64,000 nt of DNA from Antitrichia curtipendula. Lineage: Eukaryota > Streptophyta > Bryopsida > Hypnales > Leucodontaceae. The stretch spans positions 18,494,696-18,558,695 of the forward strand of contig OX579638.1 of NCBI GenBank assembly GCA_951230915.1. The letters are read 5' to 3'. The notes under the pieces are model-generated. The model saw only the letters and a list, made by a program, of their open reading frames with translations, was not told where the DNA came from and ran no database searches. Position numbers and translations under genes: made by a program. How positions within the stretch are numbered: the first letter of the stretch is position 1; each line of letters opens with the position of its first letter. Of this stretch, positions 1 through 64,000 are shown one piece after another.

Positions 1-1127
1 TGTAAGAAATTGAAAATGATTTTTTTCCAATAGCTACATGCCACGTGTACAAAATTTATTCCTTGACTATCCTACTATTAGGCTTGTACATAGTTTTACA
101 CTATCACTATCACTATCACTTCTGAAGAGACAATAAAAAAATAAATATAAAATTAAAAATAAATTAAAAATAAATAAATAAATTTAAATATATATATATA
201 TATATATATATTTGGGTGGTTGGAGTTCACTGCAGAGAAAACTATTCCCCCTCTTATTGGTGATGAGATGAATTTTCCATACAATTTATGTCGCCAAGTG
301 TAGAAATGACGAACTATGTGTTTCTATTCTATTCTGAAAGACTTCAGACTCAAGTTATACATTTTGCTTCAAGAGCATTAATTCCCTTGTAGAGTACATA
401 TTGTAATTCAATAGAATATTTTCTAGAACTTTATTTCCATCTCCATTCATTGTTCACACCAATTGAGTTATTCATCTTTGAATATAATGTATACTTACAA
501 TATTCTAGAAAATATTATAAATTAGAATTTTTGTCCAAATTCTACATAACCACGGTAATAGGTTTGTGGTAATAGATACTAAAATTTTCTTAAAATATAT
601 GAGCTCTTTTGCTCACATAATTCTTACTCACTGCTCATGTTCACACATTTGTAGAATAGCACCGCTACTATTAGAATTTACATGTTTCAATTCCATTTAT
701 AACTATTCACAATTTTATATTTCCTTTTCTCATAGATTCATTTTTATTTAATAATTTAAAAATATATATATATATAAATAAAAATAAAAATAAAAAATAA
801 AAATAAAAATAAAAATATATATAAAATTATAATTTTGAATTTTATTTTCCAAGAGTTTTAAGTCATTTTTAAATTATAAATATTTAAATCTCAAAACTTT
901 CAATTGCAATGCAAAATATGAAGTTAAAGAGACTTCAAAGTTTAAAACCTATTGTAATATTACAAGGTATAGAAAAATAAATTATTTTCATTTTGAATAC
1001 TCATATCTTACAACTGAATTAATGAAAATTTCTGAATTCTTTTGTACACATTCTTATACAAGTTTCAAGCAAGAGCCTTTGGTTGAACGTGTAAATAACT
1101 TATTTTTTTGGTCCGTTTTTTGACTTT
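1..1127. other. AT-rich spacer with simple repeats
   Basis: I see no gene here. The stretch holds a short CACTATCACTATC-type repeat near 103-120, an (AT)n run at about 189-211, and A/T-rich AAAAAT-type repeats at about 760-830. Open frames are short, AT-driven and resemble nothing I recognise. Confidence 0.6.
189..211. repeat. (AT)n microsatellite
   Basis: An uninterrupted alternating TA run of about 23 bases in an AT-rich spacer. Confidence 0.9.
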
Positions 1128-1625
1128 AGGTATAAAATAAACTTGCCTATGACAAGCAAACTACCTATGACAAACACCTAGGGAACTACCCATTAGAGTC
1201 TTAAGTCAACCCATGATAGACTTTTCTTAATAAATGGAATTAGGACTATACTAGGTTGATTTGTGGCCATAATCAATGCCTTAGGAGATGGCCATGGAGT
1301 TATTAGTGACTGTCATAGGACACTTAAGCCTTTCCATTGTAAACTTGCTACATAAAGTTATTTTTTTTATTCCTTATGTTATGGCCATGTTAAAAAATCT
1401 TCTAGCCATATTAGAAAATGTTGTAACTGCTTTAGGTGGTAAGATGACCATTATGGAAATACTTTTTGTTGATTTGGAGTAGTTTACAGATTATTTTAGA
1501 CCAATTGGACAGTACACTTTAAGAATTCATAACAAATTCATACTTTGTCCAAATAATACAATTTCAATTGCTTCCTTCATTTCTCACATTTTTCTTTGTA
1601 TGGAAAAAAATCTGAATTTTTTTCT
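1128..1625. mobile_element. Diverged AGGTA-type MITE (family B), right end lost
   Basis: The interior matches, in order, the three better preserved family B copies at 5905, 11660 and 52124. Shared blocks include the 'TTAGAAAATGTTGTAACTGC' stretch (1409 region), the line ending in 'acaAATTCATACTTTGTCC' and the 'TTCAATTGCTTCC' stretch. The left end reads AGGTATAAAATAAACTTGCC after a TA. The expected right end (TTTACCTTA) is not found, so this copy is truncated or rearranged. The 64-codon open frame inside it is part of the MITE and is not a gene. Confidence 0.5.
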
Positions 1626-1689
1626 GGCACAAATAAAGGGAGCCTTTACTACAAGAAAAACTACAAGTGCCCAACCACAGGCAGCCTAG

Positions 1690-4600
1690 GAGGTGAGAAA
1701 AAAAGAAAAGAAAAGAAAATACAACGAATATAGTGCTAAGGGCAGCGCAAGTATCATGCCATTAGAGTGGGAACCACACCCATTCGGCGTGCTAGATCTA
1801 TGGTGGCTGAAAGACAAAATTGGCTTTTGGACCGGTGAATGTCCACTTTGGAGAACCTTCAAACATAACAACAAACATGTCATTGCAGCACCAACGTTTT
1901 GTAAAGTGATCTTCCGCAGTCAACTAACGATTGTGGAACTTCATCCGATGCCTACAAATTGACATCCATTTTTTCCTACATAATCAATGACTTGAAGCCA
2001 AATGCGCTGTAGCACTTTGGTGGGATGCCACTTCACATTGTTAAACGCAACGTCATTGCGTTCAAACCATAAAGTCTAAAGGATGACAGAGTGCAAGGCA
2101 GTCCAAATGCTACTGACCTCATCAAATTTACGAGGAATACAATAAGAGAAAATGCCTTGTTTCCAAGTAAGTGGTTGCCAAGGTCCGTGAGCTTCTTGCA
2201 ATGTGCTGATGACATTCATAATATGGATGCCTCACTGCCATGCCCTTTGAGCAGATGGACACTTCCAAAATCAGTGTAAGACTAACTCATGGGATCACCT
2301 TGGACAAATGAGACAACCCATATCAACCGCATGGTGAATGCACCCCTGCCAAGTGTTGACAAGGACGGCTTGATGCCATACAAGCCAAAGGAATCTTCTT
2401 CGGTGCCCGTAGTTTGAGCCAAACAATTTTCCACCGTAATGGATAGGTGGTAGCCATGATGCCCTGCCACTTAAATTCAATCACATTGGGGATCACGTGC
2501 TTGGCACGAAGCAATTCCCTATCAAATTTTGAGGTATACTCCATGAAAGGGATTGGCCTTTGTTGCTCTACTAAAAAATTCTCTGTAGATTCTAAGGGGG
2601 TTTGTCCACACGACCGTAGAAAAGGAGGGACTCAAGCTTTTAGAACCCTAAACCACCCTACAAACTTGAACTCTGTGAAACTATTCTCTGCATTGAATTT
2701 TTTTGTTACCAGGCAAAATCTCCGTATCCTGTGAGAGCTCTAGGCGCCACCTTGTGAGCGTTGTAGATGCCTTTTGGGGATCTAGCATCCTTGTGGAGAT
2801 TGGAAGGGCCTAATCGCATTATAGGCCGCCTACTTGGATGGAAGATCCTTCACTAGCCTGTAAGATAAATGTAGGGCCGGAGAGAGACTCTTTCCGATAA
2901 CATCCTATTAGTTTGCTAGTAATAGTTGATGGAAATGCCAAGGTCAGCAAAGACCCCTAGATGCAAGTTAGGGAGCTTGTTTAGGCTTCCTATGCTCTAG
3001 TTTCGGAAGGTAGTAGACCGAATTTTGTGATAGCTTCAGGAGGGAATATGAACCGATTTTTAGACCAGGTATCTCCTATGGTACAGAGTCCTACCATGTG
3101 GAGTTTTGCGACCCTATTGCAGCAAAAGCTTGGACCAATTTGTTCTGAGAAACTTAACGACCATAGTGGCTCCCTCTAGACTTCCTCTAGTAGGGCTGGA
3201 GATGTCTTATTGATGTTTATCGCTAGTTTCTTCCAAGTCTTATAGGCTCTATTCCATGATTTAGATCATGTTTCACTTGGAAGCGTGGAATGGTAAAAAA
3301 TCTATACTTGGTAACCAATGACCGCCACTCTAAGGTTGAAATTTCAATAGCATGTACAATAAATAAACATGAAAATTTGAGGACCCGGTTTCACAAGCCT
3401 TTATTAACCGTTTTGCCATGAGGGAGACCAGAGCATCAAAAAGATTAGTGAGACCAATCCCACCATTGGTCTTATTCTTACAAAATTGGATCTATGCAAC
3501 TTTGGCTCTGGATCTATGGAGCGACCCAGACCACATGAAATTCATTACTATACTCTTGCATTTGGTCACACTTGCACTCGTACCAACCCACATGGAAATG
3601 AAAAAATAGAGGGAAGATAGGAGGATTTGGTTGACCACAATAATATGCCCCGTGGTATTAATTTTGGCTATGCACCAAAATTTAAACATCTAGTTCAACC
3701 TTTCGAGGAAAAAAGTGTCTACATCCCTAGAGCTGAGAGAAAGTCCAAAGAGTGAGCCTAGGAGTTTGCTAACATCTCCATCCTCCATCCATCTGATACA
3801 AAGCTGACTGGTCTAGGTCGGTCATTTAAGGGGGCTTGGAGAATGCCAATACCCACAAGATTTATTCCAATTAAGAATAAGACCCGTGCTAGCACAAAAG
3901 GTGTCAAGTGTGGAGATCATGGTTATGAAAGACTCCTCTTCTCTCAATAATATCATGGAAGTGTCATCTGCAAATTATACCATTACTTGTTGACAATCTT
4001 CCACCGAAAGCTTAATCCTTTAATCTGCCCGCAAGGACTCCATCCTTGACGAGTGAATTCAAGACCTCTATGATGATTAGGAATAGAAAGGGGGCAAGGA
4101 GGCACCCTTGCCTTACCCTTCTCTGAATTTGAAATGGTAGGGATTATCCTCCATTGACCTTTACCTTGGCCTAAGCATTTTGGAAGAGAAGTTTAGTCAT
4201 TGAGATAAATTTCTCTGAAAATCCCAAGGCCTTCATGCCTCTAAAGAGGAAATCTAAATCCACCATATTGTATACCTTGCTTAAGTCAAGCTTGAGGAAA
4301 AACAAGGGTTGGTTGGAATGGGCTACCCAATCTAAAGTTTTGTGTGTGAGTAGGATATCATCTAATATGAATCGCATGGGGAGAGAGGGAGATTGATCAA
4401 ACAAAATAGTCTCTATTAATACTAGTTGAATATGTAATTGTAAGGCCTTGGCATGTACCTTGTATGACACATTCAATAAGGTATTGGGTCTTGTATTGGG
4501 TCTCCAACTTGAAATTTTACTGTACTCACCACTCTTGGGAATTAATGCTATAATGCTGCTAGTGATGCCGATTGGCATAGTATCAAAGTCCACCACCTTA

Positions 4601-5890
4601 GTGATCATCTATAGATAATCCTCTTTTATGACATTCCAAAGTTTTTAAAAGAAATCCGTGACCACTCCATCTGGTCCAAAAACCTTATCTGCATCCATGC
4701 TTTGAGTGCTTCTTCTAATTCCACCATGGATATGGGGGCTAGAAAGGAGACCTTTATCATGTTGTAAATCTATCTTTGATAATCTTTAAGTAGTAGTCCT
4801 CTACTTCTACCCTTTCTACCGTCTACGTATGGGTTGTATGAAGTTTAAGGTAGAATTCTCTACAAAAAAATTCTAGGTCATTTTGTTCTGTGAAAAATAC
4901 ACCATCTGGGTCCTCTAGATCTATGATCCTAGCATCACTACCTCAGTTCTTGTAAACTTGGAAAGATTTCTTGGAGTACATATCTCCAACTTGTTTCTAT
5001 TTAATAGGGTTACATACCTTTAGTCCTTCAATGTGATGTTTTTCCGCCTTCTCAAGCAAGATTTCTTGTAAAACTTCACAACTTTGCAAAGTTTTCCAAA
5101 GAACCCCAAGGTTGGATTGGAGACCCCAATACTAATGATTTTGGACCTAACTTTTAAGTCATCCAAATATTGTGCACTCATCTTGTAATGGGACTTTCTT
5201 GGGAGAATTGCTTGTAAAGAAAAAATTTCCCATATTGAAAGGTAATTTGAAAAGTTACAATCTTTTTTTATAAAATATTCATCCTTTAGGTTGGTATGAC
5301 CCCTTCTTGATTGGAAAGAGTAGAAACGGTCTAAGCAGGCTAGTATATTGACGTCTATTGTCCTATGTATATTTGTTAGGGTTGGTAGTAGGAAACAAAT
5401 CCTCTACATGGAGGGCGTTGGTGAGTAAATCAAAGGCTTGGCGTTCAGTTGAGTAGACTAGTTTGCCACACAAGCTTGATTTATCTGTCTTTTTCTCTAC
5501 AAAATTCCAATCGCCGCAAAGAATCTATTTATAGTCCTTTGCTAGACTTAGGAGAAGCTCGGTCCATAATTCAATGCATTTATGGAAAACAATAGAGGCA
5601 TACACATTGAGAATCGAGACATCACCTCCTGTAGATAGAGTATTCTAGGCTTGACTTCAAAACACAATAATAATTTTTCACCAAGTCAACCTTCGAAGGG
5701 CAATTGGTGCCCTGAAGGTTTTAAGTAATGATGGTGATCTTTATGGAAGGAATTGGGTTGTTGGCTTTAACAATAGCGGTCATTTCTTTACTTCACATTC
5801 AACCATGTCCCATGAAGAGGTGGAGCCTTCTCCTTGAGTTCTTCTTGGCGTGTTCCTCCTACTAGTGAGAATTGATTTATAGTACTTTCT
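1690..5890 (-). pseudogene. LINE ORF2 relic (endonuclease and reverse transcriptase)
   Basis: Minus-strand translation gives an AP-endonuclease-like stretch with 'CGDWNF' (about 5500). A 145-codon open piece (4608-4171) follows with the L1 reverse transcriptase landmarks 'ALIPKSGEYSKISSWRP', 'LLNVSYKVHAKAL', 'MRFILDDILLTHKTLDW' and motif A 'FLKLDLSKVYNMVD'. FADD follows at 3963-3974, with a stop three codons upstream. A later piece (2544-2323) with 'PLRWKIVWLKLRAPKKIPLA' fits the region after the reverse transcriptase. Many stops make it a pseudogene. Motif A keeps the catalytic Asp but reads YNMV where YDxV is usual. Confidence 0.78.
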
Positions 5891-5904
5891 GGCAGAACTA
5901 GATA

Positions 5905-6374
5905 AGGTAAACCAACCCATTGTGGTCAAATGACCCATAGTGGACACCTACCTCATGACCCCATCATGGGTTTTTCAGGTTTTTCAGATTTTGCCTTCAA
6001 TGCATGTTTTGCATGACAATAATGAAGTAGTTAGTGACTTCATTAGGAACTTCTAATTTTTAGTGAGAATTCATTGTGAGAATTGACTTTTAAGGCTTTC
6101 CATGTTAGAAAAGATTTTGACTGCTTTAGGTGAGCCAAATGAGCATGATGGATTCAGATTTTGTTGGATAAAAGGTAGTCTACAGACTCTTATGGGCAAA
6201 AATGCATTGAACACTTCAAAAATTCATAGCAAAATCACATTTTGTCAGAAGAAGATAATTTTAATTGCTCTCATTGTTTCTTGCACTTGTATTATTATGG
6301 GAAAAAAATCAAAAAAATTCAGTAACCACATGATGTCAAGCTCCTTATTTTGACCATTATGGGCTGGTTTACCT
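5905..6374. mobile_element. AGGTA-type MITE, family B, complete
   Basis: Left end AGGTAAACCAACCCATTGTG and right end CATTATGGGCTGGTTTACCT are inverted repeats with few mismatches. TA flanks both sides (5903-5904 and 6375-6376), which fits TA target duplication. The 470-base interior carries no transposase and is shared with copies at 11660 and 52124. It is inserted between the two ORF relics of the LINE, so it is younger than the LINE. Confidence 0.85.
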
Positions 6375-6514
6375 TATATCTGTCTGTTGTTGTAATTGTT
6401 GGCCTGTGAGTCTCTTGAGTTGGAGGGTTAGAAAAAATCCATTGGCTTGTAATTCACAACGCATCCAGTACCACTCAACAAATTCATTATGAAAATGTTC
6501 TAGGAAGGTATCCA

Positions 6515-8556
6515 TCACCTTTGTATAGGAGGACATGAGACATCTTGTTCATACAATCTATGGCTTGTTACGTCTTTGCTTTTAAGTTGTCTGCTTTGCC
6601 CAACTATTGATATGCCCCCACCGACGTTTGTGGTAATTTTATTTAAGGAAGGCCCAATATAAACTTCAATTGCGTCACTTAGAGTGGCTCTAGTCCTAGT
6701 GTTTTGACTACTAATGAATTTAACTACTTGGACAAATTTTGAGCCCAATGGTGCAGCCCCATTCAAATCAAGATTGGATCGTTTCGTGACTGGATCAACT
6801 GCCATGAACATCAGCTGGTTGCCGTTGGGGTCTTGAGCACCTATTGGATGGTTGCATTGGGCTTGTTTGGTGCGGGCTACAAGGTTTGATTGATCCACTT
6901 GCACTTCGTGTGCGGTCGTGGTATTCCTACTAGAGCCCCTCTAAATGACGCCATCATCTCTCTCCTCTCCAAGCAATTTCAAGTTGTCCGATTCAAACGT
7001 GGTCCCAAGTTGACCAAGGCAGGGGCTATTTGAGCGTGTTCTTGGATCCTCACCTCTATTTGTAGTTGTCATAGCTACCTCTCCCTCTCTTGACCGAATT
7101 CCCGTTGGGCCACCACTTTGACGGGGTGGTAGTGACATTTGACCAATGTGGCAGTTTAAATTGCCCTTGCTTTGGCTTGGTCTAGCGCTCCCTATCACTT
7201 GTACTCCAGTGACTCTGGTCCATCCCTACGAGGTTGAAGATAAGGGGTGCGGCCCTGATGAAGCCTTTGATGAATCCTTCCTTCTTTCATTGAGCACCTG
7301 CTTATTGACTTCTTCACGTTGATGTTACCATAGGATTTGGGCTGGGTGGCAATTTGGGCCACCAATTTTTGGTCTGCAAAGAACTTTTTTCCACCCATTC
7401 CACTCATATGCGGGAGTGGTTCTGCCTAGGAATTTTAGTAATCACTCCTTGTGGACTCCATGTCCTTGCTCAAGGCTACAACAGTTTGAATTTCCACCTA
7501 CTGAACACACAGTTGATTGCTTGCCGAGGCTTTTTGTGCACCTACTACTCCGATTAGGGTGCTATTTCCATGTTGCTTTGGTGTTGGTATCAACCCTAGG
7601 GTTGTGATTGGAGATGAATGAGGTGTGATGGAGGGAGGGGCAAAAAGTTTATTGTTAATTGACTTGCTCGCCTGCTCCCTACAAGTGGATGGCTGGGCAT
7701 GTGCAGTTGCCTCGTCTTTCTCATTATCCTCAAGACTCTCTTCCTCATTGCGTCCTATGAGTCCCGCACAATCTTTCACCAAATGATTGGTGGATAAGCA
7801 AAATTGGCAACGTATTGATAAGTGGCAATAATCAATCGTGACAATTGCCATGTTCCCAGTAAATTGATTTGAGATTTTGACCTACATTGTCCATCCTCCA
7901 CAAGACTTCAAGTTGGTGCAACAACGATGATTGGATAGTAGATGGTTGCGTTTATCGATTCCTAATAATTCTCCCAAATTGTTGGCAATTTTGGAGGCAA
8001 CTCCGTGAAGTTCAACTAGCATGTTCTTTAGTGTGACCCAAGTGGACATGCGCAAGCCATTCGGTTTATTGGAGTTGAATGTTGGCATTCATGACTGAAA
8101 TATGCATGTCCCCTACCGCGACCAATGGGGCGTAAGCATCAACATTCTTTGGGTAACAACCTGTTATTTGGTGACTACTTGGAAAAATCCTCTTTCTAAA
8201 TTTTATCCAAGTTCCACCCATTCATCCAACGCTACTTTCAAACTCCGGATCCATAAACCAAGAGCTTTGTTCATTTCTTCACCTCTCATGAAGTAAGCAA
8301 CAATCACATGTTTTTGCAAATATTTAGTATCTATACGCACAATGGTCTGATTCACCTTTATCTTTGGTATGGTATTGTTGAGGAAGAAGCCCATGCTGCT
8401 ACATGAAAAGCTTGTGGGCAACACTTCTTCTAGAGTGGCGATAGTGGGGTGAAACTTGTCCCCTTTGTCTATGCTAGTGAATGCCGCAACTAGTTCTGGC
8501 TCCACGCATCCCTCGTCCTTTGCCACCACAGCTCTTCCTCGTGTATTTTTTGACAT
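6515..8556 (-). pseudogene. LINE ORF1 relic (nucleic-acid-binding, zinc knuckle)
   Basis: Four minus-strand pieces share one frame (8556-8203, 8088-7882, 7851-7498, 7407-7195), broken by single stops. After about 7195 the frame shifts and continues to 6515. The first two pieces resemble the DUF4283-type N-terminal domain of plant LINE/retro proteins, with the 'WVTLKNMLVELHGVASKIAN' stretch. The third opens with a CCHC knuckle, CQFCLSTNHLVKDC (C-x2-C-x4-H-x4-C). The tail is low-complexity and variable, as is usual for ORF1. In active elements this protein coats the element RNA; here it is inactivated. Family assignment rests on motif recognition, without a database search. Confidence 0.75.
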
Positions 8557-8689
8557 CGTTCTTTGACATCGTGGGTTTAGTTGGCATGTGCACCATTCAC
8601 ATTCTGTCAGTATATGACGCCATCATAGCGATAGTACTCCCCCGCCGCCCCCCAAATCCTAACCCTAAAACTCAAGTTCCTTAGCTCCA

Positions 8690-9869
8690 TATGCTACCGT
8701 ATTCTGGACAACCCACAATGCAAATTTATTAGAAAAAAAATGTAAGCCTAATGCTCACACATGATTGTAGATTGAACATGATTGATGACACAAACACCAT
8801 AGATTACTATCCATCCGTCACAGGGTTGTCACAAGCGTAGCGCCTCCACAGGAGCTTCATGGTGCTTTACAAATCTGAATTTTTTTTCTAATGCCAATAG
8901 AACTAACCACTCATTATGCTTATTATAAGCATATTTACATTAAATGGCACTTATAAATGGTAGATATAATTGACAACTTTTAAATATTCTTTTTATTAAA
9001 CATAATTTAATTGTCAAGTTTTATTAGCAATAGTTCATCCATTTTCTTTTGTCTACACTTTGCACCTACTATATGCCTTTGGCCGCTTGTACTTCATCCC
9101 TACAAATTTTCTCCTACAAACTCTCATACAAGCTATGCAACAAAATCTATTATCAATTTTGAATGTTATTCAAGGTATGTACAATATCTTGCTTTTGATC
9201 ACCACATGAGTGATATATACAAGGATTTTAACCCCTCACCGCCCATGGTTTTGTTTGATCCAGGATTGCACCAAGCTCCAAAAATAGTATCACACACAAA
9301 AATTGAGGTGGATTCTAACGTCTTCACTATTGGGATGTGTGAATTAAATGCAACATATCTTAACCTTTAAAGGACAAGCAAGTCCCCGGGGAAATGATTT
9401 GTTTTGGTACCATGTGAATTGTTGGCTTAAAAAATGCAAAAGCACTCACTGGAAGTTAAACTATTGTAGAAGATTTTTCCTTTTCATACAAAATTTGGAA
9501 GATGAACAGTTGCACTTATGTCTTGCATGGAGAGATTCTTTGTCATTCATATGTCCTCAATGTCATTTATAAGTTAAAGTATGTACACTTTGAAGCAACA
9601 ATGTTCAGAACCATAAAGTAAATTGAAAAAAATTGACAATCTATTTTCAAGTTATGTGGTGTTTGGACATTGAAAAATAAAAAAATATTAAACAATTACC
9701 TTTTTGAAGCTTGATGTTGACCAAGTATCAATAACAATCACATTCTATAAGGCATTGTAGAAATAAGAACATCAAGCATGTTGTTAAAGACTCCTTTCTA
9801 TGCACATTGAATTTCAACAACCATGTACCCATCTTCCATGTCCAATATTGGTTTGAACTTACTCTTTCA
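8690..9869. other. Intergenic, weak repeat-derived ORF fragments
   Basis: No gene is recognised. Two plus-strand frames (9011-9370 and 9348-9572) lie here. The second has a counterpart at about 41,430-41,530, with similar 'cactggaagttaaact' and 'gatgaac..ttgcacttatgtcttgc' blocks. The stretch is therefore probably an old dispersed repeat and not a unique gene. No conserved domain was recognised. Confidence 0.45.
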
Positions 9870-10740
9870 TGACCAAACACCATTTTGGACATTTTTTAAT
9901 ATAAATGTGACCTTGTGAAGTGCAGCTGCCCACATTTTTGTAGGGACAAAAAAAGGATTTTTGTCAATTCAAACGTTATTATCTTGCAATCCACACGATG
10001 GAAATTTCTGAAATTTTTTCTATAACTTCTCAAACTAGTTTAATACAAGATCATACGGTTATATTTTTCAAAAAATGTTTTTTTTCTAAAATTTGATACT
10101 TGTAATAGAAATAGCAGTTTTGGAGCGTTTTTGGTGAAACCATAGTCTTCAAACATTAGGGGTTAATGCCTAATGCCTAAGGTAGCACCACCTATACACT
10201 AGAAGAACATGAGTGATTTTGAGTAGAAAGAGGTAGAGTATGATTCAAAATACTAAATTGTTAAGAATTTAGTTATGGAATTTAAAAAATTCCAATTCCA
10301 ATGGTTGTAATGTTGTAATAAACAAGTTCAAAGTTTATTTGAGAGTAGAAATTCCATAAGTGCCCACAAACTAAAACTCCTCATTACTTTCAATTCATTA
10401 ATCAAGATGGAGTGATTCAAAGCTTTGCATGCATATATAAATCTAGGAAACCAATTCAAATTTTTATTTCTTAAAAAGTGATTGTTTTAGTAGCCCAAGC
10501 TACCCGCCAAGTATTAAAAATTATTTATTATAAAATAACTTTTTAACCGTATAGTCAAAAATTATGAAAATTATTTTGCCTTAAAGCTACTCCTTGGGCA
10601 CATATTGAGTGAAAATTTCAAATAAAAAAATAAAGATTCCATTCATAGTAAGTTGCCAAAAATTGCTATGTTGCCCCTAAAAAATGCAATACATGCATCT
10701 AGGGGGGTAGGAGCTTACTATGGGGGCTACAAAAAATGTA
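9870..10740. mobile_element. Rearranged copy of the TTAA-bounded family A element
   Basis: Bases 9870-10165 match the minus-orientation end of family A and finish in ATTAGGGGTTAA. The following 10,200-10,740 match the middle of the same family in the opposite orientation. The two halves together cover much of the 0.95 kb consensus seen at 39,282-40,227, but one half is inverted. No coding potential is visible. Confidence 0.65.
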
Positions 10741-11115
10741 TGATGTACATCCAAATATAAGAAAGCAGTTTTTGTCTACTCTTCAATGATGTGACTACTG
10801 CCTAGACTAGTGTGGTCACTTTTTTGCTTCATGATTATTGTAGAAGGTTCTAAATGAATTCATGTAGGAATGGGAAGAAAATAAAAACACGCAAAAATAA
10901 AACTTTGAAGTTTAGATCCTTCTTAAGCCATAAGTTATTTTGCCTAAAAAACTCTTAATCCACTTTTGCATTCTTACTAGGGGTTAATAATATTTTCTAT
11001 GTGAGAATACCAATATTTTCAAAATAAATTTTAATATTAATTCTGTGGTTTAAGGAGGAATAAGTCATTTTAGAGAAGATTCTTTAGTTATTCAAACTCA
11101 ATGAAAACTTGGATA

Positions 11116-12210
11116 CTCCCTCTGCCTCAAAATAAATTTGTGGTTCCTCAAAAAAGGCTAGATTATCACATAAAGTGTTCCTATTTGGACAAGAATGCAT
11201 AGTTTTTGCAACTTCTAGTCATCCGCAGTAAACATCAAAGTTTTGAAGTCTACATATGGCTGCAAGGGCCATGTTGAAAATTGCTACCAAAATTGCCAAT
11301 TTTCTTCAAATTTGTATTATAATGGCTCCAATGCATTCAACTATATTAGATTGAGACTTGTAAGTGATTGAACCATTGGAAGAAGGATGAGAACCATCTT
11401 CTTCAACTCTCCTAGAAGGACATTGACTCTCTCATTGATGCCAGAGAGAACTAAAGCTTTCTTGAATACCGACAAAAAAAAGTAGAACAACATTTTCTTC
11501 CTCCTAGTAGCAATGCATGGTCCAGTCAATCACTACCAATTACCGCACATGGGCAAGGACAAGCTACAATGCCAAGGGGAACTACCGATCACTCTACTGC
11601 AATATTTAGATGACACCATTGAGTGTCAGTGCCCATCTTCTCATTTTCGACAACCATTAAGGTAGAACAACCCATTGTGGTCAAATGACCCATAGTGAAC
11701 ACCTAGGGAATTGTCCTATTATGGAACTTTTTCCAGTTTGTGAGATTTTGGCTTCAATGGACATCTTATATGACAATAATGGAGTTGTTAGTGCCTTCTT
11801 CAGGAACTTCCTGCTTTTCATAGTGAATTCATTGTAAAAATTGAGTTTTTAGAGCTTCTATGTTAGAAAATACTATGACTGCTTTTAATGAGCAAAATGA
11901 GCATGATGTATTCAGATTCTGTTGGTTCTAAGGTAGTCTACAAACTCTTTGGGGCCATGATGCATTGAACACTTCAAAAATTCGTAGCAAATTCATCCTT
12001 TGTCAAAAAAAAAAAAAAAAATTCAATTGCTCTCACTGTTTCTCACACTTGTACTATTGTGGGAAAATAATTTAAAAATATAAGCAACCACATGAGTTCA
12101 AACTCCTAATTCTGACCACAATGGGTTGTTTAACCTTACAACATTGAGCTTAATGTGAGACAAGCCAATTTTCCACAAATTACCTTGGGTTTATTTTAGG
12201 ACAGAGGGAG
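11116..12210. mobile_element. Stowaway-like element with a nested family B MITE
   Basis: The ends CTCCCTCTGCCTCAAAATAA and TTATTTTAGGACAGAGGGAG are inverted repeats of the classic plant Stowaway type (CTCCCTCYGTCC). They are flanked by TA on both sides (11114-11115 and 12211-12212). A complete family B MITE (11660-12136) lies inside, so the Stowaway-like element is older. Without the nested MITE it is about 0.6 kb, long for a Stowaway MITE. No transposase frame was seen. Confidence 0.8.
11660..12136. mobile_element. AGGTA-type MITE, family B, complete
   Basis: Left end AGGTAGAACAACCCATTGTG and right end CACAATGGGTTGTTTAACCT are inverted repeats flanked by TA. The interior follows the 5905 copy closely, including the poly-A tract near 12,007. 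It is nested inside the Stowaway-like element. Confidence 0.85.
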
Positions 12211-13235
12211 TATATCTCAACAGAAAATGCATGAAATTTGTTCAGTTGAGATGACTTTAGTAGGAACCTCAATATTTTGGTTGCACGAGCCATTTCAGGA
12301 GGTGGGCCCTTGCACCCTCTCAATTTTCTGGCCCTCTCATTTTAGGGGTTCCGGAGGCTTTTTAAAAAAAAAAAAAATTGGCAAATTTGAGGCTTGCGGC
12401 CCCAAATTACTCTAGGAGGTCCCCTTTTACACAAAACAAACCCTAAAACCCAAAATAAAAATAGGGGCAGGTTTTAACCCACCCCCCTCCTACTACATTA
12501 GCTCGTGCAACCAACCAAAATATTGAGATCCCTTCAGTAGGTCGAAGTTTCAGCTCACGAGTGCAGGTCTTCTGCTTAGCATCAAGTAAGTTACTTTGTG
12601 TAGCCATTGATAGCTAATGAAGGGCGGACATTGTTGTTTGCAAGTCAGATTGTTCACAACATGTTGTGCCTGGACTTCCAGATGCTCCAACTTTGGCAGG
12701 GTCAGAGTGAGCAAGACGCAGAGATGGTTTACTTATTTGCCCAATAACCTTGTCAAAATTGTTATATTGGTGTCAATGAGACAGCTGAAAATCAGGACTT
12801 TCGAGAAAACAAAACACTTCACAATTGCGAACTAAGGTAGTGTGCTGTAAAAGCGCCCATCTTCTTCAAACCGCCCCTATTTTTAGGTGGAGAATGGAGA
12901 TGGGGTGATCCTTAAATGGACTAGTTTAGCAATTGAATGCGTAGAAGAAAAATGATTTTTCTATTGCAAGAGCCAATCATCTCTTTACACATTGCAATTT
13001 GTGGATTTTGGAAGACCTATGGTGACACTGAATAGGTACCTATACCGTGAATTTTTGAAAATTTAAAAGTAATTAAAAAATGATTGGTAAATACAAAATC
13101 ACTTGTATTAAGTTCCACCTCTACTTTTCTTTCTCTGAAAAATGATCTAAAAATATTTTTGTTTGCGGAAGCCTGTGAAAAAGACGGACCAGCCCTTAAA
13201 TGGTTGCTTTTTTAAGAGCATGTTACCTTCGTCAT
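12211..13235. other. Intergenic; no gene seen
   Basis: No gene is supported. There is a G/C-richer patch near 12,280-12,560 with gene-like base composition. The frames at 12,227-12,415 and 12,617-12,835 are short and unrecognised. A 'gcacgagccattt' / 'agctcgtgcaaccaac' pair around 12,283 and 12,500 is inverted ('ttggttgcacgag' against 'ctcgtgcaaccaa'), so a further small inverted-repeat element at about 12,265-12,535 is possible. Confidence 0.4.
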
Positions 13236-13395
13236 AACATTCAAGAGTTGTAAGAGCAGCTGCCTTCCCTTTGACGGAATAATGTGGAATATTCCACACA
13301 CAACATTAGCTAATAAGACACGCGTCAATAATGTCAGACTTCTGCTCAGTGCCAAGGTCATGACTGCACAATCGGGTTACTGGGAAATTGAACAC
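13236..13395 (-). repeat. 160-base gene-derived repeat, copy 1
   Basis: This copy is nearly identical to 14,690-14,847 and to the reverse complement of 15,893-16,050. On the minus strand one frame of the repeat ends 'GKAAALTALECY' (clearest in the 14,690 and 15,893 copies), close to 'EAKAASLKALECYGG' in the frame at 15,739-15,927. The repeat may therefore derive from a coding exon of unknown family. It contains a GTGGAATATTCCAC palindrome. Confidence 0.5.
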
Positions 13396-13410
13396 AAGAA
13401 ATACCTTTAA

Positions 13411-13948
13411 CCCCTAAGCGCTCAAACGACCATTTTATGGTCGCTGCCCAACTTCGGGCAGATTTTTCGGGCAGAAAAAAAAAATTTAAAATTCTTTTTT
13501 TAAGTTTTTTTTAGAAGATTGAATTGTCTTTCAATATTTATATTCAAAACTAAGATCGCTACGGTCAAAAAAAATCTATAAGAGAAATAGCACAAAGAAT
13601 CTAGTATTGCCTAGTGTTGAAAAACTTACTATTTGGGGAAAGTGTTGGTGTTTTCATTACTGGATCTTATGCATTTTTTCACAAATCAATAGAAACCACA
13701 ATTTCAACCAATCAAAAAAAAATTCAATTGCTAAAGATAGAAATTGTATTTTTGGTGAATTTTTGAAGTTATATATTCAAAATTCATTTGAAGAGAATCT
13801 AAGAATAATTTTATAATTTTGACCATACAGATATTTTTTTCTTTTTATGCTTCACATTATCTATTTTAATGCAAACTTCAAAAAAGTTGTAGAACTTATA
13901 TTTTATAACACATTTGTATTTTGTCCAAACCCATTGGGCTTTTAGGGG
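13411..13948. mobile_element. TTAA-bounded MITE (related to family A)
   Basis: TTAA stands at 13,407-13,410 and 13,949-13,952, and the ends read CCCCTAAGCG... and ...CTTTTAGGGG. The 538-base interior differs from family A proper. The corresponding segment at 14,848-14,900 lacks it, so it looks like an insertion after the segmental duplication. Confidence 0.7.
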
Positions 13949-14035
13949 TTAAACAAGTAACAATCAATTCATGTCAAACATTTCACTGCTTGAAATCCAT
14001 CACATTGCTTTGTAAGCCATTCATGTTTTGTGATC

Positions 14036-14650
14036 TGGAATTAGAAGACAATTCTTTATGAACATATGGGGTGGTAGGAGGTAGAACAACCCATGTCGGA
14101 TATGTAATTTAGAGTTTGTAATTTCAAAAACCGCTCGTAGTTAAGTCTAAAGTAGGAATTGTGTTAAAACTATAATTTTAGACCTCATTTAGGCATAGTA
14201 AAATAACTTTTTTCAAAATACTTTGAACTAAAATAAGTTGGAGAATCAATTAAAATTTCATCTCCAAAAATCCGTTTGAGATTTTAATCTTCCACTCAAA
14301 AGTTATAGACAAATTTCATAGAGGGGTTTGAAAGGATTTTTTTTTTACATTTTCATACATCCTCTATGAATTTTGTCCATAACTTTTGAGTGGAAGATCT
14401 AAATCTAAAACTGGTTTTTGCTGATGAAACTTATCTTGATTCCCCAACTTTTTTTAGTTCAAATGTTTTAAAGAAAAGGTATTTCACTATGCCTAAATGA
14501 GGTCTGAAATTATAATTTTAACACAATTCTGACTTTACACTTAATTATGAGCGGTTGAGAAATTACAAACTCTAAATTACATATCCCACATGGGTTGTTC
14601 TACCTCCTACCACCCCATATGTACATAAAGAATTGTCTTCTAATTTCAAA
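14036..14650. repeat. Fold-back element, copy 1
   Basis: Two arms of about 290 bases are inverted copies. The left arm carries GGTAGGAGGTAGAACAACCC and ACCTCATTTAGGCATAGT; the right arm carries the reverse complements. A short loop lies near 14,330-14,360. The outer arms include ATTAGAAGACAATTCTTTATG on both sides. There is no coding frame. Transcribed, it would form a long hairpin. Confidence 0.85.
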
Positions 14651-14689
14651 TCACAAAAGTTTATTGGCTTACTGAGCAATGTGACATAA

Positions 14690-14847
14690 CATTCAAGAGC
14701 TGTGAGAGCAGCTGCCTTCCCTCTGACGGAATGATGTGGTATATTCCGCATCCAACATTAGCTAATAAGCCACGCGTCAATAATGTCAGACTTCTGCTCA
14801 GTGCCAAGGTCATGACTGCAGAATCGGGTTACTGGGAAATTGAACAC
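14690..14847 (-). repeat. 160-base gene-derived repeat, copy 2
   Basis: Same sequence as 13,236-13,395 with a few substitutions. It stands immediately before the second fold-back, so repeat plus fold-back were duplicated as one unit. Confidence 0.55.
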
Positions 14848-14968
14848 TTTCATTTTCACCAAAACTCAAAAAACGGCTTAAAAAAAATGTCAAACAATTC
14901 AGTAAGGCCAATAATTCCAATGTCTGAATTCCCTTGTACAGCATTGTATGCCATTCATGTTTAGTGAT

Positions 14969-15581
14969 TTGGAATTAGAAGACAATTCTTTATGTACATT
15001 TGGGGTGGTAGGAGATAGAACAACCCATGTGGGATATGTACTTTAGAGTTTGTAATTTCTCAACCGCTCATAGTTAAGTCTAAAGTAGGAATTGTGTTAA
15101 AATTATAATTTCAGACCTCATTTAGGCATAGTGGAATACCTTTTTTCAAAATACTTTGACCTAAAATAAGTTGGAGAATCAAGTTAAATTTCATCTCCAA
15201 AAATCCTTTTGAGATTTTAATCTTCCACTCAAAAGTTATAGACAAATTTCATAGAGGGGTTTGAAAGGATTTTTTTTTGACATTTTCATACATCCTCTTT
15301 GAAATTTGTCCATAACTTTTTTATTGGAAGATCTAAATCTAAAACGGATTTTTGGAGATGAAACTTAGCTTGATTTCCCAACTTATTTTAGTTCAAATTT
15401 TTTTGAAAAAAGGTATTTCACTATGCCTAAATGAGGTCTGGAATTATAATTTTAACACAGTTCTGACTTTAAACTTAACTATGAGCGGTTGAGAAATTAC
15501 AAACTCTAAATTACATATCCCACATGGGTTGTTCTATCTCCTACCACCACCCCAAGTGTACATAAAGAGCTTCTCTTTTCT
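14969..15581. repeat. Fold-back element, copy 2
   Basis: A second copy of the 14,036-14,650 hairpin in the same orientation, with few differences and an extra CAC in the right arm (CTACCACCACCCC). Arms are about 290 bases. Flanking bases on the left (GCCATTCATGTTT) are shared with copy 1, which shows that the duplication covers more than the hairpin. Confidence 0.85.
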
Positions 15582-15738
15582 ACGAATAAAACGAAACAAA
15601 TTATTGATGGCAAATAGTTAGATTTCATTGGTATAATATTCAATGAAGTCTTTGAGTTTTAACAGACCATCTATCTTTAAAATTATTTGTTTGTATATTT
15701 TGTCCTAGAATTAGCCAAAAAAATAGATCGCACCATAA

Positions 15739-16050
15739 ATGTACTGCCATTGTCTCTGTCCTGAAGCATACATTAATAACATGTGGATGCATTTCGTGGA
15801 TGAAGACTTCAGAGAGGCAAAGGCAGCCTCTCTGAAGGCTCTTGAATGTTATGGAGGGAATTCAGACATTGAAATTACTGACACTGAAGGTGTTCAATTT
15901 CCCAGCATCCCAATTTTGCAGTCATGACCTTGGCACTGAGCAGAAGTCTAACATTATTGACGCTTGGCTTATTACCTATTGTGTGGTGTGGAATATTCCA
16001 CATCATTCTGTCAGGGGCAAGGCAGCTGCTCTCACAGCTCATAAATGTTA
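15739..16050. other. Possible exon relic joined to the 160-base repeat (inverted copy 3)
   Basis: The plus-strand frame 15,739-15,927 reads '...MHFVDEDFREAKAASLKALE', followed by 'CYGGNSDIEITDTEGVQFPS'. It has better codon-like composition than its surroundings. Bases 15,893-16,050 are the 160-base repeat in plus orientation, where 'GKAAALTAHKCY' echoes the same motif. I do not recognise the family. It may be a captured exon fragment or an old transposon gene. Confidence 0.35.
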
Positions 16051-16096
16051 TGCCCCCTTCCCCCTGCCCTCTTGTATTTTTCAGAAAGGAATGCAT

Positions 16097-16750
16097 TTGA
16101 CAAACAATATGGGATAAAGAACATCCCGTATCTTGTATCCGTACCCGTATTCATATCCAGTATTGTACCATACATGTATCTATATCCACATTCAATATTT
16201 ACTATGTATTCATATATAATATTGTATCCATATCTAATATTCATTTTGGTGTCCGTATCTGTATTGATATTTGGACGGCTCAAATTAAATCTCACAAAAT
16301 CAACGGCTTGTGATTTTCTAAGAAATCAACATCGATTTCAAATGTAAACATTTTTTTAAAACAAACAATTAACGGCCTTTAAATATTTTGAGAAAGGAGT
16401 GGTGACAACTAATACAAACCAAGGGTGACAGCCTCTTTTCACTGGATTGTATTATTTGTAGATGTATTATGAGTAGACAGTGACTCAGAGTACTCATTTT
16501 GAATTAAGTGATTAATTCAAAATGTAATTAATTTTTATTTTACTTCTCCCTCACCCCATCCCATCCCCTTTGAATCATACTTATATTTTTTAGACCAACC
16601 TATATGGGCAAACAATATGGGTTAATGCTTTATATATTCTGTATTTGTATTTCTTGTATGTATCTATATCTATATCATACGGTATCCCCTACAAATATAT
16701 CAAAATGTTCATATTCTGTATCCGTATCCATATCCGCATTTCTTTTCAAG
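16097..16750. repeat. Degenerate TATCCR hexamer-like tracts, duplicated
   Basis: Two tracts (about 16,120-16,265 and 16,620-16,740) are rich in TATCCGTATC / TATCCATATC units. Each begins with ACAAACAATATGGG (or CAAACAATATGGGTTAATG) and is followed by similar 'tcttttcact' sequence. They look like an old tandem duplication of about 0.5 kb. The open frame here is driven by the repeat. Confidence 0.55.
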
Positions 16751-17122
16751 ATCAATGGTGTCAAAGTGTGTGTTATTAATTGAAACCAAGTGTGTTGCAT
16801 CTTTTCACTAGATAGTTATCTACGCAAGTCTTGCTTACACCTCTTGCTAATGTGATTAATTTTTTGAGTGCCTGAATATTGGTAGATGAATTTGTTGTTG
16901 GTATCAAGGGTCAATATATTAGACATGATTAAGGAGGGCACCCCCTAAAGTGCCATTTTTTGCCACTATGTCTAGTTTCTATTATTATACTAGTCAAATT
17001 TTCATATTTTCTTGTTGACAAGTGAAAGGAAGTTCCATTGCACCAAATAAAAATTTCCAATGTTTTTGCCAGGGATAAAATACAGGACAATAAAGGGGTC
17101 AATCCTCCTTGGCCATATAAAA

Positions 17123-17412
17123 GGCCATGCTTGGTCTAACTTAGAGTTTGGATGTATCAACCATCATTCTGGCCATGCTTGGTCTAACTCACAGTTTGGA
17201 CGTTGGAACTATTGGTCCAGACATGTTGGTCTAACTTAGAGAGCTCGGACGTTGGAACCATCGGTCTGGCCATGCTTGGTCTAACTCAGAGTTTGGACGT
17301 TGGAACCATTGGTCCAGACATGTTGGTCTAACTTAGAGAGTTTGAACGTTGGAACCATTGGTCTGGCCATGTTTGGTCTAACTTAGAGTTTGGACGTTCA
17401 AACCATCGGTCT
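17123..17412. repeat. Six-copy 48/49-base tandem repeat with dimeric order
   Basis: Six units start GGCCATGCTTGGTCTAAC or AGACATGTTGGTCTAAC. The last five run A-B-A-B-A, giving a higher-order period near 97 bases. Units end in 'ttggaaccattggtc(c/t)'. Substitutions fall between types more than within them. There is no spacer variation of the CRISPR kind and no nearby cas-like gene. Confidence 0.85.
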
Positions 17413-17880
17413 TTTAGTGTGGGATACTATGTTAAGCTTCCTGTTTGACAAAGTATGCCGTACTCGGTCCATGAACAAAAAGAAGAAGCTTGACTGTTCT
17501 AGGTTGGCCTGGACCATGACAATGACACCCAAGAGTGTCTGGCAACGCAAACTAGTGGTCAAATGGGCGGTGGAAAAGTAGGTTGGAATGCACATAGATT
17601 GAGGATGAATGAGGAGCCAACTATATGATTGCCATTCTGGCAACGCCGAGGAAAACGTTGCAGATTGAAGTCGAGTGGTCTGGGCTACCTTACTCAAAAA
17701 CAAGCCGGACCTTCCTTCCTTGCTGGATGTTGCATGAAAGTTCAGGTAAGCTGTTACACTCAAATTTTTGTAATGTTATGTCGTCAGTTGGGGAACTTAT
17801 GATTGCCATCCTCACTGTCTAGCTATGGACCACAGTTGGGCCGGAGGAGGCTTCGAACTGACTAGTAACTGAGGTGGGTA
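17413..17880. other. Unassigned, GC-richer stretch with short ORFs
   Basis: Frames at 17,390-17,581 (+), 17,625-17,822 (+) and 17,763-17,398 (-) overlap. I recognise none of them. Composition is more gene-like than the surroundings, so an old coding fragment is possible, but no splice-consistent model emerged. Confidence 0.3.
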
Positions 17881-18300
17881 AGGTAGGAGGTCCATAAAGT
17901 GCCCATTTAAGATCTGAAACTGAATTTGGGGAGATGAAACTTCTTGAAATTAATTTTCCTTGAAAGGCAAATGGAATTGGCATCTAACCCAAGTTGTTTT
18001 GTATTTTTTGGAACATGATGGAATTAGTTATGATTTTCTGAAGTTGAAATGTAGTGGGCTCTAAAATTGCCCATTTAAGATCTGAAACTGAGTTTGGAGA
18101 GATGAAACTTCTTGACATTAATTTTCCTTGAAAGGCAAATGGGATTGGCATCTAACCCAAGTTGTTTCATATTTTTTGGAACATGATGGAATTAGTTATG
18201 AATTTCTGAAGTTGAAATGCAGTGGGCTCTAAAATTACCCACCTCTTGAAAATGTGAACTATTTGTGCATTGCTGGTACAATGAAATAGAAACATGTACA
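17881..18300. mobile_element. AGGTAGGAGG-type MITE (family C) with internal duplication
   Basis: The element starts AGGTAGGAGGTCCATAAAG after TA. Bases about 17,898-18,065 and 18,066-18,235 are two direct copies of the same segment ('CCATTTAAGATCTGAAACTG' to 'GTGGGCTCTAAAATT'). Related copies lie at 40,240-40,720, 47,751-48,071 and 58,997-59,280. The right border is uncertain. Confidence 0.65.
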
Positions 18301-18575
18301 AATAGTGTACGTTTGAGGGACTGGGAGGTTTTAAAATTTTCCAAAGGGTAGAAAATTCTAGTGAACTTGAATGCTTATATCTTGCAATCCAAAGGGTAGA
18401 AATTTCTGAAATTTTTACCACATGTTCTCAAGTCAGCATACAAAATCCTATAATTACATTTGTCAAAAAAAACTTTTTTCAAAAATTTGGTACTTGTATT
18501 AGGAATGGCAGTTTGGGAGCATTTTGGGAGAAAACATAGTCAAGGAACTTAAGGGATTAATCTAAGATGGGATTA
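18300..18575. mobile_element. Truncated family A end
   Basis: The sequence matches the terminal 250 bases of family A: 'TATCTTGCAATCCA', 'GGTACTTGTATTAGGAATGG', 'GGCAGTTTGGGAGCATTTT' and 'AACATAGTCAA'. The end reads CTTAAGGGATTAA. The rest of the element is absent. Confidence 0.65.
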
Positions 18576-19688
18576 AAGTCAATTACTTCTTAATCCTTTA
18601 ATCATAGATGAAAGTGGGCCCCACAACAAAGAAAATTGTCAAAATACTCCAATTATTGGACCAATAGGTGCATTATTTCTTTCTACTATGAATATTGAAG
18701 TCATCCATTGGATCATTTTCGTGCACGACATACTTTAAGGGTTAAAGAACTTTGTTTTTCATTTTATTTTTTGAAAATTGGCAAAAAAATAGGATAACAA
18801 AAATGACAACCTTTAAAGAATGGTATCTAAAAATCCAATCGTTCTTATGGATAGAAAATATGATTGTTTGTCTTTGGAAAAATATGGGGACTGAAATCTA
18901 CCATCGAAGTTGAGAGGTAACAAAATGCATTTATTCAAAAAATTAGTTTGCTAGATCAGAACCATAATTGTCATAATGCCTCCATGTTATTGTTCAATAA
19001 AGATATACTTAAGCCTACTTGAGTCTGTTTCCTATATGACCATATGTGACTACATAGGTTTGGGAAGTGAATTGGAAGGGGCTTTCAATGGATATAGTTT
19101 GAAGTCTTGTGACCCATAATTTTAGCTCTAAGCACTTCAATAGTGATAAATTACAAGATTAATTTTGGTTAATAAATTAAATTATTATAATTTATATAAA
19201 CTAAAAATTATACATTTCAAAATAATTCAAAATAAATAAATTCTCCCTATTTTTTTAGATAAACTATTTTCACTTCTTACAAATATTGGGATTTTATTTG
19301 TTAATTATAAATTAAAACATATCAATTTTGTTTTGATAGTGGAAATTAGATCAAGTAGAGGTCATAGCAAAGGTCATGAAGTTATATTGGAGTGTTATAT
19401 ATATATAATTCAAGAATTTTTTTGGGCACTTAGCCCCTAAATGCTTAAGGCCTTTTTTAAGGTTATCTACTCTACAATTTTTATAAATGAATTTTTAATA
19501 TGATTTTTTCTCCAAGATCTAGTGTATTTGAGGCTTACTTCCAAGGGCCCTCAACACTACGAAAAGTCAAGATTGAAATGGACACCCTTGCACTTAATTT
19601 TGAATAGAAAAATCATAATCAATCATTTTCAAAATTGTATTTTTGGTATTAAAACTAGACTTTATAAAGAATTTTTCAAAATTATAAA
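18576..19688. other. AT-rich spacer; no gene seen
   Basis: No gene is supported. A block at about 19,470-19,670 ('TTTTTTCTCCAAGATCTAGTGTATTTG') recurs at 53,880-54,070, so part of this spacer is an old dispersed element of the 53,551-54,196 type. Confidence 0.5.
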
Positions 19689-19692
19689 CTAG

Positions 19693-20619
19693 TTAACCTC
19701 TAAAGTCCCAAAGCGTTTTTTTCCATCAAAAACCACTCAAAGCTACCACTTCTATTGCAAAGAGCAAAAAACTTTAAAAATTGTTTATTTTAGATATCTA
19801 ACCATAGGATCTTGTACTACACTAGACTATAAATGTGTTGAAATTTTTTCAGAAACTCTGACCATATAGATCACAAGGTATTTGTATTTAAAGTGAAAAA
19901 ACCTAGTTTTTTTTACACCTGGCTCAATGAGATTTTTTGGCTCTAAATCTTCTTAACTTAAATTTTTTTATACTACTAATTTTGATTTTCTAATTTTTTC
20001 TACTCAATGATTGAGCTCAAAATCTAGGAAAAAACATTCAACAAAAAATCACTTAATTTTATTTCATTAAAAAATTGTTAAGTAGAAGTAAGTTGAAGAC
20101 TAAAGGGATAATTAAATCGATATTAGCACTAAGATGGACTGAAACACAATAATTCCAATGGTGAAATTTTTTGAGCAAACAAGTTTAACTTTGCCTAGTA
20201 ATTATTTTTGAAAATTGAAAAAATTGCATTCAAAATGAATTTTGTAAGTTATTTTTTCAAGAAGATGCTTAGATTGCTCCCAAAACAAGATTGTTCATAA
20301 CTTTCTCATCACTAGTCCAAATAGAATGAATCAAAGCTTCAAACGTAGATAAAAATATGATCTTTGAGGGAAAAAAAATTTAAATAAAAAAAAAAAAAAA
20401 ATTGTGATTTTTTTGGGCTGCCCCTTGAGTTGCTTTTTGGACTCATTGTGGTATAACTTTTGCTGGGCACCAATTGAAATAAAATTTATATTTCCAGAAA
20501 TTTAATCTGATTTCCTACCTTCAAAAGAAGTTTAAGAAAATCATGTCAAAATTGAGATCACATAAGCCTACCTAAAATTCCAACCCCCCCCCTACAAAGA
20601 CTTTGGGGCTTTAGGGGGT
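19693..20619. mobile_element. TTAA-type element, diverged family A relative
   Basis: The left end is TTAACCTCTAAAGTCCC and the right end GACTTTGGGGCTTTAGGGGG. The interior shares 'ATTGCAAAGAGCAAAAAA' and 'GATCTTGTACTACACTAG' with the 55,583, 58,023 and 60,659 copies. The right TTAA is mutated to GTAA. No transposase is present. Confidence 0.7.
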
Positions 20620-20759
20620 AAAATAGCAATTTGCTTAGATTTTATTTAACTTCAAAGTATTGTCAACACCAAAATTTGGTGCCTCGGGCATTTAGAGGTT
20701 TAAGGGTTAAAATTAACTCGAGTTACTTCAGGATTTAGAGTAAGATCCGACTCAAACCT

Positions 20760-22001
20760 CTCACCCACTCATGGATGAAAACACCGAACACATCACGAAA
20801 AACACAATTATTCATCCAAAACTCATCGTCCCCCCGCACTGACCCTACCAAAGCCTTTTCCTACCAAACTGGAATCCAACGCGAAGAAGAAACAACGCCT
20901 CTCCCGCACTTCCCTCCGACAGATTTACCAATTGCGGACTTTCAGAACCAAAAAACAAGGCCGATCGCAAAAGGAGGCACACAAGTTCTGTGATACTTAC
21001 AAGTGTGCAGCAACAAGTTCCACCCAAAAATCCAGTTGGTCCTGCCACAGGGAATCCATGGTCGCACAGTTCAGTTTTCCCGTGCTTGCAATCGCCGCAT
21101 TGAATTGGTCAATCTCAAGTGTCTGATTGAGACTCGTCAAGGATGGAGAAGAGCAGTGAATTGTATTGAATTGAATTGTCTGGAGGTAGCTTGGTCTTCA
21201 TGTAATGAGTGACAGTTTGATTTCGTCTTCGTCGAGAGAAGCTGTTGACCGAGCGGTGATTGAGTGCGATTCAAGACGACTTGTACATTTTGGTCGGTTC
21301 GTTTGGGGTTCGACAGTTGCAGTTTCAGTACGAGAGAGAGAGAGGTTGTTTCAAAAATGACATTCCGACCAGAATTGGTGTTCTTTTTCTGTTGAACTGC
21401 TTTGGGGGGATATGTAACTCCCTTGTGCTTGGGAATTTTACCTGCAAGACGAAGTCTACCTTGTTCTTGTTCTTATTCTTGTTGTTCTTGTTCTTGTTAC
21501 CCCTGTTTGTGAGCCCGTCTTCTGTTGGCGTTTCGTAATTGAGCTTCCATGGCTGCTCATCCGAGGTCTGGTGTCTGTTGTTGAGAGAAAATTTCCTGTG
21601 GTCTTTTAGGAACTTGAGAATTGAGAAGCTGTGTTGGATCTCCGTCCTGTGGCGAAAGCCGTTCAAGAGCGATTAGTTGTGTTTTCTGCAGTTGTCAAGT
21701 TGCTTAATTTCCGAGGTTGCGATTCGTACTCTCACTGCAGAATGATATGAACGTATTGGTGCGCATCGTGCTGCAATCTTGGTGTCTGTAACTCTGGTAC
21801 CCGACATGCAGTGGAGTGGAGGATAGTCATTCAATATGCTTTACGTTTGGTTCTGTTTACGAGGAGAATTTTCTGCTCTTGGCAAGAAAGTTGGGACGCT
21901 GAGTGCGGATCTTTAGTCACCTGTGCCTAATTTATATTGGCTGTTGTTCCATCCCATGGTGTCTTTAGTTGAAGCACTTGGAAAGGTTTAGGGTTACGGT
22001 G
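20760..22001 (+). promoter_or_regulatory. Likely promoter and 5' leader of the RME-8-like gene
   Basis: The base composition changes sharply at about 20,760, and transposon sequence stops. The stretch holds a GAGAGAGAGAG run near 21,333-21,344 and a TTCTTG-rich pyrimidine tract near 21,465-21,500; both are common in plant 5' regions. I find no convincing TATA box, and the transcription start cannot be set. An in-frame stop (TAG, 21,966-21,968) lies just before the first in-frame ATG at 22,002. Confidence 0.5.
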
Positions 22002-24758
22002 ATGGATTACCAGATGTTTCTGGTAAGGCCCCCGGGGACCAGCAATCGGGGTGCTCGGGGAGGAGGATTACGGCTGTTTCGAATCCTGGACCATGGAATC
22101 TCGGTGTTGCCTCTGGGAACTCCCAATAGCACTCCCACCGAGTACCGATTCGAACATGTTGCCAAGGTCGTGGCTGCCGATGATGATCCCACGGAGTTGC
22201 GGATCGAGATTCTGGACACCAGCAAGTCCGGGTTCGGGTGTGAGAGCGTTCGGTTCTGCTGTGAAGCTCGAGCTTCGCTTCTCACTGCGCTTCTGAATCG
22301 CGTGGATGACATGAATGGCATTGGTATGTTGTTTGCATACTGTTCCAATTCCATTACCTTCATGTTATGGCACTCCACAGTATGACGGTATTCTTGTTTC
22401 AAGGAATGAACATGAGGTAACTCGTTTTTGTGATAAACGCATGCTTGCGACCTTGAAGCTAGGGCTTCTTAAATTTGTCATAGGAGAGTAGGTCAGGGCT
22501 TGAATGGCATTGGTATGTGTCCCGATGTTCTAGTGCCAATTACAGTACTAATGTCACTCAGTGAGATTATTGTTTCAAGGAATGAACATGTGACGAGTCA
22601 TTGAATCATGATTCTCCTTACAATAGGAGATCCGCCCAGGATTTGAGGAGCTAAACAACTATGTCGTGGTCTTTCTCTGAATTGCTTGAGTTCACATTGT
22701 ATTTGATTTATGCCTATTCTATCTTTCTGATGCTACCAGGGATTGACTACTCGGCGAAGAAACATAGCATCCAGCGTGGAGGGTTGGTCGATACCATGTA
22801 TCGAGTGCGGAGTGCTTCCATTGTGAAAATGGTCAATTTAGGTCATCGATCAGATTTTAAGGTATTGGACCGTGGATTGAGCTTTACATGCATACAGAGT
22901 CTCATGAGTATGAATCTCATTATGCCGCTGCAGAATATGATGTATTTTTTTATTGTCAGAATGTATCACCACCGTTACCGTGATCTGTAATTCTTGTACA
23001 AGAAAAAGCGCCAGATTTCATCACCAGATTTATCATGTCATATTTTTTGTTAATATGTAATTATCCCAGTCAGTGTATTGCGTTTGTAGCAAGCGCTGTT
23101 ATTAATGAGATTGAGACTGGTGCTGCAGGTTAAGGCATCCAAAAAGGTAAACTTCCAAGACATAGTTAAACTGGAAATTCTTAGTGATGATGAGCAGATC
23201 GTGCTGGTCTCTCTCAGATCCCGAACCATGCGGCTAGCGGTCAAGGATTCCGTGGCTTTTGTTTGCGCCATTCAGAGGAACATGAAGGTACGCACTTAAA
23301 TCTTACCTGAAAACAAGCCATGGCGCCACTTGGTAATGTGTCCACTGAATCAAGCCATTCAAGAAGGATTACACACATTTAAGGACTTTTCTGTGTCACA
23401 GTTCGTGTTAGTAAGCAGTACATTTGCGAGTGACGAAATTTTCAATCCTGGGCTATATACTGAGTTCGACACCTTTTAATTGATTAGGTGTATAAAGGAG
23501 GTAGTAATTGGGGTTTTCAGGCTTTGTTTCGCGTACCCCCCTAAAAAAGCAGAATTTTCGTTAAAATGATGCGACTGTGGCTCTGAATGCAGGCATATTT
23601 GAAGTCAGACATTGAGATCGAGAAAATAGAAACATCTAATATGGTGGACTATTTTGCCAAACACTACAAGAAAGTTGTAAGCTACTATCCCCATCAACTT
23701 GTAGAAAGGTTTAAAGCTTGATTAGGTTTCTGCATGAACCAGCTCAAAGTCTTTCATTCACCACGGCGAGTATTTGAACGGCGATATATATATTCGTGCA
23801 CTAGATCACGATTTTCAGAATTATTTCAGCTAAAAACTAATGGAAATTTTGCTCAAGACATGGAGTGTGTGTGTGGAGAGACCCTTGCATTCAGTGGCAT
23901 TGAGTTATCATACTTTCACTTACAGTTGCTTTGTGAATGCAGAGAGAATATTCTGTCCTTTATGAATTTCAAGCTGTGAAACAATCCAAATTACACAATT
24001 ATGAAGGACCACGCACATTGTCAATAACCAAGCATCTCCTTATCGAAAGTTCTTTCAATGACATTATCAACGTTCACAGGTGACTGACTACACATTTTCC
24101 AGTACGTGTCTCTTATCAACTATAATTAATCCCCAAGTGTCTAACCCCTATCGAAGCAAGTAGTCAAATATACTAGATTTCAAAACATTATTTTCCTCAA
24201 AACATGTAGGGTATGGGTTATTCTTTATATTTGTATATTTTGTTACATTCCTAGAAGCTTCGTGAATGGTTATTTCACCTCCTGTAAATATGGATGCAGA
24301 CACTTTTGGCCGTTCTGGCCATTTGGAGTTTTAGGGGGAAAGTGGTTACAGTCGGGGAGTTCGCAAACTCCGCTGCTAAGATAGGGAGCATACGTTATTG
24401 GATTCCGTTCTATTGAGTCCACAGTTATTGAGGACATGTAGCCATATTGACGCTCTTTTTCTTAATCCTGACGGTCCTTTTGTCTCTTGTTGGCTTATTA
24501 ATCCTTGCACATTGGTGAATACTATAATTGTGCAGTCTAGAGGACTTACGTGGTCTCGTGGTTGACGAGAAAAATGATCAAGAGATTATCATCGAGTTCG
24601 CATCCTGGAGACATTGTCACTTTTTGCTTAGAGACCGTGATGACTTCATTGCCAGTGTGGCGGACGTTATGGGCATGGAAAAGGGCTCCACTTTCAGCGT
24701 TCGCTTGGAGTCATTTCATTCTCACACGTTTCCGGAGCAACAAAATGCTCTTTACCAG
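22002..24758 (+). other. PH-like N-terminal region of the RME-8-like protein (exons 1-6)
   Basis: Exon 1 carries 'GLRLFRILDHGISVLPL' and 'RFCCEARASLLTALLNRV'. They correspond to the 'RYKRILCISSVTIVTL' and 'FSSRCRASILTEL' parts of the family's first PH-like fold. Exons 2-4 give a second unit ending 'SNMVDYFAKHYKKV'. Exons 5-6 give a third, with 'GPRTLSITKHLLIES', 'SLEDLRGLVVDEKNDQEIII' and 'DRDDFIASVADVMG'. In worm and human RME-8 such folds bind phosphoinositides on early endosomes; retention here suggests that membrane binding is kept. The basic loop KHSWRGRYKR of family members is replaced by a Gly/Arg-rich stretch, so lipid choice may differ. Confidence 0.7.
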
Positions 24759-27700
24759 GTCTCAACCCAATCCGAACTCAACCTAATGTTTGTTGTCAAA
24801 TGCTATGTACATTCAAGGGGAAGTTCTTTTACTTCTACAACGCAAATTGTGAAGCCAAAGCTTGTCTACAAATTTGTTTATTGAACTGTGGTGCTTTCGT
24901 GAAGGACTTCGAGTTATACATGCTTGGATATTGTTTGGCCATGGTGTATGCGCTTCACAACTGATGCTAGGGTTTCTGTTTCAGAGTGAATGTGAGACAT
25001 TCTATGTGAATCGTTTTATAGCAGCTTATAATTCTACCCGAGAAGCATGGGCCTTACACATGCAATTGAAGGAGTATGCTGCAAATATTCTGGTACGAAT
25101 TGTCAACCTGAATTTTACTTTTTGTCCTTTTATGTAGACGAAATTGATGGTTTAGGTCTGACAAAATTAATTAGGTGTGTAATTCTGCCAAAATAAATTT
25201 ATGCTTGTCAAGACCAGCTTACAATACCAACATATCAGTTTTGGTGTGCCTAAGTTGCAGGTTCCTGAATGATAGCCAAGTAGTAAGCTATAGCTTGTCA
25301 ACCATGTGTTAAATTGTGCCATATAAACCTTCTCGTGTCATGTCTTTGGCTATGGAATATATGTGAAGAGTCTCATGTGTAGTCAGGCAGGTGGGGGAGT
25401 CACAATGCACTGACCTGAAAGTTCTCCAAGCTGTCGTGGACACGCTGAAAGAATGCATTGGTAAGAGTCTCACATACTTTCCTTTGACAAGCTGTATAAC
25501 CTTATATGATATACCTTTACTGCCTAGTAGTCCTTTCGGTCTTCTCATTTTACATGCCTCTCAAGAGGACGTCTGAGTGCATTATAGTGCCGAGTGATAA
25601 TACTCAGAATTTTTTATGAAAGAGCAGACTTGTCTTTATGAGGAGACTTTCGGTTGAAGACCTTGAGGGCTTGTACGCTTGTATCATCCTCTGGCTGCTT
25701 GAGCTATGGTGGTTCTAGTCTTGTACTTACTAGAATTCATGTACCTAGTATTGTACTTCGATATTGCACAAAGGGGCACATTGAAGATTGTATAGTGAAA
25801 AGTGACATGTTTAGTTTCAAGTTTCAGGAAAATCGAAGCCAGATATTGTACGAGCCACAACATGTTGTATGGTCCTTGTGAGACTTCTGGGATCTAAACC
25901 TTGCTTTGATGCCGTAAGAAACTTACCAGAGCTTGCCACAGTTCTGTTCCAGGTATTTCTTCGTCTCTTTATCAATTTTGACCGCTCCCAAACTAACCTA
26001 CGTTGTTTTTTTAACAGATTTATGGTTTAATCCATAACTGCCCAAATGACCAAAACTGTCTGCTTCCATATTCATAGGAGTTGAAATTAATCATTTATGA
26101 AGGTGCAAGGAAGGTAACAAAATGCAACAATAGAAAGAAGAGTCGTGTTCTACAGTTTTGATCAATAGAAATTTGTTTTCGAAGTTACTATGAGCGATTG
26201 TTCGCTTCCGAAGTGGAGTCTCCTTTTTTAAGTTTCGGCACTTTGGGTTTAAGAAGTCCAGTGTCTTAGAAAAGATGGGAATCACGGCCACATTAGTCTA
26301 AATTTTCCAAGGGGCTACTGCGTAAGGTACCTACTCGTGGTTTTCCATTACGAGCCTTCTTGCAGAGGCCCATGTTTCGTAATTATGCATTTAGCATGTC
26401 TGATCTCCATACACCTGGTTATTAGATATGCGCTTTTGTAAGGCAGTAGATTCTCTTTTCTGGATATGGATCTACAGATTGCCTATTCTTTTGAACAAAA
26501 CTGATAATGCTGCCCAATCTCGTCATTTCAGTGTGTGCGTTCTCAAAATAGCATTATATCTTATCATGCGACGCTAGTCATACGTTCAGCTATCAAGCTT
26601 GTTGTCCAACCTGGATCAGCTAATGTTGGCATCGCATCCAAGGTGAGTTTCTAAAGAACACAATTCAATAGTTTGTGAGGACGAGGGCAAAAGCGAGGGC
26701 AATACAAGGGCCTAATTGTGGATGTGTAAAGACATTTTTTTTTTCCTTCGTACTATTGTTGCAATCCTTTTGAGACACAAAATTTCATTTGACTCATATG
26801 ATTCACGAAGTCGTTGGAATCGTACCATCCCTCATGCGTTATCTGGTATTTGCAGCAAGAATTTGCCAACAGATTGTTGGTGCTAAGTGCAGAAAATCTG
26901 CAGCAGTTGGTAGCATTGCTCCATACGCATGCTCTTTCAAAGCACAACTCTCTTCAGGTTCTCTCTCTCTTTGTGCTCCCTATCTTTGTGTAACTCAATC
27001 TTATCCTCCTGAGCTTTCACGCTGACCTTGGTTGTACACTGTAAATCACTATTTGTATGGGGTGCATATGTATACTCCAACTGTCGTTTAGGGGTTCTTT
27101 GAATTTTCAGTATAACCAAGGACCTCTGGCATTACTAGAGTCTTGCGTATTTAAATCTGACGTTTTATTGAACAGGTGACAAGTATTTTGGACATCTTAA
27201 CATATGCCCTCAGTTCTACACCGACAGATAATGATGCGGGTCGTCTATGGCTGAGAGTGCGTCCCTCTCCATTCACTATCTCAGTAATCTTTGTTTTTAA
27301 ATTCTGCATTTACTAGATCTGTTGATTTTATAGGGTTTTGTTTGCAAGTTGCAATGGCGATTTCGATAGCATGTTTAGATCGCATGGAAATATGTACAGT
27401 ACGATGGAAAATATGTAGAATGGAAATACACACATTTCCCACTTGTTTCTGGAGTATGTAATGTAGAAGAGAACAGGGCATTTTGATGTCCTCACAGAGA
27501 TAGTGTACTTTGGTGAATGTTAAGACCTGATATTTGTTCATTCATGTCCAGGCATACGAGGCGTCCATAATGGCTACTGCAGACCTCCTGTGTGGATTTT
27601 TCAGGTTAACCAGCGATGTTGTTTTTACCAGGTAGCTACTTCCATCCTCCTTGTTTACTTGGGGCACATTTCTCCATCTCCTGATGTGCCTCCAAAGCGT

Positions 27701-30700
27701 TCTGCTCTCTTGTCGCACCTACTGAGACCCAAATGATCTGAATCACGGTCTAGTCTTTGATCATCCTGTGGATCACGTGAACAGACTCTCGATTCTTGTT
27801 CAAGCGCTGCTCACAACAATGTCACCAGTTGTTCGCGAGAATCTGCAAGTATGCCTACTCTAGCTCTTTTTCTCAATTTCAGTACCTCATCTGCAAGATA
27901 TGAGTCGTTTTTTTTATCTCTGTTGTGCGAACTTTTCAGAGTCTGGGACTTCATTCTTGCAAGTTTTAAACCCTTGAAGGACCAAGAGTCATGGCTTTAA
28001 AATGACCAGTTTAATTGATCATATTCTGAAAATTATATTTCAGAGAAGGCCAAATTCATATCACCACAATCAATGAAGAGCATTGCAGGTCTAGCTAAAG
28101 AAAAAAGAAAATGGACGAAAGAATGTTTTATTTGACATGATCCTTCGAAACCGCTGAAGCAAACATGATCCTTGGTCCTTCACGGATTAAGAAGCCAAAT
28201 CATTTCGCATTTCTTTGCTCCTGTTGTGCGTTCGAAGTTGGAAATTTCCTGACCGTTTAACGTGGATTTCTTGTACAGACTGTATGTGTTCGCCGGTGCG
28301 TGCTTCTACTGCACTTAAGTACAGCGGTATTCTCAAAGAAGTCACATCTTAGGTTGTTGAGCTGTAGCCAGATCTTTCTCTTGATGGAAGGAAACCTTGA
28401 AGCGAAGAAACTGCTTATGGCTGTGTTACCTACGGTGTGCACTACTTACAATGCCTTGACACAGATTGGGCACGCACTCCTGAAAGCAAGCCTATGCATT
28501 TTCACGTCAGTTAATTCTAATGTTACAATAAATTGATAAACAGTAAACAGATTGGGTCCATCTTCTACTTTGTTGCTAATGGTCCTTATATCATTTGGCG
28601 TGTAGGGTGTGATGAACTTGTACGCCAATAAAGTGAGTGAGTTGGATGACCAGGTAAGCTGCATCGTGCACTCACCTGAGCATTAGTTAGGACTGAATTA
28701 CATTAACACCAGTCTTGCTGTTAGCTTGGGAGTTTGCTGACTTTTCGGTCTGATTGTGTAGAAGGGATCCACAGGCAGTTTCACTGCGTGGATGGACACC
28801 ATAGAGTTGCTTCATAATGGAACCGTGGAGACTCCACTTCTTGTATGGAATGCTGTCAAGCGTTCGGAGTTGAGGAAGGTACAATTGCTTTCAGAGATTT
28901 ACATTTTATATACCTATTCCTGTGTGTGTTTGTTAGGTTGATTTCGCATATCTACACACAAAAATTTACGTGATCTTGTTGTCAGTGAGGTCATGAAGTT
29001 ACCCGTTCGCTTGATGTTGTTACATGCTAGTGACTGTTGTTGCAACAATCAACCAGTCATACCTCGTAGAGTACATCAGTTCTATAAGTGCGGCCTAATT
29101 ATGAAATTAAACAACTTTTCTTTGACATATGCAGTTCCTTCGGGATGAAATGGAGGGGTATATTGCGGCCTTGGAAACGAATAAAGATGTTTGGTACAAC
29201 GCGGCAGATGTTCAGCTTGTCTACTCCACTGCCAGTGAAGGTGAAGGTGAGTTTTCCTAGCGAAAAATTTGCATAGTTCTAATGTTCAGTTCGTGTCATT
29301 TGCATCTCCTCCTGTAAACCAGATTCCTTGTTTTGCAAATATTTTTCCTTAACATGCTTTTACGGAAACTAAGTCCTGCATGATGTAGAAAACATTCTGG
29401 CGTGCTTGTGTATTGGATTATGGTTGCTTTAAAATGACCAGTCTGGTTTACTTCTTTGACTTATAGAAATGGGATTGGCGATCTACAGGAACTGTTGTTA
29501 GAGGGGTTCACTTGGAGCTTCTTGTTGACTACCAACCTCCTGCTCATGGCCTTCACAACTCATTCTGGAAGGTCAGTTTGATTCGACAATACATACATGT
29601 TTTCAGCCACGAACATTTACTTTATATCATTCGTAGCCGGTGTTTGGATAATTAGGCGACTAAATTTGGTGTTCTGGATGTCATGGCATACCGTAGCGAA
29701 GAAGATGAGGCACAGTGGTTTTTGTAGCTCTGACATTGCCTCTATGATTTTTGAAATAGCTTGGAGACCCAATGCCGTTATTCCAGTCAGTATTCCAAGC
29801 CATGCTCCTGGGCTTCACCCCCTTGTTTGGCTGCAACAATCTGCCTGAAATTGATCTACGCTTAGCCGTGCATGTGTTGACTTGGATCTACGAACGTTAC
29901 ACAGATGAGGTCACTTTTTGCATGGAGACACTGAAAGTTATTGAGGTATTTTGCGATTTGTCCTCCATTTGAGGTTGATAACATTCTTGAGTTACTGCCT
30001 GAACTCCCTTGAAGTTAATTAACCAAGGGATAAGAAAAGGAATCCAGATTCTTTTGGTGCATAAGTTTCATCTCATTTTATGTTTGCAAAGGCGGGTGTG
30101 GTTCACATGAGAATTATTTATTTCCTTTTATACAGTCCTTGTCTCCTTGGTCGGCACATTTGCGTGTGGGTTCAGTGATTGCATTCCTGGAAATAGATTG
30201 CTTCAAAAGTGGGACAATTCTTCTATACTTCAGTGCTCCAGATTCATTTTGTACTACCTTGGAAAGGGTGCAAGCCATATACTACTCTAGAATGCTATGA
30301 AACTTAGCGATCTCCTTTTTATTTTTCTCTTGACATTTGCATAATCACTGGGTTTACAGTTGTGTCTCTTGTTTAGTGCTCGTTTGAGCTGTTGTTTACA
30401 TTTTTCATGTCGACTGGAGAATAACAGTATACTCATGTACGGATGTGTGGCACAGACAGTAGTGGGGATGTTGCGGGAAGTTATCAACAGTGAGCATGAG
30501 GTTTTTGTATTCAAACTGGTCATTTTCCTACTGGCTACTCTGGAGAAAGGCAAACGAGAGAACGTGATACGATTTACTCATGCAGGTGGAAGTGCTGTTT
30601 TGGCATCTTTGATGGTGATATCTGCAGAGAAGGTTACTTCCTTTGCAAAGCCTCTCTGTATAAATATCGTTGCACTGATGCAGATATCTTTTTCTTTTTT

Positions 30701-33700
30701 GCCATGATGAATTTTGAATCTCCTATGTTGTTGCAGACGCCTGAGAGGGTCTGTTTGAGAATTTTCTTTAACGGGTGGTCCTCCGTGGTTTTATATTCTC
30801 AGAGCTGTAAGAATAAGATGGAATTTGAATGCAATGGCTCGACCAGCAAAGATGCTTTAGCGCAGGGTGCATTTGAAATGGTCGATTACGTGGGTTCTGA
30901 CGGAGTGTCAAGGCTGGTGAGGATTCCATCGGGAAGGGCTCGGGAAATGATGGGGAAGTCCGTGCAAGATGGCAGCCTGGAAGCCAAAGATGGTATCAGA
31001 TGGCAGGATAAACAAGTTCCTCCTAAAATACAGTTGGGCCTTGTCTTGGACCAGTTAGAAACTCTTTTGAGGTGCTTTCTTGTCAAAACTCTCATAGATT
31101 TGCATATTACTGGAATTTGAAATCTGAAAATGTTGTATTAGTCGAGATTTGCTAATCATTTAGGGGTTGAACATCAACTTGGTAATTCAGTTAATCAGAC
31201 GATGATGCTTGACAGTGTATATGCTTGATATATTGTCATTCAGAGGAAAATTCTGGAGAGCATAGTAGTGTAGATATCACTGTGCTTATCGAATTCTGTT
31301 GACAGGATTCAAAATAGGTCCATCGAGTACAGCAAGAGTCATTTGGCTGCTTTAATGATTTTCTTGTGACGCTTGTGACGCAGAATATCAGGTGACAGTA
31401 GCAATAAACAGCATTATCCACCATCGGCTGCAGTGATTAGCCTTTCCAAGGAAGAGACTCTTTATCATCTGGTGCAAATATTACTCCGACTCAAGTCACC
31501 CGAATTCGGCAGGTACACAATTTTTCTCATTGTACGGTAGCTCCTGACTCCTGAGAAGTGATGACGCTGAGCGCCCAAGTTAGAGTATAATATAACTGTT
31601 AAGGACCTGATCCCGTCTCCTATTTTGACCCTGTTACCACCAGCAACTCATCTATTCATACACTTGGCTGGATTTACTTGCAAATGGCGTAAGCATGATT
31701 TGGCTAAATGTCTATGGCCACTGATCTTTGGCAAATGGAAGTGGGGTTTCTACTGTTATTTCTAATAGTCTGCAATCCCACACTGAAATTGCGTAAGAAC
31801 TCCAGGCACTGATTTTTTTTAATTGATCTGAACAAATCTGGCTCTTTTACCCGAAGTGTTCTCTCCAAAGCCTATACATCTCCCAATAATCAAGCTCCTG
31901 CTTATGTAAAAATGCTTACAATTGATGCAAATAGTACCCTCTACTCCTTACATAAACTTGCTAATTTGGTAACTCGTACGATTTCTTGTTATCACTTTTA
32001 GTTTACTTTTTGAGTTTCCTTAGAAGCTCTATTTTCCAAGTCTAAAATCTCGATATCTGACTTTATGTGTCGTCTGAATATTATCAACCTACTTACAGAA
32101 CCTGGTTTTCAGGGTTTTGGAGATTCTCTTGATTGTTGTCAAGGCAAACAAGAGTGCCATGCGACGACTTTTCTCACTGGGTGCTTTTGGGATCCTCCTG
32201 TGGAAAATCCTGTCCGGAGATCTCGTGGACTGGGAGAAAGACATGATTTGCAAATTCTTGCTGCAATGTCATTTAAAGCAGGTAAATCGACTGCAATTCA
32301 ACTTATATGTAACCATGTGCGTGAATTTCAATTTTCGTGTTTTAAGTCTCTAAATATGGGTGATGACTTGCTGTGGAAGATTACTTGTCTCGTTTTCCTT
32401 TCATGATTTCTAATATATGGAGATCTTTTTTATGGCAGGATCAAGGGACGATCCGCAAGAAAGATGAGAATGACCAAGACCAATTACTTTGTAAGGGCAG
32501 TGTACTCCGACTCTACTTACCTGATGGACTCATTTTAAGGCTTATGTGTGAGGTATGCCGACAACTCTGTTACTACGTACGGCAAATTGTTATTTCCATT
32601 GAAATCGTTTAGACTAGGACACTGGATTAGCCTGTCCCTGATAGAAAGTCAGCTTAACCTAAGTGCCCGAATGGCCAATAGTGGCCGCTTCCATATCTAT
32701 AGGAGTTGAAATAAATCATTTAGGGAGCTTCATGGAAAGTAGCAAAATGTGCCAATTGAAGAGGAAATTGTACCTTCATTTTGAACGATAGAAATATGTT
32801 TTGAAAGTTACTATTACCTTCCGAAGTGTACCTTCTAATTTTTAGCTTGGGCACTTGGGACTTAAGTTAAATGGTTAGCCGTAACACTTCTTGAGTGCAT
32901 CTTGGTAAGCATGCTGAAGTTTGGCTTGTGTGCAGGATATGGATTCGTCCAGACTCTTTACATCAATATTGAACACAGAACAAGATACACCTGATATCAT
33001 CTGGAATAAGGATATGCGGCAACGTTTGCTCGACCATGTTACCAGTGAATTGGAGCCATATGTTAAAGCTCGTGCCAGCGATCCCATGGCACCTTATGTG
33101 CACAAGCCCCGGCCTCATATTGACTATCCTGAGTTGGCTGGTAAGTACAGGGTTGATGTCTTTCACTATTGTGAGTGGTTGCGATGTGTTGAAGGGCTTT
33201 GGTATCCCACAATCATCTGTAACTGCAACTTGGAAATTAATGACCTTGAATTCAGTCCACACTTTCAAAGGCGATCATCGGCTTAGAACTTGGCAGAAAT
33301 CTGAACTTTGCAGAGCAAAGTCAATCAGTATGCACCTATTGACTGTGCAGTTTTCTGTTGTGTAGACATGGTATTCTCAGCTCCGTTTTATCTACAAAAT
33401 CTTCTTGATAAGGATCGCTTCCCAGAGTATCCCATCAGAGACCCTGACGGGTTCTTGAGCAGCCTCATGCTGGTAAGTTGAGGTTATGGTGTCAGATATT
33501 CGTTTCATTTAGGGAGGAACAACCTGTGCATCAGAATGATGCAGACTTGGTATGAATTTCAGGATCTGTACATTGCAACCCAATTCCGAAAAGGTGTATT
33601 TATAAATTCAAGGAATAAATATGGACTTAAAAATCCATTTTCACCTCGCTTCATGAAGAGAGTATATGTAGACTATGCCTTTGCGGAATGACACTAATTG

Positions 33701-36700
33701 TAACCATTGAGATGTTGTGGGGTACGAAGTTGATCAAAGATTTTCTTGTCGTGGTGTAGAATCTTCGGAATTTGGTGAAAGGAGGGGATTCTATTCCTGG
33801 ACTACAACGGACACAGCTCCTCATTCAAGCCCTGGTTTTGACCTCAATCCCTCGACTCGTTTCTTCTTTCTTATGAAAAATTGTTGGCCAAGCTTGATTT
33901 CATTTACTTATGCGCTTCTTGTCTTTGTTTTGCACTGGAGAAATCTTTGACTGGTTATATCAATAAAGTTTGAAGCTTTTCTCCGCTTGCAGGCATACGT
34001 CGTCGAGCGACACAAGCTCACGCTACCGAGCGACACAGAGCATATCCTCATGAAAGCGTCATTTCCGTCTTTACAGACTTGCCAAGCTGAGAAGGAGAGC
34101 TCTGCCCCATTTTCTATGGATGTTTTGCATTACACAGTCAAAGTCCTCCGAAAATATTTAACTGGGAATTCAAAGGCTGAAGGTTTACCCCTACCATCAC
34201 TAAACTTCGCATTGGACGTGCTTTCACTTGGGACTCAGTGGAGCGTCAACAGCAATAGTCTTGACGCTGCACTTGCAGGATCCCTGTCCGTGTTGGAGAT
34301 TATATCCTGCAGTCAGGACGGGAGGAAGCATCTTTGGAACGACCCGCGCTGGCAGAAAGGCATGCAGTGGGCTCTCAGTGCTGCCGTCACTACAACAGAT
34401 CCTAGCCCCGTCTCATACACTGCTTTGAGTTCTCTGAAGCACTTTGCAGGGGATTCGGACTACGGCCGGCGGATCATTGATGAAGGCTTCTATCTCTTGC
34501 TACTATTGCTTGTAGTCCCAGGACCAACTATTGACCCTAAAAGTGCAAAATCTACGCTTCCAATTTTGGCTACAGATGTGCTTGGCTCTTTTGTACGAAC
34601 GGAGGGGACCCAGTCTATTTCACTCTCCAATTTACTCCCCAGGTCACTTATGTCTTGCTTGCAAAATGATGAGGGCCTTGGTAAGTTCGTTTCCATGGCA
34701 GGATCGGACGTTCAATCCCCGACAACAATTTGGACTGCTGAGGTGCGGGGCGAGCTTCGTGAGAGGGCCCTGGCGAGGATCATGACTCATAAGGAACAGG
34801 GTGAAGTGCAATGGCTAGAGAGCTACGAGTATGCTTGTCTTCAAAGAGAGTTCGTAATTGGTGGCGTTTTTGTTAAGCATCTTGCGTCTGGAAAATGGGA
34901 GGGAGACGACCTTCCAGATGACACCGAGTTTTTGGATCGCATGATGGAATACCTGGAGAGGGAACGAAATGTCGTTGAGGTTGAGAACGCAACGGAGGGG
35001 TATGAGGACAAGCACGTCATCCTTCCGGAAGGCATGCAAGAGCACCGAGATGAGCTTGAAAAGTTCGTCCTTGTGCTGGTTGCAGTAAAGGAGTGCCTGA
35101 AATTCGCAGTGTCACATGCCAGGAATGATATAATCAAAAGTCTCAGGTTAGAGACTTTCTTTGAAATTGCGTCAGTGGAACAATGTGCACCCAAAGTTTG
35201 GGTTCAGATTATGCACCTTTTCAAGGTTCTGGCTCAGGAGGAGGCATCACAAAACACCATTCTGCAATCAAATCTGCTTGGGATAGTTGGGATATACCTT
35301 TGGGATGCTGTGACTGAGGACAAGGGTAACGAGGTGGTCCTTGCTACTCTCGAAATGCTACATGTTCTGAGTGAGAATATTCCAGCGAATATCCAGGTGA
35401 CCGATTGGTTCTCCAGCAGCGGGGTACTCTTCCCCTTGTTATGCCTCTTTTGTGATGTTGACCTACCGAGTTTGAGAACCGGAATCATGGAGACTGAAAA
35501 GATAAGCTCACATCAGAGGTTACTAGCTGCTTGTATACTTGGTCAGCTTCTGTTGTGTTCAATTGGGGTCAGTCAGCGTGCACATTTTCTTGCAGAGAAT
35601 CCCAAGGATTTAAGGTTGACAACAGCTACTGACGAGCTTATGAATTTGCTTGAGCCGGGGCACAAGGGGGCGAAGCCGCTTGTATTTCGAACATTGGTGT
35701 CACTGATGCCTCTGGAGCTTCTATCTACCCTAGCACATGACCCTGCTGGAGCTTGTGAACTGTACAAGGAGACAGTCTACCTTCCAAGGCTAGTGTGGGA
35801 CGATGAAACACAACATGGTGTCAAGCAGCTGCTTACAGAGGAGGCCATCAAGCTGCAGGGGTTCGTGAAGAACCAGGTGGTAGCAGGACTGGGGTCCTGG
35901 GCTTTGGAGCTAGAAAAACCGGTGTTTACTCGCTGGGCGCTTGCCACTGTTGTAGAGGTCGACAGTAAGCCAGTCTACAGGAATTCAAAAGAAGAAGGAT
36001 ATGTGCCTGAAATGTACTTGGGGGGGTTCTTTGTGGATCAGTTCCTTAGAATACCGGAATTTTTCTTCGGTAAGACCCTGGAGCAACGATTTCTTCGAGA
36101 AGTGAAAAAGGCTATTGTATTAGGCATCTATGCAGAAGATCCCGATTCCCTGAGAAGACTTATACTTTCACTGCTATTGCTCTTCAAAGGGCGACCGTAT
36201 TTGTTAGCTGGCCGATCCTATATTGACATCTTCCTCGCTGTGAGCCGTTATATATGCTGCACTGGGGCTGAAGCTCGTATGCTTTCCCAGCTTGTGATCA
36301 TTCTGACGCACTCCATCGCTAACCATAAAGACATCGTCGACATCATTGTTTCTGAGGATTTGATCCACTCTCTGGTGGACTTTCTCGATTTGGAAGTTCC
36401 CAAGGCGGATGCTGGATTTGCCGGCACTGACCCGAGGTTGTGTAGCCTCATGCTGCTGCTAAGGTTGATCAGACTGAGTTCCCCAACTATTGAGATTACA
36501 TCGAGTGTGCGTGTTGTGCAGAAAATGACTGATACCGTGCTTGATATGGAAGGAAATAATGAAGTTTCGAAAACAGCGCTGGAATGCCTTGCCTTGATGT
36601 GCCATGACAAGCGCAAAGGGAAAGAGGTCATTCGGTTGTTGGAAAGCCTAGTGCCGGCTGATATTAAAGGCTTTTGGGATATTCCAGTAGAGAACATCTG

Positions 36701-36926
36701 GGACGACGTTGCCGATTTTGAGGTTCTGCAGCATTTTCTAGAAAATCAATACCCATGTGCTTGGTGGACCACGGATAGGTCACGTGAACTGTTGGACAGT
36801 GGAGTCTCAGCTGCACCATCCCCTTCCACCTCGACATCTCCCAATGCAAATGGCACCGAGAAGGGTCAAGAGACTTTCAAAGGGAGTGTGTTTGCAAACT
36901 GGGATGCTCAGTTTCCACCCAGCTGA
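22002..36926 (+). CDS. RME-8/DNAJC13/GRV2-like endosomal scaffold protein without a J domain
   Basis: The proposed exons are 22002-22323, 22740-22861, 23129-23287, 23593-23676, 23943-24079, 24536-24758, 24985-25092, 25391-25460, 25828-25952, 26532-26642, 26856-26957, 27176-27256, 27552-27631, 27785-27848, 28279-28434, 28606-28653, 28762-28878, 29135-29246, 29489-29571, 29787-29945, 30456-30632, 30737-31071, 31384-31512, 32113-32281, 32439-32552, 32936-33140, 33366-33472 and 33993-36926. All introns are GT..AG, phases agree throughout, and the product is about 2,210 residues (human DNAJC13 about 2,240, Arabidopsis GRV2 about 2,550). PH-like segments lie at about 1-107, 148-229 and 250-345, and a GYF-like segment at about 926-975. 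IWN-type repeats are VWN (about 692), IWN (about 1151), IWT (about 1479) and VWD (about 1834). Family members act on endosomes in retromer/SNX sorting and recruit Hsc70 through a J domain. That domain is absent here, so Hsc70 recruitment is unlikely (inference). The start is the first ATG after an in-frame stop and fits the family N terminus. I give no symbol because orthology to GRV2 versus a divergent paralogue is open. Confidence 0.88.
22312..22590 (+). repeat. Tandem duplication including the exon 1 donor site
   Basis: An identical 18-base stretch covering the exon 1 / intron 1 junction occurs at 22,312-22,329 and again at 22,501-22,518. A second identical 20-base stretch follows at 22,395-22,414 and 22,571-22,590. 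The duplication is about 180 bases and leaves a second GGTATGT donor inside intron 1. Confidence 0.75.
26031..26248. mobile_element. Small TTAA-bounded MITE in intron 9
   Basis: TTAA lies at 26,027-26,030 and 26,249-26,252. The interior ('AGGAGTTGAAAT.AATCATTTA', 'ATAGAAAT.TGTTTT.GAAAG', 'TTCCGAAGTG') matches the element in intron 25 (32,658-32,861). End repeats are CATAACTGCCCAAATGACC and GGCACTTTGGG, imperfectly inverted. It is wholly intronic and leaves the splice sites of exons 9 and 10 intact. Confidence 0.7.
27970..28186. mobile_element. Small TTAA-bounded MITE in intron 14
   Basis: The ends ACCCTTGAAGGACCAAG and CTTGGTCCTTCACGG are inverted repeats. TTAA is at 27,966-27,969 and 28,187-28,190. 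At about 217 bases it is a short relative of family A and lies within the 430-base intron 14. Confidence 0.65.
30136..30267 (+). other. Frame-neutral candidate cassette exon in intron 20
   Basis: A 132-base open stretch lies between a TATACAG acceptor and a GTGCAA donor. It would add 44 residues (starting 'SLSPWSAHLRVGS') without shifting frame. I left it out of the main model because skipping it gives the better family alignment: 'METLKVIE' joins 'TVVGMLREV', matching 'TRYIIGMLERC' in DNAJC13. It may be a chance frame or an optional exon. Confidence 0.3.
30737..31071 (+). other. Exon 22, GYF-like segment
   Basis: This 335-base exon encodes 'FEMVDYVGSDGVSRLVRI', then 'REMMGKSVQDGSLEAKDGIR'. 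It stands where DNAJC13 and GRV2 carry a GYF_2 domain (WYF...GP...L...G.l...t..W..g...W). Spacing agrees, but the signature aromatic and GP residues are largely lost, so proline-rich ligand binding is doubtful. The segment flows into 'LDQLETLLR', the helix following the domain in relatives. Confidence 0.5.
32658..32861. mobile_element. Small TTAA-bounded MITE in intron 25
   Basis: The left end is TTAACCTAAGTGCCCGAATGG and the right end GGGCACTTGGGACTTAAGTTAA. This gives inverted ends around TAAGTGCCC and TTAA on both sides. The interior matches the intron 9 element along its length. Exon 26 splicing (acceptor at 32,934-32,935) is not touched. Confidence 0.7.
33473..33992 (+). other. Intron 27, the site where the J domain is missing
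   Basis: Exon 27 ends with 'RFPEYPIRDPDGFLSSLML', which aligns with 'RFPDWPIKDPVKLLKDTLD' of DNAJC13, the segment directly before the J domain. Exon 28 starts 'AYVVERHKLTLPS' and soon reaches 'FSMDVLHYTVKVLRKYL', which fits the armadillo-like region well after the J domain. Neither the exons nor any reading frame of this 520-base intron holds an HPD triad. Confidence 0.75.
33563..33661 (+). other. Candidate degenerate J-domain exon
   Basis: A 99-base open stretch has a good acceptor (TATGAATTTCAG before it) and donor (AGA/GTATAT after it). Both junctions are phase 0, so it can be spliced in without breaking the frame, adding 33 residues. It contains 'QFRK', comparable to the helix II 'QYRK' of GRV2. 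At the junction with exon 28, 'RFMKR' + 'AY' resembles the helix III 'KF..VQKAY'. The HPD position reads SRN or similar, and helix I is absent. It could be an included exon or a fossil; only transcripts can decide. Confidence 0.4.
33993..36926 (+). other. Terminal 2.9 kb exon of the RME-8-like gene
   Basis: One uninterrupted frame of 977 codons plus TGA (36,924-36,926) carries the C-terminal armadillo-like half. It includes the third and fourth IWN-type repeats ('SPTTIWTAEVRGELRERA', 'LPRLVWDDETQHGVKQLL'). Each is followed by the family's GG-[VF]-F block ('EFVIGGVFVKHL' and 'EMYLGGFFVDQFL'). The tail is Pro/Ser/Thr-rich ('APSPSTSTSPNANG') and ends 'FANWDAQFPPS'. Family members often end with a basic 'KDQKHDLF' motif, which I do not find. 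Confidence 0.85.
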
Positions 36927-38640
36927 GGAGGATTAAGGCGAAGAGGTAATCGTATTCAACATAGTTTTCTCCACTTCGAAATGGATTCTTAATTAAATTA
37001 CACTGTTTGGTGAACGTATAAAACCCACTCCCCATGACTCATAAGGAATCTCTATGACCGCAGTGATCATGGCTTATAAGGTCTCCCTCTGTATGGTTAC
37101 TATGGCCCTAGGCAGACATCATGAATCAGGGAGAACATTTTCTTTATTTTGTGGTCTAGAATATCTTGAATTGGGCTAAGTTGACTGGAAATCCTTGTCA
37201 TCAGGTCTTGGGCACACCTGATGGCTTGTGTTTTGCAAAAATTAGGCGCCACATGCATGTTCATATTTGCAGATGCCTTTCTATTAGAACACGGGAATCT
37301 TGTTCTAATAGTTTCTACTTGAGTGTTTTTCTCTCTGAAGTCTAACGACTGTTGTGATTGAAATTCAGAATCGAAGGCGTGGAGTTCGCATAAGGGTGCT
37401 CATTCAGTAACCTTTTTAAATCAGTACAAGTATACATCCGCAAGTGGAAGATCTCACTTGACTTATTGGCAAGCAAAATCCTGCCAAATTCGTTCTAGGC
37501 GCTGCAACCGAAGGTGACTGATGATTCTTGCCTTCCTGTAAGCCTTTCAGTTTCCACCTTTGTATAGGTTTTTAATATTCTGTATGTACACATCAAACGT
37601 AGATTAGGATTCAGTCACGAACGGAGTGTAAAGAGCCAGAGGAGTCAGTAAGGTAACTCGCATAAATTGTAGCACAGTAAAGTTAGACTAGTGTCTGTAG
37701 GATACCAACTAGTAAGTGGAGAAAACACTACCACTGGTGCAAAATTTGCACCTCATGGATGACTTGGGAGTAACAGTAATTGTCACGCCATGGCTGAAAC
37801 TATGTACACTATCATTTAGAGATTCTTGCAAACCAGATCTGTTGAACCCAGTATTACAAGAGTAATAAGAGAAGGATTTTCCCAGTTTCTGACAGTCATT
37901 GAGTCTTCAAATTGCGATTTTGTTTGTGAAGATTAGTGTCCTCCAGAGTAGATAGGCTACTGTTTCTGCTTCTAAATAAACCATTGGAACTGTTATCTCT
38001 TCCCACCTCACTGTGTCCAACCGTGTTGTGGGCCATATTGTCCTTGCTATGGCCTTTTATTTGAAAGCTCTGAACCTCGGGCTGCGTGCATAGTCGAGCC
38101 TTGAGAGAATGAGTGTGTTTTTCCTCTATCTTGCGATGCCAACTGTCGACTGGAGCACTGACAATTGGCACTTAATGCAGTATGTTCCAGCTGCAAGGGA
38201 ATCCATTGCATGATAGACAATGAGTTTTCACTGTAGCACTTCCCAAGTTCCCAAACGTGTTGCCTTGTAGAATCTTGGCATCTTACTGTCAACAGGGCCA
38301 TGATGTGTGTGTCTGTATTTGGCATCTCCTAGCAGCAGGGACGCATGTGCAACCCCACCTCTGTTGTTTCTACTAAACAGTACATTGCCTGCCTGTCTTG
38401 GACTCAATTTTTTAATTCTTTTCAGAGAAGTTGGGCTTGGAATGGACTCACAGAACAGATTGTGGGCGTATTGCCTGGCAAAAGTGTTGGAGGAGGAGGA
38501 ACCACAAATACCCCCACCACCCAAGCTGAAGTGTTCAGTTGGTACAATTTGATCACAAATGGGGTCAAATTAAACCTATCTGCTTTGGGGATGAGATGAA
38601 CCTGTAAGTGGATCAAAAATCGCCCCAGCAGCTTATAACC
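36927..38640 (+). other. Likely 3' untranslated and downstream region
   Basis: Base composition stays gene-like until about 38,600, without recognisable coding sequence. An AATTAAA-type signal lies near 36,990 and further candidates lie near 37,560-37,600 and 37,862 (AGTAATAAGAG). A perfect 11-base inverted repeat (CTATTAGAACA / TGTTCTAATAG) with a 9-base loop is at 37,281-37,311. The true end of the transcript cannot be fixed. Confidence 0.45.
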
Positions 38641-38739
38641 TTATGTTGCGAGAGTTCCGCCCTTGGTCTCGTAGCCATCATCTCCAAGTGTTGTTGTATG
38701 GGTTTCTTTTTTGCCATTGAAATGAACTTCAATGTGTGC

Positions 38740-38762
38740 CTAAATAAATAAATAAATAAATA
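38740..38762. repeat. (AAAT)n microsatellite
   Basis: About five tandem AAAT units mark the start of the AT-rich downstream block. Confidence 0.85.
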
Positions 38763-39277
38763 ATCTCTTCTTCTTGTGGCTCTACAAAGAGAGTAATAAA
38801 CCAATCTTCTATATGAGAGCATGGTTTGATTCATTTGGAGAAGGACATTATATAATTGGGTCCGTTGAATCAAATTCCTCCTAAGAATTTAATAACATAA
38901 GTAAAAATTTAACAACATAAGATCTTGATAACATAAGATCTTGATGATTAATCATTTCTCAAATGCCTCGTTTCCGGTCAATGCATTATAACACACTAAC
39001 TTTGGGGTGCCATAGGGACAACTTGCTTGAACATGCATGGCACTTTTCAATTCATTCATTACCATGAGATATGATAATATAAGATTGAGAATATCAAGGT
39101 TAAAGTTTGACACAATACCTAATTTTTGCAATAGAATCCTCATATTTTTGCCCATATCATTTTCCACGACGATAGGAGGTTCATAAACCAATCAGGTCCT
39201 AAATAGGGGATGCATTTTAGGAATGAATGACATGTTCCTTGAAATATCTATTACAAACATTGATGAGTTAGATAGGC
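38763..39277. other. AT-rich spacer; no gene seen
   Basis: Contains a short local duplication at about 38,890-38,945 ('ACATAAGATCTTGAT' twice). The 79-codon minus-strand frame at 38,952-39,191 is unrecognised. Confidence 0.45.
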
Positions 39278-39281
39278 TTAA

Positions 39282-40227
39282 CCCTTAAAGGTTTTTGACT
39301 ATGTTTTCACAAAAACCGCTCCCAAACTGCCATTTCTAGTACAAGTACCAAATTTTGGAAAAAAAACATTTTTGGACACATGTAACCGTATGATCTTGTA
39401 ATAAACTAGTTTGAGAAGATGTGGAAAAAATTTCAGAAATTTCCACCGTGTAGATTGCAAGATATTAGCATTTGAAGTGACAAAACCCCTTTTTTTGTCA
39501 CTGCGAAAAACCGGGCAGCTGCACTTCACATGGTCACATTTGTATGAAAAAATGTCCAAAATGGTGGTAACTCTTTGGATTCATTCTTCAAAGCAAGTTA
39601 GCTACATGCTTGAAAATTTTCAGATCATTTGGAATTGTACAATATATAGGAAAAAAAATAGTAAGTAGAAAGAAGTAGAAAATGATTCAAAACACTAAAT
39701 TGTTAAGGATTTAATTATGGAATTGAAAAATGCCAATCCAAACGATTGTAATGTTGTAATAAACAATCTACACCTTGTGCTTATATTTTTTTCCAAAAAT
39801 ATTGAAAATTGAGTTAAATAAAGGACTTCAAAGTTTATTTTAGAGTAGAGATTCCATAACTACCCGCAAACTACCCACAACTAAAATTCCTCATAACTTT
39901 CATCTCATAAATCAAAGTGGAATGATTCAAAGCTTTCCTTGTGCACATAAATCTAGAGAACCAATTTCAAATTTTTATTTCTCTAGAAAATGATTTTTAA
40001 AGAAGTTTTTTTTGCTGCCTGGGCTGCCCGCCGAACAATGAAAACTACATATCATACCATAACTTTTTAACCATGTGGTCAAAAGCTGTGAAAATTGTTG
40101 GTCCCTAAAGCTACTCCTCGGGCACATCTTGTGTGAAAATTTCAAAGAAAAAAAATAAAAATTCCATTCGTGGTGAGCTGCCCCAAAACGCTATGTTGTC
40201 AAAAAACGGTGTTTGGTCCTTTAGGGG
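39282..40227. mobile_element. Family A element, complete (plus orientation)
   Basis: TTAA at 39,278-39,281 and 40,228-40,231 encloses ends CCCTTAAAGG... and ...GGTCCTTTAGGGG. The element is 946 bases, AT-rich, with many 'taacttttt' and 'aaattt' motifs. Frames in it are short, so it is non-autonomous. It is closely similar, in reverse, to 52,605-53,546. The target and end pattern match piggyBac-type elements, but no DDD transposase was found, so the assignment is by ends only. Confidence 0.8.
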
Positions 40228-40239
40228 TTAAGGGACGGT

Positions 40240-40720
40240 TTATGGACCTCCTACCTTGTGAACTCCATTTATTTAAAGGATTCAAATACTCATGCCTAAT
40301 AATCTTATGATCATGATCAGTCAAAACATAAGCTTACATCTCATTCTCCTAAAAGTTGTCTACTAGAGATAGTAGACATTTGATTCTTAATTACAAGAGG
40401 ACACCAATTGCATTTGGGCATTTAGAACCGCCCACCCAAAATTGTACACAATTTGTACATATTGTTTTTTCATAGCCTTCATTGATGTACAAATTGTGTA
40501 CATGTAGGGGGTGGGCGGCAGTGCTGGAGCCCTATGCCAATTCAACTTCAAATTTTCCATAACTAATTCCAGAAAGCTCCAAAAAATATGAAACGACTTG
40601 GATTAGATGCCAATTCCACTTCTCTTCCAAAAAAATTTAATGAAAAATAATTCAAGAAGTTTCACCTCCCCAAAATTCAATTCCAGCCCTTAAGTTGGTC
40701 AACTTATGGACCTACTGCCT
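40240..40720. mobile_element. Family C MITE, partly rearranged
   Basis: The right end AACTTATGGACCTACTGCCT before TA matches family C. The interior shares 'CCATAACTAATTCCAGAAAGC', 'AAATATGAAACGACTTGG' and 'GATGCCAATTCCACTT' with 47,751-48,071 and 58,997-59,280. It also has an inner hairpin: 'ATTGTACACAATTTGTACAT' near 40,440 and 'GTACAAATTGTGTACATG' near 40,485. The left end is rearranged. Confidence 0.6.
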
Positions 40721-41197
40721 TATATGTCTTCTTTGTGTTGTATTTTTATCTACGTCTTTGCTGACCATATACTGTGCGGGTGCTCCCATTGGGTTTCATT
40801 ACTCTTTTTTTTCTTTGTTTTTTCTTGTCCAATATGATAAAATAATGCGGGTCTCATTCCATTATGTTTACTTTGCACCCATTCCCTGCACCACCTCATT
40901 GCTCTGAGCTCTGGATAATGTCATCACACAGGTAATGTCTTCTATTTCACTCAAGCACCTGCAGATGCCTTGCGTATTATGTTCCCAACAATCCAAAAGG
41001 ACGTGGAAGAGGCGGAAGAGACAGAAGATTAGAGGCGAGGCACGGAACAACAAGCTCAGAAAAAAAGAAACTCCAAATTATCATGCAATCAGCGGAATTT
41101 GAGTTAGTTAACCCTCGACGAAACCCTGGAACAACGCCAGGCTGGTCACCATGAAAAATCATCCTTTTGTGGGGGACCATGTGAATCATTTGCTTAA

Positions 41198-41424
41198 CCC
41201 TAGAATGGCCCTTGGGGTCCCTCTATACGACCCATATTTAGCCTTATAATTCTTCAATTGTGATTTACTATAAATACAAATTGTGATACATTGTTATTTA
41301 CATACTATCATAATGATTAATTTACATTATACTAAACAGTATTTGGTCAATGTTTTTTTGGTCAAATATCACCGTATTCATAATATGCTATACGGCTGCA
41401 AAGAGCTTTTAGGCCCTTCTAGGG
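41198..41424. mobile_element. Short TTAA MITE with CCCTAGAA ends
   Basis: TTAA at 41,194-41,197 and 41,425-41,428 flanks CCCTAGAATGGCCC... and ...GGCCCTTCTAGGG. At 227 bases it has no coding capacity. The CCCTAGAA end is the same octamer that begins the ends of classical piggyBac. Confidence 0.75.
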
Positions 41425-41428
41425 TTAA

Positions 41429-43770
41429 AAAATACCAAGAGCATTCATTGGAGGTCAAACTACTTAACGAGTCTTCCCTTTTTCGCACAAAAATTCAAGG
41501 ATGAACATCTACACTTTTGTCTTGCGTAGAACGGATTTTTGTCATCTATTGGACACTTTTAGATTGGCGCGTTGTTACAAGGTTAAAGAGTTGGGAAGCC
41601 AATTGTATTTGCAAAATGGAATTTTTTGTGTATTTGACATAGAAGGTGCATGAATTGAGGTATTCACGGGAAATAGAGTAGTGACAACATTTTATTCGAT
41701 CTTGTTGAGTTGAATCCAATGACACGTGACACTCCCAATTTGAATTCTTATTGCACCTCTTACATGTCTAAGAAGATATGAAATGGTCATGTATTTCTAT
41801 TGTATGGTGTCGCATTTGAGCACAATAAGGCTTAGATGCTAAAATAGCACCCCAATGAAAGATTGAGTTATCAATCTAATGGTACATGTCTTCCCATATT
41901 TTTAGTACATACTTCATGTTCCAAAAATCAAATATGGGATCACATATATGGTATCAACCCTTTTAAGAATTAACCAACAAATATAAGAGCTAACCTTGTA
42001 AAAGATTGCATGGTACACTTCAATCAAATATTTGTAGCCTTAGACCTTAAAATTTTAATCACATTTTTTTCTTGACCATACCATGCAATGGAGAATGTTG
42101 TGGAGAGTTCAATAGTATTTGGATGGATGAAAATTAAAGAATATGAAGGTGAGTTTTGTATGGCATCTAAACAATATCGATGGAATCAACCAAATTCCTT
42201 TGAGTGGACATCCCAAGTACAAGCTTTATCACTTGCTAAGCCTCATCATCACCTTCACAATATGCTAGAAAGGGTTGTGGAAAGTTCAACAATACCTCGG
42301 TGACCACAAAATAGTAGGATGCCTGAAGGTGAATTATAATTGTCGTAAACAACCGGAGTCTACCCCTAACAAGAGGCATGTAGTTATTGAGTTGAATTCA
42401 CAACCCAATGGATTCAATTGTAGACCCTCGAAAGAAGAAACTCTTAATGCACGTCAATCCCACTCCACTACTACAAACTTCAGCCGCATAAACTAAGGAG
42501 AAGACAACACACAACATGGCCCATATGACATTCAAACTTGACTACTACAATAGTGGATCTTCTTGTAGTCATTTTTTTCTGTTCTATGCAGCCCAAGTTT
42601 CCACTAGCACCGAAGGACCAAAGTTATTTTGCGCTTCTCTCGCAACCCCAACACCCAAGGGATAACAATGCCGACAACGAGTTTGGTTGATTAGGCACCC
42701 ACGTACCAATTCCATCGTTTTGCAACCCTGCTTTGCCGACAATGCCCTCGTGTTCAGATCCACGTCCGTCGTCGTCGGGGCTGCCCACGACACCTGCGTC
42801 CCCAACTCCTTGAGTCAGATGGCAACAGAGGCTTTGCTCGCTGGCCATGTCGTCATGGAGTCAGGATATCATGCCTGCGTTTCACACCGCGGCAGTCTGT
42901 GTGCAATTTGTATCAGTTTCCAGTTTGGGGCTTTTGGGGGGTAAGTGAATTGAATTGTGTTTGAAGTTGCCATTAACTTGCTGCAAACGCATCCTATTAC
43001 GGAACAGAAAAAAAACACGTACCCCTAACATAGGAACAGTAAAGGACAGGAATAAAATGGTACCGAGTTAACAGAGCATAAATTATATGTATTGGCTAAC
43101 TGATCCGGCAGGAACCCACTGAAGCCTATTTAACTTAGTCTGCGCTTAATTATCCATCCTGTAGCAATCTTGCCATGATGTGCCATTGACATGATGTCAT
43201 GATCAGCTTCGCATTAACTTAATCAGCATAATAAAATCATGGCCATGGTACTTCAACGGTACTTATGTAGGAATTGGAGTTGCAAGAGGAATGTGGGGAT
43301 TGGAATTAATGAAGCTCGTTCCATGTGTAGCTTGGGTTCGAGAAACAAGGTAGGACTGTAGGAGGCTCAAAAAACCCACACATCTCAAGGCTGGTCTGCC
43401 TTTTTGCATTTATTTCATTCGATGGGAATTTTTTTTACAAAAGGGAAATAGATGTGGAATGTAACACAAGTGGTTTCACATTTTTCGAAGCATTACTGAA
43501 TTACTCATGAATTTTCAAACAAGTTTTTGTCGTAGGCACCTATTTATAACCCTAGGTTCCTCTAAATTGTTCACTTGCAACTTGTAAAGAGAAATGGGGA
43601 AAGCCTCCTAGGTTAGACCGGCCTCTTGAGCCAGATTGATTGTTTTTCTCCTCTCTGTGTTTTTTAATACTATGGTCACCGTTCCTTTGAGAAAAAAAAA
43701 AAAGAAAAAAGAGAGAAATGGGAAAGCAAGGAGAATGATTGGACTCTTACAAGAAATAATTCTTTTTTAC
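41429..43770. other. Intergenic with unassigned fragments
   Basis: Block 41,430-41,530 resembles 9,430-9,545. Frames at 42,088-42,303 and 42,275-42,496 share an internal motif ('TGTGGAGAGTTCAATA' / 'TGTGGAAAGTTCAACA') but no known domain. A patch at 42,590-42,900 is clearly richer in GC than its surroundings. No complete gene is supported. Confidence 0.4.
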
Positions 43771-43890
43771 TCGATCCATTCGATGACTATAGAGGTCAGT
43801 TTACCCCATACAGTTCCATGCCTATGTTTCTCGATCCATTCAATGAATATAGAGATCAATTTAATCCCGACAGTTCCATGACTATGTTTT
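43771..43890. repeat. Two-copy 60-base tandem repeat
   Basis: Units starting TCGATCCATTC at 43,771 and 43,831 are about 85% identical by eye and end ACAGTTCCATG..TATGTTT. The second unit runs into the family A copy that follows. Confidence 0.75.
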
Positions 43891-45075
43891 CAGCGAAAAT
43901 GCTAAAAATTGTCATTTTTAGTACAAGTGCCAAATTTTTGAAATTTTTTTTTTTTTTTTACACATGTAACCGTGGGATCTTGTAGTATGATGACTTGAGA
44001 ACATGTGGTAAAAATTCCAAAAATTTCCACCACTTGAATTGCAAGATATAAGCATTCAAATTCACTTAAATCATTTTTTGGCCTTGCAAAAATCAAGGCA
44101 GCTGCACTTTACAAGCTCACATTTGTATGTAAAAATGTCCAAAATGGTGGTGCTTCTTTTGGATTCTTTTTCCTAGACAAGTTGACTACATGTTTGAAAA
44201 TTTTCACATCATTTGGAATTGTACAACATATAGGGGGGGGAAATAGTAAGTAGAAAGAAGTAGAGAATGATTCAAAATACAAAATTGTTATTAATTTAGT
44301 TATGGAATTGAAAAATGCCAATCCCAATGGTTGCAATGTTGTAATAAACAATCTACATTCTATGATTTTATTTTTTTCAAAACATATTGAAAATTGAGTA
44401 AGATAAAGGACTTCAAATTTTATTTTAGAATAGAGAATCCACAATTGCCCGCAAACAAAAACTCCTCGTAACTTTCATCTCATTGATCAAAATGGAATGA
44501 TTCAAAACTTTCTACACCCACCCACATCCACACCAATATATATAACTAATTTCAAATTTTTGTTTTTGAAAAAAGTAAATTTATGTGCCCGGACTAGTCC
44601 ATTTACCCCCAAAAGCAACGCCCTTGGCACATGAGTCTAGAAATGTGAGCCTATATGCCTTAAACATAAGTATAAGTAAGTACTCTACAACTAATGAAGG
44701 TGCCTATAACATAAGTATCCTACAACTAATGAAGGTGTCTATAACATAGACGCCTATAATATAGGTACCTACAATATAAATGTCCTATAACCATGAAAGG
44801 TGTTTATAACATAGGAACCTATAATATAGGAGCCTAGGCTCCTAGGCTCAAGATTCTAGACTCACATGCTAGCAATCGTGACAAAAAAAGTAACATATTA
44901 GATCATAACTTTTGATTTATACTTCCAAAAATTATGAAATTTAGTGCATATGAAAGATATTCCTTGTCCCACACCTTACATTAAAATTTTAGCTTGAAAT
45001 ATGAAAATCCTCATTCACACCAACCCGCCCAAAATTGTTGTATTATCCAAAAAATGCATGTTGGTTTTTTAGGGG
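43865..45075. mobile_element. Family A element with an inner insertion
   Basis: The middle follows the 39,282 copy ('CAAAATGGTGGT', 'GAATGATTCAAAATAC', 'CCCGCAAAC'), and the right end is GGTTTTTTAGGGG with TTAA at 45,076-45,079. Bases about 44,625-44,880 interrupt the alignment and hold CCTATAACATA-type repeats (see the separate entry). The left end (TTAATCCC at 43,861) is degenerate. Confidence 0.65.
44625..44885. repeat. CCTATAACATA repeat cluster bounded by inverted ends (family D)
   Basis: Several degenerate copies of 'CCTATAACATA(A/G)' and 'CTACAACTAATGAAGGTG' sit between CACATGAGTCTAGAA and CTAGACTCACATGCTAGC. A GAGCCTAGGCTCCTAGGCTC palindromic run lies at about 44,830-44,850. A relative with the same ends (CTAGCATGTGAGT / ACTCATGTGCTAGC) is at about 50,978-51,182. 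It interrupts a family A element. Confidence 0.55.
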
Positions 45076-45079
45076 TTAA

Positions 45080-47750
45080 AGACCATCTCATGTCAATAGA
45101 GCTAATTATAGGAATGATTCTAAATGATTAAACACACACATTTTTTTTTAAATGGTATTTTTTACATGTAGTGTATGCTAAATTTAATCTCATTTTTTCA
45201 TAATTAAAACATTAAATTTTAGTTGATGTACTCCTTGAGCTCTCACCAAGAGGCATTTGATAGAAAAAGTTCCAAAGTCATGTATTTTAAGCTTTCAAGA
45301 TGCTCTCTTCAAAGCGTCGCAAAATTACAATTTCATAAATTTAAAAAATAAACAAAATGGAGTAAAAGAAAATTATTGGAGTTACATTTTTTTAATTAAA
45401 CTTAAAAACAGTGAAAATCAAGAACTATGTAAAATTTCAAGTTTTGACTTTCAAAATGCTCATGAGGCTTCCAATGTCCTTTGGGGGTTAAGTTAAAATG
45501 TAGATATTTAAGTAAAGCATCTCTATTTGAGGGCAACAATAGAAACATGGTTGGCATAGGCTAGGAAAATGCCTACAAGGAGAGTCAAAAGATTCATTGG
45601 TAATCAAATTTGTCATGTGGATTGTCTCGTGAGTCATTTCTCAAGTCGAAGTGGACCATGTTTCTACCAATATTTTTTTCTAAATTTAATTTCTTCTTAG
45701 AGTAGGTGGTTATTTTATCTTTGATTATTTCAAATTTGGGTGGTATTCAAAAGCTTACAATGAGGTTTCTTCTTTCAATGATTTGGTGTGTTCTTTGTTG
45801 TATAGTTTTTGGCATGCCCTCATCAATTTTTTTCAAATTTGCACACTAGAAGTGCTTCATACAATTCACACATAGATGTTTAGTTATAATACAATTTACA
45901 AGTGTTTAATAAGTCCAATAACACTCATCAATTATGTATCTTGGAATTCTCCTTTAGATCTTATTATTTTAATTATATTTTTTGTAGTGTTAACTAATAC
46001 TTTTAATAATTGACATGCATTTCTTTCATTTTACATAAGGGGGCATCATACCAAGTTTGCAATTATGTGGAAAAGATTATTTTATTTCAGTTTTCAGCAT
46101 CAAAAACATGAGGAAATTATGAGTAAAATGCAAGAACCTATAACTACATTGTCAAACTTCAATTCTTTCACTTTGTACATTCTAATTTTGATAATAATAA
46201 TAATTAATAATAATAACAACAAAAAACTGATATCTTTTAATATAGTGGAAATTGCATGTTCTTTATATGTCTAAAAAAAATTGACTTATTTATAAAGAAT
46301 TGAAGTTATTGTGAATGTTTGAAGAGAGTTAGAAAAACAAATCATACCAAATACAATATTCACTAACAAAATTTAAAATTTTCATCATTGATATTTGTTA
46401 TAGTATATACCAAATTTTCATATAGTTGCATGTATAGAAATTTTATTGTTTTTACTGAGAACTTTGTAAATTAAAATCTAACTTTAACTCAATCACAATA
46501 GAAAAAATAATTTATCACATATAGAGACAATTCAAAGCTATTTGCTCTAAAGAAGGCCTAAGGCTTAAGTGGGTGACCACACTCCATTTTGAAAATTGGT
46601 TGGGTTGGGTTATTGATTTCACCTCTAATGAATTCTCTAGCATTCTTGGTTTTGTAGTTACTCTTGAAGTTAAATGTTTTTGTGTATGCCTCTCTTTCTA
46701 TCTAGTTTTAAGTATCAAATCTAAGTTTCAAGAACAAAACTCCAAAATGTAAAAATAAACAACATCATATTATTTATTTTTTAAAAGACATAAATTCAAA
46801 AAATAACAAACATTACTTGAAGTTAATTCAATAATGTGAAATTAAACCCTTGATGACTCAAGAGATCTTAGACAAAATTTAGATGTGCTATAAAATATGC
46901 CTTTCACAACTTTTTTTAGAGTTTTAGCAAAGTGATTTTATTATGTTCACGAATAAAAATTATTTACACTATTAGTTTAAAATGATATTTAAAAATGTTT
47001 TTTAAATCAATTTCACTTTGACAAACCCACCAAAACTATCATTTATATTTGTAGCACCTAGTTTTTTTGTAATTGGCTAGAATTTCATCTTACATCAATT
47101 AGCTCAAAATTGTCAAAGATTTGACCATGAAAACATCATTCCTTTTCTCTAATGGTAAAATTATCACTTTCACTTCAATAATGGTTTTGTACCGTTTTTT
47201 TCATTTTTTCTTTAAAAATGAGTTAAGTTAAAGCAATTTCAATGTGTAATACATGTATTCACAGGCAATCTATTTTACTATGCATTAAAAAATAAGAGTA
47301 AATAAATAAAATTCTTTGGTGCTTATAAATGTTGCATGTCTTTAAGCAATGCCCCTAAATGAGAACATGGGCCAATGAGAGTTTTCCAATATCAAAGTTT
47401 CACTAAAATCTATATTGAATTCATCCATTTCCACTCCAAATAAAAATTGCTAACCATTTATAAGCCACTTTCGGTTGTGGTGACTTGTCAAGCTTACATT
47501 AGACCAGGGACAACTAACCCCTCATTGTCCCTTTTCTCACCCATCGGGGAAAATATTAGAACTTATTATTTACAAATAGTGATAAAATTTGGCAAATTTG
47601 AATTCGTTACTGAAATTTTTATTATAAAATTTTTATTTATAAGAGATTAAGAAACACAAAATTAATTACTAAAAAATAGGATCAAATTTTTACGATTATC
47701 CAAGGAAGAACCTAATTGGAGGGAGGAAAATAGTTCTTCCAAAAGAGGTA
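45080..47750. other. AT-rich spacer, possible TTAA element at its start
   Basis: Bases 45,080-45,487 lie between two TTAA sites. They end in TGTCCTTTGGGGG, typical of the TTAA group, but the left end is unclear. The remainder is very AT-rich (for example AATAATAATAATTAATAAT near 46,195) with no recognisable gene. Frames such as 45,257-45,496 are low in complexity. Confidence 0.45.
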
Positions 47751-48071
47751 AGGTGGGAGGTCTATAAAGAGCTCAAGCACTAAAAGCATCCACCTCCTAA
47801 AATGTATACTTTATGTACATTTTTTCTTTTTTATCACTTCAATAATATAAAAATAGTGTACATTTTAGGAAGTGGACACTTTTAGTGCCCACCGTTTTTC
47901 AACTTCAAAAATTCATTAATACTTCCACGAAGCTCTAAGAAATATGAAACAACTTGGATTTTATGCCAATTCCATTTGTCTTTCAAGGAAAATTGTACCA
48001 AAATTATATTTCAAGGAGTGTGAAAAATGAATTTCCAACTTTAAAATGGGCACTTTATAGACCTCATGCCT
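47751..48071. mobile_element. AGGT-type MITE, family C, complete
   Basis: Ends AGGTGGGAGGTCTATAAAG and CTTTATAGACCTCATGCCT are inverted and flanked by TA (47,749-47,750 and 48,072-48,073). An inner inverted pair (CCACCTCCTAAAATGTATAC and TTTAGGAAGTGGACACTTTT) follows. There are 321 bases and no ORF. Confidence 0.8.
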
Positions 48072-48073
48072 TA

Positions 48074-48862
48074 CTATAGTACAGTGATATTTATAATCAT
48101 TTTGGAGAAGTAGACAACTATTTCTTCAATATTCATGTGATACTTGGGTGATATTTGATGATATCTATATCAAAAGCAAGTGAGACCTACATAAGATTTG
48201 ACTACTGATTTGAAGCAATAAATCTACATTGAATAGTTTTTTTTTAAGAGGATCGATACTAATTAATCGACATTACACACTAGACACTAGATAAATATCT
48301 ACCTTTGATGTACATCATTCAATAGTTATTTGAAGTGTCCGGGGATGTACATCATGTTCCAAACATCTATAATTTTTCACAATAAGCCCATTCAATTTTT
48401 TTGGCTCCCCTTAATACCCCTATTCGGTGTAGCTACTTTGACCCCTCCAAAATGAGAATTTCAGTGTAGCTATTTAACAAACAATAGTGTGAACATCCAT
48501 AAAACAAACGCTGCCATGGTCATGACTGTTTGTGATGCAAACACGATCCAAATGTAATGCTGTCATACATCGGCCGTGCCCCTGCCAAGAGGGTACTAAC
48601 AACTTACTAACTGGGTCTGGAAACAAAAGTCATGTTCTAATCTGGGAACAAGTCATGACCTGTCTGCCGCTTTTCATGCTTGTTGCAGCTTGAAGGTGAC
48701 CCTAATTATAGGCTTGCGACGGACGGACGGATGGACGGTGAGAAAGTGACAAGACGGCGGGGATAAAATCCTAGGGCAAGGGCTAGTAAATCAAGCAGTC
48801 CCATCAGAAAAAAAACAAACTTGAAAGAGATCCCAAGCTAGGCCTACTTAGGCCTACTTATA
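48074..48862. other. Intergenic; no gene seen
   Basis: Contains a GGACGGACGGATGGACGG run near 48,720-48,738 and a direct GGCCTACTTA doublet at 48,841-48,860. Otherwise no structure is recognised. Confidence 0.5.
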
Positions 48863-49147
48863 AGGTAACTACACCTAAAATCACACAAATTAACAATTCA
48901 ACATGGTTTTCATTATTATACTGAATTTCTTTTTGTGGGGTCTCGATGGTAGTCAAAAGGGGACTCTAGATTTTTTTTAGAATGCAATTTTTGGACACCA
49001 TACGAATAAATTATGCATTTTCAAAAGTTCTAAAAATAGAGGTATCTAAAACTAACCGTAGACTCTTAGGAATAGCAAGAGAACATTTTGGGCAAGAATC
49101 TAGAGTGATTGGTTATAGGAAGCGGTCAAAATTAGGTGTAGTTACCT
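48863..49147. mobile_element. AGGTAACTACACC MITE (family E)
   Basis: Ends AGGTAACTACACCTAAAAT and AAATTAGGTGTAGTTACCT are near-perfect inverted repeats flanked by TA on both sides. It is 285 bases. The 90-codon frame 48,982-49,254 crosses its right border, so it is unlikely to be a real gene. Confidence 0.78.
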
Positions 49148-52123
49148 TATTCCATGACAAACCACTAACCACACACGTAGACTTGATAATTTCCCATTTG
49201 AATGGTTGGTTAAAAAAATTAAAATTAATGAAGGGGGAGAAGGGGGACGGATAAGCTCATCCACAAGTAGGGATTTTTTGTTTCATTCTTTCTGGATAGC
49301 ACAAAAAGCTTGAATTCTCTACAATGGAGCTCTTTACAATTAATCCATAGACAAGGCAGATGAAGCACATAAATTAGTGGAGTAAGAGAAGGACATCCAA
49401 AAGCGCCATTTTTTTCCTATACATAGTTACTATTATTAAACTTGTCATATTATCATATTTTCTTGTTGGAAAATGAAAAGAGGTTCCAATGCACAAAAGA
49501 ATGCAACATTTGGATTCCTTATGCAATAATTATGAAGGATTCAAGTTTTTTTTGGTAGATGTTCTAGAATTGTTTCTTCAACAAATATACATATTGATTT
49601 TGGAGATGTACACATAGTAATGATGGCGCTTCTAGAAAAGATGCAATTTAGGGGGAGAGGGGGGAGGGGGCTACTTTAGAAAGTTTTGGTTTGTATTCAA
49701 AGAGAGAATAATAAATTGAACCTTATATTAAAGTTGGTGTAAATCAAGAGTTTAGTCATCTAGGGTCCCATGCTAGATCTTGAGAAGAATGAAGAGTGAC
49801 ACCATTTGTGTTTACTAATTACACATTACATTTAAAATGGATTAGAGCTAGAACATTTCCTGTTTTATTCGTAATACATTACATCTAATGAACATGCCAA
49901 TGTTCATTAGTTAATTGACTTCCACCTTGATCTCTATAGGAAGGACACTAATAGAAAAGAAGATCTTTGGCATTAAGTTCTCATATTTGGTGATGCTAAT
50001 AAATACTTGTAGTGTTTTGGTTTCAAATACTCACATGTTGCATATATATATTATGTCTTCTACCATAAATTTTGAAGTGTTGGTCTTAATGCATTTGAAA
50101 TTTCAAAAAAAGTTGTATGATTCCTCTTTAGTTTTAGTTGTATTGTTTAAGATTCAAAAAAAACTTTTTATAATTAAAAGGCAATATTGTTAATTTGTAC
50201 CAGCTTCTCCGTAAATATAACACTTGACAGGTGAACTTCTACAAATATAATTCCACGATAGGTGTGAACCTACAATGCAATAGGTACTTCAAAATAAAAT
50301 AAAAATTGTCCTTCACATAGGTGCAAAGATGGTTCTCATTTTTGGACATTCAACACTGACTCTTCTAGTATGTTTTTGATGAAATCTCATTGTTATTAAA
50401 TTTCTAAGAAACCACTATTTTTTTTGCTATTCATTCAAAATAATAATGTTATTTTCTAAGGACAAAATATCAAAGTATGGTAAAAAATTGTGCATAGCTT
50501 TTGAAGAATTTTCTTAAGGCTTACATATTTGGACATTTATTCTCTAAAACATTTTAGTACTTTTAATATTATGTTTTACAAATAAAATTTTCTCAAAAAA
50601 CATATTGCTGTCATTACTACCACCAATTGCCAAAAATTACTAGGTGTTTATTGGAATCACCTTAATGTAGCTTGAGTTAATCAAGCCTTGAAGCATTCAA
50701 TAATAAAGAAAATATTTTAAAAGTGCAAGATTTGTAATATTGTACATTTTTGCAACCAATGACATATAGATAATTTTCTTCCTAGAGACTTAAGGGACAA
50801 TTCCCCGTACAAAAATATTTAGGCACTTATATTTGGCCCTTGAATGGACACCTTCATTCATCCAAAATCACCACAAGCTCTCAAAAACAACCAATGAGAA
50901 TTGAAAAGTTATTAGAGGCAACCAAAGAGAGTTGAAGCATTTATTGCTTTTTAAATGGACATTTACAGGGAGGAGAGCTAGCATGTGAGTATAGAATCAA
51001 TGAGCCCATAAACCTAGGATTTTTTTAATTATAGACACCTTCTATGCTTGTAGGTGCTTATATTATAAATACCTATATTATAGATTTTTTTAATATTATG
51101 GTGTACCTATGTTATAGGTGCATATACTAGAAATACTTTCAAATAATTGTAGATTCACGTCTTTGCACTCATGTGCTAGCACCATTGCATTTATGGAGAG
51201 CTAATAGCATGAATATGTATCCTATATTTTCAACTTTGAAAATTTATAAAATGTTGTGTGATTATTTTATTAGAAAATTATGAAAAGATTGGGTTGGTTT
51301 TCTCTTTAAAAGGCTTTCATTATGATTTTTTAAATCATCATTTGGACCACCCGTCTAGGGATAGAAAAATAGTAGTTTGGAAGATATTTTTATCTTCATA
51401 TGAGGTTGGATAGCCATTCATTTCAAAATAAAATCATCCTCAAGTCAATGAATGAGGCTATAGAAATCAATAAGATCACCAAATTATAAAGGCTTCAATG
51501 GTTGGATCTTTATCATGAACTCCCAAATTGTATAATAGCTTTTCTAATCTTATTGGTTTGCAAGGACCTAATTTTATTATAAATACTTTGAATTATTAGG
51601 GGTTTTTTTGCATTGTGTCCAATGATTTTTTTAGGCATTTAAATGCCTACATGAACAAAAGCAATTGGAGAGCACCAAGCCCTCAAGAAAAGTTTGAAGA
51701 AAAACTAGATGAAGGTGTCAAAATTATCCAATTTAAAATAAACTAATTTGAATGAAATTGTCAATTTTAAACAAAACTCATCCAAATATATAGATGAAAA
51801 GATATTTCTATCCAACATATAGATGAATATTAAAATATTTGGCTACATCATCTTTTTATATGTTGCCACTTCAACACTTCTCTCCAACCTCCTTAAATCC
51901 ATGATTGTGTCCCATATGACTTTGCTCTCCAATAGTGTTTTTGTCCTTACATCTTTAATATAAGATTTTTTCCTCAAATCTGCAATAGAATTTGCAATAT
52001 TGGTGATTTTCACAAGGTGAATGAGTTATGAGCACCAAAAAATTTCATTTTATACAATAAATTCCCCATCAAGGTACATACACCCGTAATTGACATTGTC
52101 CAAAATGCAACACCTAGATTCTA
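49148..52123. other. AT-rich spacer; no gene seen
   Basis: No coding sequence is recognised. A family D-like inverted-end element lies at about 50,978-51,182. An A/G-rich stretch near 49,647-49,672 (GGGGGAGAGGGGGGAGGGGG) is a purine run with G-quadruplex potential. Confidence 0.45.
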
Positions 52124-52601
52124 AGGTAAAACAGCCCATTACGGACTCCTAGAAATGACCCCATTATGTTTTTCTTTTAATGAATCATGGTTTTCTTCCC
52201 GTGAATTAAATCTGCGCCACAATCAATGGATTAGGTATCCAGAATGGAGTAATTAGTAACCACAATAGGAACTTCTAGCTTTTTAGTGTTAATTCATTGT
52301 AGGAAGTGATTTTTTCAGGCCATCTATTTTAGAAAATATTGTGACCACAATAGGTGAGTTAGATGAGTGTTATGGATATAATTTTTGTTGGTTTTGGGGT
52401 AGTCTACAGGCTCTTCTAGCTATGATGGGCAGAACACTTCAGAAATTTATAACAAACTCACACTTTATCGAAAAAATATAATTTCAATTGCTCTCACCAT
52501 TTCTATCACTTGTCTTTGTATGAGAAAAAAATTAAAAAAATTCAGTAATGACATGAGCCCCCCCCCCCCCCCCATTTGGTCCGTAATGGGCTGTTTTACC
52601 T
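52124..52601. mobile_element. AGGTA-type MITE, family B, complete
   Basis: Ends AGGTAAAACAGCCCATTACG and CGTAATGGGCTGTTTTACCT are perfect inverted repeats over 20 bases and flanked by TA, which suggests a young copy. A run of at least 14 C lies at 52,560-52,573. The right border merges into the TTAA of the next element. Confidence 0.88.
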
Positions 52602-52604
52602 TAA

Positions 52605-53546
52605 CACCTAAAGGACCAAACACCGTTTTTTGACAACATAGCGTTTTTGGGCAGCTCACCATGAATGGAATTTTTATTTTTTTTATTTGAAATTCACACA
52701 AGATGTGCCCGAGGAGTAGCTTTAGGACCCAACAACTTTCATAACTTTTGACCACATGGTTAAAAAGTTATGGTATGATATGTAGTTTTCATTGTTCGGT
52801 GGGCAGCCCGGGCAGCAAAAAAAACTTCTTTAAAAATCATTTTCTAGAGAAATAAAAATTTGAAATTGGTTCTCTAGATTTATGTGCACAAGGAAAGCTT
52901 TGAATCATTCCACTTTGATTTATGAGATGAAAGTTATGAGGAATTTTAGTTGTGGGTAGTTTGCGGGTAGTTATGGAATCTCTACTCTAAAATAAACTTT
53001 GAAGTCCTTTATTTAACTCAATTTTCAATATTTTGGGAAAAAAATATAAACACAAGGTGTAGATTGTTTATTACAACATTACAATCGTTTGGATTGGCAT
53101 TTTTCAATTCCATAATTAAATCCTTAACAATTTAGTGTTTTGAATCATTTTCTACTTCTTTCTACTTACTATTTTTTTCCTATATGTTGTACAATTCTAA
53201 ATGATCTGAAATTTTTCAAGCATGTAGCTAACTTGCTTTGAAGAATGAATCCAAAGAGTTACCACCATTTTGGACATTTTTTCATACAAATGTGACCATG
53301 TGAAGTCCAGCTGCCCGGTTTTTCGCAGGGACAAAAAAAGTTTTTTTGTCACTTCAAATGCTAATATCTTGCAGTCTACACAGTGGAAATTTCTGAAATT
53401 TTTTCCACATCTTCTCAAACTAGTTTACTACAAGATCCTACGGTTATATGTGTCCAAAATGTTTTTTTTCCAAAATTTGGTACTTGTACTAGAAATGGCA
53501 GTTTGGGAGCTTTTTTTGTGAAAACATAGTCAAAAACCTTTAGGGG
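52605..53546. mobile_element. Family A element, complete (minus orientation)
   Basis: TTAA at 52,601-52,604 and 53,547-53,550. Ends are ACCTAAAGGACC... and ...AACCTTTAGGGG. It is the reverse complement of 39,282-40,227 with only scattered differences. The left TTAA is built from the last base of the family B MITE plus its TA duplication. Confidence 0.82.
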
Positions 53547-53550
53547 TTAA

Positions 53551-54196
53551 CCCCAAAATGACCCTGGAAATTCCTGAGCTTCTAGGAATTTGTTCTAAAT
53601 TGAATTAAAAGCCAACATTTTGATAAGTTGTATCAAATTTTTTTGAATTGTAACCGTATAAAATCAAACTAAACATGTTAGACATCACATTAGAAAAGAA
53701 AACACAACAATATCTCTTACAGATTGAAAGATTATAATGTTTGATCATGAGGGTGTTAAAACTGTGAAAGTGATTTGAAGTCTTTCCATCCTCTTTACAC
53801 ATGTCAAATCTAAAAAGTTGGTCACCAAAAAAATATGATGTTGAAGGGCCTAACATGCATAACCCCAATCAATTTATGACTTCTCAAAATCTACTCTACA
53901 ATTTTTTTGGATGAATTTCTAATGTGATTTTTTCTCAAAGATCTAGTGTATTTGAGGCTCATTCCCAAGAGCCCTCAACACTACAAAAGTCAAGATTGCA
54001 ATGGACCCCCGTGCACAAAATCTTGAATAGAAAAATCATAATCAATCATTTTCAAAATCAGATTTTTGAAGCTAAAATCAAACTTCAAAAATAATTTATC
54101 AAAAATATAAATTACAAAAAATAATAGTTTGATAAGGTTTTATTTAACTTCAAAAATTGGTCAAGGACACATTTTGTCCTCAGGGTCCTTTTGGGG
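53551..54196. mobile_element. TTAA-bounded element with CCCCAAAA ends
   Basis: The ends CCCCAAAATGACCCTG and CAGGGTCCTTTTGGGG are inverted repeats between TTAA at 53,547-53,550 and 54,197-54,200. The left TTAA is shared with the preceding family A element, so the two sit end to end at a single TTAA. A relative of the interior lies at 19,440-19,690. Confidence 0.75.
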
Positions 54197-54200
54197 TTAA

Positions 54201-55214
54201 CCCAAATGTGTCATCCTTCGTACCTAATCACACAAGACGTGCACAATGAAAACATGAAAGTCCATACGAGAGTTTGTTATTGTTTTTTGGTACACCTAGA
54301 GTAAATACTTTGAAAATTAATACCTACTCATAAAAGTCTCCAAATAATGCACGTTAAAGTACGTTAGAATCTTCTTTTTAGTTTCCAATAAGATATAATC
54401 AAAATAACTTTTATTTACCGATAAGTCACCAGGTTAATTAGTGACAACTACAAGGTGCACAACTGCACATACCTTTCGAGTTATCTGAGACTCTGAGTTA
54501 ATAAATATTGTTGGATACAATACCGATGTTTGTTGAGCAAGCAGAAGTTGGTTACATTGATTGATCACATATGGTGAGGTAGATGGATGCCTTTACATTC
54601 AAGGAGCTGTTAAGGTACTAGCAAGAGTAAAAGTTGTCAGACTTTTCTTTTGACTTTACAAAATGTTTGGGTCACCGGAATCTCAACTGAAGTTGAAAGC
54701 TCAATCAATCTGTTTTCCTTTACTTGTGTCAAAAAAAAAAGAAAAAAAAAGCTCAATCAATTTCAGTTCAAAAAAGAAAAGAAAAAAGACTAGAGCTCAA
54801 TCAAATTCCCACCAACACGTGTAGATGCTCGAACTGTGAGTCATAGCTTTTTTTCTTTTCAAGTGACATAACTTTTACGTGAAAATCTCCTTTGTAGGTA
54901 GTGGGCATGCTCCTTGTGTGATTCAATTTCACGGACCCAATAAACGATAGCCTGCTGTAAGGTGCACAAAATTCATTCTACATCTCACTGTGATTTTCCC
55001 TTTGCCTCCAGTCGTCTTGATTTGTTAGGGTGGTGCGCTTCGTATCCCGCATTCGTAGGTGCGTTACTAGTATTGGGTGGTAAAAAACGAAGCTGGCCAA
55101 TGGCTTTTTAGAGCATGGCCACTTCAACACGGCAAGAACAAGATGACACATGGACAAAATGGATGAGAAGTATACTAGTAGAAATATGGTATGCGTAGAC
55201 TACGGAAATGACTG
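54201..55214. other. Intergenic; no gene seen
   Basis: An A-rich stretch (about 54,728-54,790) carries 'GCTCAATCAA' three or more times around AAAAAAGAAAA runs. No coding sequence is recognised. Confidence 0.5.
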
Positions 55215-55430
55215 CGAGAGGATCCACTAGTAGTCAAATTCGCCATGTGGGTCTTCTCGTGAATCATTTCCCCTAGTCTATGAGGACCTTGTTTCTACTA
55301 GTGATGTCTTGGGCAATAAAAACGAGAGGATCCACTAGTAGTCAAATTCGCCATGTGGGTCTTCTCGTGAATCATTTCCCCTAGTCTATGAGGATCTTGT
55401 TTCTACTAGTGATGTCTTGGGCAATAAAAA
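55215..55430. repeat. Two-copy 108-base tandem repeat
   Basis: Units at 55,215-55,322 and 55,323-55,430 are almost identical (GGACC versus GGATC is the visible difference), which indicates a recent duplication. Each contains ACTAGTAG...CTACTAGTG as inverted inner ends. A diverged single copy is at about 45,590-45,670. Confidence 0.88.
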
Positions 55431-55582
55431 AAACTCTTTGAGAATCTTTCATGGTTTGATTGTCTTGTTTGTCTATTTTTGAACATGGCTAAGGTACTTG
55501 TATTTGTAATCTTTGTCTAAATATAAATCATCTCATTTGAGTGATTTTTTTATAGAAAAATAAAACTTTGAAACAAAGTTTT

Positions 55583-57000
55583 TAACCTCTAAAGTCCCGA
55601 GGCCTTTTTTCCATCAAAAAACATTCAAGATTGTCATTTCTATTGCAAAGAGCAAAAAAATTCAATAATTGTTTCCTTTCCATATTTAACCGCAAAATCT
55701 TGCATTAGACTCTTATAAAAATGTGTGGAAGAAATTTCAGAAACTTTGAAAGATATTTTTGCCCCTTGCTTAATTACATTTTTTTGTCTTTGAATCTTTT
55801 TAACTCCTAGAGGACCACAAGGCCACCACATGACTTTTGCAACTACATTTGTAGAAAAATTGAAATGTAAACCTCATTATTAATTCTAGAACAACAAAGA
55901 GATCCTAGATTGTCTATTATGTTGAATCCATAAGTGCAATCTAATCAAGAAATGATCGAGTATGCAATTTTTTGAGAATTTTTTTAAGAATGGAGCCAAG
56001 ACATTCTTGACTATCACTTTACATCCTCATATCTTTTTTTGACATCTCAAAATAATTTGAAAAAAATTACATGTCAATATTATGATGATATGTACTTGTA
56101 GAGAAAAAATCAAAGTTTTTGGAGCATTTTTTAGCATTCCAATTTCAACATTCCAATTTTAGCATATATACAAAGTACTGCCTGATTGAATATCTTTCAT
56201 CAATCTTTTCAACAATGATATTTTTTCAAAACTGTGTGATTTCGTTGATCTTTTTTCATATGAAAGCTCCCGGGGAGATCACTTAGAGGGTCCATTAGGA
56301 ACTATGTGCGTTAAGATTTTAGACCCCCTATCTTATGTTCTAAAATTTAAATAAAAGTAAAAATAAAAAATACGAGTAGATTTCACTACTTTGAAAGTTT
56401 ATGTTTTGAATTATTGATAATTTTATTTGTTAATTATAATTAGTTACTAATTTTTGAAATAAAAAGATACACTACAAAGCTGAAAATAACTTTCACACCC
56501 CTATTTTATATAAGAAAAAATTGTATAAAAAATACACAAAAAATTCTCAAAAATAAATCTCTATTGAAAGTTCCTATTCCTTGAATATTGATGTAATGGT
56601 CATCTAAATGCATTCTCTATAAATATTTGAGTTGAAAAACATGCCATTTTAGTTCATTTTTCAATGTTCTCTAGAAATCATTTAGTATGTTATTTGAATT
56701 GGGAGTTTTGGGCAATAGAAACCTATAGCCTTTATTAAACAATACTCAAAATTATAGGTCGAAATCAAAGTTCATTAAAAAGTAAATAGGGGGGCAAAAA
56801 ATCACTTGAACACACGTGGTTAGTTATAGATACACTAAGTGATCTCCCCGGGTGAAAGCTATATAAGTCTTCTTTCATTTCAATGGTGGCAATCATCAAA
56901 ATTATTCTACATAGATGAAGAATTATGCTTGTTACAAGAACTAGTCAAGAAAACAAAAGGCTGTGCTCAAACACCCTTAGTCCTTTAGAGACTACCAAAA
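55583..57000. mobile_element. Diverged TTAA-type element broken by a hAT-like insertion
   Basis: The left end TTAACCTCTAAAGTCCC matches the 19,693 and 58,023 group. A right-end-like CTTAGTCCTTTAGAG appears near 56,980. The inner part is rearranged and carries the 8-base-flanked element at 56,269-56,852. Confidence 0.5.
56269..56852. mobile_element. hAT-like non-autonomous element with 8-base target duplication
   Basis: Perfect 18-base inverted ends (CCCGGGGAGATCACTTAG / CTAAGTGATCTCCCCGGG) are flanked by an identical 8-base direct repeat TGAAAGCT (56,261-56,268 and 56,853-56,860). An 8-base duplication is characteristic of hAT elements. The 584-base interior has no transposase frame. Confidence 0.85.
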
Positions 57001-57720
57001 AAAAAAATTGTTGTATTGATTTTGAATTTCTAATTTGTTTTGTTGAAGAACTAAATTGAGTGTCTAGGAAAGAAATACAAAACAAACAAACATAATTTTC
57101 ACTCATTAAAAATTTCTTAAGAAGAAGAAGGTTAGAATTTGAAAAAAAACTAAATTGTTAATAGCTCTAAAATGGAATTAAAACACAACATTTCTGTTTG
57201 TGAGTTTATTTTAGTAAGCAAACTCAATCCTATCTAACAAATTTTCTTAATTGTTAAAATTGCATTCAAAAATTAATTTTATAAGTTATTTTTCCCAAAA
57301 ATGCTTAGATTGCCTGAAAACAAGAGTGAATATAACTTTTTCAGCACTAGTCCAAATAGAATAAATCAAAATTTTCAATTATCACAATGACAACAATGAG
57401 TTCTGAGACAACTGAGTTTTTGCTCTTGCCACTCTTTACACAACATATCCTAGGTTTTCTACCATTTTAATTTTAATAGAAAAACAATCTTCATTAGAAT
57501 TTGGAACTTTTTACATTCATAGATATGAATGAAATGTGTAAATGTGCACATTCATTTAATAGTTGTGATACCATCACAAAATTTTGTATCAATATATTGC
57601 AATTTCATCCACAAAGGAAGGAATATTTCATATATTACCAAATATTTCATCCCTTCAATAAAAATTTAAGGCTTTTGAGAGATTCCTAACTCGAATAACA
57701 TCCTCGTGGAGAATCTTAAC

Positions 57721-57995
57721 CCCTAAAGGTCAAAGACTATGTTTTCACCAAAACCACTCCAAAATTGCTATTTCTAGTACAAGTACTAAATTTTATTTAT
57801 TTTTAATTTTAGAAAAATTTACCCATAGGATATTGTATAAAACTAGTTTGAAAAGTTGTAGAAAAAATTTCAAAAATTTCCACCAAGTAGATTGCTAGAT
57901 AATAGCGTTTGAATTGATAAAATTCCTTTTTTCGTCCCTGCAAAAATCCAGACAGCTGCACTTCACAAGGTCACATTGGTATGAAAAAAAGCAAG
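57721..57995. mobile_element. Truncated family A element
   Basis: Starts TTAACCCCTAAAGGTCAAAGA and follows the first 280 bases of family A ('TTTCTAGTACAAGTACTAAAT', 'CAGCTGCACTTCACAAGGTC'). It stops before a (GCAAGTAAA) doublet. The next element begins at 58,023. Confidence 0.7.
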
Positions 57996-58022
57996 TAAAG
58001 CAAGTAAATGTCACAAAGTAAA

Positions 58023-58956
58023 CCCCTAAAGTCCCATTGTCCCCTCGGGGGACAAAATGGATTTCGGGCAGGCTCCTACGGTCTCAATATTTTCTGTGAT
58101 TTTCTGAATTCTTTTTTGTGAAGATATAGAATCACATTAGCTTCCGAAAATGTAATTTTTATTTCAATCGGTGCCCGAGAGCAAAAGTTATGGCACAAAA
58201 ACTCCAAATTTTAGTTTGACGGGCAGAAAAAAATCCTCAAAAAAACTTAAAATTAAATTTTTTAGAATTTTGTTTCATATAGATTTTATTTTTATTTACA
58301 TGGGAAGCTTTGATTCATTCCATTTGGATTTGTTATGCAAAAGTTATGGTCAATCTTATTTTTTGGGCAATTAGAGCATCTTTTTGAAAAAATAATTTTT
58401 AGGATTCATTTTTGAACTCAATTTTAACAATTTTAAAAATAAAAAAGTTTCAAAAGGTCAAAGATTTCTTGCTTGAACAATCTCACCATTGAGATTAGTA
58501 TATTTCAATTCTATCTTAGAGCTTTTAATGATTTAATTTTTCCTTCAATCTTGAACCTACTTCTACTTAACAATTTTTTAATGAGTGAAAACTAAGTGTT
58601 TTTTCTTGTTGTTTTTTTAATTCTAGATTCTCAACTCAATTCTTCATCATATAAAATTAGAAATTCAAAATCATTAGAGCAAAAATTTGAAGTTAAAAAG
58701 GTTCAAAGCCCCCAAATGTAGTTGAGGAAGGTGCAAAAAAACTGGAATCCTTCACTTTAAATGCAAATATCTTGCAATCTACAAGGTCAAAACTTCTGAA
58801 ATTTCTTATACACATTCTTATACTAGTCTAGTACAAGATCCTATGGTTAAATATGCAAAAACAAAAACAAAACATTAACTTTTTTTTTGCTCTTTGCTCT
58901 AGAAATGGCAGTTTTGAGTGGTTTTTGATGAAAAAATGGCCTTGAGACTTTAGGGA
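58023..58956. mobile_element. TTAA-type element, subfamily with CCTCGGGGGACAA
   Basis: Left CCCCTAAAGTCCCATTGTCC (left TTAA mutated to TAAA), right CCTTGAGACTTTAGGGA with TTAA at 58,957-58,960. Near the left end a small palindrome TGTCCCCTCGGGGGACA is shared with the 60,659 copy. No transposase. Confidence 0.75.
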
Positions 58957-58996
58957 TTAAGAATCAACCGCACATGAGCCCAAGTTAGTGGATGTA

Positions 58997-59280
58997 AGGT
59001 AGGATTCTCTAAAAGCAACCACTAACACATACATACATTTTGTTTTCTTCAACGTACCAATAGTATACATTCCAGGAGGTGGGTGGGTGGTGGGTGGTGG
59101 GTGGTGGGTGGTTCTTATAATGACCGCCATGTTTCAATTTCAAAAATTCGTAACTAATTCCACGAAGGTCCAAAAAATATGAAACGACTTGGGTTTGATG
59201 CCCAACTCCATTGATTTCCCTTCCGTCCTACAAAAAAACATGTACTGAAAAAATCATTTCAAGGAGTTCAGCTTAGCCCC
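58997..59280. mobile_element. Family C MITE with GGGTGGT expansion
   Basis: The left end TAAGGTAGGATTCTCTAAAAG and the interior 'AAATATGAAACGACTTGGG' match family C. A GGGTGGT / GGTGGGT run (about 59,082-59,112) has expanded inside. The right end is unclear. Confidence 0.6.
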
Positions 59281-60654
59281 CCCTCTTCCCAAATGCCATG
59301 AGCTTTTCCAAGGTCGCTTTTACGATCGAGCAGACGGTCACACCATCTTGTTGAAATAATAGTTGAGAGAACAAAGTTTGATTGCAGGAGCTTGGCTATG
59401 AATGATTGCCAGGACTTCCCCCCATATTCTACAACTTGGAGCTACCTTCAAGACTGAAAAAGAGCAGTCAACAAAAGGGAGGCATCCTGCGAGAGTGATT
59501 GAAGGCGTGTGGGAATATATTCTCGTCCGTCGCGGGGTGGGAGGTGACAGATGGTTTTCCTTTTAGTTCTGTGGCCATGTAGGTTCTTGGAAAAGCCTCG
59601 CCACATGTCCGCGGTTCGCAAAAGGAAAGAATATTAAAAAAAAATTTAAAAATTGGGAGGACTTGTCCGACCAAGAAGAAAAAGATGGGAACCTTGTGCC
59701 TACTCGCCTAATTTACCCCCATGCCAAAAGAAAGTCTTGGGATGGGATGGGATGGGATGGGATGGGATGGGATGGGATGGGATGGGATGGGATGGGATGG
59801 GATGGGATGGGATGGGGTGCGCAAATAATGGAACACAACATTTGTATTGTTTGGTCAGTTGATGGACTGGATTGGCACTTTTTTTTGTCAAATATTGTGC
59901 AGAAAAAATAAAAGAAGTGGAAAACACGGAAGTGATCCACATCTTTAAGTTTAGGTGGGGTGCACGGGCTTTGTTTTGCGGTGCTCCGACTCATGGAAGA
60001 AAAGATATCGAATTAAAAAAAAATTATGATTTAAAAAATTTACTTTAGAAATAGAAACTTACTTTGATTTTAATTTTATTACATTGTAGCAACTGCACAA
60101 GGCATATTAGTACTCCCTAAACATAATATGATGTAGGCTTCTGACAAGTTACAAATAGGATTTTTTTTTCAACAATAACAACCCAAAAAATGGTCCATGG
60201 ATGACTTTCAAGATTTTTGCAGAGATGATGCATGCACTTATTGTGTTAGTCCGTAAAGTGAATATTTTGGGACCAAGTACCTACCTTGATGACGGCTCTT
60301 GTCTTTTCATAGTTAAATGGTTCCTTCCTCACAATGTTACTATGGTGGCCATGTTTGTTGATGTTCGAGGTGAAATATAGTTGTTCAAAGATCATTAGTA
60401 CCATTAAAGAACTACCACCATAGGGCAAAGAAATTCCCATGGCAAGTTGGCTATGTTGGACTTAGAGACGTCCCTTTGGATTAGTTTCTCAAGCCCCGAT
60501 TGTGCTGCACCAAGCCGTCCCGGCAAGCACAATTGAGACAGCCATTTTGGAAAAAGGTTTGACACCACCTAACCGTGCAGGGCTACATGGCTATTGTTTG
60601 GCTTTGTCAACACAATCTGACCCTCATTATCACAAAACTCTATTTGCAAGTAGC
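59281..60654. other. Intergenic; no gene seen
   Basis: Contains the GATGG pentamer array (listed separately). Frames over that array are repeat artefacts. Other short frames (for example 60,502-60,735, which runs into the next element) are unrecognised. Confidence 0.5.
59741..59815. repeat. (GATGG)15 pentanucleotide array
   Basis: Fifteen uninterrupted GATGG units with no visible substitution, which suggests recent expansion and likely length polymorphism. Confidence 0.95.
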
Positions 60655-60658
60655 TTAA

Positions 60659-61578
60659 CCCCTAAAGGACCATTGTCCCCTCGGGGGACAAATGAGTTTT
60701 CGGGCAGGTACCTACGGGCTGAATTTTTCTCCTGATTTTTTGAAACTTTTTTTGGAGGTAGAAAATCTGATTAGCTTCATGGGAATATAATTTTTTTCAC
60801 AATCGGTGAACGGGAAAAAAAGTTATGCCCAAATAGCTCAAAATAGGGGTCGAGGGGCAGCAAAAAAAATTTGCAATTTTTTATTTTTATTTTTTCTAAT
60901 TTTTTTTTCTTATAGATTATATTTTTGTCTATCTGGAAAGCTTTAATTCATTTCATTTGGATTTGTTATGAGAATGTTATGGACAAGCTTGTTTTTCGGG
61001 CACTTAGAGCATCTTCCTGAAAAAATAACTTGTAGGATTCATTTCTGAATGTAATTTTTATAATTTTTCAAAAAAAAAAGTTCTACAAGGTTTAGTTTTT
61101 TTGCTAGAACAATCTCACCATTGGGATTAGTGCTTTTTAACTCCATATAAAAGATATTGATATTTTAGATTTTCTTTCTATCTTGTACCTACTTCTACTT
61201 AACAATTTTTTTAATAATGAAAATTAAGTTTTTTTTTTTTTTTTTTTAACCTAGACTCTCAACTCAATTCTCCACTATAAAGATTAAAAGCTCAAAACTC
61301 TGTAGTGCAAAATATTTAAGTTAAAAATGTTCAAAGTCATAAAATCTAGTCCCGCAATGTGCTGAAAAACTTGTTTTTTTCACTTTAAACGCAGATATCT
61401 TGCAATCTGTGCGGTCAAAAATTCTGAAATTTTTTACACACATTTTCATACTAGTTAGGTATAAGATCCTACGGTTAGATGTGAAAAAAAAATAATTTTC
61501 AATTTTTTGAACTCTTTGCTATAGAAATGGCAGTTTTGAGTGTTTTTGGGCAGAAAAATGGCCTTGGTCCTTTAGGGG
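60659..61578. mobile_element. TTAA-type element, intact ends
   Basis: TTAA at 60,655-60,658 and 61,579-61,582; ends CCCCTAAAGGACCATTG and TTGGTCCTTTAGGGG. It shares the TGTCCCCTCGGGGGACA palindrome and overall order with 58,023-58,956. 920 bases, no ORF of note. Confidence 0.82.
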
Positions 61579-61582
61579 TTAA

Positions 61583-62227
61583 ACCAAAAAAAAATTTGCC
61601 AATTTTTTTTCATTCTCAATTTTTCTTAGTAGTGAACTTCAACTTTGTTGATTTATTGATTTGTTGATTGTAAAGGGTGTAGGAGAATGGATGATTGGAG
61701 GGCATTGTGCAGCTAGCTAGTCAAGATTTATTTCCTCAAAATGATGAAGCAGATAACTTCATGTTGAACATGATTTTAGGATAGGGAACACACAATAACA
61801 ACTAAATTCCTTTGCAATTGGTTGCGAGTGGATCTTGCCTTGGCAAAGCCCTAAATGTTGATAGAGACAAGATTATGATGCATGAGTGCATGTTGAAGGG
61901 TGACTTTTGTGAGTCCCTAGTCTATGGGCCATTCATTGTTTGTTTATACGGCTACCAGATGAGATGGTCTTTGTTCTTAACAATAAAGGATAGGGTATAT
62001 GCATACAATAGTTACCTTGACCAATAGGAAGATGCATTTGGCCCCTTGGGGTGGTCTATTCATCAAAATATCACTTCTACTCTTCATATGTTGTCATATG
62101 GATTATGTGCATTGTCAATATTTTCATATGAGTGAGAATACAGCTATGGAATCCATATAGCTCTACTGGATTGGGAGGAACTTGGTTAATTTAAAAAAAT
62201 GGAATCCATGCCAAAAAATCAATAATA
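61583..62227. other. AT-rich spacer; no gene seen
   Basis: The frame 61,812-62,027 starts at TTG and resembles nothing I know. No other structure is seen. Confidence 0.45.
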
Positions 62228-62428
62228 CACTATAAAAAAAAGAGATGTTTGAGTATAATTTTAGTAGTACATTCTTATAATTTATGATATTTTAGGACAA
62301 TTTTAATAAAAATTTACTGAAAATACATATATTTTTAGTAAATTTTTACTAAAAATATCCTAAAAGGTCATAAATTATAGGATTATACTACTAGGACTAT
62401 ATTTAAAACACCCCTTTCTCTTTTAGTG
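62228..62428. mobile_element. CACTA-type MITE with ATA target duplication
   Basis: Starts CACTATAAAAAAAAGAG and ends CTCTTTTAGTG. The flanks are ATA on both sides (62,225-62,227 and 62,429-62,431), which fits the 3-base duplication of CACTA (EnSpm) elements. Almost the whole 201 bases can fold back on itself. Confidence 0.8.
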
Positions 62429-64000
62429 ATAAAAGCAAATTTGATGAATTCATGAAACAAAGATTGAATGGCATAAAAAGTACATCCTTGTCATGGAAAC
62501 ATATAAACAACAATTGATGTGCAAGTGTGCACAAGTTTGTGAAAGTACTTTGATTTTATTAGATGCACACTTAGGCATTTTGCCAAAGGGACAAATCCAA
62601 GGTTTCAAGGGATGCTTTAATTCTTTCCAAACTAAATATTTTTTGCAACTTACTAAGGTATTTAAGGAGGGACTAAATCCACAATGTGAACAATCTTTTC
62701 ATATGAAGTGGGATTATCATATATTAAACATTTTTTTAGCATTGATCTAGGGTTTTAGAAGGGGACCACCTCTTAAATCATTTTTCAAGGAGTTTTCAAC
62801 TAGAAGATGCAATTAAACATATTTTCTAGATTCTTATATAATTTTTATGTTGGAGAGGAAGCAAGTAAAATATTTCCTACCTTGAAATGTTTGTCATTAG
62901 TTTATTGAAATTCTAAAACCAAAAAATATATATTAGAAAATGCTTTTATAGCTAGGACAATTTAGAACACCCTACCTTGACTTTCACATACTATCTAGTG
63001 ATTGATCTATTAATTGTATATTGTAGTCATACAATATATGTTGGTCAATCGAGCACCACATGAGTGCAAACTTAATTGTAAACTACGATAGTAACACATA
63101 AGATAAAAAAAAACTAGAATTAGATTTGGGCACTATATGTAGATTGCATTCTTCTATTTATTTGTTTATTTATAATAAAATAATTGTATTCCAAAGAAAC
63201 ATGCAAATTGCATTAATATTCAATTTCTAATTTTGGAGGGGTCAATTTGGTGGCAATAGCTTAGCAACTAGTAGTATGTAGAAGGTAAATTTGAATTATA
63301 GAATTATGTGTACATAAGGACATTGTATGCAAGGTTTTACCATGAATTTGGCTTGATTTTCTAGTAAATTTAATGGACAATAGATGAGCATCAGTGACTA
63401 ACTAACATTTGGAACTAAGCAATAAGCTTGAACTCAAACAATTTCAAGCATGAGAAATATGAAATCCAATTTTCTATTATTATTGTAATCAAATTGCCAT
63501 CTAGTCTAGAATTATCTAGAGTAGTGCTACAAGATATTTATATTTGTTTTTTCCACCACACATAGATAAACGTATGTACATGCACCCTATTTTGTAGTAG
63601 TTAACACTAGAAGACTAAGGAAATCACTTTAGTTTTTTTGAAACTAGGGCAAGCTCTATTGCATTTGGAATTTGGAATTTTTGCAATAAATCTTTAGAAT
63701 GGATGCTAATCATCCAAATCTACATATATACGAAGTTCTATTTTACATCATTGCAATGAATATTGCAAATAGTTTTATAATTTTTTTTTTCTATTTTGTT
63801 GTCAAAGCAAAGAACTAAAATTATATTTCCAAAAAGACTATTTTATTTTATTTTATTTTTAGATACCACACAAAACATTTAAACCATTCAGTTCCAAAAA
63901 ATAAGATGAAGTTATCAAGAGTCTTGTTTTGTAGGCATTGAAGGTAGAAAACAAATATTTAAGTAATTTTTTGAACTCTTTATTAAAAAAATTCAAGAAA
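62429..64000. other. AT-rich spacer with one unassigned ORF
   Basis: The 85-codon frame 62,493-62,750 starts with ATG and has four Cys residues in its first half. I recognise no family, and flanking splice sites were not evident. The remainder up to 64,000 has no coding signal. Confidence 0.35.

Follow-up and report, generated by a model that had tools for sequence, protein, structure and literature searches.

A J-less RME-8/GRV2 paralogue and two further J-less copies in the genome of Antitrichia curtipendula

The 64-kb stretch of Antitrichia curtipendula DNA analysed here (the window) encodes a divergent RME-8/GRV2 protein that has neither a J domain nor the linker leading to it between the second and third IWN-type repeats (Table 1). 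RME-8 is usually defined by its J domain, through which it recruits Hsc70 and uncoats the endosomal coat. Although descended from this family of J proteins, the window gene no longer encodes one; the genome contains three such J-less genes, a point that goes beyond the preliminary description, and the window gene is almost certainly a functional paralogue. The best reading is an old RME-8 subfamily that has been duplicated, is maintained by selection and does not recruit Hsc70 directly, and we put at roughly 60% the joint reading of three maintained J-less paralogues that go back to a single ancestral removal of the J domain and act as non-catalytic partners or competitors. The existence of these copies suggests an independent role for the remainder of the RME-8 protein.

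Table 1. Features of the window gene (positions in the window) and the J-less loci of the genome
Feature	Position	Strand	Remarks
J-less RME-8/GRV2 paralogue, 28 exons, 2143 aa	22002..36926	+	stop TGA at 36924-36926
Exon 1, start ATG	22002..22323	+	weak RME-8_N match, no SWRGKYKR
IWN1 motif LVWN	28840..28851	+	in exon 16 (28762-28878)
Exon 21	30803..31071	+	at the place of GYF_2 in the canonical copy; placement inferred from alignment
Exon 25	32936..33140	+	contains IWN2 motif IIWN (32996-33007)
Exon 26	33366..33472	+	end of IWN2 block; RFPEYPIRDPDGFL at 33416-33457
Intron 26	33473..33759	+	where the canonical gene encodes pre-J linker and J domain; no J-like sequence found
Exon 27, 25 aa	33760..33834	+	spans J site; end similar to the helix that directly follows J in canonical RME-8
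Exon 28	33993..36926	+	IWN3 TIWT (34725-34736), IWN4 LVWD (35790-35801)
J-less loci	C6 (window); C2:48178410-48181280; C7:21276922-21280887		

Membership of the family is evident from both the head and the repeats. RME-8_N (PF19432) is found by Pfam in the 2172-aa draft protein at 5e-23 (81.7 bits, cut-off 25.4) and in the first 660 aa of the C2 copy with 65.1 bits; exon 1 by itself matches RME-8_N profile positions 10-87 at E 0.0033 (16.2 bits), under the Pfam cut-off of 25.4. The IWN2 block is 30% identical to that of the canonical, J-containing copy of the same genome over 227 columns (E 1e-19). Four IWN repeats are named as a defining RME-8 feature in passages of PMC9642905, and all four are present, as the preliminary description had claimed, in the forms LVWN, IIWN, TIWT and LVWD. 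Their tryptophans are retained in each of the three J-less genes; in the window gene the asparagine is altered at IWN3 and IWN4, and in the canonical copy at IWN2 and IWN4.

Two landmarks of the canonical copy were not detected in its J-less relatives. The motif SWRGKYKR, whose tryptophan we take to be W20 of the human protein, is present in the canonical head and absent from the window, C2 and C7 copies alike. W20 is described in PMC9642905 as the key lipid-binding residue. GYF_2, detected by Pfam in the canonical copy at 1.5e-12, gave no match at E <= 10 when 92-aa segments from all three J-less genes were scanned; a DUF3572 match of the C7 segment (E 0.0033, 18.1 bits, under the cut-off of 25) was taken as chance. 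Because SWRGKYKR and a detectable GYF_2 are absent, the J-less proteins may have a different membrane or different partners. Both absences, shared by all three genes, would fit a functional RME-8 paralogue that lost the lipid-binding signature along with the J domain and works off the endosome, on another membrane or as a cytosolic rod, but the RME-8_N head and all four IWN motifs can still be made out, and we consider such a relocation unlikely.

The loss of the J domain with retention of the rest of RME-8, as originally proposed, is borne out by Pfam, profile and HPD scans, the canonical copy serving as positive control for the Pfam and profile scans. Pfam DnaJ has no match at E <= 10 in the draft protein, nor any between IWN2 and IWN3 in the three J-less genes, whereas the same Pfam library detects DnaJ in the corresponding canonical segment (9e-11). 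A J profile made from 12 sequences of the same genome (11 of them clear J domains, the twelfth a doubtful segment), with the canonical copy left out, recovers the canonical J domain (2.4e-10) but has no match in any of the three J-less regions, where the best value is 2.3, on the minus strand. Across all six frames of the window HPD occurs once, antisense in exon 1 (22045), in agreement with the earlier statement that none lies between the landmarks. When the canonical J region was forced into a spliced alignment with the window, the matches were spurious and shifted with gap cost; this alignment was discarded.

The J domain appears to have been excised rather than to have decayed, because the block that exons 27-28 encode in the three J-less genes lines up with the helix following J (aa 1575 of the canonical copy), the stretch comprising pre-J and J scores below shuffles, and the segment is shorter. 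The post-J helix score is 34.0, with 0 of 120 shuffles as high, the margin over the shuffle maximum of 32.7 being small; the pre-J and J stretch scores 16.7, under the shuffle mean of 17.5; and the distance from FL.SL to IWN3 is 273, 281 and 310 aa in the J-less genes versus 384 in the canonical copy, a shortening of 74-111 aa. All of this, like the lack of J-profile and Pfam DnaJ matches, counts against a pseudo-J domain, in which J helices II and III, lacking HPD, would be represented by exon 27 together with the beginning of exon 28. That interpretation draws on a global MAFFT alignment, which sets the block opposite the canonical J helices, contrary to the local profile alignment, and on the predicted helicity of exon 28, for which a mean pLDDT of 39 is hardly informative; we regard it as improbable. 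A comparison of exon 28 with PDB returned 0 matches.

The count of 28 exons agrees with the preliminary description, whose figure of over 2,200 codons was slightly high. An initial model of 27 exons had nothing at the J site; comparison with the paralogues added exon 27 and shortened exons 20 and 21 at their 5' ends. A candidate exon at 33760-33858 was unsupported against the canonical gene alone, as 633 of 2000 shuffles scored equally high (69 of 500 for a longer stretch); exon 27 has a counterpart in each paralogue (C2 and C7), and these set its end at 33834. Naive joints at 27.7 kb and 29.5 kb produced apparent frame breaks, both of which are abolished by alternative acceptors. Both acceptors are present in the C2 copy (automatic gene model); in the C7 copy the first is present in the hand-corrected model, and at the second there is an intronless, in-frame read-through. 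The resulting 27 introns are all GT-AG and the 2143 codons contain no internal stop. The last exon (from 33993) comprises 977 stop-free codons, whereas 30 mononucleotide-shuffled versions of the window, read in the three + strand frames, reached 169 codons at most. Exon lengths are equal in the window and C2 models in 23 of 28 cases and differ by multiples of three in the other five, an agreement that is partly by construction.

The purifying selection suggested earlier as a check was found in a comparison of paralogues: between the window gene and the C2 copy (2115 codons; NG86, hand-fitted gene models), dN is 0.204 and dS 0.975, a ratio of 0.21, and the ratio is below 0.5 in 10 of 10 partly overlapping segments. 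A value so far below 1 is a strong argument against a pseudogene or decaying duplicate, which the strong divergence from the canonical gene (about 23% overall identity) might suggest; the uninterrupted frame, the open last exon and the GT-AG introns speak against it as well, as do the two sister genes on C2 and C7, which are open too, and we give it hardly any weight, in line with the original view of the gene.

A genome search, likewise proposed in advance, recovered one J-containing GRV2 gene, at C2:41.7 Mb, and two further J-less genes, at C2:48.18 Mb and C7:21.28 Mb, with 67.8% and 51.3% identity to the window gene, respectively. Thus, of the two alternatives offered in the preliminary description, the paralogue is supported and the only copy in a chaperone-free lineage is not. 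PF00226 (65 matches) and the canonical J segment (12 matches), searched against the genome, gave no J match at the three J-less loci; the canonical IWN2-J segment matched the same three loci weakly and through its IWN2 part only (E 9e-5, 0.005 and 0.006). That assembly or modelling lost a real J exon from intron 26, a suspicion to which a single assembly is open, is very unlikely because the exon 26-27-28 joint is common to all three chromosomal loci, and the J searches and a window without any N also speak against it; the preliminary description had considered a gap or collapse in its intron 27.

We propose that the J domain and its preceding linker were removed, most likely once, in the common ancestor of the three J-less genes. 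The splice structure closes the gap, exon 26 being connected by way of the short exon 27 with the first post-J helix. The RME-8_N head and a helical part bearing the four IWN motifs remain, in a protein presumably unable to recruit or stimulate Hsc70 by itself. It would most likely work beside the canonical, J-containing GRV2, as a non-catalytic partner or as a competitor, its IWN3-IWN4 half binding a sorting-nexin- or retromer-type partner. According to passages of PMC9642905, J binds the IWN3-IWN4 region in C. elegans, competing with SNX-1; autoinhibition of this kind would be absent without J. We hold this scaffold or antagonist mechanism tentatively, at slightly less than even odds, and identity to the canonical copy is so low (~23%) that partner binding is not confidently transferable. 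A J-less subfamily under purifying selection, in three copies, amounts to a natural separation-of-function experiment, suggesting that the solenoid/IWN part is of value in its own right. It also provides a genetic handle on a chaperone-independent role of RME-8, and C. elegans work described in PMC9642905 addresses RME-8 without the chaperone through deletions and charge reversals.

It is possible, if on balance doubtful, that the J-less subfamily split from the J-containing gene before the divergence from the flowering-plant lineage and has since been a dedicated non-catalytic regulator of endosomal sorting, acting as natural antagonist or scaffold. The window protein matches only the canonical copy at 91 sites and only a flowering-plant GRV2 at 93, and the introns of its draft model include 0 exactly on canonical introns (two lie 2 and 5 columns off, in the same phase). 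Because the two site counts are about equal and no introns match exactly, an early split is hinted at, and the age of the J loss remains a hint that depends on the Arabidopsis-type GRV2 sequence used. The canonical copy is 67% identical to this sequence (1651 of 2481 columns). An early split would mean that RME-8 function comprises a chaperone-coupled and a chaperone-free arm of endosomal sorting.

Like RME-8/DNAJC13 of animals and GRV2/KAM2 of Arabidopsis, the window gene has the RME-8_N head, four IWN-type repeats and the IWN2 block; unlike them, it is without the J domain, the pre-J linker, SWRGKYKR and a detectable GYF_2, and its intron positions mostly differ from those of its J-containing relative in the same genome. 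Pseudo-J (J-like) proteins, among them Tim16/Pam16, possess the J fold without HPD. The window protein resembles them in belonging to a J-protein system while lacking Hsp70 activation, but it appears to have lost the J fold itself. A further parallel is offered by the RME-8 homologues with mutated key DNAJ residues that are marked in Fig. 1 of PMC9642905: in these the domain is present and its residues are mutated, whereas in the window gene the domain is gone, the Hsc70-activating site being changed in both.

The window (G000:C6:18494696-18558695) contains a member of the RME-8/GRV2 family whose 28 exons maintain one open frame, as the preliminary description had claimed; the model has 2143 codons with no internal stops, slightly fewer than the over 2,200 given there, and the starts of exons 20 and 21 were shifted to acceptors common to its paralogues. 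In a 2172-aa draft of the protein, the only Pfam family above its cut-off is RME-8_N (5e-23; 81.7 bits against a cut-off of 25.4). The last exon stays open for 977 codons, a length over which its base composition would predict about 50 stops. Upstream of the gene, a reverse-transcriptase fragment (Pfam RVT_1, 3.6e-9) is probably a retroelement remnant. Elsewhere in the window, a repeat present in two copies of opposite orientation, whose chance translation is near-identical (TSLRRCGKNFRNFH.VDCKILAFEVTK...), is perhaps a dispersed element.

Coordinates of the J-less RME-8 genes, the canonical gene and other features
Feature	Location	Strand	Remarks
J-less RME-8 gene	window 22002-36926	+	28 exons, 2143 codons, 27/27 introns GT-AG
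Stretch at the place of canonical GYF_2	window 30803-31071		conserved stretch
Reverse-transcriptase fragment	window 4174-4608	-	RVT_1
Repeat, first copy	window 39405-39668	+	
Repeat, second copy	window 53197-53424	-	
Tandem array	window 17123-17412		48/97-base units
Tandem array	window 55215-55430		108-base unit twice, 99% matches
Tandem array	window 59738-59816		pure TGGGA
Window gene locus	C6		recovered by last-exon search
C2 J-less copy	C2:48178410-48181280		65% to last exon, no stop
C7 J-less copy	C7:21276922-21280887		three pieces, main one 45%
C7 copy, modelled region	C7:21268001-21298000		regions L023-L025
Canonical gene	C2, 41.717 Mb	-	J-containing
DnaJ gene pair (L002, L003)	G000:C6:11366848 and C6:11267558		opposite orientation

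When the genome (400 Mb, 303 contigs, longest seen 56 Mb) was searched with the last exon as protein, five matches at three loci were obtained (Table). With a canonical segment that starts before IWN2 and extends through J as query, 12 matches were obtained, of which five lie on the canonical gene, one per J-less locus covering the IWN2 part only (query ~94-168; E 9e-5, 0.005 and 0.006), and four on ordinary J proteins, in the J part only. Because these searches gave these loci, the genome has, within their reach, one RME-8 gene with J and three without. An RME-8_N genome search listed only the canonical gene, in three pieces, and the C7 copy weakly (E 0.04); it missed the window gene, so it detects short divergent exons with limited sensitivity, and the genome may have a further copy.

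The canonical gene is the second, J-containing RME-8 gene whose presence elsewhere in the genome was to be checked. It contains VDEEILKRQYRRLAMRYHPDKNPQGREKFVAVQKAYERLQ and was modelled, by spliced alignment with an Arabidopsis-type GRV2 sequence used as an approximate reference, as 25 exons encoding 2512 aa without stops, the model being approximate at both ends and near 30251 (region coordinates). The 49.9-kb region includes 200 N, none within modelled exons, and identity to the reference GRV2 is 67% over 2481 columns.

All three J-less genes are RME-8 homologues lacking the J domain, and the Trp of all four IWN motifs is retained in each. The absence of J and HPD noted in the preliminary description is borne out for the window gene: its 2172-aa draft has no Pfam DnaJ match at E <= 10, and the only HPD in six frames of the whole 64-kb window is antisense, in exon 1. 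The canonical segment, as positive control, gives DnaJ at 9e-11 and GYF_2 at 1.5e-12. A J profile of 12 sequences, all from this genome (11 of them clear J domains, the twelfth a doubtful segment, L009), recovered the canonical J at 2.4e-10 but found no J in the window or in either paralogous region, the best other match being 2.3 on the minus strand (7686 fragments). Likewise, none of the 65 matches listed by a genome-wide Pfam DnaJ search (E <= 0.001) falls at the three J-less loci; six of these places, chosen as partial-looking, were read, and one of them proved to be the canonical gene on C2. Two near-identical DnaJ genes about 100 kb apart on C6 are perhaps a recent inverted duplication.

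At the J site, exon 26 ends in FL(S/N)SLM(L/Q) in all three genes; a short exon of 25, 27 and 33 aa comes next, and after it the sequence A(Y/H)(V/I/L)V(E/D)R. The spacing from FL.SL to IWN3, 384 aa in the canonical copy, is 273, 281 and 310 aa here. When the J-less blocks of the three genes are combined into a profile, its best alignment is with RLQLLLKAQCILFSRYGTVL, the helix directly after J (canonical aa 1575), at a score of 34.0, which none of 120 shuffles reached (maximum 32.7); against the pre-J plus J stretch it scores 16.7, under the shuffle mean of 17.5. Given the common joint, the shorter spacing and this preference for the post-J helix, J and its leading linker were most likely excised and the flanking helices rejoined. 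A rival reading is that a degenerate J persists at this site, since global alignment sets the J-less block opposite the canonical J, a placement that we think is forced.

The C2 copy was modelled as 28 exons encoding 2147 aa without internal stop. Of its 28 exons, 23 have the same length as their window counterparts and the others differ by 3, 6, 6, 6 and 15 bases, an agreement partly by construction, as the boundaries of a 32-exon automatic model were adjusted by hand to GT-AG sites that agree with the window model. The C7 model has 32 exons and 2204 codons with no stop and an uncertain tail; introns interrupt its counterpart of the single 2.9-kb last exon of the other two copies, and no intron was found in it between window exons 17 and 18. 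Identities are 1434/2115 (window-C2), 1079/2104 (window-C7) and 1035/2111 (C2-C7), and about 22-23% for each against the canonical protein. Between the window gene and the C2 copy dN/dS is below 1, the value being 0.21 over 2115 codons (Nei-Gojobori; dN 0.204, dS 0.975), with pN/pS at 0.30-0.36 in 100 bootstrap draws. All ten segments examined (two overlap) lie below 0.5, the highest being exon 27, the J-site linker (0.46, 25 codons). In the comparison with the C7 copy, dS has reached saturation.

Other parts of the protein have changed as well. The canonical head is KHSWRGKYKRIF, its Trp presumably corresponding to human W20, and the J-less genes have GARGGGLRLF, GQRGGLRIF and ARAGNRLL at this position. 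In PMC9642905, human W20 is described as the key lipid-binding residue. GYF_2 was undetected by Pfam in all three; at its canonical position they share a conserved stretch, YVG.DG...R.PS...DGS.(D/E)AK..IRWQD, which has no Pfam match and may be a diverged GYF_2.

Sites of the window protein agreeing with the canonical copy only (91) are balanced by those agreeing with the reference GRV2 only (93), and none of 27 introns, in an earlier version of the window model, coincides exactly with a canonical one. Together, these observations suggest an old split, the site balance depending on that approximate reference sequence. One or two introns may nevertheless be common to both genes, because the nearest pairs are 2 and 5 columns apart, in the same phase and in poorly aligned N-terminal parts.

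A study in C. elegans (PMC9642905) describes a J domain thought to recruit Hsc70 and, in the autoinhibited state, bound to the IWN3-IWN4 region, where SNX-1 competes with it. With its IWN elbows kept, a J-less protein could still bind such partners; with J gone, it would neither be subject to J-mediated autoinhibition nor activate Hsc70, and is thus predicted either to compete with canonical GRV2 or to act as a non-catalytic scaffold. Among the matches listed in open-licence literature (titles and abstract starts), we found no report of a J-less RME-8. One match concerns a truncated Leishmania protein that is distinct from Leishmania RME-8; the RME-8-like J59 of that organism has a J domain (PMC9141911). 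Mutational change at the chaperone site of RME-8 has been recorded before: in a figure of PMC9642905, homologues whose key DNAJ residues are mutated are marked.
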